DNA of 64,000 bases from Aneurinibacillus thermoaerophilus (GTDB taxonomy: Bacteria; Bacillota; Bacilli; Aneurinibacillales; Aneurinibacillaceae), in NCBI RefSeq assembly GCF_900099925.1, contig NZ_FNDE01000004.1:1-64000 (forward strand), written 5' to 3'. A program made the translations under genes and the position numbers. Positions 1-64,000 of the stretch are shown piece after piece; the stretch's first letter is position 1; each line of letters begins with the position of its first letter. A model generated the notes under the pieces. The model did not search any database, was not told where the DNA came from, and saw only the letters and a list, made by a program, of their open reading frames with translations.

Positions 1-1
1 C

Positions 2-178
2 TCGGTAAAACGGTATGAACCGGAGTTTCGGGATTACTACCAGAAAAAGTATCGTGAAGTACCGAAACATCAACACAAAAGAGCCCTCGTTTTAACGGCA
101 AGAAAACTTGTGCGTTTGATCGATGCGCTGCTACGCAACGATCAAATCTACACGCCTGGAAGGAAGGTGAATCGATAG
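2..178 (+). CDS. IS110-family transposase, C-terminal fragment (cut by window edge)
   Basis: An open frame enters from the left edge and stops with TAG at 176-178, giving 58 residues. The peptide reads RYEPEFRDYYQKKYREVPKHQ, followed by an ALVLTARKLVRLIDALLRN stretch, which is the typical end of the IS116/IS110/IS902 transposase domain (DEDD recombinases that work through a circular intermediate). Only the tail is visible, so I cannot tell whether the element is intact. IS110 members usually lack clear terminal inverted repeats and none is seen in the 147 bases before plsY. In relatives gpsA is often near plsY/der, so the element may separate them; that is inference. Confidence 0.85.
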   Translation, partial: SVKRYEPEFRDYYQKKYREVPKHQHKRALVLTARKLVRLIDALLRNDQIYTPGRKVNR

Positions 179-214
179 AGGAAAAGCCCCTCTATTGAAT
201 CCTTCATTATATTT

Positions 215-244
215 CCAGTTTTTAACTATGAAACTGGGTTTTTT
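215..244 (+). terminator. Hairpin with T-run after IS110 fragment
   Basis: CCAGTTT (215-221) pairs with AAACTGG (231-237) and is followed by G and six T. It lies 37 bases after the transposase stop and points the same way, so it probably ends the IS transcript or belongs to the IS end. Confidence 0.5.
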
Positions 245-325
245 AAGTGCTGCCTTTTTTCGATAAATGAGGCATCTTAATTTCCAATTTCGTAGTTTGA
301 GGAACTTGACATATTACCGCAGGAC

Positions 326-922
326 TTACGCTTTCTTCTCTCCCAGTTTCCGCTCTGTCCCTTGAAGCAACCGCTTAATGTTTCCGACATGACGCATGTA
401 GCCAAGAATAGCGATCATAAATGTTCCGGCAATATAAACAAAAGACGCGCCTTGTGTCAGTAAAATGATAGGAACAAGGGTAAAGAAAACAAGTGAACCG
501 AGTGACACATAGCGTGTAATAGCGATAACAACTATAGTAACGGCCACAGCAATAAGCGCTGGAACAGGGGTCAGAGCAAGCAACGTACCAATGGTGGTCG
601 CCACGCCTTTGCCGCCGCGAAACCCGAAAAATACAGGCCAGTTATGACCGACAATCGCAGCGATCCCGGACAGCACAATCACCCAATCGTTTCCTTTGGT
701 CAGCCAGCTTGCTAGACCGAAGGCAATCGCGCCTTTAGCCGCATCAAGCAAAAGCACGGCAATGCCCGGGCCTTTACCAAGCACGCGCAATGTATTCGTC
801 GCGCCCGCGTTGCCACTACCGTGCTCCCGGATGTCAATTTTTGCAATTTTTTTCACTACAAGAATACTAAAGCTCACTGAGCCCAGCAAATACGAAAGTA
901 GAATGACAACCGCTCCCATCAT
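326..922 (-). CDS. plsY: Glycerol-3-phosphate acyltransferase PlsY
   Basis: This integral membrane enzyme transfers an acyl group from acyl-phosphate to glycerol-3-phosphate, the first step of phospholipid synthesis in most Gram-positive bacteria. The protein is 198 aa, the usual family length, with about five hydrophobic segments. Two family motifs are plain: GSGNAGATN at residues 35-43 and GHNWPVFFGFRGGKGVA at 92-108, which carry the substrate-binding loops. It lies 17 bp downstream of der on the same strand and probably shares its transcript. The start could be Met1 or Met2. Assignment is secure. Confidence 0.96.
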   Translation of the reverse strand: MMGAVVILLSYLLGSVSFSILVVKKIAKIDIREHGSGNAGATNTLRVLGKGPGIAVLLLDAAKGAIAFGLASWLTKGNDWVIVLSGIAAIVGHNWPVFFGFRGGKGVATTIGTLLALTPVPALIAVAVTIVVIAITRYVSLGSLVFFTLVPIILLTQGASFVYIAGTFMIAILGYMRHVGNIKRLLQGTERKLGEKKA

Positions 923-939
923 CGGCTCTATCTCCTCTC

Positions 940-2256
940 CTATTCGGACTTGTTTCGCACAAGAATGCGAATCGGAGTTCCTTCCAGTGGAAACGCTTCT
1001 CTAATCTTGTTTTCCAGGTAGCGCTGATAGGAAAAGTGCATCAATTCTTTATCATTGACAAACAACACAAGCGTTGGTGGCTTAACAGATACTTGGGTCG
1101 CGTAGTTAATGCGCAAGCGGCGTCCTTTATCGCTCGGCGGCGGCGTTACTGTCGTCGCTTCCTGAATTAAATCATTCAGCACAGGAGTGGCGATACGAAA
1201 CGCATGCTGCTCCGCCACTTGAGCCACTTTCGGCAAAATAGTATGAACACGCTGCTTTGTTTTCGCTGATACAAACAAAATAGGCGCGTATGATAAATAC
1301 TTAAATTCTTGACGGATTTCAGCAACAAACCGATTCATCGTCCGTTCATCCTTTTCGACTGCATCCCACTTGTTAACGACAATGATAACGCCGCGCCCTG
1401 CTTCATGCGCATACCCAGCTACTTTTTTGTCCTGCTCGATAATCCCTTCTTCCCCGTTGAGCACAACGAGCACAACATCAGAACGTTCCATCGCGCGGAG
1501 CGCGCGCATCACGCTGTACTTCTCCGTCGATTCATACACTTTTCCCCGTTTACGCATACCGGCTGTGTCAATTAATACATATTCCTGACCTTCAAACATA
1601 AACGGCGTGTCAATCGCGTCGCGCGTCGTGCCTGCAATATCGCTCACAATCACACGTTCTTCCCCGAGCAACGCGTTTACAAGCGAAGATTTGCCGACAT
1701 TTGGCCGGCCGATAAGCGAAACGCGAATCACGTCCTCATCGTATGCATCCTCTTCATGTTCTGGAAAATGCTTTATGACCTCATCCAACAAATCACCGAT
1801 TCCCGTCGCATGAGCGCCGGATACCGGATACGGCTCACCGACACCGAGCGAATAAAATTCATAAATATCGTGCAAGCGCTTTGTGTTATCGATCTTGTTG
1901 ACCGCAAGTACAATCGGCTTCTTCGAGCGAAATAGCATGCGAGCCACGCTCTGATCTTCCTCGGTAATGCCGACGGTACCGTCTACGACAAAGATGATGA
2001 CATCCGCTTCATCGATCGCCAGTTCAGCCTGATGCCGGATGGAATCAATAAGAGCGTCATGATCGTCAAAGGCGATGCCGCCTGTATCAATTAAATAAAA
2101 CGATTTGCCGAGCCATTCCGCTTTGCTGTACAGGCGATCCCTTGTTACACCGGGCACGTCTTCGACAATCGCCAATCTCTCCCCTACAATTCGGTTAAAC
2201 AGCGTCGACTTACCAACATTCGGCCGGCCGACAATTGCTACTACAGGATTTGCCAT
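940..2256 (-). CDS. der: Ribosome-assembly GTPase Der (EngA)
   Basis: Der is an essential GTPase with two G domains in tandem that acts in maturation of the 50S ribosomal subunit. The 438-residue protein shows the first P-loop GRPNVGKS at residues 10-17 with NKID, and a second [10 protein letters not shown] near residue 182 followed by [10 protein letters not shown] and NKWD. A KH-like C-terminal domain follows, which is the full family layout. The ATG follows a GAGAGG Shine-Dalgarno. Upstream on the same strand are a small protein, the YIEGIA protein and yphA, as in the B. subtilis yphA-yphB-der block. Confidence 0.98.
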
Positions 2257-2338
2257 AACTTACTACCTCTCTTTTTCAATATCTCTACTATCATAGAATG
2301 AATTGTAAGGACAGGCAAGACAAACGGGAAGACGCCCG

Positions 2339-2533
2339 CTACGAATGTTTGACAATAATTAGCGTGTCAGGCGTGATTTCATGCGCTATCCCATCAAGAA
2401 TTTTCTCCAGCGTAAACGCAATTTGCTGCAATTCTTTTTCCTGCTTGGCATAAAAAATCGGCGCGCCTCCGCCAACATGGGTTCGATCTGTCGTAATAAT
2501 AGCAAGAATGTATTTTTCAAGTGAAATGGACAC
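2339..2533 (-). CDS. Small conserved protein, probable partner of the YIEGIA protein
   Basis: This 64-residue protein starts at a GTG 8 bases after an AAGGAGG-type ribosome site. It begins MSISLEKYILAIITTDRTHVGGGAPIFYA and is soluble, with no signal or membrane segment. It starts 3 bp after the stop of the YIEGIA gene and lies before der. From memory, proteins of this size at this position are annotated as a capping-complex subunit for YIEGIA; its biochemical role is not known to me. Co-directional tight packing makes a complex with the upstream product likely, which is inference. Confidence 0.75.
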   Translation of the reverse strand: MSISLEKYILAIITTDRTHVGGGAPIFYAKQEKELQQIAFTLEKILDGIAHEITPDTLIIVKHS

Positions 2534-2536
2534 CGC

Positions 2537-3430
2537 CTAACGTGCCTCCTTCCCTCGTTGGTTAACATCAGCCGCGCGAGGCAGGCGAATCGCACTGTCC
2601 AGCACCGGTACTTGGGATATGGTTTCTAAAATTTTACTTCTATCTTTTTCTTCAGGTAGAAGGAAAATACCGAGTTTGCCATTCTTCATATTCCGCTTGG
2701 CCAGCGGAACAAGCGCCGGTTCACCGGAATCACGATATACACCGTGAATCGCCGACACGTCATGCAGAATGGCTTGGCGCTGACCCAAATTAGAAATAGT
2801 GATCAGGCTATTGGCGTTTTTTGGCGTGATAACAATTCCGACCCCGTGTCGGCGAATCTCCTCACGATCCGACCTAAGCCCAATATTCATAATATAAATA
2901 TCATCAACATATAAATTCGGGCCGTCGAGGGTCACTTCCCCTTCAGCAATATCGGCAATTTGCCCGATTACTTTTCCCGACATAAGCCAACCGTTTATAA
3001 AAAACATAAGGATGCCCCCCAAAACCCCTGTCCATACCGATACTTTAAGGATAATCAATGTAACCACGAGCGAGGTAAGCATCACAAGATAATTGCGTCC
3101 TTCAAATGCCTGGGCAATGCCTTCGATATAAGAGACACCGCGCGGCACAAGTTCCATGTTGTCCAACTGTTGCAGCATGTTTCGTTCCATGTTTCGTACA
3201 TCACGGAATTGCTGAGCGGCCAACCCGAGAAATGTCACCGCCGTCCAGTCGGCCTTCAGAATAGCCGGAATTACTACCGAACCGATAAGCGCGGCAATAA
3301 ACCCAAGCGCCAAATGGATGATCCGTCCATGCGGATAGGTCGGATATTGCCGATAGTCCGTGCGCAGCATATACACGCGGGCGGCTACCCCAAACAGCAC
3401 CCCCAACGTCACTGGAATGACATAATCCAC
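2537..3430 (-). CDS. YIEGIA-family membrane protein (YphB-like)
   Basis: A 297-residue protein that carries the eponymous SYIEGIAQAFEGRNYLVML stretch near residue 100. It has two N-terminal hydrophobic segments (residues 1-20 and 35-60) and two central ones (about 115-150), then a soluble C-terminal part (YVDDIYIMNIGLRSDREE onward). The start is GTG, overlapped by the AGAGG region after yphA. The family is confined to spore formers and is placed beside der in B. subtilis (yphB). A sporulation role is established only in general terms; no enzymatic motif is visible. Confidence 0.85.
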   Translation of the reverse strand: MDYVIPVTLGVLFGVAARVYMLRTDYRQYPTYPHGRIIHLALGFIAALIGSVVIPAILKADWTAVTFLGLAAQQFRDVRNMERNMLQQLDNMELVPRGVSYIEGIAQAFEGRNYLVMLTSLVVTLIILKVSVWTGVLGGILMFFINGWLMSGKVIGQIADIAEGEVTLDGPNLYVDDIYIMNIGLRSDREEIRRHGVGIVITPKNANSLITISNLGQRQAILHDVSAIHGVYRDSGEPALVPLAKRNMKNGKLGIFLLPEEKDRSKILETISQVPVLDSAIRLPRAADVNQRGKEAR

Positions 3431-3433
3431 CTC

Positions 3434-4060
3434 TTATCGCCCCCTCTTCACAAGAACTTTGCGCATGAGGGACATACTTATGCGAAGGCAAAAGAATAAA
3501 ACAGAATGCAACGCCATACCGACAAGAAGCGATAAAACAAGCATATCGCGAAAAATGAATCCACCCAGTGTAACGGAAGGCGCGTACGAGTATAAGAAAA
3601 ACTGCACCAAAACTTCCATAAGACAAAGCCCAAAACCGATAATTATAAAAGCCTGTTCTGGTTTTCGGGTCATAAAAGGTGCAAGCGAAGCAGCCACGCC
3701 GGCAACAAGATACACTTCATCCGCCACCTGAAGTATCGGATCTATCATCAACATATACCGGAACAAAAACAGCGTAACGCCGCAAAGCAGAGCGGCGGTA
3801 AAAGAATATTGTCGTATGTCGCGTTCCTGCCTGCTCCATAAGGCAAAAAAGAAAACAAAGGGCAACAAAAATGCACCAACACTGCATGCTCCCATCCCGA
3901 ATGGAATAAACCAGCCGCTCGTCAGATAGAAAACGCCAAGAAGGATAAAAAATGTGCGCGCTTGGATGCGCAGACGCGAAAACAAAGCGTCCATGGTACC
4001 CATCCAGCTAAACACCAAAATAAAGAACAAGCAAACGAACGATAAATATCCCGGATTCAT
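3434..4060 (-). CDS. YphA-like multi-pass membrane protein
   Basis: A 208-residue hydrophobic protein, MNPGYLSFVCLFFILVFSWM onward, with about seven predicted membrane segments and no recognisable catalytic motif. A longer reading of the frame would begin at 4321, but that would cross the hairpin terminator at 4143-4180; the ATG at 4060 has an AAAAGGGG ribosome site and is preferred. It sits three bases upstream of the YIEGIA gene. Position and topology match B. subtilis YphA, whose function is unknown. Confidence 0.8.
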   Translation of the reverse strand: MNPGYLSFVCLFFILVFSWMGTMDALFSRLRIQARTFFILLGVFYLTSGWFIPFGMGACSVGAFLLPFVFFFALWSRQERDIRQYSFTAALLCGVTLFLFRYMLMIDPILQVADEVYLVAGVAASLAPFMTRKPEQAFIIIGFGLCLMEVLVQFFLYSYAPSVTLGGFIFRDMLVLSLLVGMALHSVLFFCLRISMSLMRKVLVKRGR

Positions 4061-4142
4061 AGTCGATTCCCCTTTTTGCGTTTCTGTCTGTATTATTGCC
4101 GAAAAGCGGGAAAAACAAGACACAAATGCTATAAGAAAAAGT

Positions 4143-4180
4143 AAAAGCCATCCGAATGATTGCTTCGGATGGCTTTTTTT
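4143..4180. terminator. Bidirectional hairpin terminator after fni
   Basis: AAAAGCCATCCGAA (4143-4156) pairs perfectly with TTCGGATGGCTTTT (4164-4177), loop of seven. It follows the fni stop by about 22 bases on the minus strand and separates fni from yphA. Confidence 0.85.
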
Positions 4181-4202
4181 CTTCCTTTCTTTGTCTGATG
4201 AC

Positions 4203-5255
4203 TTATTTCTTCCTTTTCGCCAGCGCGGCGCAGTCAATGCCACGGAGAGTGGCCCAATGGTACGTTTCACCTGTAATGACAAGCGGAACTTGCTGCAACA
4301 TAGCAATGGTTGGTGCACCAAGCGCCGTCATGATGATCGTAAGCTGTTCATGCAGGCTATGCACATATTTGACCGCTTCTTCCGTCCGGCCTTCTACCGC
4401 ATAGCGAAGGAACGCGCCAGCTATGCCGACACAAGAAGCGCCAAGCGCCAGACAGCGGGCAATATCAAGACCGTTCTTTATGCCACCGGTTGCCACAATA
4501 TCGGGCTTTTCGGAAAGCGATGCGACTTCAAGCAGGCTCGCCGCCGTGGAAATGCCCCATTCATTCAGCATATCAAGCGGCTGTACCCGGCGCATGTTTT
4601 CAATACGTGCAAAATTCGTACCGCCACGCCCACCAACATCAATTGCGGCCACACCGCATTCTGCAAGCTGTTTGGCCGCTTCCTGCGACATACCAAACCC
4701 GACTTCCTTAACGATTACCGGTACGTCAAGGACAGATACAATCTCTTCAATGCGGCGAAGCGCCCCACGAAAATCCCGCTCGCCTTCTGGCATAATTAAC
4801 TCCTGCATCACATTCAGATGAATTTGCAGCGCGTCCGCTTCGATCATTTCTACCGCGTACCGCGCCATATCCGGTGTTGCTTCCGCGCCCAAATTGGCAA
4901 ACAAAAGACCCCGCGGGTGCTCCTGGCGCGCAATCCGATATGTATCGACAAGCGAAGGATCTTTCACGGCTGCCATTTGCGAGCCGACTGCAAGCGCCAA
5001 CCCTGCCTCCCGGGCCAAAATACCAAGCGACTGGTTAATGTTGTATGTTTCTTTTGCACCGCCTGTCATCGCGTTTATAACAATCGGCGAACTCAATGCG
5101 AGTCCGCCGATCGATGTCCTTATATCCACCTGTTGCATCGTGAGATCAGGCAAGCAATTATGAACGAACTTCACATCATCCAATCCATGGGTTTCAGATT
5201 GGCCCGTCGCCAGCGCATGTTCTACATGTTCTCGTTTTCGTGAAGTTCTTGACAT
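4203..5255 (-). CDS. fni: Type 2 isopentenyl-diphosphate delta-isomerase
   Basis: This FMN- and NAD(P)H-dependent enzyme interconverts isopentenyl and dimethylallyl diphosphate, supplying prenyl precursors for menaquinone and undecaprenyl phosphate. The 350-residue TIM-barrel protein starts MSRTSRKREHVEHAL, has the substrate loop LALAVGSQMAAVKDPS, the PVIVKEVGFGMS strand, the GGRGGTNFARIE motif and the FMN phosphate-binding VATGGIKNGLDIARCLALGA segment. The gene is directly downstream of the S1-like gene, 19 bp apart, as in B. subtilis (ypfD-fni). Confidence 0.96.
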   Translation of the reverse strand: MSRTSRKREHVEHALATGQSETHGLDDVKFVHNCLPDLTMQQVDIRTSIGGLALSSPIVINAMTGGAKETYNINQSLGILAREAGLALAVGSQMAAVKDPSLVDTYRIARQEHPRGLLFANLGAEATPDMARYAVEMIEADALQIHLNVMQELIMPEGERDFRGALRRIEEIVSVLDVPVIVKEVGFGMSQEAAKQLAECGVAAIDVGGRGGTNFARIENMRRVQPLDMLNEWGISTAASLLEVASLSEKPDIVATGGIKNGLDIARCLALGASCVGIAGAFLRYAVEGRTEEAVKYVHSLHEQLTIIMTALGAPTIAMLQQVPLVITGETYHWATLRGIDCAALAKRKK

Positions 5256-5274
5256 TGCGCCCCTCTGTCATCTA

Positions 5275-6465
5275 TTAAGATTTAAATTTTTTAAGCAAGT
5301 CGCTCATATTGCCCATGCGATCAGCAATAGTAACACTCATGCTGCCAGGCGCATTTTCTTCCACCTGGTAAGCGGCTACTTCTTTTTTCACTTCTTGCTT
5401 CTGCTTTTCATCCAACGCTTCGCGAATGCTTAGGCTCATCCGTTCTTCGCTCGGATTGAAGTCCAGAATTTTTACGTTAACTTCTTCGCCTTCTTTTAGC
5501 ACTTCATCCGGCGTGCCGATATGGCGGTTGGCAATTTGTGAAATATGAACAAGCCCTTCTACGCCAGGCGCTACTTCGATGAACGCTCCGAAGCTTATAA
5601 GACGTTTCACGGTTCCTTTTACAACATCACCTGCTTTGAACTTGTCAGCTGCCTGTTCCCATGGACCCGGTAACGTCGCCTTAATACTCAAGCTAATGCG
5701 TTCGTTTTCTTTGTCCACTTTCAACACTTTTACTTTGACTTTCTGGCCTTCTTTCAGTACATCAGCCGGCTTTTCGACATGGTGCCAGGCAATTTCGGAG
5801 ATGTGAACCAAGCCATCTACACCGCCCACATCCACAAACGCACCAAAATCGGTCAGACGTTGTACAGTTCCTTCAATAACAGAACCTGGTTCAAGGCTCT
5901 CAAGCACCTTTTGCTTCTGCTTATTCGCTTCTTCTTCAAGCACAGCACGGTGAGAAAGGATAACCTTGTTCTTTTCCTTATCTAGTTCAATAACTTTAAC
6001 GGAGAGAGTTTTTCCTTTGTAGTCAGAGAAGTCTTCCACAAAGTGACGCTCCACATGTGAAGCTGGAATGAAACCGCGCACACCAAGGTCGACCACCAAG
6101 CCGCCTTTTACAACGTCAGCAATAACTACACCGAACACTTCTCCAGATTCGAATTTTTTTTGCAGCTCGCCCCAAGCTTTTTCCGCGTCAACCGCGCGCT
6201 TGGACACGATCATCTCGTCTTTTCCCTGATCAATGCGAATCACTTTCACCTGAATTTCTTGACCTTCAGAAAGAACATCAGCTACTTTTTCGATATGAAG
6301 GCTGGATACTTCGCTGATTGGAAGGATGCCATCATACTTATAGCCTACATCAACCAAGGCTTGTTTCTCATCTACACGGGTTACGGTTCCAGTCAATACC
6401 TGATTAACCTCCACCCCTTTCAAACCTTGTTGACCATTCATTCCCATTTGATTTTCCTCTACCAT
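5275..6465 (-). CDS. rpsA: 30S ribosomal protein S1 homologue (YpfD), four S1 domains
   Basis: The 396-residue protein contains four OB-fold S1 repeats: [20 protein letters not shown] (domain 1), [20 protein letters not shown] (2), [20 protein letters not shown] (3) and [21 protein letters not shown] (4). Firmicute S1 homologues are shorter than the six-repeat E. coli S1 and bind RNA; their need for translation initiation is weaker. The frame is open to 6537, but the ATG at 6465 has a perfect AAGGAGG ribosome site and gives [13 protein letters not shown], so the upstream 24 residues are excluded. Confidence 0.94.
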
Positions 6466-6540
6466 AGACCATACCTCCTTGAAATAAAAGCCATTCATAA
6501 CAATAAATGCTTCTTGCTTCCCAAAAAGGAACAACAAGCA

Positions 6541-6549
6541 ATTATAACA
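6541..6549 (-). promoter_or_regulatory. Extended -10 promoter for rpsA-like gene
   Basis: On the minus strand TGTTATAAT (TGn plus TATAAT) lies about 75 bases before the rpsA start. No good -35 is found at 17 bases, which is acceptable for an extended -10 promoter. Confidence 0.5.
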
Positions 6550-6682
6550 AACAGCAGCATATTTATCTTAGCTTACCAAAGTTATCTATAAGAGCGCTAG
6601 TGCCAAACATGCTAAATTGCGAACCTGCACCTTCCTTGGGTAAGCGAAACAACTTACAGCTTGAACGAAATAAAAATTCGAA

Positions 6683-7294
6683 TTACGCACGTTTTTTATG
6701 TATGTCCATAAGCGCCTGAATTTCGCGTCGGATGACTTCAGCGGCGTACTGCGTGCGTTCCCCGCTTTCTTTCCCCGCCACCTCGGCAACTATATCAATA
6801 GGCTTGCCATAAATAATTGTGATTGGACGAAATAAGCGGTACGGGCCGATAATCGCAACCGGTACGACACGAACACCAGCTTTTAACGCGATCATAGCCG
6901 CACCTGGAAGCACTTTGCCCACATCGCCTGCGCCTGCCCGGTTCCGCCTGCCCTCTGGAAAAATTCCGAGCACTTTTCCTTGATTGACTACCTCCAGCGA
7001 TTTGCGAATCGCCTGACGATCGCCAGCCCCTCGCTTCACCGGAAACGCGCCGAAATTCCTGATAAGCCAGGAAAGCACCGGCACCTTAAAAAGTTCCTGC
7101 TTGGCCATGAAATGCACCTGACGTTCGATGCCGCAGCCGAGCAGAACTGGATCCCAGTTACTGATATGGTTAGCGCACAACACGATCCCTTCGCCATCCG
7201 GAATGTTTTCCCGCCCAATTACACGCCAGCGATATACGCTCGCGAAAATCCCGCGAAAAAGCGAGCGAAAGAAAGGATATAAATGAATGCCCAC
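6683..7294 (-). CDS. plsC: 1-acyl-glycerol-3-phosphate acyltransferase family (PlsC)
   Basis: The enzyme esterifies position 2 of lysophosphatidate to give phosphatidate at the membrane. The 203-residue protein has the acyltransferase motif NHISNWDP with His43 and Asp48 in the H-X4-D spacing, the FPVKRG block, the FPEGRRN motif near residue 116 and the VPVAIIGP block. The GTG start lies two bases after the cmk stop, so the two are translationally linked; cmk-plsC adjacency is common in Firmicutes. Confidence 0.93.
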   Translation of the reverse strand: MGIHLYPFFRSLFRGIFASVYRWRVIGRENIPDGEGIVLCANHISNWDPVLLGCGIERQVHFMAKQELFKVPVLSWLIRNFGAFPVKRGAGDRQAIRKSLEVVNQGKVLGIFPEGRRNRAGAGDVGKVLPGAAMIALKAGVRVVPVAIIGPYRLFRPITIIYGKPIDIVAEVAGKESGERTQYAAEVIRREIQALMDIHKKRA

Positions 7295-7296
7295 TG

Positions 7297-7968
7297 TTAC
7301 GCTCTCTCCCCAACTTTTTCTCGGTGCAACTCGACGATGCGATCAACCACCTGTTCGATGGTTAACCCCGTTGTATCGACCAGCACAGCGTCTTTCGCCT
7401 TTTTAAGCGGAGCCGTCCTTCGCTCGCTATCTTTACGGTCACGCTCGGCAATATCGTGCAGCAGTTGACTATAATCGACCGTTATCCCCTTCTGCTCCAA
7501 CTCCTGAAAACGGCGCCGTGCCCGTTCTTCAATCGACGCAGTCAAAAAAATCTTCAGTTCTGCGTCCGGCAATACCGCCGTTCCGATGTCGCGTCCGTCC
7601 ATAACGACGTCCTGTGTACTGGCCATTTTTCGCTGCATTTCTACTAGTTTCTCCCGCACGAGCGGATGTGCCGCTACCGTGGATACACACCGGGTCACTT
7701 CAGGCGAGCGAATCGCTTCCGTTACGTCTTCGCCATCCACATATACGCGCTGTATGCCCTTCTTCGTTTCAAGCGTAAGATTCATTTTATCCAGCAGCTC
7801 ACGTAGGCCATGTTCATCCTCTACTGAACACCCCTGTTTAAGCGCTGTCAGCGTCACAGCTCGATACATAGCACCAGTGTCAACATAAAGCACACAGAGC
7901 CGCTTCGCCACAAGCTGCGCTACTGTACTTTTCCCGGCTCCAGCCGGTCCATCAATCGCAATTTTCAC
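7297..7968 (-). CDS. cmk: Cytidylate kinase
   Basis: Cmk phosphorylates CMP and dCMP with ATP. The 223-residue protein opens MKIAIDGPAGAGKST, with the P-loop at residues 7-15, then YVDTGAMYRAVT, RSPEVTRCVSTVAAHPLVR and VMDGRDIGTAVLPDA, all CMP-binding landmarks of the family. It starts with GTG behind a GGTGAGAT ribosome site. It heads the cmk-plsC pair; the hairpin at 8021-8048 separates it from ypfB upstream. Confidence 0.97.
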   Translation of the reverse strand: MKIAIDGPAGAGKSTVAQLVAKRLCVLYVDTGAMYRAVTLTALKQGCSVEDEHGLRELLDKMNLTLETKKGIQRVYVDGEDVTEAIRSPEVTRCVSTVAAHPLVREKLVEMQRKMASTQDVVMDGRDIGTAVLPDAELKIFLTASIEERARRRFQELEQKGITVDYSQLLHDIAERDRKDSERRTAPLKKAKDAVLVDTTGLTIEQVVDRIVELHREKVGERA

Positions 7969-8020
7969 AATACCATCTCACCCTACCTATACGCCTGCTA
8001 CATGCTTTATATTATGCTAA

Positions 8021-8048
8021 TAAACAAAAAAGCAGGGCGTGCCTGCTT
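8021..8048 (-). terminator. Hairpin terminator after the small YpfB-like gene
   Basis: AAGCAGG (8030-8036) and CCTGCTT (8042-8048) pair; on the minus strand the stem is followed by six T. It lies 93 bases after the 63-aa gene and before cmk. Confidence 0.8.
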
Positions 8049-8140
8049 CTTTCTTTTGTATTTGATTCAAACTAAGCGATAGTGTTAATTAAGGATAGCG
8101 GGCAACATGCTATTCAATTACTTTCATAGTAACATAGCCC

Positions 8141-8332
8141 TCAGGGGGATGCAATGCCTTCCAGTCTCACCGTATCGACAAGAAAGTAGCGAACAGAATC
8201 GAATGCAAGCAGGAACTGACTGGCCAAAAGAAGCACCCATCCCCCTACAATCGCTATGGTAAGCCACTTCTCAACCCAAGCGGCTAAGAAGATAAAACGC
8301 TTCTCATATGCCGTATCCTTGCTTCGCCTCAC
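8141..8332 (-). CDS. Small single-pass membrane protein (YpfB-like, DUF5359 type)
   Basis: A 63-residue protein with a basic N-terminus (RRSKDTAYEKR), one hydrophobic segment (LTIAIVGGWVLLLASQFLLAF) and a short C-terminal tail ending VRLEGIASP. I chose the GTG at 8332 because AAAGGAG lies eight bases ahead of it; a TTG at 8359 would add nine residues without a good site. It lies between ypeB and cmk, where B. subtilis has ypfB. Function unknown. Confidence 0.75.
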   Translation of the reverse strand: MRRSKDTAYEKRFIFLAAWVEKWLTIAIVGGWVLLLASQFLLAFDSVRYFLVDTVRLEGIASP

Positions 8333-8390
8333 GCGCAACACTCCTTTCTGTGTTTCCAAGTATTGCCGCGCCTATCCGCCTTTATTCCTC

Positions 8391-9740
8391 CTAAAGAGCG
8401 ATCGCTTTGATTTTTTCTATTTTCACTTCTTCTCCGGTAGACGCGTCTATATACACGCGGTAACGATCTTGACCTAATCCTCCGTAAAACTCATATGCCT
8501 GCACCTCTTGGCCGCTCTCGTTTTCAATTACGGCGAGCCTTGCTTCCTTCACTTTAAGACCCGGATTCACTTTCGCGCGCGCCTGCGCTTCTGTCAAGCC
8601 CGGCTTCGCAAGTGTACGCGGACGATGGTTAAGCAAATAGCTTTCACCTTGGAAACCGAGAACGTCCCCTTTGTCAAGCGCCACTTTAACCGTCACCGTA
8701 TCCGGATAAATGCGTATATCTCCTTGTTTATACACATATGTAAATACCGCAAGTCCTTCATATTGGCCGTACGATACTGCCTCCATGGAACGGTATCCGC
8801 GCTCAGCAAGATAACGATCCGCCTTTTGTTTTGCTTCTTCAATCTTTAATTTTTTCGCCGTTACATCGCGTTCGTCTAGTACCCAGACAACTTTGCCTCC
8901 TTTTTTCGCAACATCCACATGTACAGGAGTGGGATCGCCTTTGCGTACAATACGCACGCTGAACGATTCATAGTCTCTGCCGCTGCCATTATCAACTACC
9001 GTCGCTTCCGCAAGCTGCGCGGGCGTAATGTTGACAAACGCAAGCGCTCGCTTTTTTGCTTCTTCGGCAGTGACTGGAGTTCCTTTTATCGATTGAATCT
9101 TTAGCTTGCGGGCAGCGTTCAGGCTGCCAATCCCGGAACCGAAATCGACATCTTTGTACCCTCCCACACTTTTGTCAACGACTTTTAATCCGTCGATGAT
9201 TGTATTGTCTTCTTGCTTCTCTTCAGTGGCCAGCGCCGACTCGACATCCATCCAACGCAAATGCTTATCGATGACGGCGGTCTGCACCTTTTGCAGCTGG
9301 CTTTGTATTTCTTGAGAATGGCGATACAAAGCTTGCAGTGTTTTGTATTCTTTGTCTGACAGAGGCTTTTTTTCCAAATCGCGCACTGCGGTTTGGTAGC
9401 TAAAATCCGCCACATTGGCAAGAAACTTTTGCGTCTGGTTAAACGGAAGTAATGTAAGCGGCAGTTGCCCCACGTCATTTTGCGCAGAATAAGCAAGACG
9501 CCATACGTTCGTCAAACACGGGGTGAGCTGCTGGCGCGAATTGACAGCAATTGTTTTGCCCAGCTCATCCTGCAGTTTGTCGATATGATAATTTAAGTTA
9601 TGAAACGCACGTTGATATTGGTTTTCTGCTTTAATGAGCACTGAATTTTTCTCTTGGTTTTCTTGGTATCCCCACATCCCGGCGCCGATAGCCCCGACCG
9701 CGAGAATGGGCGCCAACACGCCCGCAATTTTCCAATACAT
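8391..9740 (-). CDS. ypeB: Spore germination protein YpeB
   Basis: YpeB is a spore inner-membrane protein needed to stabilise the cortex-lytic enzyme SleB. The 449-residue protein starts MYWKIAGVLAPILAVGAIGAGMWGY, an N-terminal membrane anchor, followed by a long helical domain (residues 35-200) and PepSY-type repeats in the C-terminal half (EEAKKRALAFVNI; IEEAKQKADRYLAERGY; LTEAQARAKVNPGLKVKEARLAVI). The ATG at 9740 with AAAGGTGAT upstream replaces a longer open frame to 9773. No sleB is found next to it, unlike B. subtilis. A sigma-G-like promoter lies just upstream. Confidence 0.93.
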   Translation of the reverse strand: MYWKIAGVLAPILAVGAIGAGMWGYQENQEKNSVLIKAENQYQRAFHNLNYHIDKLQDELGKTIAVNSRQQLTPCLTNVWRLAYSAQNDVGQLPLTLLPFNQTQKFLANVADFSYQTAVRDLEKKPLSDKEYKTLQALYRHSQEIQSQLQKVQTAVIDKHLRWMDVESALATEEKQEDNTIIDGLKVVDKSVGGYKDVDFGSGIGSLNAARKLKIQSIKGTPVTAEEAKKRALAFVNITPAQLAEATVVDNGSGRDYESFSVRIVRKGDPTPVHVDVAKKGGKVVWVLDERDVTAKKLKIEEAKQKADRYLAERGYRSMEAVSYGQYEGLAVFTYVYKQGDIRIYPDTVTVKVALDKGDVLGFQGESYLLNHRPRTLAKPGLTEAQARAKVNPGLKVKEARLAVIENESGQEVQAYEFYGGLGQDRYRVYIDASTGEEVKIEKIKAIAL

Positions 9741-9786
9741 GTCCGCATCACCTTTCCTTGTATGCCTTTGCACCTGTTCTTGGTAG

Positions 9787-9817
9787 TAGTGTGAGGAAAG
9801 AGATGCTTATTTATGCA
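9787..9817 (-). promoter_or_regulatory. Candidate sigma-G promoter for ypeB
   Basis: On the minus strand TGCATA (9812-9817) and CACACTA (9787-9793) are spaced by 18 bases. This fits the forespore sigma-G consensus (TGnATA, 17-18, CATnnTA-like) with one mismatch in the -10, and the start of ypeB lies about 45 bases downstream. YpeB is a known sigma-G product in B. subtilis. Confidence 0.5.
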
Positions 9818-9819
9818 AC

Positions 9820-9851
9820 AAAGCGAAAAGGAGAATCCTCCCTTTCGCTTT
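9820..9851 (-). terminator. Hairpin overlapping the stop of the zinc-ribbon gene
   Basis: AAAGCGAAAAGGAG (9820-9833) pairs with CTCCCTTTCGCTTT (9838-9851) with one mismatch. No long T-run follows (TGTTGC), so termination strength is uncertain. Confidence 0.5.
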
Positions 9852-10018
9852 TAGATCGGTTCGGAACGAATATGAAGTTTTTCTTTGTTGCTGCAAATAC
9901 ATTGTTTAAACCCTGTTTCGACTTTTCCGTTTTTCTCGCGAGTACCGCGCAAAACGTAGCGTTCACCGCAAACCGGACAATAAATGGTGACTTTGCACCG
10001 CTCCCGTTCTGTCGTCAT
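9851..10018 (-). CDS. Small Cys-rich protein, probable zinc ribbon, coupled to prsW
   Basis: A 55-residue protein, MTTERERCKVTIYCPVCGER onward, too short for usual ORF cut-offs. It has CPVC at residues 14-17 and CxC near residue 41, a likely zinc-ribbon pair of knuckles. Its ATG overlaps the TGA of prsW (ATGA, 10015-10018), and an AGGAGG site lies inside the prsW end, so translation is probably coupled. No family name recognised. Function may relate to prsW by context only. Confidence 0.75.
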   Translation of the reverse strand: MTTERERCKVTIYCPVCGERYVLRGTREKNGKVETGFKQCICSNKEKLHIRSEPI

Positions 10019-10710
10019 ATCTTTTCCGCCTCCTCTTGCTCATAGTGTTGCCCAAAAGCGGCAGCGATAGACCTGTTAAGTGCAGCCCGGCTGCGTTTAA
10101 TAGCGACCATCCACAAAAACAGCATAAACGGAATCATAAGCCACGGCCAAACCGTTCCCCCAACCATGAGAATGAAATCATACGTACCGTGCAAAAGCAC
10201 AGGAATAAAAAGGCTGAGCACCAAAAACCAACGCTGTTTAGAAGCAGGAGAAAACTTTGCTTTGCCGAGGTAGTATCCCATCAGTACGCCGAACAGCCCG
10301 TGGCTTGATACAGGAAGTAACGCCCGGTAAAACGCGGTCGATACTCCATGGGATAACAGGTAAAAAAAGTTTTCCAGCGTAGCAAATCCGAGCGAAACAG
10401 CGACCGAGTACACGATTCCATCGTACGGTTCGTCAAACTCCACATGCTTGTATACCGTGTAATAAATAATAAACCATTTAAAAAACTCTTCCAGAAATCC
10501 AGCCGAAAAATAAGCCTGTGCAAACACGCCAAGATGAAGCTCTTCCTGAAATCCAAACTGCACAACCATCACGGGAAAAACGAGCAAAATACCCATGATA
10601 AAGCTTTTGACAACCATATGAAGCGGTTCTGTTTCGTATTTGTCTTTTAGATAAAAATAACTTAAAATAGCAATACCAGGAGCAAGCGCAGCTCCCACGG
10701 TCGATAACAT
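10015..10710 (-). CDS. prsW: PrsW-family glutamic intramembrane protease
   Basis: PrsW makes the first cut in the anti-sigma factor RsiW in B. subtilis, releasing sigma-W under envelope stress. The 231-residue protein has about eight membrane segments and the diagnostic motifs FLEEFFKW (Glu74, Glu75), ENFFYLLSHG and SSHGLFGVLMGYYLG with a later HGTYDF. The position between the ypeB and ypdA genes matches B. subtilis ypdC/prsW. No rsiW or sigW lies in the window, so the substrate here is unknown. Confidence 0.94.
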   Translation of the reverse strand: MLSTVGAALAPGIAILSYFYLKDKYETEPLHMVVKSFIMGILLVFPVMVVQFGFQEELHLGVFAQAYFSAGFLEEFFKWFIIYYTVYKHVEFDEPYDGIVYSVAVSLGFATLENFFYLLSHGVSTAFYRALLPVSSHGLFGVLMGYYLGKAKFSPASKQRWFLVLSLFIPVLLHGTYDFILMVGGTVWPWLMIPFMLFLWMVAIKRSRAALNRSIAAAFGQHYEQEEAEKI

Positions 10711-10825
10711 AGCTTTCGACTCCCTTTGTTTCCGGTTCTCCTTTTATCATGGTACCACGTAATATTGATGAAAGAAATATTTAAGCACACTGCAATCACA
10801 TTTTCAGACTACCAATTAACTTTGC

Positions 10826-10865
10826 AAAAAACGAGATGGCCAAACGTTCGTGCCATCTCGTTTTT
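10826..10865. terminator. Hairpin terminator after ypdA
   Basis: AAAAAACGAGATGGC (10826-10840) pairs with GCCATCTCGTTTTT (10852-10865). It follows the ypdA stop on the minus strand. Confidence 0.85.
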
Positions 10866-10888
10866 CCCTTCTGGTAACTTCGTATCTG

Positions 10889-11869
10889 CTACCCGGCCAT
10901 CCGGCGGGAGATTTCTTGCGCAAGAATCCCACCATGAAAACGACCGTTTTCAATAAAAATTACATTCGCGTCATTCCCCGCCGCAATGACTCCGGCAATA
11001 AAGACGCCAGGCACATTCGTTTCCATCGTCTCCGGATTATGTTCCGGCTCCCCCGTTTCTTCATGCACCTTAACGCCTAGCGCGTTAAAAAACGTGCGAT
11101 CCGGTCGATAACCTGTCATCGCGAATACAACCTCATTCTCAAGCTTTATTTCCTCACCGTTCCGCACAACCACAATGTGGTCTTCATGAATACTTTTCAC
11201 TTCTGTATTAAACATGGCCTTGATCCAACCTTTGTTTACCATCGATTCAAATACAGGCCGCACCCATGCTTTAATGGAAGGAGAATACTCCCCTCCGCGA
11301 TAAATCCATGTTACATCTGCTCCCGCACGGTACAGATCCATCGCCGCGTCCACCGACGAATTTTTGCCGCCGATAACAGCCACTTTCATACCGTGGTATG
11401 GGTGCGCCTCTTTAAAATAATGCGATACCTTCGGCAGGTCTTCGCCGGGTATATTCATATAGTTCGGATTATCATAATATCCCGTCGCGATCACGACAAA
11501 GCGGGTCCCGTACTCGGCACGCACGCCGTTTCGCTTGGTTGTGCGCACCGCAAACGTTCCATCTGTTCGCCTCTTGATCTCCTCCACTTTTTCATATGTA
11601 CGAATGCGCAACTTACGGCGTTCAGCCACTTCACGATAATAAGCAAGCGCCTCCTGACGCGTCGGCTTTTCATGAGAGATGATAAACGGTATGTCCGCAA
11701 TCTCCAGCAACTCCGGTGTACTAAAGAAGTTCATAAATGTAGGATATCCGTAAATCGAATTCACAACGCACCCTTTTTCGATAATAAGCGGGTCGATGCC
11801 TCTTTTCTGCAGTTCGGCAGCCGCCGACATGCCGCATGGTCCTGCGCCGACAATAATGACCTGTTCCAT
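10889..11869 (-). CDS. ypdA: YpdA-type putative bacillithiol disulfide reductase
   Basis: YpdA (Bdr) is an FAD/NADPH flavoprotein that reduces oxidised bacillithiol. The 326-residue protein starts MEQVIIVGAGPCGMSAAAELQ, giving the FAD GXGXXG motif with the Cys14-like position in GAGPCGMSAA that is diagnostic of YpdA, and has a second nucleotide motif VIGGKNSSVDAAMDLYRAGADV. It ends with IAGVIAAGNDANVIFIENGRFHG. Start at 11869 follows GGAG; the frame is open to 11920. In B. subtilis ypdA is next to gudB, as here. Confidence 0.95.
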   Translation of the reverse strand: MEQVIIVGAGPCGMSAAAELQKRGIDPLIIEKGCVVNSIYGYPTFMNFFSTPELLEIADIPFIISHEKPTRQEALAYYREVAERRKLRIRTYEKVEEIKRRTDGTFAVRTTKRNGVRAEYGTRFVVIATGYYDNPNYMNIPGEDLPKVSHYFKEAHPYHGMKVAVIGGKNSSVDAAMDLYRAGADVTWIYRGGEYSPSIKAWVRPVFESMVNKGWIKAMFNTEVKSIHEDHIVVVRNGEEIKLENEVVFAMTGYRPDRTFFNALGVKVHEETGEPEHNPETMETNVPGVFIAGVIAAGNDANVIFIENGRFHGGILAQEISRRMAG

Positions 11870-11956
11870 GTTTACTCTCCCTCCTGCGACTCCATTTACC
11901 TTTTTGCCGATCTTTTGCAATTCGAAATCAAAAAACGAGTTCTTTTTCGTAAATAC

Positions 11957-11991
11957 AAAAATCCCCTACAATCTACATTGTAGAGGATTTT
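11957..11991 (-). terminator. Hairpin terminator after glutamate dehydrogenase
   Basis: AAAATCCCCTACAAT pairs with ATTGTAGAGGATTTT with one mismatch, 16 bases after the stop codon of the glutamate dehydrogenase gene. Confidence 0.8.
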
Positions 11992-12006
11992 GTCCGTCTA
12001 TTTCAA

Positions 12007-13305
12007 TTAGATCCAGCCACGGAACTGGCATGCTTCCGCCATTTTGCGAACGCCCACCATATAAGCAGCGAGACGCATATTTACGTCACGCGTCACGTGA
12101 ATATTGTACACGTTATTGAAGGCGCGTACAAGCACTTCACGCAGACGGGACTCTACTTCTTCCTCTGTCCAGTAGTACCCTTGATTGTTTTGTACCCATT
12201 CGAAATAGGATACCGTTACACCGCCGGCGCTTGCCAATACGTCCGGCACGAGCAGGATACCACGCTCGGTCAGGATGCGAGTCGCTTCAAGCGTAGTCGG
12301 CCCGTTTGCAGCTTCAACGACAATTTTCGCTTTAATGTTGTGCGCGTTTGCAGCAGTAATTTGGTTCTCGATTGCGGCCGGCACAAGAATGTCGCAATCC
12401 AGTTCAAGTAGCTCTTTGTTCGTAATCGTATTGCTGAACAGTTTTGTAACCGTGCCAAACGAATCACGGCGATCAAGCAAATATTCGATGTCAAGACCGT
12501 TTTCGTCGTACAACGCGCCGTATGCGTCAGAAATACCGATAACTTTTGCACCTGCATCATGCATAAATTTCGCTAGGAAGCTTCCTGCGTTTCCAAAGCC
12601 TTGTACAACTACTCGGGCACCTTGCAAATCAATGCCTTTTTTCTTAGCTGCTTCCTCGATGCAAATGGTTACCCCTTTCGCCGTTGCTGTTTCACGTCCT
12701 TGAGAGCCGCCCAGTACAATCGGTTTACCCGTGATAAAGCCCGGAGAATCGAATTCGCGAATGCGGCTGTACTCATCCATCATCCACGCCATAATTTGCG
12801 AGTTGGTGAATACGTCCGGCGCCGGAATATCTTTTGTCGGCCCTACAATCTGGCTGATGGCACGCACATAACCACGGCTCAGGCGCTCTAATTCACGGAA
12901 AGACATTTCACGCGGATCGCAGATAATACCGCCCTTTCCTCCACCATAAGGCAGGTCAACGATCCCGCACTTCAAACTCATCCAGATGGAAAGGGCTTTT
13001 ACTTCATCTTCTGTTACATCAGGGTGAAAGCGCACCCCGCCCTTTGTCGGCCCTACCGCATCATTATGCTGGGCCCGGTAACCGGTAAATACCCTTGTCT
13101 CACCATTGTCCATGCGTACCGGAATACGTACGGTAAGCATGCGCATTGGCTCTTTCAGGAGTTCATACATTTCTTTCGGATACCCCATTTTTTCAAGGGC
13201 TTCAGCAATAACCGTCTGTGTTGCCTTAAGCACATTCAGGTTCTCTTGCTGCTGTTCTGCGCTCCCATTCGCAGAAGTTTCGGTTACCACATCTTTTTCT
13301 CCCAT
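12007..13305 (-). CDS. gudB: NAD-type glutamate dehydrogenase (GudB/RocG family)
   Basis: Catalyses the reversible oxidative deamination of glutamate to 2-oxoglutarate. The 432-residue hexamer-type protein has the substrate motif VGPTKGGVRFHPDV, the catalytic lysine region LPYGGGKGGI, the PAPDVFTNSQIMAWMMDEY block and the Rossmann motif VVQGFGNAGSFLAKFMHDAGAKV. No nine-base direct repeat like the one that inactivates B. subtilis 168 gudB is apparent in the catalytic region. The ATG follows GAGGTGG. Position next to ypdA supports gudB over rocG. Confidence 0.95.
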   Translation of the reverse strand: MGEKDVVTETSANGSAEQQQENLNVLKATQTVIAEALEKMGYPKEMYELLKEPMRMLTVRIPVRMDNGETRVFTGYRAQHNDAVGPTKGGVRFHPDVTEDEVKALSIWMSLKCGIVDLPYGGGKGGIICDPREMSFRELERLSRGYVRAISQIVGPTKDIPAPDVFTNSQIMAWMMDEYSRIREFDSPGFITGKPIVLGGSQGRETATAKGVTICIEEAAKKKGIDLQGARVVVQGFGNAGSFLAKFMHDAGAKVIGISDAYGALYDENGLDIEYLLDRRDSFGTVTKLFSNTITNKELLELDCDILVPAAIENQITAANAHNIKAKIVVEAANGPTTLEATRILTERGILLVPDVLASAGGVTVSYFEWVQNNQGYYWTEEEVESRLREVLVRAFNNVYNIHVTRDVNMRLAAYMVGVRKMAEACQFRGWI

Positions 13306-13656
13306 AACTTACCACCTCAAAAATTGTTCATAAGTCGGTAACAACGACATAGCCAGTATAACTCTTTCTCTTACGTTTTGGAAGGTGTAAATCTGGCTTT
13401 TTCACTATGAAATCAAAAAAAGTATGTTTTAAAACCAAAAATTATGTTTTTTTATAAACAAATATTTAAAAAAATACACCTGTTTATTTTTATATTTATT
13501 GCTATTTACTGATTACAAATAAATAAACAGTATGACATATATCTATCAGCAAGCATGAAATATAAACTTTTTTAGTTTTTTCGTTTTGTCTTTCCTATAT
13601 CCTTCATCACCACATGAAAAAAACGAGAGCACGATCTCGCGTCTCGTTTTTTATGC
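13306..13656. other. AT-rich intergenic region between gudB and ptsI
   Basis: This 351-base gap has no credible gene. It holds the gudB upstream region, a very AT-rich stretch (13410-13520) and the ptsI terminator at its right end. A TATACT box on the minus strand lies about 50 bases before gudB, but I find no convincing -35 or sigma-L (-24/-12) signature. Confidence 0.6.
13617..13652 (-). terminator. Hairpin terminator after ptsI
   Basis: AAAAACGAGA and TCTCGTTTTT pair across a 13-base loop just after the ptsI stop; the minus-strand transcript ends in a T-run. Confidence 0.8.
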
Positions 13657-15393
13657 TTATCCTCTAATTTCTGCAATTTCAGGTACGTTGCGCTTCACAA
13701 ACGCCATAATCTCCTCAGCTGTTCCCAATTCAAGCGCTTGCTCTGCCAGCGATTGTAATGCCGTACGGTTCAGCTTATGAATCAAGGCACGTGCAGGCAA
13801 TACAGAGCTCGTGCTCATGCTGAATTCGTCCAGCCCCAAGCCGAGCAGAAGCGGAATGGCCGTAAGATTACCTGCCATTTCACCACACATACCTGCCCAT
13901 TTCCCCTGGCTGTGTGCCGCCCGAATCACCATCCGAATCAGGCGCAACACCGCCGGATGGAACGGCTGCGCTAAATATGATACACGTTCATTCATGCGAT
14001 CCGCTGCTAGCGTATACTGCACCAAATCATTTGTACCAATGCTGAAAAAGTCTACCTCTTTTGCCAGCTGGTCTGCAATCATCGCAGCCGCAGGCACCTC
14101 CACCATCATTCCAACTTCCATCTTTGGATTATATGGAATACCTGAAGCATCCAGTTCCTGTTTTACTTCCGTAAGCAACTGGTTCGCCTGACGCAATTCT
14201 GTCAGTGTCGCAATCATCGGGTACATTAATTTAACATTTCCATGTACGCTCGCACGCAAAATGGCACGCAGTTGAGTTTTAAATATCCCCGGCTGATCCA
14301 GACACAGGCGAATGGCCCGATAACCAAGGAACGGATTCATTTCTTCCGGTACATCGAGGTATGGCAATTCTTTATCGCCACCAATATCCAATGTACGAAT
14401 CACAACTGGACGCGCGCCGAATGTTTCCGCTACCGCCTTATATGCCTCATATTGCTCTTCTTCAGAAGGCAATCCGATGCGACCCATATACAAAAATTCC
14501 GTCCGATAGAGACCGACGCCCTCCGCCCCGTTTTTCTTCGCTCCGATTGCATCATGAAGGTTTCCGATATTGGCTACTACCTCGACATGATGTCCGTCGG
14601 CAGTGATGGATGGTTCATCTTTCAACTTCTTCAATTCCGCAAGGTAAGCCTCGTATTTCGCCTGCTTGTCCCGATACAGAGAAGCGGTCGCTTCATCAGG
14701 GTTCTGATACACAACCCCTTCATTTCCGTCCACAATTATATAATCTCCCTGCTGAATGACAGACGTAATCTCTTTCAAGCCGACAACAGCAGGAATTTCC
14801 ATCGAACGTGCCATAATGGCCGAATGAGACGTACGTCCACCGATATTGGTGGCAAATCCAGCCACTTTCTCCCGATCCAGCTGCGCAGTATCAGATGGTG
14901 TTAAATCGTGTGCCAGCAGCACAACCGGTTCGGCAAAATCGGCCAGCGACTGGCCTTCGATGCCTGCCAGACGTTGCATGACACGACCACTAACATCGCG
15001 AATGTCCGTTGCTCTTTCCCGCATATATTCGTTGTCCATGCTTTCAAACAACATAACAAAGCTGTCCGTTACATCCTGCAATGCCGCTTCTGCATTCAAC
15101 AACTCATTCTTGATTTTATCCTTGACCGCACCGATGTACTCCGGATCTTGCAATACAAGAATATGAGCGGAGAAAATTTCCGCTTCTTCATCTCCTACTT
15201 TTTTACGCACCTGTTCGCGGATGCCTTCCAACTCACGAATAGCCTGCGCCACTTCTTCCTCGAAACGAGCGATTTCCCCCGCTATTTCAGCCGCGTCCAG
15301 TGCGCGGCGTTCCACTTCTACTTTGGCTTCATGCAGCAAAAAAGCAGGGCCCATCGCATATCCGGAAGCTGCGGCGATTCCTGTCCATTTCAT
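13657..15393 (-). CDS. ptsI: PTS enzyme I (phosphoenolpyruvate-protein phosphotransferase)
   Basis: Enzyme I takes phosphate from PEP and passes it to HPr. The 578-residue protein has the phosphohistidine motif GGRTSHSAIMARSMEIPAVVG near residue 190, the PEP-binding RTEFLYMGR and TLDIGGDKELPY blocks, and the catalytic MCGEMAGN cysteine near residue 501. Length is standard (about 570). It begins with GTG-ATG; ATG at 15393 is used. It follows ptsH by 34 bases in the same operon. Confidence 0.98.
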   Translation of the reverse strand: MKWTGIAAASGYAMGPAFLLHEAKVEVERRALDAAEIAGEIARFEEEVAQAIRELEGIREQVRKKVGDEEAEIFSAHILVLQDPEYIGAVKDKIKNELLNAEAALQDVTDSFVMLFESMDNEYMRERATDIRDVSGRVMQRLAGIEGQSLADFAEPVVLLAHDLTPSDTAQLDREKVAGFATNIGGRTSHSAIMARSMEIPAVVGLKEITSVIQQGDYIIVDGNEGVVYQNPDEATASLYRDKQAKYEAYLAELKKLKDEPSITADGHHVEVVANIGNLHDAIGAKKNGAEGVGLYRTEFLYMGRIGLPSEEEQYEAYKAVAETFGARPVVIRTLDIGGDKELPYLDVPEEMNPFLGYRAIRLCLDQPGIFKTQLRAILRASVHGNVKLMYPMIATLTELRQANQLLTEVKQELDASGIPYNPKMEVGMMVEVPAAAMIADQLAKEVDFFSIGTNDLVQYTLAADRMNERVSYLAQPFHPAVLRLIRMVIRAAHSQGKWAGMCGEMAGNLTAIPLLLGLGLDEFSMSTSSVLPARALIHKLNRTALQSLAEQALELGTAEEIMAFVKRNVPEIAEIRG

Positions 15394-15427
15394 CACTGTA
15401 TATCTTCCTCTCCCGCCTGTCTTTTCT

Positions 15428-15688
15428 TTACTCTAAGACGGACTCAATGATTTCACCTACTGCTTGCAATGCTTCCTGTTCTTGTTCACCTTCCGTTACA
15501 ACTGTAAGAGTTTCTCCCTGACGAATCCCCAGCGACATAATACCCATAATGCTTTTTGCGTTCACTTTTTTATCGTCTTTAATAATTGTGACTTCACATG
15601 GAAACGCGCTTGCTTTTTGCACCAGCATCATTGCAGGTCTTGCATGAAGACCGGAAGGATTTTTTATTGTAAATACTTTTTCTGCCAT
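15428..15688 (-). CDS. ptsH: Phosphocarrier protein HPr
   Basis: HPr relays phosphate from Enzyme I to the sugar-specific EIIA domains and, when phosphorylated on Ser46 by HPr kinase, is the CcpA co-repressor. The 86-residue protein shows His15 in GLHARPA and Ser46 in NAKSIMGIMSL. A strong AGGAGG site precedes the ATG, and a stable hairpin at 15709-15754 lies immediately ahead of that site. A second HPr gene is present at 53821. Confidence 0.98.
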   Translation of the reverse strand: MAEKVFTIKNPSGLHARPAMMLVQKASAFPCEVTIIKDDKKVNAKSIMGIMSLGIRQGETLTVVTEGEQEQEALQAVGEIIESVLE

Positions 15689-15708
15689 TTTATATACCTC
15701 CTATACAC

Positions 15709-15754
15709 TAGCGTTGCATAAAAACGAGAGCGAACAGTTTTTAATGCAACGCTA
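15709..15754 (-). promoter_or_regulatory. Stable 5' hairpin directly upstream of the ptsH ribosome site
   Basis: TAGCGTTGCATAAAAAC (15709-15725) pairs with GTTTTTAATGCAACGCTA (15737-15754) with one bulged base and an 11-base loop. In the minus-strand transcript it lies between the RAT terminator and the ptsH Shine-Dalgarno. It has no T-tail, so mRNA stabilisation or translational control is more likely than termination. Confidence 0.6.
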
Positions 15755-15801
15755 CTAACCTCCTAAAAAATACGGAATATGATACCGCTTTCTTCTCCCA
15801 C

Positions 15802-15874
15802 AAAAATAAAAAAGCACGAGAAAATCACCTGCTTTACGATTAACGGATCGCAATTGCAGGAAACTTACTCATGC
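15802..15874 (-). terminator. Terminator of the ptsHI leader, overlapping the RAT
   Basis: On the minus strand GCATGAG (15868-15874) pairs with CTCGTGC (15814-15820, one G-U), enclosing CCTGC/GCAGG, and is followed by TTTTTTATTTTT. The 5' arm is the 3' half of the RAT, so the two folds exclude each other. Confidence 0.75.
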
Positions 15875-15896
15875 CTGGTCGAACCAGTCACACGTA
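15865..15896 (-). promoter_or_regulatory. GlcT-type RAT (ribonucleic antiterminator) before ptsHI
   Basis: The minus-strand sequence ACGTGTGACTGGTTCGACC followed by AGGCATGAGTAA folds as CGTG/CATG below an internal loop and CTGGT/ACCAG above, the two-loop hairpin bound by GlcT/LicT-family CAT domains. It starts nine bases after the glcT stop and shares 20 identical bases with the RAT ahead of ptsG. Binding by GlcT is inference from the family and this match. Confidence 0.8.
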
Positions 15897-15904
15897 CCGA
15901 TATT

Positions 15905-16765
15905 TTATGGAGTTGTAACATGATTAATCATTCGCTGAATGTGTAAGGTTAAATAACTTGCTTCAGCTTCTGGAACGGTTAATTGTAGCTCATTCTGCAT
16001 AATTTTTACCAACTTATAACTTAAACTATAACATATCGGATATTCTTTACGCAACAATTCGCTCAATGGATGGTTCTCACCGAGGCCAATTCCTTCTTCC
16101 GCCCGTTGAATGGCAAACCGTAAATGCGTAAGCAAACGGGCATAATCAAAAGACGTTTTATCGATTTCAATCTCCAGTTCAGATTCAATAGTCTGAACCA
16201 GACGGGAAATTAACATAGAGGAACGATTGATTCTGCTTAAACTCTGATTTTCGCGAACACTGTGTAGATGCAGAGCAATGAAACCGATTTCATCATCAGG
16301 AATGGTCATATTCAACCCTTCTTCCAGCATACATACTCCTTCGTGAGCCAGTTCATATTCGTAGGCATACAGGCTGCGTACTTCATGTAAAAACGGATTA
16401 TGAATCTGGATTCCCTGCCGCAACCGCTTCACCGCAAATGAAATATGATCCATCAATGCCAACATAAACCAATCGCTCATTTTCTTATCCAGCTTTTTTT
16501 CTAGATATTGAACATATTCATTCACCACTCGAATTACATCTTCGTCCGCTTCTGAAAACATGCATATTACTCGCTCTTTATTTTCTTCTGTAGAAAGAAC
16601 GAAAACTTTCTCAATAGCTGCTTGGCTAGTAATGATTTCCCCTTTGGCTTTCTGAAAGCCGATGCCTTTGCCTAACAGAACTACTTCCCGTTTTTGCTCA
16701 TCACGGGCAACTAGCGAGTTATTGTTTAATACACGTTTAATCTCATAACGTTTTCCATTGCCCAT
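15905..16765 (-). CDS. glcT: PTS operon transcription antiterminator GlcT
   Basis: GlcT binds a RAT hairpin in leader RNA and blocks the overlapping terminator when glucose is being taken up. The 286-residue protein has the CAT RNA-binding domain (residues 1-60: YEIKRVLNNNSLVARDEQKREVVLLGKGIGFQKAKGEII) and two PRD domains; PRD1 shows LMDHISFAVKRL and LHLHSVRE, PRD2 shows THLRFAIQR and LTLHIQRM, whose histidines are the phosphorylation sites in the family. It lies between pgi and ptsHI rather than before ptsG, but ptsG diverges nearby. Confidence 0.95.
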   Translation of the reverse strand: MGNGKRYEIKRVLNNNSLVARDEQKREVVLLGKGIGFQKAKGEIITSQAAIEKVFVLSTEENKERVICMFSEADEDVIRVVNEYVQYLEKKLDKKMSDWFMLALMDHISFAVKRLRQGIQIHNPFLHEVRSLYAYEYELAHEGVCMLEEGLNMTIPDDEIGFIALHLHSVRENQSLSRINRSSMLISRLVQTIESELEIEIDKTSFDYARLLTHLRFAIQRAEEGIGLGENHPLSELLRKEYPICYSLSYKLVKIMQNELQLTVPEAEASYLTLHIQRMINHVTTP

Positions 16766-16858
16766 ACCACTTCATCCTTGTCTCCTCGTCTCCTCATTCT
16801 GATGAATGCATTGTAAAACATGGCTCACAGAGAACGCAATGATTTTGCTTTCTTCCGC

Positions 16859-18477
<1,619 letters not shown>

Positions 18478-18629
18478 CTAAAAAATCCATCTTCATAGCA
18501 GCATGTGCCCGTATTCAGCTTTTCTTTTTCCTGTCTCCCACAATTATAACGAGACTTACTTTATCCCTCTTATATGTTTTTCACCCCACGTTCATGGATA
18601 AATTTCCTATAAATGATAATACATGTTTA

Positions 18630-18658
18630 CTATAAAGTTTATACGTAAAATCTGTCAA
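18630..18658 (-). promoter_or_regulatory. Promoter reading toward the pfkA relic and pgi
   Basis: On the minus strand TTGACA (18653-18658) and TTATAG (18630-18635) are 17 bases apart, a good sigma-A match. It points at the pfkA relic, so it may be the ancestral glycolytic promoter now serving pgi. Confidence 0.55.
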
Positions 18659-18683
18659 TTACGTCAATTACATTAAAAAGTAA

Positions 18684-18712
18684 TTGCAAAAAAAGAAAGC
18701 CTGTACTATATT
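18684..18712 (+). promoter_or_regulatory. Promoter of ptsG
   Basis: TTGCAA (18684-18689) and TATATT (18707-18712) are 17 bases apart. Transcription would start near 18719 and run through the RAT leader into ptsG. Confidence 0.6.
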
Positions 18713-18790
18713 ATTTTTCATAAAGCGCCCGAGTTCGCTTTTGAAAACGGATTCAAAAACTTCACACTAAAAATCATTTACACGATCCAT

Positions 18791-18823
18791 GACGTGTTAC
18801 TGTGTTCGACCAGGCATGAGTAA
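18791..18823 (+). promoter_or_regulatory. GlcT-type RAT in the ptsG leader
   Basis: GACGTGTTACTGTGTTCGAC continuing CAGGCATGAGTAA fits the RAT pattern of B. subtilis ptsG (CGTG/CATG lower stem, TGTTAC and CAGGCA internal-loop bases). It overlaps the 5' arm of the terminator at 18814, giving the classical antitermination switch. Confidence 0.85.
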
Positions 18824-18908
18824 TGGAAAGCATGTAGAATATATCACTGTTTTTTTATAGAACAGTATCTGTATATTCTACCTACTTTCTATTGCTCATG
18901 CCCTTTTT
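18814..18908 (+). terminator. Leader terminator of ptsG
   Basis: GCATGAGTAATGGAAAG (18814-18830) pairs over all 17 bases (two G-U) with CTTTCTATTGCTCATGC (18885-18901), followed by CC and six T. An inner hairpin GTAGAATAT/ATATTCTAC closes the loop. Confidence 0.85.
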
Positions 18909-18950
18909 TGCGTGGTGGCATCCGTGTAAAGGAAAAGGAGGAACATAAGC

Positions 18951-20987
18951 ATGTTTAAGAAGGCTTTTGGCGTATTGCAACAAGTTGGTAAATCACTCAT
19001 GCTTCCTGTTGCCATTTTGCCTGCTGCCGGTATTTTGCTAGGTCTCGGTAACGCACTGCAAAATCCGTCATTATTGGAAAGGCTTACATTCTTAGCATCA
19101 CCAGCCTTCCAGATGGTTTTCAAGGTGATGGAGCAAGCTGGAGATGTTATCTTCGGCAATTTGGCCCTGCTTTTTGCCGTTGGTGTTGCCGTTGGCCTGG
19201 CAGGCGGTGAAGGCGTAGCCGGAATCGCTGCCATTATCGGTTTTCTAGTCATGAACAAGACAATGGGGGTTCTCCTGAATGTAACGCCTGAAACAATAAC
19301 ACAAAGCAAAGGGTATGCCATGGTGATGGGTATTCCTACCTTACAAACTGGCGTATTCGGTGGAATTATCATCGGTCTGTTGGCTGCCTTTATGTATAAA
19401 AAATACTCCAACTTTGAACTCCCCCAATTTTTAGGATTCTTTGCCGGAAAACGCTTTGTACCAATTGTGACAGCTGCTTCCACTCTTGTGCTGGGCATTA
19501 TCATGATTTTTGTATGGCCGCCGATTCAAAATGCACTGAACACATTCTCGCACAGCATGATCGATTCGAATCGAACACTCGCAGCCTTTGTTTTCGGTCT
19601 AATTGAGCGTTCTTTAATTCCATTCGGACTCCATCATATTTTCTATGCACCGTTCTGGTTCGAATTCGGTGAATATGTGGACAAAGCGGGCCAGGTCGTT
19701 CATGGGGATCAAAAAATCTTCTTCGCTCAATTGAAAGACGGTGTAGAACTTACAGCCGGTACATTCATGACAGGAAAATTCCCCTTCATGATGTTCGGAC
19801 TTCCGGCCGCCGCACTGGCAATGTACCATGAAGCGCGTCCTGAGAAACGCGCACTCGTTGGTGGTATTTTAAGTTCTGCGGCACTAACGTCATTTCTAAC
19901 AGGGATTACAGAGCCAATCGAGTTTACATTCTTATTTGTTGCCCCTGTTTTGTTTGCGATACATGCAGTGTTTGCCGGTCTTTCATTCATGGTTATGCAT
20001 CTCCTGAATGTAAAAATCGGGCTAACATTCTCCGGAGGTGTCATTGACTATATCCTGCTTGGGATTATCCAAAATCGCACTGACTGGTGGTTAGTCATTC
20101 CGGTAGGTCTTGTATTCTCTGTCATTTACTACTTCGGGTTCCGTATTGCCATTCGCAAATGGAATTTAAAAACACCCGGACGTGAAGGAGAAGAAACAAC
20201 CAATCAAGAGAACGCATCCGCAAATCGTTTTGCGACTGGCGTATTGGCAGGACTTGGTGGAAAAGAAAACATCAAGCATTTAGATGCATGCATTACACGC
20301 TTACGCGTATCTGTGAATGACATTAAAAAAGTGGACAAGGAAAAACTAAAGCAACTTGGTGCGGCTGGCGTACTCGAAGTTGGCAATAACATTCAAGCCA
20401 TCTTCGGTCCAAAGTCCGACCAGTTGAAAGAACAAATTAAGGATATAATGGCAGGTAAAATCCCAACAGAACCTGTTTATGTAGAAGAAATAGCGCCACT
20501 TCCTGTAGATGCGTCACTATCGGGCGAAAACACAGAAGCTGCATTTATTATGCCAATCGATGGGAAAGTGGTAGACCTGAAAGATGTACCTGATCAAGTC
20601 TTCTCACAAAAAATGATGGGCGATGGTTTCGCGATTGAGCCGGATAACGGAGAAGTCGTATCACCGATAGACGGAACGGTTACTACGCTATTCCCGACGA
20701 AGCATGCGGTCGGCCTTCTGGCTGACAATGGTCGCGAAGTTCTGATTCACTTCGGAATCGACACGGTCAAATTGCAAGGAGAAGGCTTTGAAGCGCTTGT
20801 GGAACAGGGTGCGAAAGTCAAAGCCGGACAACCTTTGCTTCGTGTAAACTTAAATGAAATCAAAGGCAAAGTACCGTCAACGATTACACCGATTATTTTC
20901 ACAAACCTTTCCGGTGAAAAAGTTATCGTGACACCTGGCTCGCACGTAAAACGCGGCGAGAAAAATGCCGTTAAACTTACAAAATAA
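18951..20987 (+). CDS. ptsG: PTS glucose-specific permease EIICBA
   Basis: PtsG imports and phosphorylates glucose. The 678-residue protein has the full C-B-A order: an EIIC membrane domain (residues 1-410), EIIB with phosphorylated Cys447 in DACITRLRV, and EIIA(Glc) with His585 (TKHAVGL) and the phosphorylated His600 ([10 protein letters not shown]). EIIC shows the [15 protein letters not shown] and [12 protein letters not shown] family motifs. It diverges from the pgi-glcT-ptsHI side, with its own promoter and RAT leader. Confidence 0.97.
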
Positions 20988-21006
20988 TCTTACTGTATAA
21001 AAACTT

Positions 21007-21045
21007 GGCTGGCACCTACAAATAGTGCCAGCCTTCATTATTTTT
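21007..21045 (+). terminator. Terminator after ptsG
   Basis: GGCTGGCAC (21007-21015) pairs with GTGCCAGCC (21025-21033), followed by TTCATTATTTTT. Confidence 0.85.
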
Positions 21046-21051
21046 ATAAAG

Positions 21052-21085
21052 ATAAGAAAAGCGCATGGAAACATGCCATGCGCTT
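21052..21085 (-). terminator. Terminator after mecA
   Basis: AAGCGCATGG (21059-21068) pairs with CCATGCGCTT (21076-21085); the minus-strand transcript then reads TTCTTATC. It faces the ptsG terminator, giving convergent ends. Confidence 0.75.
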
Positions 21086-21101
21086 CGCTTTTTATGCACA
21101 A

Positions 21102-21698
21102 TCAGCTGAAATATCGGCAGAAAACTTTCACCGCATCTCCATCTACAATTACTTTTCCGTATTCTTGTAAGACGTGCTTAGTTAGGGTGGAAGCTTCGCC
21201 GTACTCCGATAGCAAAGCTATGAAATCATTGTATTCATCTCGAGGTAGATCGATTTCTTCGAACACAAGGTAATAGCGCCCGTTGTACGCGTACGCGCTG
21301 CCGCCGTCAATCAATTTGGCGTTAACGCGATGCGCAAGCGCAATCAAATGCTCGAAGTCCTGAAATACATACACAATATCTTCACTTTCTTCCAATGTGA
21401 CCTGCATTTCATATATGTCATCGTAGTCCATATCATCCATGTCATCATGTACCTCGGTCTTGCCGCGCGTTACAATAACAACCATACCCTGGGCCGGCAG
21501 GGAGAATACTTCGACTGCCACGGGTCCATTAACCGTAAACCCCACTTCGTCTTGAGCCTGATTCATCATATCATTGAAAAGTTCGTGCACTTTTGGAATG
21601 TCACGCCACATATCATCCTTTTCAATTCCTCGTTCCATCAGGTCATCGAATGTTAAAAAGATTCTTATTTTATCCTGATTCAGACGTTCAACGCGCAT
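21102..21698 (-). CDS. mecA: Adaptor protein MecA
   Basis: MecA delivers proteins such as ComK to the ClpC-ClpP protease and represses competence. The 198-residue protein starts MRVERLNQDKIRIFLTFDDLMERGI, the N-terminal substrate-binding domain, has an acidic linker (DDMDDMDYDDIYE, about residues 85-97) and ends with the ClpC-binding C-terminal domain (YNGRYYLVFEEID; LTKHVLQEYGKVI). Length and domain order are standard. It is single-gene, with its own terminator. Confidence 0.95.
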   Translation of the reverse strand: MRVERLNQDKIRIFLTFDDLMERGIEKDDMWRDIPKVHELFNDMMNQAQDEVGFTVNGPVAVEVFSLPAQGMVVIVTRGKTEVHDDMDDMDYDDIYEMQVTLEESEDIVYVFQDFEHLIALAHRVNAKLIDGGSAYAYNGRYYLVFEEIDLPRDEYNDFIALLSEYGEASTLTKHVLQEYGKVIVDGDAVKVFCRYFS

Positions 21699-21867
21699 TA
21701 TGACCCCTCCCTCCGCAAATTCGGTGGTAGTATTACAATACGTTGCATGATCCTCTTTTGTTCAAAAATATTATGCGACTTTTTTAATGATAACATGGAG
21801 TGAAAGCAAGGTACAAGGTGGGAGAAGAAAAAATATGAGACAGAGACATAAACGCAAGGCTAGAATT

Positions 21868-22002
21868 TCATAATTCTAGCCGCGAAATCCCCCACACCAT
21901 TGCGATAGCAATAAGCGCTCCGATGATAAACGAAACAAGCATGCCCGCGCCGTACGAATTCGGTTCGTCTTCACAATACTCTTTCCTTTCATCGCGGTTC
22001 AT
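21868..22002 (-). CDS. Small single-pass membrane protein (44 aa)
   Basis: A 44-residue protein, MNRDERKEYCEDEPNSYGAG then a hydrophobic stretch MLVSFIIGALIAIAMVWGIS, below usual ORF cut-offs. The ATG follows AAGGTGGG at a suitable distance. The TGA stop lies within the hairpin GGCTAGAAT/ATTCTAGCC (21859-21882). Composition (acidic N-terminus, one TM helix) is that of a bacterial small membrane protein. Family not recognised. Confidence 0.6.
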   Translation of the reverse strand: MNRDERKEYCEDEPNSYGAGMLVSFIIGALIAIAMVWGISRLEL

Positions 22003-22056
22003 TGCCTACCCACCTTCCTATATGTATGCATAAAAATGTATTTCTTTTTAGTATGA

Positions 22057-22263
22057 TCATCTCCCCTCTTTTCTATATTCTTTTATCAAAAATTGAACAC
22101 TCCCACCACTGTTGATTGTACGTCCGTACCATTCCACTTTGTATTCCAGCATCCGGCGAAATTCCGACCATGATACATCGGCCAAGGCATCATTCCACAA
22201 AGCGAGGAAATGGTTGAACACGAATCGGGAACATCCGATAATACGATAAAAAACACCCGACAT
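22057..22263 (-). pseudogene. Relic of an IS200/IS605-family TnpB (OrfB)
   Basis: The 68-residue frame joins an N-terminal TnpB piece (RIIGCSRFVFNHFLALWNDA) directly to a C-terminal one (VSWSEFRRMLEYKVEWYGRTI), with roughly 200 central residues missing. TnpB is the RNA-guided nuclease ancestor of Cas12. The RuvC centre and zinc finger are absent, so it is inactive. Its ATG lies inside the terminator of the upstream alarmone synthetase gene, which supports a non-coding relic. Confidence 0.75.
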
Positions 22264-22276
22264 CAGTCGAGTGTTT
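22245..22276 (-). terminator. Terminator overlapping the stop of the alarmone synthetase gene
   Basis: On the minus strand AAACACTCGAC pairs with GTCGGGTGTTT around the TGA stop and is followed by a T-run (TTTTTTATCG). Confidence 0.8.
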
Positions 22277-23063
22277 CGACTTCTTGCAACTTTGCCTGAA
22301 TGGTGCGGGAAAGCTGCCTGAGCTCTACCACATCACCCCGCGCCCGCATCCGGCGGAACTGGTTTTGAAACTCTGTCGCTTCCACCACAAACCCGCGCTG
22401 ATACAAACTTTGAATCCCCTGCAAAATGCGAGAGACGATATTTGATTTGTATTCGAACATTTGCTGAGCATCTCGGATTTCGTCACGGATTTCCGACATC
22501 TCCGTATCAAGTAAATACGCCGCTTCGGCTGTTGTTCGCAACCTTTCTTTGATATCTTCGGGAATATTACCTTCGTACTTATAGTTTAACGAATGCTCTA
22601 TGGTTGCCCAGAAATTCATCGCCAGCGTTCGTATTTGGATTTCGGCCAATATTTCTTTTTCACCCTGTGATGTATGCACAGGATACTTAATGATAATATG
22701 ATAGCTGCGATAGCCGCTCGGCTTCTGGTTTTTTATATAGTCTTTTTCGTAGACGATGGTCATATCTTTGCCGTTACGTTGGCGAACAAGCTCTACCACA
22801 CGATCAATATCCTGTACAAATTGGCACATGATCCGGATACCTGTAATATCCTCTACTTCTTCCAGACGGTCCATCGGAATTCCAAGCTTTTGCGCCTTTT
22901 CTAGAATGCTTGAGATTTTTTTGATACGACCTGTTACGAATTCAATCGGTGAATATTCATTTTTCTTTTTTAATTCTTTGCGAATACCTCTAAATTTTAC
23001 TTTCAATTCCTCAACTGCCTGTTCGTAAGGAATGAGGAACTCTTCCCAGCTTCTGTCATCCAC
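22263..23063 (-). CDS. sasB: Small alarmone synthetase (YjbM/SasB/RelQ family)
   Basis: Makes (p)ppGpp from GDP/GTP and ATP without a hydrolase domain. The 266-residue protein contains the synthetase core: DITGIRIMCQFVQDIDRVV, SGYRSYHIIIKYPV, EIQIRTLAMNFWATIEHSLNYKY. The GTG at 23063 gives MDDRSWEEFLIPYEQAVEELK, which lines up with B. subtilis YjbM (MDDKQWERFL); a TTG at 23084 is a longer alternative. No HD domain or TGS/ACT regions, so it is not RelA/SpoT. It is monocistronic with its own terminator. Confidence 0.94.
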   Translation of the reverse strand: MDDRSWEEFLIPYEQAVEELKVKFRGIRKELKKKNEYSPIEFVTGRIKKISSILEKAQKLGIPMDRLEEVEDITGIRIMCQFVQDIDRVVELVRQRNGKDMTIVYEKDYIKNQKPSGYRSYHIIIKYPVHTSQGEKEILAEIQIRTLAMNFWATIEHSLNYKYEGNIPEDIKERLRTTAEAAYLLDTEMSEIRDEIRDAQQMFEYKSNIVSRILQGIQSLYQRGFVVEATEFQNQFRRMRARGDVVELRQLSRTIQAKLQEVETLD

Positions 23064-23360
23064 CAGATTGTCTTCCCCCTTCAACTGCCGCTATCCTTCT
23101 GTATTTTACCATACTCTTCTCAAAATGAAATCGTGAATTTGCCTGTATTTTTCTATACCCTACTATACAAGAGGAAAAACCAAAATATTACATATAAACA
23201 AGATAAGAGATAAGAAAAAACACCAAACTTCTCCGCAACATCGGCTTGGATAGCAAATGTTCTATAATGCGTCCCCTTATTTTTCATCTCTTGTATAATA
23301 ATAGAAATGACGACAAAATTATACCGGCGAACAGGCCAAAAAAAGGAGGAGCTGCGCGTC

Positions 23361-24494
23361 ATGACAATGGAACACATAAAAAAGCAGGCATTTTCATTGG
23401 AAAGTTACCGCTTAGAATGCGGGGAAAGTATTCCGGTAACGATCGGATTTGAAACATACGGTAAATTAAACGCTGAAAAAAGCAACGCGGTTCTTGTCTG
23501 TCATTTTTTCAGTGCGACAAGCCATGCGGCTGGAAAATACAGTCCGGAAGATACAGAACCAGGTTGGTGGGATGGACTCATTGGCCCTGATAAAGCGATC
23601 GATACGAATGAATACTTTGTTATATGTTCTGACACATTATGTAATATCCAGTTAAAAAATCCGCATGTCATTACAACCGGGCCAAGTACAGTTAACCCAA
23701 AAACAGGAGAAAAATATGGCCTTTCGTTTCCAAGCTTTACTTACCGGGATATGGCAGGCATTCAGCGCGAACTAATCCGTTCGCTTGGCATTGAACGGCT
23801 GGTGGCGGTGCTTGGTCCATCCGCTGGTGGAATGCAGGCGCTCAATTGGGCGGTTCATTATCCGGAAATGATGGATGCCTGCATCGCGGTCATCAGCGGT
23901 GCGCAGACACCTGTGCTTACATCGCTCGCTTATTTGCAGTCAGCAATCGACGCGATTACGCTTGATCCAAAGTGGAAAAACGGGCAGTATGCAACGGGAG
24001 AAGAGCCGGAGGATGGGCTGCGCTTGGGACTCCAGTTAATGCACCTGGCTGCTTTCCACTATGGATGGTATGATGAAACTTTTCCACGCCACGCGAAACA
24101 TGATGTTATTTCTACTTATGACAAAGCCCCTCCTTTTACAGAAAAGTTTAAAAAAGCGGTATCTGAACGTATGGCTTTATATGATGCCAATCATTATATT
24201 TACACCGCACGTGCCGCAATGATGCATGATATTGCCCGTGGGTTCGCTTCCCTTGAAGAGGCGCTGGGGCGAATTCAGGCGCGCGTATTAATGATTCCGT
24301 GCACATCGGATTTGTTATTCCCGCCGCAGTATAGCCGTCATGTGGTAGAAATCATGAATCGGCAAGGAGGGTGTGCGTCGTACTATGAAATCGACAGTCC
24401 GCACGGTCATATGGCGGGAGTACTGGATACGCATTTATTCGCCGAACCGCTCGCAGCATTTTTAGGAGGAAAAGAAGGCGGGATAATAGGATAA
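23361..24494 (+). CDS. MetX-like alpha/beta-hydrolase (homoserine O-acetyltransferase family)
   Basis: A 377-residue alpha/beta hydrolase-fold acyltransferase. It shows the VTIGFETYGKLN start, HFFSATSHAAGKY, the nucleophile elbow GPSAGGMQALNWAVHYP, and the C-terminal Asp (CTSDLLFP) and His (DSPHGHMAG) of the triad. Classical MetX has GGSMGGMQ and AGxNH, so this belongs to a divergent branch and its acyl acceptor is uncertain. The ATG at 23361 has an AAAGGAGG site. No methionine genes or SAM riboswitch are nearby. Confidence 0.8.
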   Translation: MTMEHIKKQAFSLESYRLECGESIPVTIGFETYGKLNAEKSNAVLVCHFFSATSHAAGKYSPEDTEPGWWDGLIGPDKAIDTNEYFVICSDTLCNIQLKNPHVITTGPSTVNPKTGEKYGLSFPSFTYRDMAGIQRELIRSLGIERLVAVLGPSAGGMQALNWAVHYPEMMDACIAVISGAQTPVLTSLAYLQSAIDAITLDPKWKNGQYATGEEPEDGLRLGLQLMHLAAFHYGWYDETFPRHAKHDVISTYDKAPPFTEKFKKAVSERMALYDANHYIYTARAAMMHDIARGFASLEEALGRIQARVLMIPCTSDLLFPPQYSRHVVEIMNRQGGCASYYEIDSPHGHMAGVLDTHLFAEPLAAFLGGKEGGIIG

Positions 24495-24538
24495 AATAAA
24501 AAAACGAAATATAAAGTGAGTACCTTATGTCCCGTTTT

Positions 24539-24596
24539 AGATTGCAAACAAACTCCCTCGTTGCCATTGGCAGTGGAGGGAGTTTATTTGTAATCT
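24539..24596. terminator. Long hairpin between the MetX-like gene and the flavoprotein gene
   Basis: AGATTGCAAACAAACTCCCTC pairs with GAGGGAGTTTATTTGTAATC over 20 bases with one wobble and one mismatch. It serves two converging genes. Confidence 0.75.
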
Positions 24597-24649
24597 AAAG
24601 TCCGAGCCAGAATCATCATCCAAATTTTGTATACATCCAGAAACTGTTC

Positions 24650-25552
24650 TCATTCCTGCAGGCTCTTATGAATCCAGATCGCCGCCTGGGCACCGTCGCC
24701 AATCGCTACTGAGAGCATTTGGGAATGAGCCGCCACATCACCAGCTGCCCATACATGCTTGATATTTGTTACTTTCGTTCTGCCGTCCACCGGAATATGT
24801 CCGTTTTCCAACCGTTCTACGCCAAGCATAGTGGCGATATCAGACTCAGCTTTATGACCAAAAGCGATAAATCCTTTTTCTACTTCAATCATCCGATCGT
24901 CCGCCAGTCGGACGCCCGATAGTTTGTCCTCCGTCTCGCTTCGCACCTCAAGAATAGGTCCGTTCACCATTCGCACGCCCGCTTCTGTGCATTTTTCTTT
25001 CCAGCGCTCCGAAACGGGGCTTTTCTCCGGTTCATGATTAATATACGTCACATCATCTGTCCAGTAACGCAGCACGCAAGCCATGGCTGCGCCAGTATTC
25101 CCCGCGCCTAGCACAGCTGTGCGCAAGCCGCGGATTTCGTAACCGTCGCAATCCGGACAAACGTAAACAGCCAAACCGAGCGCTTCCTTTAAACCTTCGA
25201 TATCTTCCGGAATCCGGTCTGTAAGCCCCGTGCTAATAAGCAGCCGCTTCGCCGATACAGTTTTTTCATTATTGCCGATGACAAGTTCAAACTTTTTGCC
25301 TCTCCTATGTGCACTGCTTACCCTTCCTTCAATGAACTCAACGCCTATCTCCCGCGCCTGCGCCCGTCCGGCCTCCCGCAATTCCCTGCCACTTACACCA
25401 TTGGGAAACCCGAGAATGTTGCCGTATCGCCTTGCCAAAGTTGAGCGTCCACCTTTCGCGTCGATAACCACTACCCGGTGCATATAGCGCCCAAGTTGAA
25501 TGGCTGCCTGCAACCCGGCAATCCCTCCGCCAATGATCGCGCAATCATACAT
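24650..25552 (-). CDS. Thioredoxin-reductase-like FAD/NAD(P) oxidoreductase
   Basis: A 300-residue flavoprotein of the thioredoxin reductase fold: FAD motif IIGGGIAGLQAAIQLGRY at the N-terminus, ISTGLTDRIP, a second motif VLGAGNTGAAMACVLRYW, and AAGDVAAHSQMLSVAIGDGAQAA at the end. In place of the redox CxxC of true TrxR (CATC) it has VYVCPDCDGYEI, a pattern seen in related oxidoreductases. Whether it reduces thioredoxin is open. Start at 25552 is supported by AAGGAGA. Confidence 0.82.
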   Translation of the reverse strand: MYDCAIIGGGIAGLQAAIQLGRYMHRVVVIDAKGGRSTLARRYGNILGFPNGVSGRELREAGRAQAREIGVEFIEGRVSSAHRRGKKFELVIGNNEKTVSAKRLLISTGLTDRIPEDIEGLKEALGLAVYVCPDCDGYEIRGLRTAVLGAGNTGAAMACVLRYWTDDVTYINHEPEKSPVSERWKEKCTEAGVRMVNGPILEVRSETEDKLSGVRLADDRMIEVEKGFIAFGHKAESDIATMLGVERLENGHIPVDGRTKVTNIKHVWAAGDVAAHSQMLSVAIGDGAQAAIWIHKSLQE

Positions 25553-25613
25553 ACATCCATCTCTCCTTCTCGCATTCATAACATCTTCCCATTTCGAGCG
25601 ATTTTTAGAAGGT

Positions 25614-27281
25614 TTATGAAGGCAAAGATTCTAATATCCTTAAGTTATAATGGTAGCCTTGTTCGATAAGGAACATCTGTCTTCTATGCGCATAATATTC
25701 TTCTTTCGAATTCGCGGAAACGAGCGAATAAAAATGCGCAATCCGGCCATCCTTTTTCGGACGCAAAATCCGCCCCAAGCGCTGCGCTTCCTCCTGACGC
25801 GAGCCAAAAGTGCCGGAAATTTGCACCGCTACGCTCGCATCCGGCAAATCGACGGCAAAATTGGCGACGCGCGACACAACAAGTGTAGGGATATCGCCAC
25901 ACCTAAACCTTCGGTACAGCTTCTCCCGTTCTTCCTGCGGTGTCTTTCCAGTAATAAGCGGAGCCTGAATTTCACGCGCGACCATTTCCAGTTGTGAAAC
26001 ATAATGACCGATGACTAAAATCTGTTCTCCCTGATGCTGCTTAAGCACCTCTTTAACGACCGGTACTTTACTCGGATTTTCCGCCGCGATCCGGAATTTC
26101 TGCCGCTCACCAGAATCCGTATACTTTGCGCGCAGCGAAGCGGAAAGGGGCACCCGAATTTCCATGCATACTGCGCTCGCAATAAATCCCCGTTCCTCCA
26201 ATTGACGCCAAGGCAATTCGTACTTTTTCGGTCCGATCAAACTAAATACATCATCCGCCCGCCCGTCTTCGCGCACCAGCGTGGCAGTTAATCCCAAGCG
26301 GCGCTTAGCCTGAATGTCAGCCGTCATTCGGAAAACAGGAGCGGGCAGCAAATGGACTTCATCATATATAATCAATCCCCAGTCGCGTTTATGAAACAGC
26401 GACAAGTGCGGAAAATCGTCCGAGCCCGGCTCCCGATGTGTAATCATCTGGTATGTGCTAATCGTAACCGGGCGCACCTGTTTTTCCTGGCTCGTGTATG
26501 TTCCGACCTGTTCTTCTGCAAGCGTGGTACGAGCTAAAATTTCGTTCTTCCATTGCCTAACCGAAGTAGTACTACTTGTCAGCACAAGCGTCGCCATGCC
26601 AAAGCGCACCATTGTATCGATACCGACCAACGTTTTGCCGGCACCGCATGGAAGCACAACCACACCATTCCCGCCGGAGGCGCTTCCCCCGGCATAAAAC
26701 GCGTCCACCGCCGCTCTCTGATAGTCCCGCAATTGAAAACCTCTCTTCTCGCATAAGGCCATTGTAACCCGCTCTCCGTCGGTGTAGCCTGCCATATCCT
26801 GCACCGGAAATCCAAGCTTTAACAGCGTTTGCTTAATCATTCCGCGCTGTGCGATCGGGACTATAACCTCACATTCGTTTACCTGTCGCCCGACAAGAGT
26901 AGCGATGGATACATAGCTCATAATCTCTTCCATAATCCGCGGCTCGGCGGCCGCAAGCACAAGCTCGCCGCCCCTCACGAACAATTGCAATTGCCCAAAA
27001 CGCCCCATCGTCCGCGTAATTTCTTCCCGGATAGAAGGTGGAACCGGAAATTTCGCGTACTTGTTCAGCACGCTGAGTACTGTCTCCGCCCTTAAACCAA
27101 GCGCGGCCGCATTCCAGAGTGAAAGCGACGTCAAGCGATACGTGTGAATATAATCAGGGCTTTTGACCAGTTCGGCAAACGGAGTAAGCGCATCCCGCAC
27201 TTCGCTGTACATCGGATGACGCACTTCGAGAAGCAGTGTACGATCCGCCTGTACGATCAACGGATTGCGTATATGCGGCAT
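25614..27281 (-). CDS. XPB/ERCC3-type DNA repair helicase
   Basis: A 555-residue SF2 helicase with the XPB layout: an N-terminal damage-recognition-like region (residues 1-190), Walker A PCGAGKTLVG, Walker B DEVH (IIYDEVHLLPA), TATLVREDGR containing the XPB-specific RED motif, a thumb region (QLEERGFIASAVCMEI), and the second RecA domain ending QRLGRILRPKK. XPB is typical of eukaryotes and archaea but also occurs in some Firmicutes and Actinobacteria. The ATG at 27281 follows AAGGAGGG. Confidence 0.92.
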   Translation of the reverse strand: MPHIRNPLIVQADRTLLLEVRHPMYSEVRDALTPFAELVKSPDYIHTYRLTSLSLWNAAALGLRAETVLSVLNKYAKFPVPPSIREEITRTMGRFGQLQLFVRGGELVLAAAEPRIMEEIMSYVSIATLVGRQVNECEVIVPIAQRGMIKQTLLKLGFPVQDMAGYTDGERVTMALCEKRGFQLRDYQRAAVDAFYAGGSASGGNGVVVLPCGAGKTLVGIDTMVRFGMATLVLTSSTTSVRQWKNEILARTTLAEEQVGTYTSQEKQVRPVTISTYQMITHREPGSDDFPHLSLFHKRDWGLIIYDEVHLLPAPVFRMTADIQAKRRLGLTATLVREDGRADDVFSLIGPKKYELPWRQLEERGFIASAVCMEIRVPLSASLRAKYTDSGERQKFRIAAENPSKVPVVKEVLKQHQGEQILVIGHYVSQLEMVAREIQAPLITGKTPQEEREKLYRRFRCGDIPTLVVSRVANFAVDLPDASVAVQISGTFGSRQEEAQRLGRILRPKKDGRIAHFYSLVSANSKEEYYAHRRQMFLIEQGYHYNLRILESLPS

Positions 27282-27365
27282 ATTGTCCCTCCTTATATAA
27301 AAGTTCCCTCTTCGCTGTAGTGTATCCAAAAATGAGAAAAACTCGCTGGCATTGTCCACTCAATG

Positions 27366-27397
27366 AAAAAACAGGCGCCTAAAAGCGTCTGTTTTTT
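27366..27397 (-). terminator. Terminator after the LysM gene
   Basis: AAAAAACAGGCGC pairs with GCGTCTGTTTTTT (one G-U) and abuts the stop of the LysM gene on the minus strand. Confidence 0.8.
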
Positions 27398-28121
27398 AAC
27401 GGGGAGGCAGCGGCACTTTAATCACTGAACCCGCATATACGTTGTTCGTATTGCGGATACCATTGTACCGTGCCAAATAAAACTGGTATTTTCCTGTTCC
27501 GTAATACATGACGGAAATTTTGTACAACGTATCGCCCGGCTGTACCCTATGCCTCAGGAGCCGTCTTTTTTTGTAGGGCGGCGCACTCTTTGAAGCATGG
27601 ACTGTTTCCACTTTTGCCTTTGCTTGCGCAGGCTTGGCTTTCGGCGGCGTTTGGCTTGGATTGACGGGAGTCGCCTTCGCTGAAGAAGGGGATTTAGGCG
27701 CCTGGTTCGCGTTCGGCGGCGCAGCCGGCAGCGGTTTCGACGATTGCATACCGGAAAGCTTCTCTGAAAATTGAGAGGCCTGCTGAGATGGTTCCAGCTT
27801 GGATACCGCTGTTCCGGATACAGATGTCAATTCCTTCTTTGCAGGCGTTTGACTTCCTACCTCCGGGCGCGGTTGCGCGACGGACGGCACACTCCTTGTC
27901 GCATACCACCAGAAACAAAGCACTGCTACAAGCAACAAAAGAACAGTTCCCCCGATATAGTAAGGAGTAAGATTCAACGGGGGCTTCTTGTGAATCGTAC
28001 TGCGCGGCGGCAGCGTTCCTGTCGGCACTTTTTCCAGCTGTGCCCCTTGCTGTTGTGCCACTATTTTCCGCAGCGAATCCGCCTGATCAGTAGAGGTTTG
28101 TCTTTCCCTATTCATCGACAT
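27396..28121 (-). CDS. LysM-domain membrane-anchored protein (YpbE-like)
   Basis: A 241-residue protein with a cytoplasmic N-terminus, one membrane helix (YYIGGTVLLLLVAVLCFWWYA, about residues 55-75), a long Pro/Ala/Lys/Ser-rich spacer and a C-terminal LysM domain (HRVQPGDTLYKISVMYYGTGKYQFYLARYN) that binds peptidoglycan. The ATG at 28121 (MSMNRERQ) has GGGGAG seven bases ahead and overlaps the CPBP gene end by 14 bases, so the two are coupled. In B. subtilis ypbE follows ypbD in the same way. Confidence 0.85.
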   Translation of the reverse strand: MSMNRERQTSTDQADSLRKIVAQQQGAQLEKVPTGTLPPRSTIHKKPPLNLTPYYIGGTVLLLLVAVLCFWWYATRSVPSVAQPRPEVGSQTPAKKELTSVSGTAVSKLEPSQQASQFSEKLSGMQSSKPLPAAPPNANQAPKSPSSAKATPVNPSQTPPKAKPAQAKAKVETVHASKSAPPYKKRRLLRHRVQPGDTLYKISVMYYGTGKYQFYLARYNGIRNTNNVYAGSVIKVPLPPR

Positions 28122-28761
28122 CTTCATTCTCCCCGTTTGTATTCTTGTCTTCCGTATTCGACCCTTCGGTCCTAATTCCTTCCTTTCGCTCAAGAAACCA
28201 TCCTTTTCTCACAAAGCATCCTAAAACAAAATCTACTAAAAAATGAGCCCATACCACCGTCCAAACGGTTCCCGTCTTCTCAAATAGTACGCCGAACAGT
28301 ACGCTGATGACAAATACCACTGTCATCATTACCCATTTTTTCATATAGCGTACGTGAACGAGTGTAAATAAAACGCTCGTCCACCAAACTCCTAATCCAG
28401 GCTGAATAACGGCACGAAACAAGAACTCTTCCGTTATCGCTACCACTGCGCATACGATGGCAATATGCCCAACAGACAAATCACGGAACAACAGTTCGTT
28501 AAGCCCGCCGTCATCAAACATATCACGCGGCAAAAACAAAATAAGAATAACCTCTATGACGATCACCAAAACCGCAGCCAATGTGCCGTATATGAATACA
28601 TCCGCTGCGTCCTGCAAAGCAAAAGGACGCGTCCAGTCCACCCCGGTGCGAATATAGAAAAAATACAGCCCGGCAAGACCGAGCGCAAATAAAATCGCCT
28701 GGGATATGTACACATTTAAAGCCAATGTCCGGCTATCTAAATTTGTATATCTTGAATCCAT
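28108..28761 (-). CDS. CPBP-family intramembrane metalloprotease (YpbD-like)
   Basis: A CAAX-protease/bacteriocin-processing (ABI) family membrane protein of about 217 residues with several TM helices. Motif 1 EEFLFR (EExxxR), motif 2 FTLVH (FxxxH) and motif 3 HFLVD (HxxxD) are all present. The start at 28761 (MDSRYTN) is chosen for GGAAGTGA upstream; an alternative is 28785. The gene overlaps the recQ stop. Substrate unknown. Confidence 0.85.
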   Translation of the reverse strand: MDSRYTNLDSRTLALNVYISQAILFALGLAGLYFFYIRTGVDWTRPFALQDAADVFIYGTLAAVLVIVIEVILILFLPRDMFDDGGLNELLFRDLSVGHIAIVCAVVAITEEFLFRAVIQPGLGVWWTSVLFTLVHVRYMKKWVMMTVVFVISVLFGVLFEKTGTVWTVVWAHFLVDFVLGCFVRKGWFLERKEGIRTEGSNTEDKNTNGENEDVDE

Positions 28762-30340
28762 ATCTTTCGTCACTTCCATTCGCATGAGAAACCGGAAGCA
28801 AACTATCTAACTCTTGTCTCCAGTCCCATGCTTCTTCTAACATATTGTCTCTCTCTTCCCCGTCTTGATAAAGGGTCATATCGATTCCGCAGCGGTCGCA
28901 GCAACTGCCCGAAGCCGCGCGATGCTCCTGTGCAAAATAGCGTCCAATCGTAAGCCGTCGACATTCTGAACTGGACACCCAACGTCGCATTTCTGCTAGC
29001 TTTTCGTATCTCTCCGCACGCCGCTGGAAAACGATCTGTGCCAGGGACTGAAAGCTTTTCGGTTGCGAATCTGCGCCTTCCCATTCCCAGCCATTCGTTG
29101 TTCGGCGCAACCTTCTGAACAATCCAAGACGTTCCATATGATACAGCAAAATGGAAAGCTGTTGCGCTTCCAGCCCCCATGCCGCAAGCGCCTCTTGTTC
29201 AGACACCCCCTTCATCCGCCTATCAGCAGAGAACAAAGCATCGTAGAAATTTCGAATCTGTACCTCGTTCGGATATTCCTCGGCAATCAACTGGCCGGGT
29301 AAAATATGGTCATCCGGTGTAAAAAGAAGACAGGCATAGCTTAATTGTCCGTCCCTTCCGGCGCGCCCGACCTCTTGCAAATATGACTCTATGTCAGGAG
29401 GCATATGATAATGCAGTACAAACCGGATATCGGGCTTGTCAATGCCCATCCCGAACGCGTTCGTCGCAAATATTACATTCAGTTCATTTCCAAGGAATTG
29501 TTGCTGGATCAACAACCTTTCTTCTGCTCCCATACCGCCATGATAAACAGCACAGCGCTCAATCCCCTGCTCCTGCGCCAGCTTGTGCGCGCGTTCTGTC
29601 GCGCTTCGGGAGCGGAAATAGACAAGTCCAGGTCCTTTAAGCGTCCTCAACTTGTCCAACATCGCTGCTTCCTTCTCCCGTTCATCGCCCAAAAATGCAA
29701 CATCATAGCAAATATTCTCCCGATTAATCGATGTAAGCACGATATGTTCATGTGGAATCGAAAGCGCACGGCAAATATCCTGCTGCACGGCCCTTGTAGC
29801 GGTTGCCGTCAGCGCTAGCACCGGCGGTGCGCCCAACCTGCAGATACATGAATGCAAACGCTGGTAATCCGTGCGGAAATCGTGTCCCCACTGTGAAATA
29901 CAATGGGCCTCATCGACTACAAACAGCGATACAGGCACGCGTTCCAGTTGCTCCATGAAATCGTTTTGCTGCAATTTTTCTGGAGAAACATACAGGATTT
30001 TCACTTTTCCCTCGATAACTTGCGCCAGCTTCCAGCGTTGTTCTCGCGCAGAAAGTGCGCTGTTAATATATTCAGCGTGCCGAATCCCCCGGCAACGCAA
30101 ATTCCGCACCTGATCCGCCATCAGTGAAATTAACGGCGAAACAACGACCGTCATTCCGGGAAGCACCAGCGCAGGAAGCTGGTAACACAATGATTTCCCG
30201 CCTCCGGTCGCTAAAATGCCAAGCGCGTTCGCGCCCGCAAACGGATAACGCATAACTTCCAACTGGCCCGGCCTGAATTCTTCATACCCAAAATAACGCT
30301 TCAAGGCCGTGCGCAATGCTTCGTCTACCGCCGCATTCAC
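28733..30340 (-). CDS. recQ: RecQ-family ATP-dependent DNA helicase (RecS-like)
   Basis: A 535-residue 3'-5' helicase: Walker A ATGGGKSLCYQLPA, DEAH box VVDEAHCISQWGHDFR, motif VI QEVGRAGRDGQ, and a zinc-binding region ECRRLTIGRYFAQEHRAASGSCCDRC. There is no HRDC domain, so it is the short RecS-type protein of B. subtilis. It starts six bases after the ypbB stop and overlaps the CPBP gene by 29 bases at its end, forming ypbB-recQ-ypbD-ypbE. Confidence 0.94.
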   Translation of the reverse strand: MNAAVDEALRTALKRYFGYEEFRPGQLEVMRYPFAGANALGILATGGGKSLCYQLPALVLPGMTVVVSPLISLMADQVRNLRCRGIRHAEYINSALSAREQRWKLAQVIEGKVKILYVSPEKLQQNDFMEQLERVPVSLFVVDEAHCISQWGHDFRTDYQRLHSCICRLGAPPVLALTATATRAVQQDICRALSIPHEHIVLTSINRENICYDVAFLGDEREKEAAMLDKLRTLKGPGLVYFRSRSATERAHKLAQEQGIERCAVYHGGMGAEERLLIQQQFLGNELNVIFATNAFGMGIDKPDIRFVLHYHMPPDIESYLQEVGRAGRDGQLSYACLLFTPDDHILPGQLIAEEYPNEVQIRNFYDALFSADRRMKGVSEQEALAAWGLEAQQLSILLYHMERLGLFRRLRRTTNGWEWEGADSQPKSFQSLAQIVFQRRAERYEKLAEMRRWVSSSECRRLTIGRYFAQEHRAASGSCCDRCGIDMTLYQDGEERDNMLEEAWDWRQELDSLLPVSHANGSDERYGFKIYKFR

Positions 30341-30346
30341 GATGTT

Positions 30347-31417
30347 TCACCTTCCTCCTTGGGAAGCGCGTACCAAAGCAAGACGAATTTCAAGATAATT
30401 GTAAGAATCGCCCGCTTCACGCTTAATCGTCCCAACTTTTTTTGTACCCTTTTCGCGTACAATCGCATGAATGCGTTCCACTTTCTCTGGAGAAACAAAT
30501 GGGTGGATATCAAAAGCGGGATCGGCAATGGCAATTTCAACAATGTGATCTTCGATCGTACCGGGCTTCAAACCACGCTGACGAACAATTTCTTCCAGCG
30601 AGAACCCCGCTGCAAGCAACGCTTTCGTCCAGCGGGCTGTTTGCGTAAGCGCGGCATCGTCGGAACGGCTTCCAGCTACCTTTGCAAGCATCGGATAGGC
30701 TCCGGAACTAAGGCGGCGCAACTGTTCGGCAGCCAAGCGAAGCACGTGCATCTCAACCGCTCCTTCCGCCGTATCAAGCATACTGGCCAGCTGACGATAC
30801 GTTAGTCCCGCTCTTGCCTTTCCGCTCAAACGACGCAAAAGAAGCATCCTCTCTTCTTCTGCCAATCCTTCCATCCAGCGTACCATTTCTTCTTTCATAC
30901 GGCGTGCCGCCTCAAGTTTGTCCGGGTACGTTTTTATTACACGCTTGACTTCGTACTGAAGTTCCCGCTGTTCCACCACCGGATAAAACAGTGTCTCTCC
31001 CGCAATCCAATATGAAAACGTCTGAATCAAAAGAGAGAGTTTTTTCCAGAAGCGTGCGGCACGCACTTTTTCATGAACAGACGAAACGGACCTGCAACAG
31101 GCTTCATATCTGAAGCGTGCCTCCCTTTTCATTAGTGCGGCTTCGCCGGCCGGCAAACAGAAGACGCCCGCTTTCTTTCCCGGCCGCACTCCGAGCCAGC
31201 CGCGCGCGATCAAATCGTCCAGCATTCTCCTCACTTCTTCCACAGAAAACGCGTGTAATGCTCCATACAACATGGATACGCCGAACAAAGCAGCGTCTGC
31301 AATCACCTGGTTATTTTTCCGCCCTTTCAGTAAATGTACGATTGCCTGCGGCGTTCTTTCGCCCTGGAACTTTGACGCTGCAAGGAGAAAAAGCCCTTCC
31401 ATAAATTGAATGTTCAT
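30347..31417 (-). CDS. YpbB-like protein with C-terminal helicase-associated HTH
   Basis: A 356-residue soluble protein (MNIQFMEGLFLLAASKFQGERT). Residues about 260-350 form a helix-turn-helix of the type often attached to RecQ helicases (SLEEIVRQRGLKPGTIEDHIVEIAI). It lies directly upstream of recQ as B. subtilis ypbB does, and probably works with the helicase; direct evidence is absent. The ribosome site is weak (GGGGGAT about twelve bases away). Confidence 0.85.
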   Translation of the reverse strand: MNIQFMEGLFLLAASKFQGERTPQAIVHLLKGRKNNQVIADAALFGVSMLYGALHAFSVEEVRRMLDDLIARGWLGVRPGKKAGVFCLPAGEAALMKREARFRYEACCRSVSSVHEKVRAARFWKKLSLLIQTFSYWIAGETLFYPVVEQRELQYEVKRVIKTYPDKLEAARRMKEEMVRWMEGLAEEERMLLLRRLSGKARAGLTYRQLASMLDTAEGAVEMHVLRLAAEQLRRLSSGAYPMLAKVAGSRSDDAALTQTARWTKALLAAGFSLEEIVRQRGLKPGTIEDHIVEIAIADPAFDIHPFVSPEKVERIHAIVREKGTKKVGTIKREAGDSYNYLEIRLALVRASQGGR

Positions 31418-31472
31418 TGTTATAATTTCATCCCCCGATTTCGGGTAAGTAATTACTGTAATCTAATTATAG

Positions 31473-31835
<363 letters not shown>

Positions 31836-32069
31836 AATGCTTTTTGCATCGAACAAGCTCTCATAACGTAAATCCGAGCCTGACCAATTTCCCGGTTAGG
31901 CTCTCACGGTTTCATGGACAGCATATTATCACCATCTTAATTAATATCCCTTCTCAACTCTTCAATCCCTCGCTTCATCCCGCTATTTTCTTGAACGAGC
32001 AAACTTTCTCTCCTTTTCCTCCAGCCAGTTTTGCAACAGATATGTAAAATGGAGATGTTAAAAAGATTA
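31836..32069. other. Intergenic region after ferredoxin
   Basis: Holds a hairpin GAGCCTGACC/GGTTAGGCTC (31876-31903) with only a short T-tail, probably the ferredoxin terminator. I see no gene in the remainder up to the M-box promoter. Confidence 0.55.
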
Positions 32070-32098
32070 TTGACAAGTGCAATAATTGTCTATATCCT
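32070..32098 (+). promoter_or_regulatory. Promoter of the M-box/corA transcript
   Basis: TTGACA (32070-32075) and TATCCT (32093-32098) are 17 bases apart, about 25 bases before the riboswitch. Confidence 0.7.
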
Positions 32099-32119
32099 AA
32101 GTATGTCATAAAGATTCAT

Positions 32120-32376
32120 ATGCATTCTCGTTAGGCGAGGCTCCAGTTCAAACATAGGCCACTGCCCGGAAACGTCGAGAGACGCCAATGGGTAGAACAG
32201 GTATTGCCGGATTAAGGCTCTACTTAAGGTGGCTGAGTCATGTGACTCTACGTTGTTCTGTGCCGAAGCTCAACCAGGAGAATACTGGAAGCATACGAAG
32301 CTTTTTCGCATGCATCTATTTGTTGTGGGCACAAAAGCCTCTCCTGGCGTCATCTTGCGCGGGAGAGGCTTCTTTT
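32120..32376 (+). ncRNA. M-box (ykoK) magnesium riboswitch
   Basis: The leader carries the M-box signatures CTCGTTAGGCGAGGCTCC (32128-32144), ACATAGGCCACTGCCC (32152-32167), AACGTCGAGAGACGCCAATG (32171-32190) and GGGTAGAACAGG. A terminator follows: AAGCCTCTCC (32335-32344) with GGAGAGGCTT (32362-32371) and TCTTTTATT. In B. subtilis high Mg2+ stabilises a fold that lets the terminator form; the CorA transporter downstream fits that logic exactly. Confidence 0.93.
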
Positions 32377-32424
32377 ATTCTTTCAATGATATCAATATAT
32401 TAAAGGGCAAAGGAGGGGATTTTC

Positions 32425-33396
32425 TTGATTAAAACGTATTTTTACAACCACTCCAAGCAGGAAATGATTCATGATGTCGATTTGGATAAAATCAACGAAT
32501 TCCTGCATTCCAACGAAGACTTGCTCTGGATTGATCTGTTTAATACAAGCAACCAGGAATTGCAATATATCGCCAATTTGTTTAACTTTCACCCGCTGGC
32601 AATTGAGGACTGCCTTCAACACAGTCCGCGCGCAAAAGTGGATAATTACGAAGATTACTATTTTTTCGTATTCCATGCGCTGCGCTACCATGAGGAAAGC
32701 GACACAGAGATTACAACCCTTGAGCTAAACGTATTTATGGGGCCGAACTACATCGTAACCATCCATAAACGGCCCATGCCTTCCATCGGTCGAATTGCGG
32801 CCGCCTGTTTAAAAAGCAAAGAGTACATGAACCGTGGAGCAGATTACTTGCTGTATTCCATCATTGACGGCATTACGGACGAATACTTCCCGATTCTTGA
32901 CCGGCTAAGCATCCGTATTGATGAAATCGAAGACGAGATGTACGAATACGATATGGAACTTGTCACCGAAGAGTTCCTCGCGCTTAAGCGTACACTCATT
33001 TTGATCCGCCGCGTCATTCTACCGCAAAAACGAGTATTCGCTACAATAAACGGTCATTGGCAATTTCCGATTCAAGAAGAGAATATTCCATTCTATATTG
33101 ACTTAAAAGACCACCTGGAACGGATCGCCGACTCGACCGAAACGTTCAAAGACTTAGTAAACAGCGCGCTTGATACGTATTATTCTATCGTAAGCGCTAA
33201 GACGACGGAAAACTTAAACATCCTGACCATGATTTCTACCATTATGCTGCCGCTTACCTTCATAACAGGATTTTTCGGCATGAACGTACCGCTCCCGTTT
33301 CAAGATTCGCCCTATACCACACTGGTTATTTTCGTACTTCTGTCCATGCTTTCTTGGTGGATGTGGTGGTTTTTGCGCAAAAAATTTATGTCATAA
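32425..33396 (+). CDS. corA: Magnesium/cobalt transporter CorA
   Basis: A 323-residue CorA channel protein. The large N-terminal domain is cytoplasmic; two C-terminal membrane helices flank the essential GMN motif (FFGMNVPLPF). A basic C-terminus WFLRKKFMS is typical. The start is TTG behind AGGAGGGG. It is directly controlled by the M-box riboswitch upstream. Confidence 0.96.
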   Translation: MIKTYFYNHSKQEMIHDVDLDKINEFLHSNEDLLWIDLFNTSNQELQYIANLFNFHPLAIEDCLQHSPRAKVDNYEDYYFFVFHALRYHEESDTEITTLELNVFMGPNYIVTIHKRPMPSIGRIAAACLKSKEYMNRGADYLLYSIIDGITDEYFPILDRLSIRIDEIEDEMYEYDMELVTEEFLALKRTLILIRRVILPQKRVFATINGHWQFPIQEENIPFYIDLKDHLERIADSTETFKDLVNSALDTYYSIVSAKTTENLNILTMISTIMLPLTFITGFFGMNVPLPFQDSPYTTLVIFVLLSMLSWWMWWFLRKKFMS

Positions 33397-33578
33397 AAAG
33401 CGCATGGTCATAAACTGAAAATGGGCTTCTTCACAGGGCATACCCTCTGGGTGAGGCATACCGTTTTTCGCCCGAGAGTTTTTCCTGACAGACAAAAAAT
33501 ACTGATATATCAAGGATGTTGTAAAACGCATAATGACTGAATGGTAAAGGTTAAACACAATAGAGTAAAAACTAAATG

Positions 33579-33608
33579 TTGCACGCAGTCAAAACTATTG
33601 AGTATAAT
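33579..33608 (+). promoter_or_regulatory. Promoter of the 36-aa gene
   Basis: TTGCAC (33579-33584) and a perfect TATAAT (33603-33608), 18 bases apart, 38 bases upstream of the small ORF. Confidence 0.6.
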
Positions 33609-33645
33609 AAAATTAATAAAATGGTTCAGCCGGGAGGCGTACTTC

Positions 33646-33756
33646 ATGAAAAAAACACGCAAAACCGGACGCATCGAAAAAGTAGTGAAGCTTTTGTATT
33701 TGGTAGGTATTCTATCACAAGAAGAACAGGAACAAATGATAAAACGCCGCCACTAA
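33646..33756 (+). CDS. 36-aa basic protein of unknown function
   Basis: MKKTRKTGRIEKVVKLLYLV followed by GILSQEEQEQMIKRRH. The ATG has GGGAGG eight bases ahead, there is a good sigma-A promoter and a terminator pair downstream, so this is probably a real short gene although it is below normal cut-offs. It has no signal peptide or TM helix. No family recognised. Confidence 0.6.
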   Translation: MKKTRKTGRIEKVVKLLYLVGILSQEEQEQMIKRRH

Positions 33757-33792
33757 CAGGGCAATGACAAGCGGAGCAACATGCTTCATCAC

Positions 33793-33839
33793 AGAGAGGA
33801 TTGTCCAATCTCCTCTCTCAAGGGATTGGACATTTTTTT
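33793..33839 (+). terminator. Terminator with a competing upstream hairpin
   Basis: TGTCCAATC (33802-33810) pairs with GATTGGACA (33824-33832), then seven T. A second stem, AGAGAGGA (33793-33800) with TCCTCTCT (33811-33818), uses the intervening bases and cannot coexist with it. Confidence 0.7.
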
Positions 33840-33891
33840 CGATGGTTCTTTTTCTAATTTATTTGTAATAACGAACCATCGAAAAATCGGC

Positions 33892-33926
33892 AGACCTGCT
33901 CTCTCCGAAGAGCAGGTCTCTTTTTT
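33892..33926 (+). terminator. Second hairpin terminator facing the DUF92 gene
   Basis: AGACCTGCTCT (33892-33902) pairs with AGAGCAGGTCT (33909-33919), then C and six T. On the minus strand it follows the DUF92 stop and is weaker. Confidence 0.75.
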
Positions 33927-34719
33927 ATCCTGTTATGATGAGCGCCGTCAGCCCCCCGGCTATAGACGCCAGCGCGTTCACCGCATCGTTCGTGCACCAG
34001 GCGTATCCTTTCACTGCAATCGTATCCCGTCCGCAATGAAGCTTGCGTTCCGTTTCTTTGCCACATATCTGACAGCGGTACATCCGCTGCCAAGCCGCGC
34101 CGACCGCGCTGTCAATCAGACTGCCGATCATACCTCCTACAGCTCCCGCCACTACATAATGGACATTCACCCCTTCTTGCGCAAGCAAGGAAAACAGACA
34201 GGCACAGCCTCCAATAAACGTCCCGCCTGCAAACGAAGCGGCAAGTCCCGCCCCGCTCACCCCACCGGACGTTCCCGGGTCTACCTTGCGCCATGTAAAA
34301 ATATGGCGCGGCTTTCCTTTCGCCAGCACACCAATTTCCGTTGCCCACGTATCCGCCGTTACCGCCGCGATCGAACCGATATAAAACGCATACCACCCTT
34401 CTTCCATCGCCGCAATAAATGCACCAAGGATAGCCACAAGTCCTGCTCCACCATTTGCAAACACTTGCATAAAATCCCTTGTGCCAGTTTTGGCAAATAA
34501 ACTCTCCACCTCCTGCTTCGCTTCCTTCTTTCGATGCGATAACAAACTGGAAGAGATGAAAAATGCAAGCAACACACCATACCATTTCATATCGCTCAAT
34601 GCGTATATCAGTGTTCCTATAATTACTACAGCCACAGCTCCGCTCGCCGACAGCGAACGTTTCCGGTATGCTACTATGGCAATCAACAGGCTTCCCACAA
34701 ATCCAATAAAAAGTTTCAT
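33925..34719 (-). CDS. DUF92-family integral membrane protein
   Basis: A 264-residue multi-pass membrane protein of the DUF92 (TIGR00297) family, distantly related to plant VTE6 phytyl-phosphate kinase. Conserved stretches: SIAAVTADTWATEIGVL, PGTSGGVSGAGLAAS, MIGSLIDSAVGAAWQ and the end ADDAVNALASI-like NDAVNALASIAGG. The RCQICGKETERKLHCG loop could bind metal. Start ATG 34719 follows AAGGAGAGAG. The substrate in bacteria is not known to me. Confidence 0.85.
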   Translation of the reverse strand: MKLFIGFVGSLLIAIVAYRKRSLSASGAVAVVIIGTLIYALSDMKWYGVLLAFFISSSLLSHRKKEAKQEVESLFAKTGTRDFMQVFANGGAGLVAILGAFIAAMEEGWYAFYIGSIAAVTADTWATEIGVLAKGKPRHIFTWRKVDPGTSGGVSGAGLAASFAGGTFIGGCACLFSLLAQEGVNVHYVVAGAVGGMIGSLIDSAVGAAWQRMYRCQICGKETERKLHCGRDTIAVKGYAWCTNDAVNALASIAGGLTALIITG

Positions 34720-34766
34720 TCCTACTTCTCTCTCCTTACAACACGCTTTTCTTGTAACATAGAACT

Positions 34767-34775
34767 TGTTATAAT
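34767..34775 (+). promoter_or_regulatory. Extended -10 promoter of ppa
   Basis: TGTTATAAT (TGn-TATAAT) about 60 bases before the pyrophosphatase start. Confidence 0.5.
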
Positions 34776-34834
34776 GAAGCAGAATCCCTTGTTGGACTAA
34801 CCTAGCTAACCCAGAACAAAAAGGAGGAATTTTC

Positions 34835-35332
34835 ATGGCATTCGAAAACAAAGTCGTTGATGTGTTCGTCGAAATTCCAGCTGGCAGCCAGAACAAATAT
34901 GAGTACGATAAAGAAGCAGGCGTATTCCGCTTGGATCGTGTACTATACTCCCCAATGCACTATCCTACCGAGTATGGATATCTAGAAAATACGCTGGCGC
35001 TTGATGGAGACCCGCTGGATGCGCTTGTGTTAACCACATTCCCGACATTCCCAGGTTGTGTCATCTCCACCCGCATCATCGGCGTGCTTGTTATGTCCGA
35101 TGACAAAGGCCAAGATGAAAAACTGTTAGGCGTACCTGTTGACGATCCACGCTGGGATGGCGTAAAATCGCTTGACGACGTTCCAGGTCATGTATTGAAA
35201 GAAATCGCACACTTCTTCGAGCGCTATAAAGACCTAGAAAACAAAGAAACGAAAATCGAAGGCTGGGAAGGTCCAGAGAAAGCGGCTCAGCTTATTGACG
35301 AATGCCTTGCCCGCTACACGGAAAACAAATAA
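34835..35332 (+). CDS. ppa: Inorganic pyrophosphatase, family I
   Basis: Hydrolyses pyrophosphate to two phosphates. The 165-residue protein has the active-site sequences VFVEIPAGSQNKYEYD, MHYPTEYGYLENTLALDGDPLDALVL and PVDDPRW with KxxVD-type metal ligands. This is the soluble Mg2+-dependent family I enzyme, in contrast with the Mn2+-dependent family II enzyme of B. subtilis. RBS AAAGGAGG. Confidence 0.96.
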   Translation: MAFENKVVDVFVEIPAGSQNKYEYDKEAGVFRLDRVLYSPMHYPTEYGYLENTLALDGDPLDALVLTTFPTFPGCVISTRIIGVLVMSDDKGQDEKLLGVPVDDPRWDGVKSLDDVPGHVLKEIAHFFERYKDLENKETKIEGWEGPEKAAQLIDECLARYTENK

Positions 35333-35349
35333 ACGATATGTACATACGA

Positions 35350-35380
35350 AAACTCCCGCTAAGCGGGAGTTTATTCTTTT
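35350..35380 (+). terminator. Terminator after ppa
   Basis: AAACTCCCGC pairs with GCGGGAGTTT around TAA, then ATTCTTTTTC. It also lies just past the stop of the converging gene. Confidence 0.8.
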
Positions 35381-35811
35381 TCCGTGTCTCCATATCTTTC
35401 CTTGAGTCGGCGAGTGCCTTCCTTGCAGACTCCGTAAGACAACCATGAGCAACCGAGGCACAAGAAGTCAAGATCATCCGGCTTCACCATTTGCGCGGTA
35501 CGCTGTACCAGCCATTTTTTACTGTATGTTCTTTCCGGCTCAATATGTAGATGGCGGATAACTTTGGCATCCATCCGTCTGACATGAAGGTCGGAATCTT
35601 CCCCCGCTTCACACTTCGTTTGTCCTTTATGGGGACAAGCACCACATACTTCATCAAATCCGATAGTTACTTCCAGCCGGATGTCACATTCCGGGTCGCG
35701 AATACATTCTACCATTTCGCGCATCGTCTTGATAAAAGAAGGGCTATACCCCATGCCTTGAAACCCGTACACACACAACAAATGATGGCCGCGCAATTTG
35801 CGAATCTCCAT
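35371..35811 (-). CDS. DUF1284-family Cys-rich protein
   Basis: A 146-residue protein with the DUF1284 hallmark start IRKLRGHHLLCVYGFQGMGYS and eight or more cysteines (CDIRLEV, CGACPHKGQTKC, CLGCSWLSYGVC), which suggests iron-sulfur or zinc binding. It belongs to COG3543, function uncharacterised. No neighbours share an obvious pathway. Confidence 0.85.
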   Translation of the reverse strand: MEIRKLRGHHLLCVYGFQGMGYSPSFIKTMREMVECIRDPECDIRLEVTIGFDEVCGACPHKGQTKCEAGEDSDLHVRRMDAKVIRHLHIEPERTYSKKWLVQRTAQMVKPDDLDFLCLGCSWLSYGVCKEGTRRLKERYGDTEKE

Positions 35812-36063
35812 TGTGCTTTCTCCTTTTTTTGATGAATAAGAAAAGCTTGCGAGTTATCTTTAACTTTATCATGCAGGCACCATTTTCGCACGTCTGAAAC
35901 AAATAATATCATAAAACTTGCTTTCTACATTTTTAAACTCTTGAGATATAAAACAGCTTTACATCCTAGCGACAACTTGGTAGAATAAAAATAAAGATTC
36001 GGGCTAAAACCGAACATTAATAATTTTTTAATAAAGAATGTTAAGTTTTTAATCCAAAAACAC
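35812..36063. other. AT-rich gap between DUF1284 gene and the serA promoter
   Basis: No gene or clear structure is seen in these 252 bases other than the upstream region of the DUF1284 gene. Confidence 0.5.
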
Positions 36064-36092
36064 TTGACTCCATCCTTTTTTCGTGATAAATT
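36064..36092 (+). promoter_or_regulatory. Promoter of the T-box/serA transcript
   Basis: TTGACT (36064-36069) and TAAATT (36087-36092), 17 bases apart, shortly before the T-box leader. Confidence 0.6.
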
Positions 36093-36127
36093 GTTTTCAG
36101 ACAACAAACAATATCGTAAAACAACAA

Positions 36128-36392
36128 TGACGGAGAGGAACTGCAGACGTGATTCTTCAGAGAGCCGGTGGTCGCTGCGAACCGGTGAATCCCCTGCCGT
36201 TTGAGCGCTCCTGAGTTGTCAGGCTGAACCGAAAGAAGTAGGTCTGAACGGATGCTCCGTTACAAGCTGCGGTTCTCGTGTATAGAACCGGTCGAGGCTG
36301 CTGTTGCGAGACAGTAGCGAATGAGGGTGGTACCGCGAAACAAAGCCTTTCGTCCCTCACTACAGGAATGTAGTGAGCACGAAAGGTTTTTT
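36128..36392 (+). ncRNA. T-box riboswitch upstream of serA
   Basis: The leader carries the invariant T-box GAGGGTGGTACCGCG (36323-36337), a stem I with AGAGAGCCGGTGGTCGCTGCG and its return AACCGGTGAA, and a terminator (CCTTTCGTCCCTCACTACA paired with TGTAGTGAGCACGAAAGG, then TTTTTT, 36346-36392). A TCC triplet at 36209-36211 is a candidate specifier for serine tRNA; that reading is inference. Uncharged tRNA(Ser) would favour antitermination and serine synthesis. Confidence 0.93.
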
Positions 36393-36449
36393 AGTACAAA
36401 AATATATCTAGGGGGAAAAGGCGTCAAGCGCCGCGGAGGTGTAAATTAC

Positions 36450-38033
36450 ATGTTTAAAGTATTAGTAAGCGACCCATTAAGTGAATTTGGCATTCAAAAA
36501 TTGCTGGAGGCGGAAGACGTTCAGGTTGACCGCAAGACAGGACTCTCCGAAGCGGAACTGATCGATATTATCGGAGAATATGACGCGCTGCTTGTGCGCA
36601 GTCAAACAAAAGTAACGGCCGCTGTTATTGAAGCAGGTAAAAAACTAAAAGCAATCGGCCGTGCAGGGGTTGGAGTGGATAACATCGACCTGACAGCTGC
36701 AACAAATGCGGGGATCGTTGTCATCAATGCGCCGGACGGAAATACGATTTCTACGGCAGAACATACTTTTGCAATGATTATGGCTTTGGCTCGCCGTATT
36801 CCACCAGCATACAAAAAACTGGTAGAAGGCGAATGGGATCGCAGGGCGTTCACGGGCGTAGAATTGAACAAAAAAGTGCTGGGCATCATCGGTCTGGGAC
36901 GAATTGGCGCTGAAGTAGCAAAACGTGCTAAAGCGTTTAATATGAGCGTGATCGCATACGATCCGTTCCTGACTCAAGAACGTGCCGACAAATTGGGCGT
37001 TAAATTCGGCACGCTCGATGATGTGATTACGCAAGCCGATTTCATTACAGTCCACACTCCATTGACAAAAGATACAAAATATCTCATTAATACGAAACAA
37101 TTTGAAAAAATGAAGGACGGCGTACGCATCATTAACTGTGCCCGCGGCGGAATTATCAGCGAAAAAGCGCTGTATGAAGCGATTGTAAGCGGCAAGGTTG
37201 CCGGCGCCGCCATCGACGTATTCGAACAAGAACCGCCCGTGGACAATCCGCTTTTGAAATTGCCACAAGTCATTGTGACGCCGCACCTTGGGGCGTCTAC
37301 CGTCGAAGCGCAGGAGAACGTTGCCATCGACGTATCCGAAGAAATTCTGCATATTCTACATGACGAGCCATTTAAAAACGCGGTGAACCTACCGTCTATT
37401 CCGGCCAATGTCATGGAAAAAGTAAAGCCGTACTTTGAACTGAACGAAAAACTCGGTTCCTTTATCGCACAGATTGCGGTCGGCGGCTTGAAAGAAGTAA
37501 TCATTACTTATTCCGGCGAGCTGAATGATATTGATACGGCGGCTCTGACGCGCACGACGCTGAAAGGCATTCTGTCCTATCATCTCGGCTCGGCCGCAAA
37601 CTATGTAAACGCACCGATTCTTGCGAAAAACCGTGACATTCATGTAACTGAGCAAAAATCAACATACAGCAGTGGATTCAGCAACCTGATTACAGTTACG
37701 CTGAAAACGAGCCAGGAAGAACGAACCGTGTCCGGTACACTGCTGAATGGCTACGGTCCGCGCATCGTTAAAATTGACGGCTATTCCATCGACCTCGTTC
37801 CGCAAGGACACCTGCTGCTTGTCCATCACAATGACCGTCCGGGTGCCATTGGCCGCGTAGGTACCATCCTTGGCGACAACGATGTGAACATCGCAACCAT
37901 GCAGGTAGGACGTCGCGATGTAGGCGGCCAAGCCATCATGCTTCTAACCGTCGACAAGGAAGTAAGTCCGAACGTACTGGACACGCTAGGTGAACTAAAT
38001 GAGATTACAAGCGTAACGCAACTCGAACTATAA
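36450..38033 (+). CDS. serA: D-3-phosphoglycerate dehydrogenase
   Basis: First enzyme of serine synthesis. The 527-residue long-form protein has an NAD-binding domain (GLGRIGAEVAKRAKAFNM), catalytic NCARGGII and TPHLGASTVEAQENVA motifs, an intervening ASB domain and a C-terminal ACT domain (VHHNDRPGAIGRVGTILGDN). The ATG at 36450 follows GCGGAGGTG; the frame open from 36321 lies in the T-box RNA. Regulation is by the T-box upstream. Confidence 0.97.
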   Translation: MFKVLVSDPLSEFGIQKLLEAEDVQVDRKTGLSEAELIDIIGEYDALLVRSQTKVTAAVIEAGKKLKAIGRAGVGVDNIDLTAATNAGIVVINAPDGNTISTAEHTFAMIMALARRIPPAYKKLVEGEWDRRAFTGVELNKKVLGIIGLGRIGAEVAKRAKAFNMSVIAYDPFLTQERADKLGVKFGTLDDVITQADFITVHTPLTKDTKYLINTKQFEKMKDGVRIINCARGGIISEKALYEAIVSGKVAGAAIDVFEQEPPVDNPLLKLPQVIVTPHLGASTVEAQENVAIDVSEEILHILHDEPFKNAVNLPSIPANVMEKVKPYFELNEKLGSFIAQIAVGGLKEVIITYSGELNDIDTAALTRTTLKGILSYHLGSAANYVNAPILAKNRDIHVTEQKSTYSSGFSNLITVTLKTSQEERTVSGTLLNGYGPRIVKIDGYSIDLVPQGHLLLVHHNDRPGAIGRVGTILGDNDVNIATMQVGRRDVGGQAIMLLTVDKEVSPNVLDTLGELNEITSVTQLEL

Positions 38034-38037
38034 GCCG

Positions 38038-38075
38038 TTTCAAGACAGGCTGGTTTCTCTCGGCCTGTCTTGAAA
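38038..38075 (+). terminator. Hairpin after serA
   Basis: TTTCAAGACAGGC pairs with GCCTGTCTTGAAA immediately after the serA stop. The T-tail is poor (GTTATAA). Confidence 0.65.
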
Positions 38076-38102
38076 GTTATAAGATGTGCCCGCAGTGATA
38101 CA

Positions 38103-38150
38103 AAGGCGGCTGTCCCGCTTCCTTGTGGAAGCAGGACAGCCGCTTTCTTA
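38103..38150 (+). terminator. Second strong hairpin after serA
   Basis: AAGGCGGCTGTCC pairs with GGACAGCCGCTTT, enclosing GCTTCC/GGAAGC; followed by CTTACTTT. Confidence 0.7.
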
Positions 38151-38181
38151 CTTTACAACAACATATGCTTTCTTATCCACC

Positions 38182-38214
38182 AAAAAAAGCGGGCACTCCG
38201 CCCCGTGCGCCCGC
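38182..38214 (-). terminator. Terminator after the HAD gene
   Basis: On the minus strand GCGGGC pairs with GCCCGC across a 14-base loop, followed by seven T. Confidence 0.8.
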
Positions 38215-38231
38215 CTTTCACTTCACCATAA

Positions 38232-39359
38232 TTATAAAATCGTTAAAATGTGCGTCATATCATCCAGAATATAATCAGCTTTCAATTCTTCAAATTTGGC
38301 GCGAGCTTCCTGTCCCGTCAGGCCGGTCAGCGTGGCGGCAAACTTACAGCCGATGCTGCGGGCAGCCATATAGTCAGCGACCGAATCGCCCACAACTAAA
38401 ATTTCTTCCCCGTTTTCAATCGGCAGCGCAAGGTTGAAGCATTCCTCATCATGCGCATCCATGCCAAGCATGCCCTTAATGTAGCAATACGGTTGTGGCT
38501 TGGCGAGCGGCGCGCGCTCCGGATAACGCTTCTCTGCCTCCAGTACATCACTTGCGGTCACCACACGGTTTTCATCAAAATATTGAAGCAATCCCATCGT
38601 TTTGAGCGGTTCCACCGTTTCGATGCGCGGACGACCGGTACCGATGCCGAGCACATAGCCGCGGTTTTTCAATTCGGCTAGCACTTTCGCCATTTTCTTT
38701 GGTTCTACAATCGGAATCTCGTCATCAAGAAATCCGCGTTTGCCTTCTTGATACGCTGGACGACCGATCGATTGGGCTACCAGGCGGTCACCGAGATACC
38801 ATTCCTGGAACGTCTCTTGACAAAGATCCCACAATTCACTATTGCGCGAGAAAATGTCCGTCTCAATCCCTGTTTTCTCACGAACCAAATCGTTCAAATA
38901 AAGAAGCAGCGCCTGTTTTTCTGCCGTGCTTTTTTCGAAGTCTGCAACGAAGGACGCGTAGTCCACTTTAAATTCTACGCCTTTCGCCATCTCTTGCACT
39001 TTGGCGATCGCTTCACGATGAATTTGCGATGTTAAGATCGTCTCCACTTCTGCGGACTTCGTCTTATGCAACTCCGCCAGCAAACGCACCAACTCGTAGG
39101 AGAACACAAGATAGACCATATCCCAGTTGGCGTTAATACCTCTTGTTTTTATGAAATTTAACACTTTATCATCATCAAACACTTCCTTGCGCACGCGGCG
39201 GATCGTACCCTCCTCCGGCGCCGGCTCAAACGTGTCACCGGAAAGCCCCAAATATTTCGGGCTATACAGCATCTCCCATACCGTCAGCGCGGAAGCGTCG
39301 AAGTAGCGCTCCTCGCTTAGTAAAACACCGTCAACATCAAATAAAATGGTACGAAACAT
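38232..39359 (-). CDS. HAD-superfamily hydrolase, long form
   Basis: A 375-residue protein with HAD motif I FDVDGVLLSEE (nucleophile Asp), motif II GIGTGRPR, and motif IV VVGDSVADYMAARSIG. About 220 extra residues lie between motif I and II (a large cap with KSAEVETILTSQIH and DDEIPIVEPKK), longer than the usual phosphoglycolate-phosphatase type. The start ATG 39359 follows GGAGAAG. Convergent with serA, so a link to phosphoserine is conceivable but unsupported. Confidence 0.8.
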   Translation of the reverse strand: MFRTILFDVDGVLLSEERYFDASALTVWEMLYSPKYLGLSGDTFEPAPEEGTIRRVRKEVFDDDKVLNFIKTRGINANWDMVYLVFSYELVRLLAELHKTKSAEVETILTSQIHREAIAKVQEMAKGVEFKVDYASFVADFEKSTAEKQALLLYLNDLVREKTGIETDIFSRNSELWDLCQETFQEWYLGDRLVAQSIGRPAYQEGKRGFLDDEIPIVEPKKMAKVLAELKNRGYVLGIGTGRPRIETVEPLKTMGLLQYFDENRVVTASDVLEAEKRYPERAPLAKPQPYCYIKGMLGMDAHDEECFNLALPIENGEEILVVGDSVADYMAARSIGCKFAATLTGLTGQEARAKFEELKADYILDDMTHILTIL

Positions 39360-39503
39360 TTCTTCTTCTCCAGCTCCTCTAACATTGTAATCGACCCAAC
39401 ACGAACATTTTAACATATTTTAAGCAAAATAATCGCCTTTTTCCGCAAATTTTCCGGTGATAAAGTAAAGTATGATAAAATGAAAAAAAAGGAGGCTGAG
39501 CTT

Positions 39504-40226
39504 ATGGAATTTCAATCCTTACATAACAAAGTTGTACTCATTACCGGCGCAAGCAAGGGCATTGGCCAGGCTATGTGCCTGCTGTTCGCGGAAAAAGGCG
39601 CCACCGTATATGCCATTGCGCGCAGCGAAGAGTTACTGCACAAACTGGCGGAAAAAGCTAAGACGAAAGGTGGCAACATCATCGCTTCACCGTGCGACGT
39701 AACCGACAGCGAAGCGGTGCAACGGCTTATTAGCCAAATTGTCCGTGAAAAAGAACGGATCGATGTATTGATCAATAACGCCGGACTTGGCCATTTCGGC
39801 CCGATTCACGAATTGACAGAAACGCAGTGGGATGAAATGATGAATGTGAACCTGAAAGGCGTGTTCCTCTGTACCAAGTATGTAGTGCCCCACCTGCTTA
39901 AGCAGCAAAGCGGCCACATTATCAATATTTCCAGCGTGGCCGGCACGGTTACGTTCCCGGGCGGCGGCGGTTACTGCACGTCCAAATTCGGTCTGATGGC
40001 GTTCACGGACGTTTTAACGCAAGAGCTAAAGCCGCACAATATTAAAGTATCTGTCATCTGTCCGGGTTCGGTGCAAACATACTTCGGGCAGAGCGACCCC
40101 AAATCCTATGCGCTCAAACCGGAAGAAGTAGCATATATCGCGTACCAGATGGCAGCCGCACCGGAAGGCGTTATTATGAACCAGGTGATTATGCGTCCGG
40201 TTGTGCCGAAAGAATACCAAAAATAA
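39504..40226 (+). CDS. Short-chain dehydrogenase/reductase
   Basis: A 240-residue classical SDR: cofactor motif TGASKGIG (residues 14-21), NNAG, and catalytic Ser with YCTSK (Tyr-x3-Lys). Substrate unknown. The ATG at 39504 has AAAGGAGGCTGAG. It is followed 32 bp later by a lipoprotein cyclophilin in the same direction. Confidence 0.88.
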   Translation: MEFQSLHNKVVLITGASKGIGQAMCLLFAEKGATVYAIARSEELLHKLAEKAKTKGGNIIASPCDVTDSEAVQRLISQIVREKERIDVLINNAGLGHFGPIHELTETQWDEMMNVNLKGVFLCTKYVVPHLLKQQSGHIINISSVAGTVTFPGGGGYCTSKFGLMAFTDVLTQELKPHNIKVSVICPGSVQTYFGQSDPKSYALKPEEVAYIAYQMAAAPEGVIMNQVIMRPVVPKEYQK

Positions 40227-40258
40227 GGGAATACAACAAAAAAGGCTGAGGGAAAAAC

Positions 40259-40963
40259 ATGAAGAAAAAAGGAGTTTTTCTGCTTGCACTTATGCTTGCC
40301 GCCGGCTTGAGCATAACTGCCTGCTCACAGCAGCAAAGCAACGACCAGCAAAACGCCGCCCCTGCGCAGAAGGCAGACAAACGAGCATTCCAACAGTGGG
40401 ACAAGCCGCCAGCAATGCAAATTGACCCGAACAAAACATACATCGCACATGTGGACACGAACAAAGGCTCATTCTCTATTGAACTATTCGCCAAAGATGC
40501 GCCAAAAACAGTGAACAACTTCGTATTTCTGGCGCGCGAAAAATTTTATGATGGCATTATCTTTCATAGGATCGTCAAAGATTTTGTTATCCAGGTTGGC
40601 GATCCGCAAGCAAAAGGGAATGTCCAAAATCTAAAAAATAATCCTCAAATCGGGGCCGGGGGTCCAGGCTATCAGTTCGAAGATGAATTATCTTCCAAGC
40701 ATAAATATGAAAAAGGGATTGTGGCGATGGCAAATTCCAGACCGAATACGAATGGAAGCCAATTCTTCATCGGGAGCGGTGCTGGAGTAGAAACATTAAA
40801 TACGCAACCTTATTACACGATTTTCGGAAAAGTGATTGCAGGTATAGATGTTGTGGAAGCGATCGCTAATACACCTGTTGAGCAAGGCATACACAAGGAA
40901 CCTACACCTAGCTTTCCGAAAGAAAATGTATTTATCAAGACCATTACGATTGAAGAAAAATAA
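40259..40963 (+). CDS. Cyclophilin-type peptidyl-prolyl isomerase, lipoprotein
   Basis: A 234-residue extracytoplasmic foldase. A signal peptide ends in lipobox LSITAC (Cys22), followed by a Gln/Asn/Ala-rich linker and a cyclophilin domain (FYDGIIFHRIVKDFVIQVGDP; GIVAMANSRPNTNGSQFFI). The isomerase core appears complete (FHRI, QFFI). Unlike cytoplasmic PpiB it will be membrane-tethered outside the cell. Confidence 0.92.
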   Translation: MKKKGVFLLALMLAAGLSITACSQQQSNDQQNAAPAQKADKRAFQQWDKPPAMQIDPNKTYIAHVDTNKGSFSIELFAKDAPKTVNNFVFLAREKFYDGIIFHRIVKDFVIQVGDPQAKGNVQNLKNNPQIGAGGPGYQFEDELSSKHKYEKGIVAMANSRPNTNGSQFFIGSGAGVETLNTQPYYTIFGKVIAGIDVVEAIANTPVEQGIHKEPTPSFPKENVFIKTITIEEK

Positions 40964-40995
40964 CTTCTCGCTATTGTAACAGCACATGACAATAC

Positions 40996-41081
40996 ATGCG
41001 CCTCTTCTTGCCGCGCGCTTCTGGCTACTCCCTCTTGGCAGCCAGTCAACAAAACGCACGGAAAAAGAGGCGCATTTTTTT
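40996..41081 (+). terminator. Terminator after the cyclophilin gene
   Basis: ATGCGCCTCTT (40996-41006) pairs with AAGAGGCGCAT (41065-41075), followed by a T-run; an inner CTGGCT/AGCCAG hairpin fills the loop. Confidence 0.75.
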
Positions 41082-41088
41082 AATTTGC

Positions 41089-41478
41089 TTACACCTTTTT
41101 CTTCTTCACAATCGCTACAGTACAGCGGGAAACGCAAATGAGTTTATCCTCTTCGTCAGTAATCTTAATATCCCATACCATCGTTGTCCGTCCCTTATGG
41201 AGCGGCGTAGCTACTGCCGTAACGAGCCCGTCCCGCTTCGGGCGCACGTGGTTGGCATTAATCTCAAGTCCGACCGCCATTTCATTCTCTTGGTCGATTG
41301 CACTCCATGTGCCCATGCTGGCCACCGTTTCCGCAAGGACAACTGAAGCGCCTCCGTGCAACAGTCCAAACGGCTGATGCACCGTTTTGTTCACCGGCAT
41401 CGTTGCCACCACACGTTCTGGTGTCATTTCTTTTATCTCAATTCCCAGCACTTCTACAAGCGTACCCTGTATATCCAT
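41089..41478 (-). CDS. PaaI-family hotdog thioesterase
   Basis: A 129-residue hotdog-fold protein, with HQPFGLLHGGASVVLAETVAS being the HGG active-site region of PaaI/DHNA-CoA-type thioesterases and ANHVRPKRDG the second conserved block. The ATG at 41478 (MDIQGTLVEVLGIEI) fits the family length; the frame extends upstream to 41553. Substrate not determinable here, but 1,4-dihydroxy-2-naphthoyl-CoA thioesterase is one possibility. Confidence 0.82.
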   Translation of the reverse strand: MDIQGTLVEVLGIEIKEMTPERVVATMPVNKTVHQPFGLLHGGASVVLAETVASMGTWSAIDQENEMAVGLEINANHVRPKRDGLVTAVATPLHKGRTTMVWDIKITDEEDKLICVSRCTVAIVKKKKV

Positions 41479-41559
41479 GCCTTCCATACCCTCCCTCATT
41501 TTTTCACGTTTGCGCGCTCCATCATTCCGAGGCACCAACATCTCCTTTAGCAACGCAGC

Positions 41560-43017
41560 CTATCCTACTTTTTTCTCCGAAGGGAGCCATACGACAAAGC
41601 GTGTCCCTTCCCCTATCTTACTTTCTACGCGAATATTTCCATGATGAAGTTCAACCAGTTCTTTGACAATCGCAAGACCAAGCCCTGTCCCCGCTTCTCT
41701 GCGGGAACGTACCCGATCCACCTTGAAAAAACGCTCCCATATAAAATCAAGATCATGTTGAGAAATGCCGATGCCCGTATCTTCCACCGTCACTTCAATG
41801 CCGTCGGCCTTTTCCCGTGCCGCAAGCTTGATATGTCCCTGCTCCGTAAATTTTAAAGCGTTGCCGATTAAATTCGTAAAAATCTGCTCAACACGGTACG
41901 GATCAGCAATGATCGTCGGCAGCGGATCAACCACTTCCAGTCGTAAATCGAGGTTGCGTTTGGCCGCTTCTTCTTTAAAAGCAAATACGAGCCGATTCAA
42001 AAACGAATTCATATCAATCGGCCGCTTCACAAGGTTGACCTCCTGTTTTTCCAGGCGTACAAGTTCCAGCAAATCATTGACCAATCGGCTCATGTGCATC
42101 GTTTCTTTATACATGACATCATAATACTTCTGCCGTGACGTTTCGTCGGTGACAAGACCATCCTGCAACGCTTCCAGAAAGCCTTGCATCGCGGTCAGCG
42201 GTGTCCTCAATTCGTGTGAAACATTCGCCAAGAAATCCTGACGTGTCTGTTCGAAGTCTACTCTCTCCACTTCCACTTGTTCCAGCGTACTGGCCATCCG
42301 ATTGATCGTCCGCGCCAAATCACCGATTTCATCCTCGGTCGTTACCGCTACCCGCTGTTTGTAGTTCCCGCGTTCAATCTCCAGCGCTACTTCGTCAATC
42401 CGCTTCAACGGGCGGGAAATTGTCCAGGAAATATAAGAAACCATCGCCGTCGATAGCAAAATACCGAAAAGCGTTGCCCATACAATCATTTCCCGCATGT
42501 TGCCGACTGTCTCATCAATGCCTTCTACCGGCGCATGCAGCACAATGCCCCCAAACACTTCATTCTTCTGTCCCCATGGCACGACGACGGACAGCATCGG
42601 CTTGCTGAGCCCTTCAAATTTCAAATCCTGAACCACGTCCTTACCCTGCATGACCTGCTCAACAATCGAACGGGCTACCGATTTACCAATAAACACCTCA
42701 TCCTGCGTCGAAGTGGAAATAATTCGCCCGTGGCGGTCAAACACCCAAATACGCGTATCGAATGTCTGATCTAAAAAAGCGAGCATCGCCGTCGTCTGAT
42801 CGGACGGCATCGGATCGTTTTGAATGGCAAGGTTTACCTTTTTCGCTTTGCGCAGCAATTCTTCTTTTGTTCCATCATATATGTAATTTTTGGCCAGCAC
42901 TGACATGGAAAGGCCAAGAGCGCCCAGCCCTAGCAACATCGTAATCATGTAGCTGAACAAGAGTTTGCGAAAAATACTTTTATTAATTCCGAACCATTCT
43001 CTCACTATGCTGAGCAC
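41560..43017 (-). CDS. Two-component sensor histidine kinase (unassigned)
   Basis: A 485-residue kinase: two TM helices (about 20-45 and 180-205) flank an extracellular sensor domain, then HAMP (SRPLKRIDEVALEIERGNY), HisKA with SHELRTPLTAMQGF, and an HATPase domain (NLIGNALKFTEQG; DTGIGI; GTGLGLAIVKEL). The GTG start overlaps the regulator gene end by 13 bases, with GAGGTGG ahead. The paired regulator is at 43005. Signal unknown; it is distinct from ResE at 46065. Confidence 0.92.
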   Translation of the reverse strand: MLSIVREWFGINKSIFRKLLFSYMITMLLGLGALGLSMSVLAKNYIYDGTKEELLRKAKKVNLAIQNDPMPSDQTTAMLAFLDQTFDTRIWVFDRHGRIISTSTQDEVFIGKSVARSIVEQVMQGKDVVQDLKFEGLSKPMLSVVVPWGQKNEVFGGIVLHAPVEGIDETVGNMREMIVWATLFGILLSTAMVSYISWTISRPLKRIDEVALEIERGNYKQRVAVTTEDEIGDLARTINRMASTLEQVEVERVDFEQTRQDFLANVSHELRTPLTAMQGFLEALQDGLVTDETSRQKYYDVMYKETMHMSRLVNDLLELVRLEKQEVNLVKRPIDMNSFLNRLVFAFKEEAAKRNLDLRLEVVDPLPTIIADPYRVEQIFTNLIGNALKFTEQGHIKLAAREKADGIEVTVEDTGIGISQHDLDFIWERFFKVDRVRSRREAGTGLGLAIVKELVELHHGNIRVESKIGEGTRFVVWLPSEKKVG

Positions 43018-43718
43018 AAAGCTTCCACCTCAAATTTGTAACCGACCCCCCATACCGTATGAATGCACTCATACGGCAACTTCGCCAAATGCTGGCGAAT
43101 TTTTTTAACGTGTACGTCCACAGTCCGGATATCTCCAAAAAAGTCATAGCCCCAGATTCGCTCAAGCAACTGTTCCCGAGTAAACACGCTTCCCGGTGAA
43201 CGTGCCAGAAACACCAGCAAATCAAACTCTTTCGGACGAAAAGCTACTTTTTCGCCCGATACGGTCACCTGGCGCCCCTGCAAGTCAATGTGAAGATCCT
43301 GAAACTGAAGCACGTTTGCTGACTCCGCTTCTTTCTCCTCATTTGTCCGTGGCTGCATCCGGCGAAAAATTGCTTTAATCCGTGCTACAAGTTCACGCGG
43401 GCTAAACGGCTTGGTTACATAATCATCCGCTCCCAATTCCAGTCCAAGCACCCGGTCGAATTCTTCTCCTTTAGCAGAAAGCATAATAATCGGCGTGTCC
43501 ATCGTCTTGCGAATTTCACGGCACGCCTGATACCCATCCATCTTCGGCATCATTACGTCCAGGATAATAGCGTCCGGTTTCTCGCGCTCCGCAAGCGCAA
43601 CCGCCTCGCTTCCATCATGCGCTTCTATCAAATCAATTTGCTGCTGTGAGAAGTAGAGGCGAATAATCTCCAGCACATTCGTATCATCATCAGCAACAAG
43701 TACTTTTGTTCCGTTCAT
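43005..43718 (-). CDS. OmpR/PhoB-type response regulator (unassigned)
   Basis: A 237-residue regulator with a receiver domain (VLVADDDTN; phospho-Asp in DAIILDVMMPKMDG) and a winged-helix DNA-binding domain (FRPKEFDLLVFLARSPGSVFTREQLLERIWGYDFFGDIRTVDVHVKKIRQHL). The ATG at 43718 follows GGAGGGG. It forms an operon with the histidine kinase downstream. Confidence 0.94.
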   Translation of the reverse strand: MNGTKVLVADDDTNVLEIIRLYFSQQQIDLIEAHDGSEAVALAEREKPDAIILDVMMPKMDGYQACREIRKTMDTPIIMLSAKGEEFDRVLGLELGADDYVTKPFSPRELVARIKAIFRRMQPRTNEEKEAESANVLQFQDLHIDLQGRQVTVSGEKVAFRPKEFDLLVFLARSPGSVFTREQLLERIWGYDFFGDIRTVDVHVKKIRQHLAKLPYECIHTVWGVGYKFEVEALCSA

Positions 43719-43789
43719 TATCTCTTCCCCTCCATTCCGCATGCAAAAAATCAGGCGGAATCCGGCTCCGCAATCGTTGCTATTTTATT

Positions 43790-43798
43790 AGTATACCA
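43790..43798 (-). promoter_or_regulatory. Extended -10 promoter for the two-component operon
   Basis: Minus-strand TGGTATACT (TGn-TATACT) about 70 bases ahead of the regulator start. No convincing -35. Confidence 0.4.
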
Positions 43799-44256
43799 TA
43801 TTTTTCGCTTTCTGTTTGTAAGTTCGCAGCGTTTGTTTATAAAATTCGCATGCAACATGTACCGAGTGTCCAGGATAAAGGAAGCGATTTCTAAAATTAA
43901 AATAACCGGTACATTTGTACCGGTTATTTTAGGAAGAAGAAGCGTGAAGCTTATATTTTATTTTTTATGGAAACTTTAAAGTAATGATTATAAACTTTCG
44001 TATTATAAATAGACGGCATTTATTTGCTGTGGTATTGTACAGGCGTTTTGCTCGTTTATTGGTCTTTTGATGTCATTTCCCACGATTTATCGTTAATGAA
44101 GCAGCATACCGTCCGTTGATGCTCCGTTTCTCACCTCCCAACGCTTTTTACTTTACAAGAAAAATGTAACAAGCTCGTGAAGCAGATAAGAACTTTTTTT
44201 GATAAAAATATGATCAATTTATGTTCTTATCATCTAACCCATATACAAAACCCAGG
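43799..44256. other. 458-base AT-rich intergenic region with orphan hairpins
   Basis: No open frame with a ribosome site is seen. It holds a perfect terminator-like palindrome (43900-43929) and a 9-bp inverted repeat GATAAGAAC/GTTCTTATC (44185-44193 and 44223-44231) near the next promoter. Confidence 0.6.
43900..43929. terminator. Perfect bidirectional terminator without a neighbouring gene
   Basis: AAATAACCGGTAC pairs perfectly with GTACCGGTTATTT around ATTT. The nearest genes begin 180 and 390 bases away and run outward on both sides, so it could end a small RNA. Confidence 0.65.
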
Positions 44257-44285
44257 TTGGCACAGCTTTTGAGAAAAGGTAAGAT
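44257..44285 (+). promoter_or_regulatory. Promoter of the thioesterase gene
   Basis: TTGGCA (44257-44262) and TAAGAT (44280-44285), 17 bases apart, 36 bases before the ATG. Confidence 0.55.
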
Positions 44286-44320
44286 AGAAGAAAAAACGTT
44301 TACAAATGGGAGGAAAATGG

Positions 44321-44725
44321 ATGGAAGCTTCGCTTGAAATTGTAGTACGTTCAACCGAAATCGATGTGAATGGCCACGTTAACAATGCCAAATATCTTGA
44401 GTATCTGGAATGGGGACGGGAAGAATGGTATGAACAAGCCGAACTGCCCTATGATACGTTTCTTGAGATGGGAATCCAGACCGTAACGGTTAATATTAAT
44501 ATTAACTACCGCAAAGAGTGCCTGCAAAACGATCGCCTAACGATTACGACCAAGCCGGAACGGCTCGGCCGAACCAGTTATGTCCTGAAACAGGAAATAC
44601 ATAACCAGCGCGGCGAGCTCGTCGCGGATGCATTGGTCACAAGCGTAACCATGGACAGCAAGACCCGCAAAAGCCGTCCGGTTCCAACAAAACTGGCCCG
44701 CCTGTTCGACCGCTCCGCTTCCTGA
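44321..44725 (+). CDS. 4HBT-family acyl-CoA thioesterase
   Basis: A 134-residue hotdog thioesterase of the YbgC/4HBT type: STEIDVNGHVNNAKYLEYLEWGREEW, with the Asp-x-x-GHVNN catalytic region. The ATG at 44321 has GGAGG seven bases upstream; an in-frame ATG at 44306 overlaps that site. Substrate unknown. Confidence 0.87.
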   Translation: MEASLEIVVRSTEIDVNGHVNNAKYLEYLEWGREEWYEQAELPYDTFLEMGIQTVTVNININYRKECLQNDRLTITTKPERLGRTSYVLKQEIHNQRGELVADALVTSVTMDSKTRKSRPVPTKLARLFDRSAS

Positions 44726-44740
44726 GTGCGCATAAGAAAA

Positions 44741-44771
44741 ACTTGCGGGCTGATGCTCGCAAGTCCTTTTT
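44741..44771 (+). terminator. Terminator after the thioesterase gene
   Basis: ACTTGCGGGC pairs with GCTCGCAAGT, then CCTTTTT. Confidence 0.75.
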
Positions 44772-44826
44772 CCAGATGAAGAAAGGTAAAATCTACATAC
44801 TTCATATGCAGCTGTTAATCCAAAAC

Positions 44827-44848
44827 AGCCGACCTAACAAGATCGGCT
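44827..44848 (-). terminator. Terminator after the DEAD-box gene
   Basis: AGCCGACC pairs with GATCGGCT (one G-U); the minus strand then reads GTTTTGG. Confidence 0.55.
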
Positions 44849-44850
44849 AT

Positions 44851-46068
44851 TCAGCCATTGTCCCCGTTTTTCGTATGCATTTTTTTCGTTTGGACGTTTT
44901 TTTTCTTTGTAAACATCGGGTGGCCACGGTGCTCTTCCGGGGAAATGAGTTGTCCCTGAAATAGTACACGCTCCGGGATCTCGATACGAAGCTGTCTGGC
45001 TAGCTTACCGGCCATGAACTTCTCCTTCGGCGCAAGCAACGATATCGCCATACCGCACTTTCCGGCACGACCGGTACGCCCAACACGGTGAATGTAACCG
45101 TCCGTATCCAACGGCAGATCAAAATTAACCACATGTGTGACGCCTTCGACATCAAGCCCGCGCGCCAGCAAATCAGTGGTGACCAGATATTGGATGCGAC
45201 CGCCCCGGATACCATTCATCGCCTGCTCACGTTCCTGCTTGTTTGCTTCACTATGAATACCGGCGACATTTACTCCTTTTTTGGAAAGCCAGCTGACAAT
45301 CTCCCCAACTTGATGCTGCTTCTTTACGAAAATAAGAGCACGATCAGGTTTTAGTGCATGCAGCAGGCGACGCAACATATCAAACTTTTCCCGCTCCGAA
45401 GTCACAATAAAATAATGCTCAATCGTTTCCGGTAAGCGGGACTTTCCTTTCATCTTAATCACCTGTGGTTCTTCTTCTGACCATTTCTTTCCCCATTCTT
45501 CCACCAAAGAAGAAATCGTCGCAGAGAAAACAAACAGTTGACGATCCCGCGGCGTGCGCTTTATTACCGCCTCCACTTCCGGCATGATGTTCGCTTCCAG
45601 CATCTGATCTGCCTCATCAATCACGACCATTTTCACTTCGTGAACCTTGAGCTTCTTTTTCTCGATTAAGTCATACATACGCCCTGGAGAGCCGACAATC
45701 ACATGCGGCTTCTGCTTCAATTTCTCTATCTGCCGCTTACTATCCACCCCGCCCATAATAATCTGAAAGCGAATGTCCGTACCGGCACACAACTCGTCCA
45801 AAACATCGCGAATTTGTACTGTTAGCTCGCGCGTTGGAACAAGAATGAGCGCCTGAACAGCTACGGACGTGCTATCAATTCGCTGCAAAATCGGCAGCAA
45901 ATACGCAAGCGTCTTCCCCGTTCCAGTCTGTGATTCACCGACCACGCTTTGCCCAGCAAGCAACAGCGGTATGGTGCGCTGCTGGATCGGTGTCGGCGTC
46001 TTAATGTTCATTCTTTCAAGTCCCTGGATTAAGAAAGGGGCCAGTGAGCTTTCAGCAAATGTCTTCAT
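44851..46068 (-). CDS. DEAD-box ATP-dependent RNA helicase
   Basis: A 405-residue SF2 RNA helicase: Q motif TPTPIQQRTIPLLL, Walker A SQTGTGKT, PTRELTVQI, VVIDEADQML (DEAD), SATIS, and ARGLDVEGVTHVVNFD with HRVGRTGRAG. The basic tail (TKKKNVQTKKMHTKNG) probably binds RNA. It most resembles CshB/YfmL-type proteins of Bacillus. Its ATG overlaps the resE stop (ATGA), which suggests co-expression with ResDE. Confidence 0.92.
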   Translation of the reverse strand: MKTFAESSLAPFLIQGLERMNIKTPTPIQQRTIPLLLAGQSVVGESQTGTGKTLAYLLPILQRIDSTSVAVQALILVPTRELTVQIRDVLDELCAGTDIRFQIIMGGVDSKRQIEKLKQKPHVIVGSPGRMYDLIEKKKLKVHEVKMVVIDEADQMLEANIMPEVEAVIKRTPRDRQLFVFSATISSLVEEWGKKWSEEEPQVIKMKGKSRLPETIEHYFIVTSEREKFDMLRRLLHALKPDRALIFVKKQHQVGEIVSWLSKKGVNVAGIHSEANKQEREQAMNGIRGGRIQYLVTTDLLARGLDVEGVTHVVNFDLPLDTDGYIHRVGRTGRAGKCGMAISLLAPKEKFMAGKLARQLRIEIPERVLFQGQLISPEEHRGHPMFTKKKNVQTKKMHTKNGDNG

Positions 46069-47885
46069 CTGTTTCTTCCTTCCTCAGGCTGAATCGGAAG
46101 CTGGATAGAGAATGTCGTCCCTTCTCCCAGCTTGCTGCGCACGGTAATCGTGCCATGGTGGCCTTCTACGATATTTTTTACGATGGAAAGCCCAAGTCCT
46201 GTACCGGCACGACCACGCGTTCGGGCCTTGTCGGCTTTGTAAAAGCGCTCAAACACAAACGGCAAATCATCGGCCGGGATTCCGCTTCCAGTATCCGCTA
46301 CCTCAATGATGTACATCTCATCCTGCATAAACGTTCTTAACGTTACTCTACCTCCCTGGCCGGTATGCCGTATCGCATTGTCAATCAGATTCGTCAACAC
46401 TTGCTCCAAGCGATCGGCGTCAAAATAAAACATACTGTCCGGCGCCTGCCAATCCATCTGTAAACAAATCCCCTGCTCTTTCGCCACACCATTAAATTTA
46501 CGAATCACTTTGTCTTCAAGCTGAAGCAAGTTACCCGGCCGGATATCAAGCTGAGTATAACCGGCCTCCATGCGGGCTATGTCGAGCAATTCGTTGACCA
46601 GACGAGACATGCGCAACGACTCATCATAAATAATTTGCGCAAGTTCCTTCTTTTCTTCCGCCGTCTGGGCGATATCGTCAATAATCGCTTCGCTGTATCC
46701 TTGCAGCATCATAAGCGGTGTGCGCAATTCATGCGACACATTGGCGACGAAATCCTGGCGCAGCTTATCCAGCCTCCGCTCTTGTGTCATATCGCGCAAC
46801 ACCGCAACAGCGCCACGAATTTGATCATCGTCGTACAACGGCGCCATCACAACGGCGTATATGCGACCTTGCACAACGACATCCGTTACGACTTCTTCCG
46901 CGTTGCGCACGGCTTGTTCCAGAATGGAGCGCATGGAATCCGGGAGAAATTTGATGCCCTTTTCTACATCATTATCTTCCTCCATTCCCTGTTCGTACTC
47001 CCATGCTTTCAAAAGCGCCTCTGCCGGAGGATTCGTAACAATAATCCGTCCGTGGTGATCGAACGTCATCACAGCATCCACCATGCTTTTAAGCACACTG
47101 GACAACTGCTCTTTTTCTCTGGATAGGGCTACGATTAAATCGTTCAAACGTGAGGCCATATGATTAAACGTACTGGCCAAATCTCCGATTTCATCGTTGG
47201 TACGAATGGAGATTTGTGCTGAAAAATCCCCTTGTGCATATAAATCGGCCGCCTTTTTCATTGAATGCAATGGCTGGGTAATACGCGTAGACAAGAAAAA
47301 AGCGAAAAAGGTAGTCAAAATAATGCCTATGACTGCGGCATAGAAAATGAGCCATGTCGTCTTATTGGTCGTTTCACGCAGTTCATCCATCGTCTGGTAT
47401 AAAATCAATTCATTGTTCAAATCGGGCGAATGCAAAGGCACCGCTACAGCCACGAATTCCTCATAACGCGGAACCCTGCCTTTATCCGGCACCACTTGAA
47501 AAAAGTCACGCGTCACAGCGATCCGGTCATTGCGTGCCTGTCTCAGCACTGGATGCTTCAAAAACTCTTCCGCTTTCACTTCCGGGATCGTTTTATCGCG
47601 CCGATCTACATCCTGATTGATGTATTTGCCAAGCGAACCGGTAATCACCATACGGGTATCATATACATCCACCAGCTCTCGCGCAATGCTGAGCGTTTTT
47701 TCCCTATCCTTATAAACCAGAATAACGTGCGCGATATTTTGCGCCAGTTGTTTTAAATCTTCCGTGCGCTGTTTTTCATAAAAACCGTCTAAAAATGACA
47801 TCAACGTAAGACTGAGCACGGTCAACACAACCGCGACAAGCCCAATAATCGTAAACCAGAGTTTGACAACAACACGGTTCAACAC
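46065..47885 (-). CDS. resE: Sensor histidine kinase ResE
   Basis: ResE senses oxygen limitation and nitric oxide and phosphorylates ResD. The 606-residue protein has an N-terminal membrane anchor, an extracellular domain, a second TM near residue 175, HAMP, a PAS domain (KSMVDAVMTFDHHGRIIVTNPPAEALL), HisKA (SHELRTPLMMLQGYSEA) and HATPase (NLIDNAIRHTGQGG; GTGLGLSIV). The GTG start is directly behind the resD stop. Context next to resABC makes the name firm. Confidence 0.94.
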   Translation of the reverse strand: MLNRVVVKLWFTIIGLVAVVLTVLSLTLMSFLDGFYEKQRTEDLKQLAQNIAHVILVYKDREKTLSIARELVDVYDTRMVITGSLGKYINQDVDRRDKTIPEVKAEEFLKHPVLRQARNDRIAVTRDFFQVVPDKGRVPRYEEFVAVAVPLHSPDLNNELILYQTMDELRETTNKTTWLIFYAAVIGIILTTFFAFFLSTRITQPLHSMKKAADLYAQGDFSAQISIRTNDEIGDLASTFNHMASRLNDLIVALSREKEQLSSVLKSMVDAVMTFDHHGRIIVTNPPAEALLKAWEYEQGMEEDNDVEKGIKFLPDSMRSILEQAVRNAEEVVTDVVVQGRIYAVVMAPLYDDDQIRGAVAVLRDMTQERRLDKLRQDFVANVSHELRTPLMMLQGYSEAIIDDIAQTAEEKKELAQIIYDESLRMSRLVNELLDIARMEAGYTQLDIRPGNLLQLEDKVIRKFNGVAKEQGICLQMDWQAPDSMFYFDADRLEQVLTNLIDNAIRHTGQGGRVTLRTFMQDEMYIIEVADTGSGIPADDLPFVFERFYKADKARTRGRAGTGLGLSIVKNIVEGHHGTITVRSKLGEGTTFSIQLPIQPEEGRNR

Positions 47886-48599
47886 TTATTTTGGCACCTC
47901 AAGCTTATAACCGATTCCCCATACGGTTGCGATCATATTGGCAGCCGTGGGAGATACCTTGTTCAACTTTTCACGCAAGCGCTTGATATGAGTGTCAACA
48001 GTGCGCAAATCTCCGAAAAACTCATAGTGCCACACATCCTTAAGCAAATCTTCCCGGGAGAATACGCGGTCGGGGTGGCGCGCCAAATAATACAGCAATT
48101 CGTATTCTTTCGGCGTCAGGCTAACCTCCTCTCCCGCCACTGTCACCCGGTGTGCATCGTGATCTATAGACAATTCAGGGAATACGATAACATTGTGTGA
48201 ACTGTTCTGTGTCGTTAAAAACGCGGTCGCCGAAGAACGTCGCAACAGCGCTTTCACCCGGTAGACAACTTCACGCGGGCTAAACGGTTTGACAACATAA
48301 TCGTCCGTGCCCGATTCAAAACCTTGCACCCGGTTTGCTTCCTCTCCCTTAGCGGTGAGCATAATGACCGGCGTTGCTTTTTTTTCTCTGAGTCGTGTAC
48401 ATACCTCGATGCCGTCAATTCCCGGAAGCATCAAGTCAAGCAAAATAATATCATAGTCGTTGGCAAGCGCCATTTCCAAGGCTTTTTCCCCGTCCTCCGC
48501 TTCCTCGATAATGAAGTTTTCTCTCTCTAGATACATGCGCAGCAGACGTCGGATGCGTTCTTCATCATCTACTACGAGCACTTTTGCTTGATGTTCCAT
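47886..48599 (-). CDS. resD: Response regulator ResD
   Basis: A 237-residue OmpR-type regulator of aerobic and anaerobic respiration: KVLVVDDEERIRRLL, phospho-Asp in DIILLDLMLPGIDG, and winged-helix VSLTPKEYELLYYLARHPDRVFSREDLLKDVW. It is followed at once by resE and preceded, across a small plus-strand gene, by resC. The genes resABC-DE are in the B. subtilis order. Confidence 0.95.
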   Translation of the reverse strand: MEHQAKVLVVDDEERIRRLLRMYLERENFIIEEAEDGEKALEMALANDYDIILLDLMLPGIDGIEVCTRLREKKATPVIMLTAKGEEANRVQGFESGTDDYVVKPFSPREVVYRVKALLRRSSATAFLTTQNSSHNVIVFPELSIDHDAHRVTVAGEEVSLTPKEYELLYYLARHPDRVFSREDLLKDVWHYEFFGDLRTVDTHIKRLREKLNKVSPTAANMIATVWGIGYKLEVPK

Positions 48600-48823
48600 T
48601 TACTCTCACCTCGGTTGGCATTTTCATGCAAAGCTTTCTTTTCTGCTTATTTTACCATTTTTAGCAGTGAATTGTGACCATAACCTTACAAATTCATGGC
48701 GATAATCGTACAAATTATATCGTGCCCAAAATAAGAAAAACTCACAGGCTATGCATGCTCATCCGTTTTTGTTTCATACTTCAACTTCATGGACACACTA
48801 TAGGAGAGGAAGGGGGGGATTTT

Positions 48824-49027
48824 ATGAAAAAGCCGGAACAAAAATTTGGCTATGACGCAGAAGGCGAAAAAATTGTGCAGCAGAATGTTATGAACGCCTA
48901 TCAAAGCGGCGTCATCGAAGACGGTTGGGATTATTCAGAAATGGGCGATAACCCGTGGCACCATACCGAAAATGCAGCACAGGAAGAGATGTTCGAAGAT
49001 AAGAGCCCGGATGACTTTGAAGAATAA
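48824..49027 (+). CDS. 67-aa acidic protein inserted between resD and resC
   Basis: MKKPEQKFGYDAEGEKIVQQNVMNAYQSGVIEDGWDYSEMGDNPW followed by an acidic tail rich in Glu and Asp. It has no Cys, signal or TM. AGGGGGGGA precedes the ATG; a terminator follows. It reads opposite to the res genes, so it splits resABC from resDE. No family recognised; a small regulator or stress protein is possible. Confidence 0.7.
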   Translation: MKKPEQKFGYDAEGEKIVQQNVMNAYQSGVIEDGWDYSEMGDNPWHHTENAAQEEMFEDKSPDDFEE

Positions 49028-49028
49028 A

Positions 49029-49078
49029 AATCCGCCTTACCCGGACAATGTCTGGGCAAGGCGAATTTTTTCTTATTT
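49029..49078. terminator. Bidirectional terminator between the 67-aa gene and resC
   Basis: CCGCCTTACCCGGACA pairs with TGTCTGGGCAAGGCG with one or two mismatches, with T-runs on both strands. Confidence 0.75.
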
Positions 49079-49081
49079 TTC

Positions 49082-50302
49082 CTATGCATAAGTATGAAGA
49101 CCGGAAATGACAAGATTGACAAAAACAAGATTGAACATCACGATAATAAATCCGATTACGACCATCCACGCCGATTTTTTGCCGTGCCAGCCTCGAGACA
49201 AGCGGAGATGCAAATACGCGCTGTAGAATAGCCACGTAATTAGCGCCCATACTTCTTTCGGGTCCCATCCCCAGAAGCGACCCCACGCCTCATGCGCCCA
49301 AATCATCGCAAAAATGAGCGCGCCAAGCGTAAAAATAGGAAAACCAATCGCCACAGCCCGATAGCTGATTTCGTCTGCAAGATCCGGATCCAAATGGCGC
49401 ACCAGGCGTCCAGCCAATGATGAAACGCGGCGACGCAAGGCAAGACGCGTAACCACGTATAACAACGTACCACCTACCACGGACCAGATAAACGTGTTAA
49501 ATTTACGTGCTGCCTGATTTCCTTTCATAAAACCAGGCGCCTCAAACCAAGGTTTCATTTTGTCCACCGTCAACAATTGGCCACCTTTCGGACCAGCGAT
49601 CGGCGGCATATGATATTTAATTTCCGATTCGACAACCTGGCCTGTTGGCGTCTGAAATGGTGCTTTAAACACAGCCTGATAACCGATGAACTGAAAGTAA
49701 AACACGAGCACAATAAAAGCGATCAATGAGAATACTACCCACATTACGAATTCCAGCCATGCGGCAGACGCAGACTTCTCGGAGGCATTCACCGTACGCA
49801 GCAAATACATCAGTCCGCCCGCAAAACCGATAGCAAATGCGCCCTCACCCAAAGCCGCGGTTGTTACGTGTATTTGCAGCCAATAGCTTTGCAACGCCGG
49901 AATCAAAGGTGTCACTTCGCGTGGAAATACTGCTGCGTATGCGATAATGATGACGCTTATGGGCATTACAAACATACCGATGAGCGGAATGCGATATATA
50001 AGATAAATAACAAGAAACGCAAGCGTCATCGCAAAGCCAAGAAACTGCATAAACTCAAACATATTGCTAGTCGGAATGTGTCCGCCTACATACCAACGGA
50101 CACCGATAAAGACCGCGTGCAAAAGAAAACCGATGACCACTGCCGCGTACCCAAGACGTCCGAACAGGCGCGCGTGCTGTTCCGGCGTGCGGTTGCGAAA
50201 GCTACGCCCGGTTACAGCAACAAAGAAAAAAATCGTTGCAACGCAATAAAAAATGAAAGCGATAGTCAACATCGTGTAGCTAAGCCCGATAAGATTACTC
50301 AC
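49082..50302 (-). CDS. resC: Cytochrome c biogenesis protein ResC (CcsB/CcsA type)
   Basis: ResC with ResB forms the System II haem export and ligation complex. The 406-residue protein has many TM helices and the haem-binding tryptophan-rich WGRFWGWDPKEVWALITW motif (WWD), plus periplasmic histidines (HVTTAALGEGAF). The GTG at 50302 has AAAGGAGG and overlaps the resB stop by eight bases; the frame open to 50359 is not used. Confidence 0.95.
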   Translation of the reverse strand: MSNLIGLSYTMLTIAFIFYCVATIFFFVAVTGRSFRNRTPEQHARLFGRLGYAAVVIGFLLHAVFIGVRWYVGGHIPTSNMFEFMQFLGFAMTLAFLVIYLIYRIPLIGMFVMPISVIIIAYAAVFPREVTPLIPALQSYWLQIHVTTAALGEGAFAIGFAGGLMYLLRTVNASEKSASAAWLEFVMWVVFSLIAFIVLVFYFQFIGYQAVFKAPFQTPTGQVVESEIKYHMPPIAGPKGGQLLTVDKMKPWFEAPGFMKGNQAARKFNTFIWSVVGGTLLYVVTRLALRRRVSSLAGRLVRHLDPDLADEISYRAVAIGFPIFTLGALIFAMIWAHEAWGRFWGWDPKEVWALITWLFYSAYLHLRLSRGWHGKKSAWMVVIGFIIVMFNLVFVNLVISGLHTYA

Positions 50303-51917
50303 GTTTTTTATCCTCCTTTTCCAATTGCGCGGCCGATATTTGGTATCCGTTCTCCTCAAGCACCTTCACGATTTCTCTCTTTATGCCAAACCAATTCTTG
50401 TTTGTATGCGCCGCCACTAGCAGCTTGTCCCCATCAATTTGGAACCAGATGCGGCGGTGCTGCCAGTAAAAACCCATGATCAGTCCGATCATGCAGACAC
50501 CGGATCCAAAGAAAACGACGGGCAGACTCTTGTCTTTACGCACCATGAGTCCGCTTACATCCACAAGATCAGGCTTTTCAAACTCATACGTTACAACCGG
50601 GGGTTTACCGTCCGCCGTCAGCGTGCTGCCGAGGAAAACCCATTGCTTCTCTCCATTCGGTGTTTTAGGCGAAATCGTATTGACGATAAACGCTGGATTG
50701 TTCGGTTCCGTCGTTTTTGTAATTGGCTTCTTTCTCTCATCCAGCGCAAAGTCAGGAAAATACTGCAACACTTGCACTTTCACCTGATCGTTTACTTTAA
50801 TTTCCGTCGGCGGCGACAGCAAGTCCAATTTTATATCGCCCAGATGTTGTCCGGTTGCAGTATCAATCAATCTTAAATTTAATGCCTGAAGCTTGTTTTC
50901 TTCTTCCCCTGACTGGATTAGCCGCAATCCTTCATACTCCAAAGGATGGTTCACTTCGATATCGTGCCGCGCAACTTCCGTAAGCTTCGGCTCGGCACCC
51001 GGAATTTCAGCGTTCTCGTTTTTATAAAGCACCGCTTTCGTTTTGTACTCTTTGACGACAAGACCATCTAAATCCAATTTTTCTGGAAATTCATTATCTT
51101 GATAATACTCTTTAATAAAAGATTCATTTTTTATGTAATAATTCGTCTCTGGTACGGGCACGGTCTGCCCTTCGCGCACCCACACGTATTGATCGAGATA
51201 AAAGCCGGGAATAAGACGCATCAAACATCCGATTAAAAAAATAATAAGGCCAACGTGGTTGATGTACGGCCCCCAGCGGCTAAAGCGCCCCTTCTCCCCC
51301 AGCAGAGTGTTTTGTTCGCGGCGTACATGGTAGCGTTTTTTCTCCAGCGACCGTCCCAGCACTTCAAGAAGCCCGTCTCCGTCCCTTCCGTTCAGTTCCA
51401 GCTCAGCGCTTACTTTTTGAATTTGCAAGAACTTTCTATCTCGCTTAACACGCTGCTTTTTCAGCGCCCGATATAACGGCACCACGCGATCCAGGCTACA
51501 TACGACAAGCGAAATACCTATGCCGAGCAAAAGCGCAATATACCACCAGGAAGAATACAAATTATGAAGTCCAAGCTTGTAGTAAATAAGCCCAAACCAT
51601 CCATATGCTTCTGGATAAAACTGCTCCGCCGGTTTCGGCACCGGAATGTAGCGCTCCTGCGGAAAAATCGTACCGATAGCTGAAGCGATTAGCGTAATCA
51701 CAATCATAATGACCGCATTGCGCACAGAGGAGAAAAAATTCCAGATGCGATCCACGAATGTTCTTTGAAATGTTTGGGAACGTCGAGCTGCCCCTTCATA
51801 ACGCATATCAAGCTTTCGCCCCTTGCTTTCGCTAACAAGCGGCGCGCCACAGGATTCACAAAGCATCGTGCCCACCGGGTTTGCGTGTCCACATTCGCAT
51901 TTGACTTTCTCTAACAT
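50295..51917 (-). CDS. resB: Cytochrome c biogenesis protein ResB
   Basis: A 540-residue System II component. It starts with a short zinc-ribbon-like Cys cluster (CECGHANPVGTMLCESCGAPL), then TM helices near residues 70, 120 and 220, a large extracytoplasmic domain and a last TM near residue 480. GPYINHVGLIIFLIG and LVSGLMVRKD-type segments are family-like. It follows resA by 17 bases and overlaps resC. Confidence 0.93.
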   Translation of the reverse strand: MLEKVKCECGHANPVGTMLCESCGAPLVSESKGRKLDMRYEGAARRSQTFQRTFVDRIWNFFSSVRNAVIMIVITLIASAIGTIFPQERYIPVPKPAEQFYPEAYGWFGLIYYKLGLHNLYSSWWYIALLLGIGISLVVCSLDRVVPLYRALKKQRVKRDRKFLQIQKVSAELELNGRDGDGLLEVLGRSLEKKRYHVRREQNTLLGEKGRFSRWGPYINHVGLIIFLIGCLMRLIPGFYLDQYVWVREGQTVPVPETNYYIKNESFIKEYYQDNEFPEKLDLDGLVVKEYKTKAVLYKNENAEIPGAEPKLTEVARHDIEVNHPLEYEGLRLIQSGEEENKLQALNLRLIDTATGQHLGDIKLDLLSPPTEIKVNDQVKVQVLQYFPDFALDERKKPITKTTEPNNPAFIVNTISPKTPNGEKQWVFLGSTLTADGKPPVVTYEFEKPDLVDVSGLMVRKDKSLPVVFFGSGVCMIGLIMGFYWQHRRIWFQIDGDKLLVAAHTNKNWFGIKREIVKVLEENGYQISAAQLEKEDKKRE

Positions 51918-51934
51918 GGCTTCACCTCAAATTT

Positions 51935-52459
51935 TCACGGAGCAATCTGCTGCATATTGTTCCGAATTGTCTGATATGACATCGGCCCTCCTACAATATG
52001 CTTGTAAAGCGTTCCATCCGCCTTTACAAAAAATGTAGACGGCATCTCTCCAATTTGGTATTTACGCGTAATAGCTCTGGACGGGTCCATCAAAAGCGGT
52101 AGCGCATCCAATTGATACTGACGCGCAAAAGATTTTACAGGAACTTCCGACTCCCCAACATTAATTGCAAGAATAACGACATTTTTATCTACAAATTCTT
52201 TCGCCGCCCGGTTTAAAGCCGGCATCTCATCACGGCAAGGCTCACACCAAGAACCCCAGAAATTCAACACAACCGCTTTTCCCTTCAAATCGCTCAATCG
52301 CACTTTATCCCCGTCGACCTGCTGAGCTACGAAATCGGGAACAGGTTGTCCTACCTTCACAGTCGATTCGTCTTTAAAATAAGCGCTGTAAAATGTCCAG
52401 CCAACGGCAAGCACAATGACGGCAAGCACGAGCAGTCTCGTTACCTTTCTCGATTCCAT
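51935..52459 (-). CDS. resA: Thiol-disulfide oxidoreductase ResA
   Basis: A membrane-anchored thioredoxin-like protein that reduces apocytochrome c cysteines outside the cell. The 174-residue protein has an N-terminal signal anchor (residues 8-27) and the WCEPC active site (Cys72, Cys75), the CEPC form typical of ResA. It heads the resA-resB-resC operon. Confidence 0.95.
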   Translation of the reverse strand: MESRKVTRLLVLAVIVLAVGWTFYSAYFKDESTVKVGQPVPDFVAQQVDGDKVRLSDLKGKAVVLNFWGSWCEPCRDEMPALNRAAKEFVDKNVVILAINVGESEVPVKSFARQYQLDALPLLMDPSRAITRKYQIGEMPSTFFVKADGTLYKHIVGGPMSYQTIRNNMQQIAP

Positions 52460-52821
52460 AGGTAACCTCCTCTACACTCTGCAATAACTACTGGTTCCAT
52501 TGTCAAATCAGGGATCACTATACACAAATTATAACATTCATCCTAGCATTCATCATAACATTTATAACATTTACTCCTTTGCGTTGCGCATTTTTTGAAC
52601 ATTATGTGACACCCGGACAAAAATATGCCTGCGGCTTTTCCTTCATAAATTAACTTACCTTGATTTATGTCAGATGCAAATACGTCTATAATACTGACAC
52701 ACAATTCCATTAAAGACTACAAAAATGATGCATAAATATTTATTTACATATGTATTTATTCGTTGTAGAATTGAATTTATCTTACCTGTATGTTTCACAA
52801 AGAAAAAGGAGTGGACATAAG
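52460..52821. other. Divergent regulatory gap between resA and the 63-aa gene
   Basis: A 362-base AT-rich gap. It has a TATAAT on the plus strand at about 52687 without a well-spaced TTGACA, several short A/T repeats, and no gene. ResD-type boxes cannot be judged by eye. Confidence 0.5.
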
Positions 52822-53013
52822 ATGATTCCGACAGAAATGCAATGGAACGCTTTGTTGCAGCGTCATGCGACCGTGACCGTAATTGTAAAAGGACAAAAGA
52901 TTACGGGCGACTTATATAATGTGACCGATGAACAGGTGATTTTAATCGTGCCGAATAAACAAGACTTGTTTGAAGTCATTGCGCGCGCGGATATCGACGA
53001 AATCAACTGGTAG
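52822..53013 (+). CDS. 63-aa protein with Sm/Hfq-like pattern
   Basis: MIPTEMQWNALLQRHATVTVIVKGQKITGDLYNVTDEQVILIVPNK then a C-terminal IARADIDEINW. The alternating hydrophobic pattern with a GxL-V-D-VILIV core recalls small beta-barrel (LSm) proteins, an inference only. The ATG has AAAGGAG. It diverges from resA and converges with rluB. Confidence 0.6.
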   Translation: MIPTEMQWNALLQRHATVTVIVKGQKITGDLYNVTDEQVILIVPNKQDLFEVIARADIDEINW

Positions 53014-53032
53014 CGCACTGCATCTGCCTATG

Positions 53033-53746
53033 TTAAAGAGACAAAATCCCATCCACTTCTTCTTTTGTTAGCGGGCGGTATTTTCCTTCTGGCACACCAT
53101 CCAGCGTCAGAAACCCGAGCCGAACCCGCTTTAACTTCAACACAGGATGCCCCACCGCTTCGCACATCCGGCGCACCTGCCGGTTGCGTCCCTCGTGGAT
53201 GGTTAACCGGATGGCACTTCTTCTGTTTCTTTCATCGTAGGAAAGCCGCTCCGCCTGCGCGGGCGCTGTCATTCCGTCTTCCAGCATCACACCTTTGCAC
53301 AGCCGCATAAGCGCTTCTTCTCCTATTCTTCCCTTCACGACTGCTTCATAGACTTTATCCAGTTCATGACGCGGATGCATGATACGGTTGGCGAACGCGC
53401 CGTCGTTCGTGAGAAGCAGCAGGCCGGACGTATCGTAATCCAACCTTCCCACCGGATAAATCCGTTCTTTAACATGCTCCATCAAATCCAGCACCGTTTT
53501 TCTTCCTTGCGGATCAGTGACCGATGTAATATAGCCGACCGGTTTATTTAACAGAAAATACACATGTTTTTCAAGCACGATTTTTTGTCCATCCACTTCA
53601 ATTTCATCCCGCTCTGGATCGGCTTTGAAACCGAGCGTCCGAATTACTTCTCCGTTGACCTTCACGCGACCAGCCGCAATAAGTTCCTCGCACTTTCTGC
53701 GGGAAGCAACCCCTGCCCGGGCCATAATTTTCTGCAATCGTTCCAT
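53033..53746 (-). CDS. rluB: 23S rRNA pseudouridine synthase RluB
   Basis: Modifies the 23S rRNA (position 2605 in E. coli). The 237-residue protein has an N-terminal S4 RNA-binding domain (MERLQKIMARAGVASRRKCEELIAAGRVKVNG) and the catalytic GRLDYDTSGLLLLTNDG with Asp, then HPRHELDKVYEA and INEGRNRQVRRM-like HEGRNRQVRRMCEAV. In B. subtilis rluB (ypuL) lies between spmB and resA; here a GlcNAc operon separates it from spmB. Confidence 0.95.
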   Translation of the reverse strand: MERLQKIMARAGVASRRKCEELIAAGRVKVNGEVIRTLGFKADPERDEIEVDGQKIVLEKHVYFLLNKPVGYITSVTDPQGRKTVLDLMEHVKERIYPVGRLDYDTSGLLLLTNDGAFANRIMHPRHELDKVYEAVVKGRIGEEALMRLCKGVMLEDGMTAPAQAERLSYDERNRRSAIRLTIHEGRNRQVRRMCEAVGHPVLKLKRVRLGFLTLDGVPEGKYRPLTKEEVDGILSL

Positions 53747-53768
53747 GTATGTATCACCCTCCTTTCCC

Positions 53769-53797
53769 ATCATACCCTTCCCGTCGCCCGGATACAA
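53769..53797 (-). promoter_or_regulatory. Candidate promoter of rluB
   Basis: Minus-strand TTGTAT (53792-53797) and TATGAT (53769-53774) with 17 bases between, just upstream of the rluB ribosome site. Confidence 0.45.
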
Positions 53798-53820
53798 CGC
53801 GCAAACAAAAAAAGCTGGGC

Positions 53821-54081
53821 TCATCCTCTTTCTTCTAGCAAAAATTGCTCCAAAAAAGCAATCGCTTCTTGTTCGTCGATTCCATTTGCGGTCAATGTGA
53901 CTTCTTCCCCTTTGGCAATCACCAACGACATAACCCCCATTATGCTCTTCGCATTTACAAATTTACCATTTTTACCAATGGAAATATCGCTATTAAATAA
54001 AGTTACTCTACTTACAAGTTGAGCAGCTGGGCGAGCATGAAGACCTTGTTGAAGATTAACGATTATTTTCTTTTCGATCAT
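53821..54081 (-). CDS. Second HPr phosphocarrier of the GlcNAc operon
   Basis: An 86-residue HPr paralogue with the same length as PtsH. His15 (GLHARPA) and Ser46 (NAKSIMGVMSL) are both kept, so it is a functional HPr type, not Crh (which lacks His15). It differs from PtsH at many positions (IIVNLQQG versus FTIKNPSG). It is the last gene of the GlcNAc operon and lies 24 bp after the free EIIA gene. A dedicated phosphorelay for GlcNAc or a second CcpA co-regulator is possible. Confidence 0.9.
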   Translation of the reverse strand: MIEKKIIVNLQQGLHARPAAQLVSRVTLFNSDISIGKNGKFVNAKSIMGVMSLVIAKGEEVTLTANGIDEQEAIAFLEQFLLEERG

Positions 54082-54105
54082 AAGTAAAATGAACTCCTTT
54101 TCTCA

Positions 54106-54597
54106 TCATTTCACTTTCATTTTCATAATGGACGTTTCTCCCATTTTCGCTTCTTTAGGCCATTCCATTTCGATTTGGTCCATTCGATCTGGATTTATAA
54201 TGACAATCGGTGTTATCGCACTTTTCGCTTTTTCTTTTACCAAATCTATGGAAAACTCAAGAAGCGGGTCCCCAACTTTTACTTTATCCCCGGCTCTTAC
54301 ATAAGCGACAAACCCTTCTCCCTGCATAAAGACGGTTTCTAAGCCAATATGAATCAATAGTTCCACTCCTTTTTCTGAACGCAAGCCAACAGCATGTTTC
54401 GTCGGAAATACCTGAACAACTTCCCCTTTTACAGGGGAGACAACTTTCCCTTCTTTTGGTATAATCGCAACTCCTTCCCCTACCATTTTTTTTGAAAAGG
54501 TGGGATCAGGCACTTCTTCTATTCTGACCACTTCACCATGTAAGGGAGCCATAATGACTTCTCTTGTGTCTTTCTCTCCAAACCACCTTTTAAACAT
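54106..54597 (-). CDS. Free-standing EIIA(Glc)-type PTS protein
   Basis: A 163-residue EIIA of the glucose family. The two active-site histidines are visible: His68 (TKHAVGL) and the phosphorylated His83 (LLIHIGLETV). The NagP permease in this operon lacks an A domain, so this is its likely phosphate donor. It also carries the family C-terminal VIINPDRMDQIEM. The ATG has AAAGGAGA-like AGGAGAC. Confidence 0.93.
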   Translation of the reverse strand: MFKRWFGEKDTREVIMAPLHGEVVRIEEVPDPTFSKKMVGEGVAIIPKEGKVVSPVKGEVVQVFPTKHAVGLRSEKGVELLIHIGLETVFMQGEGFVAYVRAGDKVKVGDPLLEFSIDLVKEKAKSAITPIVIINPDRMDQIEMEWPKEAKMGETSIMKMKVK

Positions 54598-54690
54598 GAT
54601 TTGTCTCCTTTCTATAAAGCAAAACCGCTCCTGCCATTCTTATGTGAACATGCGGTTTTCTACGATGAATGATAACGAATCATCTTTTAC

Positions 54691-55517
54691 CTATTGAAAT
54701 TCATAAGGCAAACGTTCCAAATGTAACGTTAAAAAACCGATCTCCTTATCCGGTACATCCTTGCCTAACTCTTCAGCAATGATGTCGGCTAATTTTCGCG
54801 CTTTTGCAAATCCGTCCGAATACCGCTCACGAATACTCTCAATAAGTGGATTATCTATGGTTTTGCCGGACTTTACACGATCAATCAAGGCTTTTAAATG
54901 CGATACAAAACGAATCATAGAAAACGAATCGTCCATCTTATACCCTTCGGCTTTTAGCTGATCTAAGATTTTGGAAACAATCCGTGCAATCCCCAAAGCT
55001 ACTTTTTTATCAGAAAAAGATCGGGCTGAATGAAAGTGTGTAGCCAAAAATGCGATCTCTTCTTCCGGGAGAGTAACATCAAGCTTCTTATTCAAGTACG
55101 CAACCGCTTCTTCCGCGATTTTATATTCTTCGGGATATAGATACTTAATTTCAAAAACGAACGGATTGCTTAAATAAATCCCTCTTTTAATTCGCTCAAT
55201 GGCAAAGTTAATATGATCAATCAAGGCTGCATGAATTGTATCAGAGAAAGGGCCCGACAATTTTTGAATCGCCAGCGCAATCACCTCTTCTGTTGCTGCA
55301 ATAATCGGAAAGTTTACCATCTTAATCACTTGCTGATAATGTTCAATCGCTTCTGCCGTATGCAAGAGAAACTCCTGCGAGATAGCGGCCGGATCGATTA
55401 AATCCCCGTTTTTTTTTTAAATCCGATACCTTTTCCAAATACTATGGAATTATTTCCGGATAAGAGTTTGGCAAGCACTACATTATGAGATAAAACTTGC
55501 ACAATCTTTCGTTCCAT
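54691..55517 (-). pseudogene. BglG/GlcT-family antiterminator of the GlcNAc operon, frameshifted in A10
   Basis: The frame starts at 55517 (MERKIVQVLSHNVVLAKLLS, GAGGGGA upstream) and encodes the CAT RNA-binding domain to GKGIGFKKK. There it enters a run of ten A residues (ten T at 55409-55418 on the plus strand) and stops at a TAA soon after. In the next frame the sequence continues at once as GDLIDPAAISQEF and then PRD1 (LIDHINFAIERI, THFHSAR) and PRD2 (RFVSHLKALIDR, LTLHLERL) to the stop at 54691. Adding one A gives one 275-residue protein. Whether it is a true mutation, phase variation or slippage-rescued cannot be told. Confidence 0.85.
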
Positions 55518-55538
55518 AATCAATCCCCTCACGCATGT

Positions 55539-56282
55539 TTATCCCCTGTTTTTCTCTCTTTTCAAAAGTAAGGCGGCAGCGGCCTCATCAAGTACAAAGG
55601 TAACGTTAGGATGAAGTTGCAGAATACTGGCGGGCAAACTTGTCCGCACATCCCCATACACAGCTTCTACCACAGCTTGCGCCTTTTCTTCCCCAAATGC
55701 CAACAGCAAAATTTGTTTGGATAATAGAATCGACTGCAACCCCATCGTGATGGCATGTTCAGGCACTTCACCTGGACTTTCGAAAAATCTGGCATTTGCC
55801 TGAATGGTCACATGGGCAAGCTTAACAATATGCGTTTTCGATTTTAGAGAAACATCCGGCTCATTAAATCCAATATGCCCGTTAATGCCGATTCCTAAGA
55901 TTTGAATATCAATAGGATTCAATTGAATAATCTGATCATACCGTTGGCATTCCTGTTCAAGATCTTCCGCGTCTCCCCTTGGAATATATGTTCTTGATTG
56001 ATCGATATTCACATGATCAAATAAATAGCGTTTCATAAAATAACGATAGCTCTGCGGATGATCAGCAGAAATCCCCACATATTCATCCAGATTAATCGTT
56101 GTCACGCGGGAGAAATCAAGCCCCCACTGATGCATTCGAATCAACTCGTAATAAAGAGGAATCGGCGTCGAACCTGTGGCCAATCCAAGAACCGGATACG
56201 CACGGTTCTTGATAATCTGTTCAATAACAGTTGCACTATAAATAGCGCCTTCTCTGGCTGTCGAAAAAATCCGAATATCCAT
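55539..56282 (-). CDS. nagB: Glucosamine-6-phosphate deaminase
   Basis: Converts glucosamine-6-phosphate to fructose-6-phosphate and ammonia. The 247-residue protein shows LGLATGSTPIPLYYELIR, TTINLDEYVGISADHPQSYRYFM with catalytic Asp, and GIGINGHIGFNEPDVS. It is 22 bp upstream of the antiterminator and follows nagA by 16 bp. Confidence 0.96.
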   Translation of the reverse strand: MDIRIFSTAREGAIYSATVIEQIIKNRAYPVLGLATGSTPIPLYYELIRMHQWGLDFSRVTTINLDEYVGISADHPQSYRYFMKRYLFDHVNIDQSRTYIPRGDAEDLEQECQRYDQIIQLNPIDIQILGIGINGHIGFNEPDVSLKSKTHIVKLAHVTIQANARFFESPGEVPEHAITMGLQSILLSKQILLLAFGEEKAQAVVEAVYGDVRTSLPASILQLHPNVTFVLDEAAAALLLKREKNRG

Positions 56283-56298
56283 TCCCTATCCTCCTAAT

Positions 56299-57423
56299 TT
56301 ACTTTCTAAATACTAAGTTTCCGCGGACAATGGTATGCGTCACCTGTAACCGTTCATCGAATGCGATGATATCTCCATCAAATGAAGGTGCAATCACCCC
56401 TTTGCGAAGTTTAAGAAGGCGGGACTGATTTTGGGAAGTGACCCTGGATATTTCCTGTTTTCCCAGTGTTCCTGCATCGAGCAAATTTCTGACTGCCTGA
56501 TCCATGGTCAATGTACTACCCGCGATCGTTCCGTTGGAAAGAGTCGCCACTCCTTGCCGAACAAAAACCATTTGTCCACCCAATTCATATATCCCGTCCT
56601 TCATGCACGCCGCCCGCATCGCATCAGTAATCAAAAGCAGCCGTTCTTCTCCCATAGCTCGCATCATCGCTTTGACTACAAACGGATGGACATGCCGATA
56701 ATCGACAATCAACTCAACATAAATCTCCTCATCCGATAAACCAAATCCAGCAAGCCCCGGTTCGCGATGGTGAAATCTACTCATTGCATTAAAAAGATGA
56801 GTAACACTCTGTGCCCCCCATGCTTTTCCTTGCTGCGCATCAGAAAGGTCAGCGGCACTGTGGCCCATCGATACTACGATTCCCTGTTCAGTGGCAAAGC
56901 GAATCAATGCCTCCGCCCCCGGAAGCTCCGGAGCAACTGTTATAATCTTCACTTGATGTCGCGATCGTTCGATCCATTCTGCAAGAAGTTCAATATTCGG
57001 CTCTATAATATGTTGCTGTGCATGCGCTCCCGGATAATCGGGATTAATAAACGGGCCTTCCAGATGAAACCCTAACACCTGAGCTCCTTCAGATTGAAAG
57101 GTAGGCTCCAATGTTTCCATCACTCGCTGAATACGCTCCGGACTTTCGGTCATAGTCGTTAAATAGAGACCTGTTGTACCATGTGCCGCATGCGTTTTGG
57201 CAATCGTTTGGAATGCCTCAGGCGAGGCATCCATCGTATCTGCTCCCCCGCCGCCATGCACATGAATATCGATAAAACCCGGATACAACTCTCCATTTGT
57301 CTCAATCAATGTAGCGCCTTCCAAATCTGTCTTCGAAAGTTGCCCGGTTGCTGTAATTATTCCATCCTCAATTAAAATCTGCTGGCGTTCTTGGTTTAGA
57401 ATTCCGGATACTACTGTCTTCAC
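56299..57423 (-). CDS. nagA: N-acetylglucosamine-6-phosphate deacetylase
   Basis: Removes acetate from GlcNAc-6-phosphate. The 374-residue amidohydrolase has the metal site PGFIDIHVHGGGGADTMD, the EGPFINPDYPGAHAQ block, TVAPELPGA, GHSAADL and the catalytic Asp in LITDAMRA. GTG at 57423 follows GGAGG by eight bases. It supplies substrate for NagB. Confidence 0.95.
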   Translation of the reverse strand: MKTVVSGILNQERQQILIEDGIITATGQLSKTDLEGATLIETNGELYPGFIDIHVHGGGGADTMDASPEAFQTIAKTHAAHGTTGLYLTTMTESPERIQRVMETLEPTFQSEGAQVLGFHLEGPFINPDYPGAHAQQHIIEPNIELLAEWIERSRHQVKIITVAPELPGAEALIRFATEQGIVVSMGHSAADLSDAQQGKAWGAQSVTHLFNAMSRFHHREPGLAGFGLSDEEIYVELIVDYRHVHPFVVKAMMRAMGEERLLLITDAMRAACMKDGIYELGGQMVFVRQGVATLSNGTIAGSTLTMDQAVRNLLDAGTLGKQEISRVTSQNQSRLLKLRKGVIAPSFDGDIIAFDERLQVTHTIVRGNLVFRK

Positions 57424-57493
57424 CACAACAACCTCCCCTATCCATTTCATGCTTAACTTCAAAAGTTTATGGTATAAATTTCATAAAAAATTT

Positions 57494-58945
57494 TTAGCTT
57501 GCGCTTTGATTCAGTAGTGATTTTATCTCTTCTTTAATAAGTTCCGATTCTGTTCCAAATACAATTTGTACATTTCCTTTTCCTAAACGCATAACGCCGG
57601 CTGCGCCCAACTTTTTTAACTCCTCGTCTTTCACAAGGGAATCATCACCTACGATTAGCCGCAAACGGGTAATGCACGCATCAATATTCCTGATGTTCTC
57701 GACTCCGCCAATCAACGGAAGAATAGACATCGCCCTTTCCTTCATTTCTAAAGCATTGCCCTCTTCTTTGAACGTTGTTCCCGATTCAGTCGGAACCTCA
57801 TCCCGTCCCGGCGTCTTCAAATCAAACATGCGAATGAAAAACCGGAATACAAAATAATACACGATAAAGCAAGCGGCTCCAAACGGTATCAGCAACCACG
57901 GTTTGGTAGCCAAATGCCAGTTAAGAACATAGTCGATGAAACCTGCCGAAAAACCAAACCCCAAATGCATCCCTGACAAATACGTGAAAGCCATAAAAAG
58001 ACCCGTTAAAATCGCGTGTATGATAAATAATAGCGGCGCTAAAAACATAAACGAAAATTCAATCGGCTCCGTAACCCCTGTCAAAAACGAAGCGAAAGCG
58101 GCCGATAGCAATACGGATGAAACGAAAGCTCTTTTTTCCGGTTTGGCTTCCTTGACCATAGCTATGCAAGCGGCCGGAAGCCCAAACATCATGATCGGGA
58201 AAAACCCTGTCATAAACATCCCTGCCGTCTTATCGCCCGCAAAATATCTGGATAAATCGCCATGAAAAACATCCCCTGCTACATTGGTAAATTCCCCGAT
58301 TTGAAACCATGTAATTGAATTCAAAATATGATGCAAGCCAAATGGGATTAGCAAGCGATTTAACAAGCCGTATAAAAACATGCCGATTCCACCTGCCGAA
58401 ACAATCCACATTCCCAGTGCATGAATACCATTTTGCACCGGCAACCATACATAGCCCATCACCACACCAAAAACAACCATCACCAGCGCAGTAACAATCG
58501 GAACAAATCGGCTTCCGCTAAAAAAGCCAAGCGCTTGCGGCAGTCGAATGTCTTTGTATCGTCTATACAAAAAAGCTGTCACAGCACCAGTAATAATCCC
58601 CCCTATTACCCCCATATCTAAATGAACAATCTTTTCTCCATTCGGCCCAATAACATCAAAAACATTCAACACATTGGTTAGAACAAAATAACCAAGCGTC
58701 GCAGCCAGCCCGGCAACACCGGCTCCATCCGTCAAACCGATGGCAACGCCAATGGCAAACAACATCGGCAGATTTCCAAGTATCGCCCCTCCGCCTGCCG
58801 AAAAAATTTTGGCCAGGTGTGCCATGAATGGATTTTGAAATTTCATGGCACCGATTCCCAAAAGAATTGCGGCTGCCGGCAAGACCGCAATCGGCATCAT
58901 AAGTAAGCGACCGATTTTTTGTAATGCACTTAATACATTCATCAT
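57494..58945 (-). CDS. nagP: PTS N-acetylglucosamine permease EIICB
   Basis: A 483-residue permease that imports GlcNAc as its 6-phosphate. EIIC domain (residues 1-380) shows [22 protein letters not shown] and TEPIEFSFMFLAP, typical of GlcNAc-specific permeases; the EIIB domain has Cys in [11 protein letters not shown]. It lacks an A domain; the free EIIA at 54106 fits. First gene of the operon, behind a RAT-like leader. Confidence 0.93.
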   Translation of the reverse strand: MMNVLSALQKIGRLLMMPIAVLPAAAILLGIGAMKFQNPFMAHLAKIFSAGGGAILGNLPMLFAIGVAIGLTDGAGVAGLAATLGYFVLTNVLNVFDVIGPNGEKIVHLDMGVIGGIITGAVTAFLYRRYKDIRLPQALGFFSGSRFVPIVTALVMVVFGVVMGYVWLPVQNGIHALGMWIVSAGGIGMFLYGLLNRLLIPFGLHHILNSITWFQIGEFTNVAGDVFHGDLSRYFAGDKTAGMFMTGFFPIMMFGLPAACIAMVKEAKPEKRAFVSSVLLSAAFASFLTGVTEPIEFSFMFLAPLLFIIHAILTGLFMAFTYLSGMHLGFGFSAGFIDYVLNWHLATKPWLLIPFGAACFIVYYFVFRFFIRMFDLKTPGRDEVPTESGTTFKEEGNALEMKERAMSILPLIGGVENIRNIDACITRLRLIVGDDSLVKDEELKKLGAAGVMRLGKGNVQIVFGTESELIKEEIKSLLNQSAS

Positions 58946-58974
58946 CCTATTTCCTCCCTTTATTTTTAAAATTC

Positions 58975-59040
58975 AAAAAAAATAAAAGTGGGCATAAGCT
59001 TAAGAAGCAAAAAATTAGCTTCTCAAGCTTATGCCCACTT
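58975..59040 (-). terminator. Leader terminator of the GlcNAc operon
   Basis: AAGTGGGCATAAGCTTAAGA and three further bases (58986-59008) pair with 59018-59040 almost perfectly over 23 positions. The minus-strand transcript then reads TTATTTTTTTT. It would stop transcription before nagP unless antiterminated. Confidence 0.85.
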
Positions 59041-59055
59041 AAGGTAACATGCTTG
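59024..59055 (-). promoter_or_regulatory. RAT-like antiterminator hairpin in the nagP leader
   Basis: Minus-strand CAAGCATGTTACCTTAAGTG then GGCATAAGCTTG. CAAGC/GCTTG and ATG/CAT close it, and the TGTTAC and GGGCAT internal-loop bases match RATs. Its 3' half is the 5' arm of the terminator, as in GlcT/LicT-controlled leaders. The binding protein is probably the operon's own antiterminator. Confidence 0.65.
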
Positions 59056-59088
59056 ATGGAAGATTTAAGCAAAATATAACTTAAGTAA

Positions 59089-59118
59089 AATATAATGAAT
59101 AAGGGGGCCTTTTGTCAA
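59089..59118 (-). promoter_or_regulatory. Promoter of the GlcNAc operon
   Basis: Minus-strand TTGACA (59113-59118) and TTATATT (59089-59095), 17-18 bases apart, about 35 bases before the RAT. Confidence 0.65.
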
Positions 59119-59156
59119 GCATGTGATGAATGCGCTTTCTTATACCCGTATATTTT

Positions 59157-59196
59157 GGAGCGGGGTAGCGCTATCTCTTTACACTACCCCCGCTCC
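59157..59196 (-). terminator. Strong hairpin after spmB
   Basis: GGAGCGGGGTAG (59157-59168) pairs with CTACCCCCGCTCC (59184-59196) with one bulge. The T-tail is missing, so it may act as a pause or 3'-end stabiliser. Confidence 0.6.
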
Positions 59197-59210
59197 GGAA
59201 AAGATATAAC

Positions 59211-59744
59211 TTATCCAAACACAAACCAAACGACAAGAAGCGAAGCGATCACGCCAATAAAATCGGACATGAGTCCGACTTTCAGCGCATACTTTGTGTT
59301 ACGCACCGCCACCGCGCCGAAGTACACCGTAAGCACGTACAATGTCGTATCTGTGCTTCCCTGAATCGTACTCGCCAGGCGACCAATATATGAATCTGGA
59401 CCATACTGCGCGATCAGATCAGTTGTAATCGCAAGCGATCCCGAACCGGTAATGGGACGCAGAAGCGAGAGCGGCAGAACCTCCGCTGGAAAATGTACAA
59501 GATCAAGCACAGGACGGAGCAGCCTAAGCAGCACATCAAGCGCACCCGATTCACGAAAAATCGTAATTGCTACCATCATTCCAACCAGGTGGGGCATAAT
59601 GCGTATGGCAGTTCCAAAACCGGACTTCGCGCCTAAGATGAACGTGTCATAGACCGGTACCTTTTTATAGAGCGCGTATACAAGTACGTATGAAAGAAGG
59701 AACGGAATCGCCCAGACGGACAATTGTGTAACAAGGGCATACAT
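59211..59744 (-). CDS. spmB: Spore maturation protein SpmB
   Basis: A 177-residue membrane protein of the nucleoside-recognition (Gate) family needed for full spore-core dehydration. Segments: FILGAKSGFGTAIRIMPHLVGMMVAI and LLRPITGSGSLAITTDLI. The ATG at 59744 overlaps the spmA stop (TAATG) with AAAGGAG upstream; a GTG at 59756 is less well placed. Confidence 0.94.
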   Translation of the reverse strand: MYALVTQLSVWAIPFLLSYVLVYALYKKVPVYDTFILGAKSGFGTAIRIMPHLVGMMVAITIFRESGALDVLLRLLRPVLDLVHFPAEVLPLSLLRPITGSGSLAITTDLIAQYGPDSYIGRLASTIQGSTDTTLYVLTVYFGAVAVRNTKYALKVGLMSDFIGVIASLLVVWFVFG

Positions 59745-60328
59745 TACCGCTTCCACTCCTTTCTCTGGTACCAGCGATCGATCAGAATAGCACCTGTAGT
59801 AGCGATAAACGTGGCAAGAAGGGTCGTTCCGACGATTTCCGCCGGATTGGCCGAATTGTAATTCATGCGGATCGCGATAATCGTAGTGGGAATCAGCGTC
59901 ATACTAGCGGTATTTAAAGCAAGCAACGTACACATCGCTGGGGTGGCGGTCTTCGGATCAGGATTTAGCTTTTGCAGCTCCTGCATCGCTTTTATCCCCA
60001 TCGGCGTCGCCGCATTTCCAAGACCAAAGAGATTGGCCGTCATATTTGAAAGAATGTAGCCAAAAGCAGGATGATCTTTCGGTACGGTAGGAAATAACCA
60101 GCGGGCGAGCGGCCCAAGCAGGCGAGCCATTTTGTCCAGCAGGCCCGCTTCTTCCGCCACTTTCATCACACCCATCCAGAAAATAAGAATACTGATTAAC
60201 CCAAACGTAACAGTCACGCCGGTTTTGGCTCCTTCGAACACCGCCTTGTTGACCGCGTCCACATTTCCTGTTACAAACGCGGTCACAATTCCGATAAAAA
60301 TCATACCCGCCCAAATATAATTTACCAT
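59744..60328 (-). CDS. spmA: Spore maturation protein SpmA
   Basis: A 194-residue membrane protein of the same fold as SpmB: FEGAKTGVTVTFGLISILIFWMGVMKVAEEAGLL and LSNMTANLFGLGNAATPMGIKAMQEL. It lies one base after dacB and overlaps spmB; dacB-spmA-spmB is a known mother-cell operon in B. subtilis. Confidence 0.95.
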   Translation of the reverse strand: MVNYIWAGMIFIGIVTAFVTGNVDAVNKAVFEGAKTGVTVTFGLISILIFWMGVMKVAEEAGLLDKMARLLGPLARWLFPTVPKDHPAFGYILSNMTANLFGLGNAATPMGIKAMQELQKLNPDPKTATPAMCTLLALNTASMTLIPTTIIAIRMNYNSANPAEIVGTTLLATFIATTGAILIDRWYQRKEWKR

Positions 60329-61432
60329 CTACATCCCCTCCAGCATCGTCCTGAAGAACGATTCCAGATTCGATGTAAAGCGGTTCCCGATCGCCTGTGC
60401 CACTGTTTCCTGTTCGATCGTAAGCGCTACCCGCCCAATGAGTTTACCATCAAGCCTAATCTCAAGGAACGGCCCTCGAATATTGCGAACCAATTGCTTT
60501 TCTATCCGCGATTTCTCCTCTTGCGACAGCGGATAGGAGAATGCTTGCTTGGTATAATAGGCAAGTACGCCATCTTCCCGCTTATCTTCGCCTACCCGTT
60601 CGCCCGCGCGTATAACCTCCGTGCGCGAAAACTGGCTGAATCCGTAATCCAACCATTTCATGGAGTCTTCCCAATCCTGCGGCGCATTTAATACTACGAC
60701 AGCAAGCTGTTGTCCGTTCCGGGTAGCGGAAGAAGATAGGCACCGTTTCGCCAGTTTTGTGTATCCCGTTTTTACCCCGTCTGCTCCTTTATACAGGCGG
60801 AGCATTTTATTTTTGTTCACCAGTTTGCGATCCCATTGCTCTCCTTCCCACGGAATGTATTTTACTTGTGTGGAAACGATTTTGCGGAATTCCGGGTTGC
60901 GCAGGGCATACGCGGTCAACAACGCCATATCCCGCGCTGTAGAATAGTGATTGTCGCTATCATCAAGTCCATGTGGATTCGTAAAATGGCTGGAGTGCAT
61001 GCCAATATATTCCGCTTTTTCGTTCATAAGACGAGCAAAGCCTTCGATAGAGCCCCCCACATGTTCGGCAATCGCCACGGCAGCGTCATTACCCGAACGC
61101 AGCATCAAGCCGTACAACATATCTTCCATTTTCATTTTTTCGCCACGCTTCAAATAAATGGAAGAGCCCTCTTTGCCGTATGCGCTATTCGGCGTTGTGA
61201 CAATATCCTGACTATTCCCTTCTTCAAGCGCAACAATAGCTGTCATAATTTTTGTCAGGCTGGCAATACGCATTCGTCTGTCCGCTTGCTTTTCCGCGAG
61301 AATGCGTCCGGTGGCGACGTCAATAAGTGCGGCGGTTTCCGCAGACACGGGCGGAAGCGCGGGCCCGGCAGCGATCGTCGGTTGCGGCAGCATCATCAGA
61401 AAAGCAATGAGTATAAAAACGAGCTTTTTCAC
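60329..61432 (-). CDS. dacB: Spore-cortex D-alanyl-D-alanine carboxypeptidase DacB (PBP5*)
   Basis: Trims peptide side chains of spore cortex peptidoglycan. The 367-residue protein has a signal peptide (residues 1-22), SLTK (Ser58 nucleophile, Lys61), SGN in LMLRSGNDAAV and KTG in GADGVKTGYTK, then a C-terminal beta domain. GTG at 61432 follows GGGGGATC. A CATAAT plus CATATACAT pair 13 bases apart upstream resembles a sigma-E promoter, tentatively. Confidence 0.93.
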   Translation of the reverse strand: MKKLVFILIAFLMMLPQPTIAAGPALPPVSAETAALIDVATGRILAEKQADRRMRIASLTKIMTAIVALEEGNSQDIVTTPNSAYGKEGSSIYLKRGEKMKMEDMLYGLMLRSGNDAAVAIAEHVGGSIEGFARLMNEKAEYIGMHSSHFTNPHGLDDSDNHYSTARDMALLTAYALRNPEFRKIVSTQVKYIPWEGEQWDRKLVNKNKMLRLYKGADGVKTGYTKLAKRCLSSSATRNGQQLAVVVLNAPQDWEDSMKWLDYGFSQFSRTEVIRAGERVGEDKREDGVLAYYTKQAFSYPLSQEEKSRIEKQLVRNIRGPFLEIRLDGKLIGRVALTIEQETVAQAIGNRFTSNLESFFRTMLEGM

Positions 61433-61549
61433 TCCGATCCCCCTTTGCCATTTGCACAGTTTGTCCTGTCCCATCTATGTACATGTATATGGCTCATCCA
61501 GGAGATTATGAGCGTTCAAACAAATTTTAGCTTCTTATCACCCGCAACC

Positions 61550-61590
61550 ACTAATAATAAAACCCTAAGCGCTCTGTATCCGCTTAGGGT
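61550..61590 (-). terminator. Terminator overlapping the scpB stop
   Basis: ACCCTAAGCG pairs with CGCTTAGGGT; the minus strand then reads TTTTATTATTAG. It separates scpAB from dacB. Confidence 0.8.
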
Positions 61591-62177
61591 GTAGGTTCTG
61601 CTTTATTTTTCTGATAGAAAAGATACGCTTCTTCTTCTTCGACTTCGGAGCCTTCCGCAGGGAATTCGGGTGGAGGCGGCAGTTCATCCAGACTGCGCAG
61701 GCCAAAATATTCAAGAAACTCTTTGGTTGTACCGTACAAAATCGGACGGCCTATTGTATCAGCCCGGCCCACTTCTTTAATTAAATTTTTACTCGTTAGG
61801 CGATTAATTGCGCTCTCGCATTTTACCCCCCGGATTTCCTCCAGCTCCAGACGCGTAATCGGCTGCTTGTACGCGATGATCGCCAGCGTCTCAAGCGCCG
61901 CTTGCGAAAGCGTTGCGTGTGACGGCGTATGCGCCAGTTTCTCAAAATACTCCGCGAATTCCGGACGCGTCGTAAACTGGTACGCCTGTGCAATCTCGAC
62001 AATTTGCAAACCGCGATTCTGTTCTTTATAGTCTTTTTTCATTTCATCCATAAGGGCAACTACTTCATGGATTTCCAGATCGAGAATCGAAGCAAGCTGC
62101 TTTGCTTCAATTCCTTCGTCCCCGGCTACGAACAGGAGCCCTTCCACAATCGCCTTCAACCGTTCTATGTCAATCAT
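61584..62177 (-). CDS. scpB: Segregation and condensation protein B
   Basis: ScpB is the winged-helix kite subunit of the SMC-ScpAB condensin. The 197-residue protein has the paired winged helices ([29 protein letters not shown]) and [18 protein letters not shown]. Its ATG overlaps the scpA stop by four bases. Confidence 0.97.
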
Positions 62178-62929
62178 ACCGCATCCTCCTGCATCCGCGA
62201 TACTGTAATATCTTCAAATAATCCGTCCTGCTCGCAAACAACGATTCGCTTCTTCATCATTTCCAAGATCGCAAGAAATGTCGTTACGATCTCGATTTTG
62301 GAGTTTCCTTTTTCTAAAAGTTGAGAGAAGTATATTTTTCCGCCAGCTACCGCAAGCAACCGCTCGATTTCCTCTATGCGATCGCGCAACGAAATCTCGT
62401 CGCGTTGCACTTTCACCGCACGCTCCTTGCGGCTCACTCGCTTTAGCGCTTTCTGAAGCGCATCTACCAGATCGTAAATCGTCACGTTGGCGATCGGGTT
62501 CTCATCTTCCGGAATGAATCGAGATAAATCTTCCGCCGGTCGCGTATACACACGGCTCCGCTCTTTTTCCCGATCACGGAATGTTTCCGCGATTTTTTTG
62601 TATTTTTTATACTCCAAAAGGCGCTGCACCAACTCTTCCCGTGGGTCGCCTTCCTCTTCATAAACCTCCGCGCCCCATTCATCAAACACCGGTTCTTCGC
62701 GACGAGGCAAAAGCATTTTGCTTTTAATCGCGAGCAGCGTCGCCGCCATAACAAGAAATTCACTCGCGATATCAAGCTGCAACTCCTGCATAATATATAA
62801 ATGCTCCATATACTGATCGGTAATTTCTACAACCGGAATATCGTAAATATCGACTTCCGCCCGTTCAATTAAATGAAGCAGCAAATCCAGCGGCCCTTCA
62901 AACGTATCAAGTTTGATATCGACTCCCAC
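62174..62929 (-). CDS. scpA: Segregation and condensation protein A
   Basis: The kleisin subunit of bacterial condensin. The 251-residue protein begins with [35 protein letters not shown] (SMC-binding N-terminus) and ends with [29 protein letters not shown] start behind AGGTGG. The order ribH-(S2P)-scpA-scpB matches the B. subtilis rib-ypu region. Confidence 0.97.
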
Positions 62930-62944
62930 CGATCGTCCACCTTT

Positions 62945-63586
62945 CTACTGTACAAAGGAAACCAGCATGTTTCGCACCCATTCAAATGGTGTGTACAAAA
63001 TGATCGAGCCAAGACCAGGAATAAAAATAAGCAGGAGCAGAACAAACATGCCGTACGGCTCCATTCGCTCAAAGAAAGCATCATAGCGACGCGGCATAAT
63101 ATAACGCAAAAATTTCGAACCGTCCAACGGAGCAAACGGGAGCATATTAAACACAAACAAAGCTACATTAATAGTAAAGCTCCAAGCGACCGTGTTTACC
63201 GCAAGCGTTTCAGCCCATGTCGGCCACGTATTCATCACACCACTCGTAAGCAAATATACATGTAGCTGCAAAAACAAAAACGCTAAAATCAAGTTGGTCA
63301 ACGGTCCCGCGACCGCTACATATACCATGCCTAAACGGCGGTTGCCGCGGAAATGAAACATGTTTACCGGCACCGGACGCGCCCAACCAAACGGCCCGAA
63401 TAGAATCAGCAGCATCCCGAACGGATCAACATGGCTAATTGGATTGAGCGTCAGACGTCCTTCGTTTTTTGCCGTACGATCTCCCAATTTATAAGCAACA
63501 TACGCGTGCGCCCACTCATGAACAGAAAACGCGATCACAAACGCAATCACTCGATAAAGCAACGAATCCCAGTCAAAATAAAACAA
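62945..63586 (-). CDS. Site-2 protease family membrane metalloprotease
   Basis: A 213-residue multi-pass zinc protease: HEWAH (residues 23-27), NPISHVDPFGM, and FNMLPFAPLDGSKF, the third metal-ligand region. The start is TTG with GGGGGAGC upstream. It follows the ribH terminator and is 15 bp before scpA. Related to the YwhC-type S2P proteins; substrate unknown. Confidence 0.9.
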   Translation of the reverse strand: MFYFDWDSLLYRVIAFVIAFSVHEWAHAYVAYKLGDRTAKNEGRLTLNPISHVDPFGMLLILFGPFGWARPVPVNMFHFRGNRRLGMVYVAVAGPLTNLILAFLFLQLHVYLLTSGVMNTWPTWAETLAVNTVAWSFTINVALFVFNMLPFAPLDGSKFLRYIMPRRYDAFFERMEPYGMFVLLLLIFIPGLGSIILYTPFEWVRNMLVSFVQ

Positions 63587-63673
63587 CGCCGCTCCCCCTT
63601 ACCGTATCAAGCTGCAACTCATTCTACCATATGCCTGTCATCTGCACAATTCTGCCGTTTTCCCGTTTTCGTG

Positions 63674-63708
63674 AAAAAACCCCTGCTTTCCGTTGCGAAA
63701 ACAGGGGC
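63674..63708 (-). terminator. Terminator after ribH
   Basis: On the minus strand CCCCTG pairs with CAGGGG across a 16-base loop, then TTTTTT. Confidence 0.8.
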
Positions 63709-63728
63709 ACATTATTTAGCTATCCGCA

Positions 63729-64000
63729 TTATGCAAAAGCTTTTGTCAGGTTGGCCATCTCAATCGCTGTGGCCGCCGCCTCCCAACCTTTGTTGCCTGC
63801 TTTTGTGCCAGCGCGCTCGATCGCCTGCTCAATCGTATCGGTCGTCAGCACACCAAAAATCGCAGGTACGCCAGTGGTCAGTCCGATGGACGCAATGCCT
63901 TTCGCTGCTTCGTTGCATACATAATCAAAGTGTGGTGTAGCGCCGCGAATCACCGTGCCAAGCGCAATGACAGCATCATACCTGCTGGATTCTGCCATTT
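63729..64000 (-). CDS. ribH: 6,7-dimethyl-8-ribityllumazine synthase, C-terminal part (cut by window edge)
   Basis: Condenses 5-amino-6-ribitylaminouracil with dihydroxybutanone phosphate in riboflavin synthesis. The visible 90 residues read [36 protein letters not shown], with the catalytic His in GATPHFDYV, and end [11 protein letters not shown]. The N-terminal half lies outside the window; the internal Met is not the real start. Confidence 0.95.

Follow-up and report, generated by a model that had tools for sequence, protein, structure and literature searches.

The window analyzed here, the whole stretch of 64,000 nucleotides from Aneurinibacillus thermoaerophilus (contig NZ_FNDE01000004.1), contains a nag gene set whose order on the minus strand is nagE, nagA, nagB, antiterminator, EIIA(Glc)-type and HPr-type (Table 1). 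The antiterminator gene belongs to the BglG/SacY family and is split over two frames. A RAT-like element and an intrinsic terminator, both intact, precede nagE. Together with the neighboring genes, this agrees with the initial annotation in assigning the antiterminator to a GlcNAc gene set, whose members are presumably co-transcribed. The set also has its own HPr-type gene with a GLHARPA histidine motif, an extra general PTS protein, and is flanked by genes that we take to be spmB (59211-59756) and rluB (53033-53824).

Table 1. Positions in the window of the nag gene set, its leader elements, the parts of the split antiterminator gene and the antiterminator paralogue.
Feature	Position	Strand	Basis
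Paralogue of the antiterminator, intact, GlcT-like from its location by the ptsG-type gene	15905..16765	minus	CAT_RBD 1-57 of 57 and PRD; 36% identity
HPr-type protein, GLHARPA motif	53821..54081	minus	TIGR01003 above cutoff; sequence
EIIA(Glc)-type PTS protein	54106..54597	minus	TIGR00830 above cutoff
Split gene (two frames) of the nag-operon antiterminator, BglG/SacY family	54691..55517	minus	827 nt; frames, Pfam, NCBIfam neighbors
Downstream frame: end of CAT and two PRDs, 241 open codons, then TAG	54691..55416	minus	
Stem-loop (predicted), 6 nt behind the A10, might stimulate a -1 frameshift	55342..55402	minus	fold
Upstream frame: first ~36 CAT model positions, 33 codons to GIGF + 6 = 39 aa	55398..55517	minus	
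A10 tract (T10 on the plus strand), frame-change site, nt 100-109 of the gene	55409..55418	minus	
nagB, glucosamine-6-P deaminase	55539..56282	minus	TIGR00502 above cutoff
nagA, GlcNAc-6-P deacetylase	56299..57462	minus	TIGR00221 above cutoff
nagE, GlcNAc-specific PTS EIIBC	57494..58945	minus	TIGR01998, 559.7 bits (cutoff 553.2)
22-bp intrinsic terminator overlapping the RAT, U-rich stretch behind	58987..59039	minus	leader fold
RAT-like element AAGC-AUGUUA-CC ... GG-GCAUAA-GCUU	59025..59054	minus	12/12 leaders aligned; pairing analysis

The antiterminator gene starts with the ATG at 55517, and its upstream frame reads MERKIVQ...GIGFKKKTGI*. Ten A residues follow directly after the 33 codons that end in GIGF, and a stop is reached six codons later. 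The upstream piece matches the Pfam model CAT_RBD at 7e-11 over model positions 2-36 of 57, and the downstream piece gives two stretches of PRD (PF00874) at 5.4e-48, so that the two PRDs typical of BglG/SacY antiterminators lie in the downstream frame. The CAT RNA-binding domain (about 55 residues) and the PRDs, which in GlcT and LicT antiterminators share the common make-up CAT-PRD1-PRD2, are not in one frame as encoded. Judged from its sequence, the gene as it stands is a broken member of the BglG/SacY family.

The interruption at the A10 tract, first noticed in the initial annotation, is confirmed, and the frames change there. The same annotation had described CAT and the PRDs as lying in different frames that meet at the tract. 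The frames indeed differ, but the junction lies inside CAT and not between the domains. Since the intact orthologues L032 and L033 cover CAT_RBD 2-54 and the break falls at model position 36, about one third of CAT is located in the PRD frame. Because the frame break is inside CAT, no complete free CAT domain would be made, and the proposed product of this type, of about 37 residues, is ruled out. The encoded 39-aa product lacks about one third of the RNA-binding domain, and it is unlikely to act in the manner of a free CAT. The suggestion that one extra A would restore a 275-aa protein holds, as the pieces sum to 33 + 1 + 241 residues. In addition, a TTG at 55365 behind CAGGAG could start a PRD-only protein without the RNA-binding domain; this start may be accidental, since the orthologues have similar letters in the codons of their conserved QEF.

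The best NCBIfam model for the antiterminator is GlcT, but the scores of the two pieces, 189 and 27 bits, fall short of the cut-off (320), and therefore the gene is not filed as GlcT. Searched against the PDB, the short CAT piece gave no match at 0.01. Orthologue L033 matched 3rio, 1tlv and 1h99 (GlcT and LicT antiterminators) as well as SacY (1auu).

A search for related loci confirmed 170 stretches, and the best 80 of these 170 were compared. The closest 11 orthologues (L032-L042; Caldalkalibacillus, Pseudalkalibacillus, a Bacillota MAG and eight Paenibacillus) are 53-72% identical to the antiterminator, and the next is 38% identical. All 11 carry nagE upstream within the 3-kb flank, directly in ten cases and with EIIA and HPr genes between in L034. 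Their genes are open from CAT to PRD in one frame, with 14 residues between GIG(F/Y) (AIGF in one) and QEF in each. Counted by hand, the same distance in the window comprises ten A residues and 31 nt, i.e., 41 nt; compared with 14 codons in 11/11 orthologues, the gene thus lacks exactly one base, in the tract or next to it. An A run of six or more at the junction occurs in 0/11 orthologues, although in L034 an A6 precedes the junction position by about 38 nt. In the alignment of homologues, a check that the initial annotation had proposed, the intact single frame is found throughout, and the A tract is not conserved. A conserved slippery site is accordingly rejected for these 11 orthologues. 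The gene is also missing from six congeners, so the tract is a singleton in a comparison in which the species is represented by one genome.

Among the best 80 of the 170 loci, 78 keep the frame open for 40 codons or more upstream of the match, a count in which the presence of CAT was not checked individually. In one of the two exceptions, L108, CAT is not visible by eye. In the other, L089 (Cellulosilyticum ruminicola JCM 14822, upstream of 835), CAT and the PRDs stand in different frames with no homopolymer of six or more near the junction, possibly owing to a draft error. The distant locus L050 (Bacillus MAG) contains an A8 in an open frame, 74 nt before a match that starts at query residue 8, which is the same place as the A10 of the window. 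This suggests that A tracts can occur in the lysine-rich turn while the frame stays open. The nagE of L032 (Caldalkalibacillus mannanilyticus, about 2335-2366) gives two matches that overlap (residues 1-346 and 339-479), perhaps reflecting a frame break in that draft. No relative was confirmed in viral contigs.

While the regulator is out of frame, its target in the nagE leader is intact. The 3' half of the RAT is part of the 5' arm of the terminator, which provides the overlap of RAT and intrinsic terminator before the target gene that is expected for BglG/SacY systems, and the 255-nt leader folds with a z of -7.9 for the whole leader. Across 12 leaders, the six RAT pairs are formed in 72/72 pair cells, with changes on both sides at two pairs (6 cells). 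Four of the six pairs are nearly uninformative, three being invariant and one varying on one side. The paired percentage, the number of cells changed on both sides and the covariation score were reached by 0/500 shuffles, which ignore relatedness, whereas the number of pairs changed on both sides (173/500) and of further pair types (466/500) resembled the shuffles. Versions of the RAT slid along the leader pair worse, at most 58%. Rfam gave no match at the nagE leader RAT at gathering scores. A RAT pattern search in the genus found matches at the level of the backwards control (2 vs 3 in the own genome), and for this reason the RAT analysis was confined to the nagE leader. By the BglG/SacY mechanism, the antiterminator should bind this RAT, and it should matter to the operon, since both leader elements are intact and show conservation in 12/12 leaders. 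Seven Paenibacillus loci (L035, L037-L042) have a second RAT-terminator-like element on the downstream side of the antiterminator gene (about 3748-3871), and the antiterminator may control another gene there.

In six congeners, rluB comes next after spmB and no nag-gene match lies between them, the gap being about 95 nt in four and about 650-700 nt in L161 and L162. The antiterminator found no match at 1e-20 in any of these six same-genus genomes, and nagE none at 1e-60. Third-position GC amounts to 0.31-0.45 in the six nag-set genes; in 11 other sampled genes, it is 0.43-0.55 in ten and 0.36 in the paralogous antiterminator (rluB 0.54; gene 60329-61474, 0.55). The simplest reading would be that the nag set is an acquired operon. 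A second PTS cluster at 13657-20987 consists of a ptsI-like gene (13657-15396), the antiterminator paralogue and a ptsG-type gene (18951-20987), the ptsI and ptsG names being assigned by eye. Besides nagE itself, the genome has the ptsG-type gene as a second match to nagE, and at 1e-60 the six congeners have none; PTS sugar uptake may therefore be a recent gain of the species. Before the ptsG-type gene, a RAT-like element (ACGTGTTACTG...CAGGCATGAGT) was noted by eye at 18789-18824, followed by a long hairpin-like sequence.

The A10 tract is the only A/T run of at least nine in the window. A9 matches are not enriched there, with two seen against a mean of 6.4 in dinucleotide shuffles, 92/100 of which had at least two. 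In the entire assembly, 14 overlapping A10 matches correspond to 11 tracts (eight A10 and three A11), and only one of these 11, the antiterminator tract, interrupts a gene according to the layout of ORFs of at least 150 codons. The other ten are intergenic by this layout, which leaves out some other, mostly shorter ORFs that cross some of them; a position outside long ORFs is as expected if such tracts harm genes. Of 49 A9 tracts in the genome, 30 were inspected, and seven lie within unbroken open frames of 344-589 codons (L132, L134, L141, L143, L151, L153 and L154), suggesting that A9 is tolerated in genes and is in frame in the assembly. Since AAA makes up 66% of lysine codons (248/377; 17 window genes), consecutive AAA codons call for no special explanation.

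Combined, these data lead us to favor, with a chance that we put close to even, a real, recent and leaky one-base deletion by replication slippage in the lysine-rich A tract. According to the known BglG/SacY mechanism, the operon, antiterminator included, would be transcribed during GlcNAc uptake, with the antiterminator binding the RAT before nagE and blocking formation of the overlapping terminator. Slippage of DNA polymerase in the all-AAA stretch may have shortened the tract by one base, which would put the last third of CAT and both PRDs out of frame. Slippage of RNA polymerase, possibly also of the ribosome, at A10 would then allow a minority of messages or translation events to yield the full 275 aa. 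The single missing base, the conserved RAT and terminator, and the 241 downstream codons without a stop and with a strong PRD score support this reading. Judged solely by the absence of further lesions, the change would be recent, since the other parts of the gene, its RAT and its neighbors look intact. The gene would be leaky rather than null, since A10 is long enough for slippage, and some full-length antiterminator is probably still made.

A homopolymer of slippage-prone length had been proposed at this site, and the frame break does coincide with an A10, a length reported for RNA polymerase slippage. In the portions of the published work available to us, slippage rescue is about 20-25% at the A11 of Citrobacter rodentium tssM1 (PMC4256274) and about 16% in each direction at the A9 of IS1447 (PMC6211511), and the A10 of spa13 is named as a slippage case (PMC6260861). 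The direction and efficiency of slippage are variable, and an in vitro test with E. coli polymerase at A11, quoted in the same source, gave more deletions than insertions (PMC6260861). Full-length rescue in the window would require a net gain of one base or an equivalent shift, and deletions dominated in that E. coli test. For A10, the available part of PMC5574713 gives no rate, and that of PMC5723342 is about another, suggested frameshift. At the DNA level, the A tract of B. subtilis swrA shortens from 9 to 8 bases at ~1e-4 and lengthens from 8 to 9 at 1e-5 (PMC2831843). 'Pseudo pseudogenes' of the same make-up have been described with A9/T9 tracts (PMC1088944), and the features of this class are found here, namely an A/T run of at least nine at the break (A10) and homologues with a single open frame.

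The strongest rival, which we regard as rather unlikely though well worth weighing, is an assembly or base-calling error, in which case the real tract would be in frame and the antiterminator ordinary and intact. Shortening of a long A tract by one base is a usual type of sequencing error, the genome is a draft of 103 contigs, and the remainder of the gene and operon looks functional. The good order of the gene remainder, the RAT and the neighbors means that the break is recent, rescued or absent. The GeneTack authors, in the accessible part of their paper, regard sequencing errors, rather than genuine indels, as the expected origin of singletons whose frameshifts are validated by BLASTp; recent indel mutation is another origin of singletons that they mention (PMC3711429). 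Against an error, A9, A10 and A11 tracts are written out elsewhere in the assembly, the seven A9-bearing frames among the 30 of 49 inspected loci are unbroken, and no other broken gene was seen by eye in the ORF lists of the window. The number of overlapping A10 matches is not low compared with the six congeners (14 vs 1 to 15 per genome), and hence the tracts of this assembly are not visibly collapsed. Generic poor assembly is therefore not supported by the inspected A9 loci or the tract counts, while this single tract may still contain an error. On balance, the clean A9 genes and the resolved A10-A11 tracts incline us, at roughly even chances, towards the real, recent and leaky break rather than an error.

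The remaining readings accept the break and differ in what it does. Phase variation, in which the tract would be a heritable and frequent on/off switch that toggles GlcNAc use in subpopulations, appears distinctly unlikely. The tract is near the 5' end of the gene, like the A tract of swrA (PMC2831843), and loss or gain of one base would switch the self-activating operon off or on; however, none of the 11 orthologues has the tract at the junction, and reversibility is true of any such tract and does not in itself indicate selection. Very unlikely in our judgment is programmed recoding, by which RNA polymerase slippage and/or -1 ribosomal frameshifting would fix a low dose of antiterminator. 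A slippery heptamer, A_AAA_AAA, does stand in the right frame, where a -1 shift joins the frames and gives the same protein, and the predicted stem-loop downstream (-22.7 kcal/mol, z -2.9; 3/200 shuffles as low) would weakly favor ribosomal frameshifting. Its stability is nevertheless reached by 199/6005 coding windows (16 genes, ~3%), including 2/258 in the antiterminator gene, and the fold at the same position is weaker in 11/11 orthologues (-2.3 to -15.3 kcal/mol), which need no shift; moreover, conservation of the slippery tract, which would be expected of programmed recoding, is found in 0/11. An equally slim chance is given to plain loss with negligible rescue, where terminator readthrough or the paralogue would run the operon, or GlcNAc would go unused. 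The intact paralogue is a possible partial stand-in for the broken antiterminator, and cross-talk is possible since the RAT-like element before the ptsG-type gene is similar in make-up to the nag RAT; slippage may also go mainly the wrong way (PMC6260861). Yet several bacterial genes with A9-A11 breaks yield full-length product (PMC1088944, PMC4256274, PMC6211511, PMC6260861), and no decay is seen elsewhere in the gene, the RAT or the neighbors. Slimmer still is the chance that the A10 tract and the stem-loop together act in stochastic dosing, with rare slippage or -1 events separating GlcNAc users from non-users; such rare shifts would seed positive feedback because the antiterminator gene belongs to the very set of genes that its product switches on through the leader.

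A real and leaky break would have precedents in other bacteria. The comparisons that follow are drawn from the parts of the cited papers open to us. Like the window, Enterococcus faecalis NagY-nagE combines a BglG/SacY antiterminator beside nagE, a RAT over a terminator and a GlcNAc PTS (PMC9981650). NagY, however, is uninterrupted and encoded before nagE, whereas the antiterminator here is interrupted and located after nagB, with the RAT before nagE (PMC9981650). The tssM1 gene of C. rodentium is likewise stopped soon after a long A tract, and slippage restores its full-length protein; both the slippage and the need for the two products were shown there, whereas rescue in our case is predicted and the short product is a partial domain (PMC4256274). 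The 'pseudo pseudogenes' with A9/T9 (PMC1088944) and the polyA frameshifts of Blochmannia (PMC3017870) share the single break at a slippery tract with intact homologues. In contrast to AT-rich endosymbionts with many genic tracts of at least nine (PMC3017870), this genome has one genic A run of at least ten by ORF layout. In B. subtilis swrA, the length of a 5' A tract likewise sets the frame of a regulator, but switching was measured there, while the tract of the window is known from one genome sequence (PMC2831843).

If the break is real, labeling the antiterminator a 'pseudogene' could mislead, because the tract is of slippage length and little protein may suffice for an antiterminator that activates its own operon. 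The locus would then offer a simple test case of slippage rescue or tract-length switching in a sugar regulator, outside endosymbionts, IS elements and secretion systems. In the portions of the open full-text literature (PMC) available to us, no report of either was found for a PRD antiterminator. In the case of an assembly error, the break would be only a caution.

Two further RNA elements were noted on the plus strand of the window. An M-box magnesium riboswitch (32120-32287, 150 bits) is situated upstream of the ORF at 32425. A T-box leader (36118-36360, 110 bits) overlaps the listed start of the ORF at 36321-38033, which reads by eye like a phosphoglycerate dehydrogenase.
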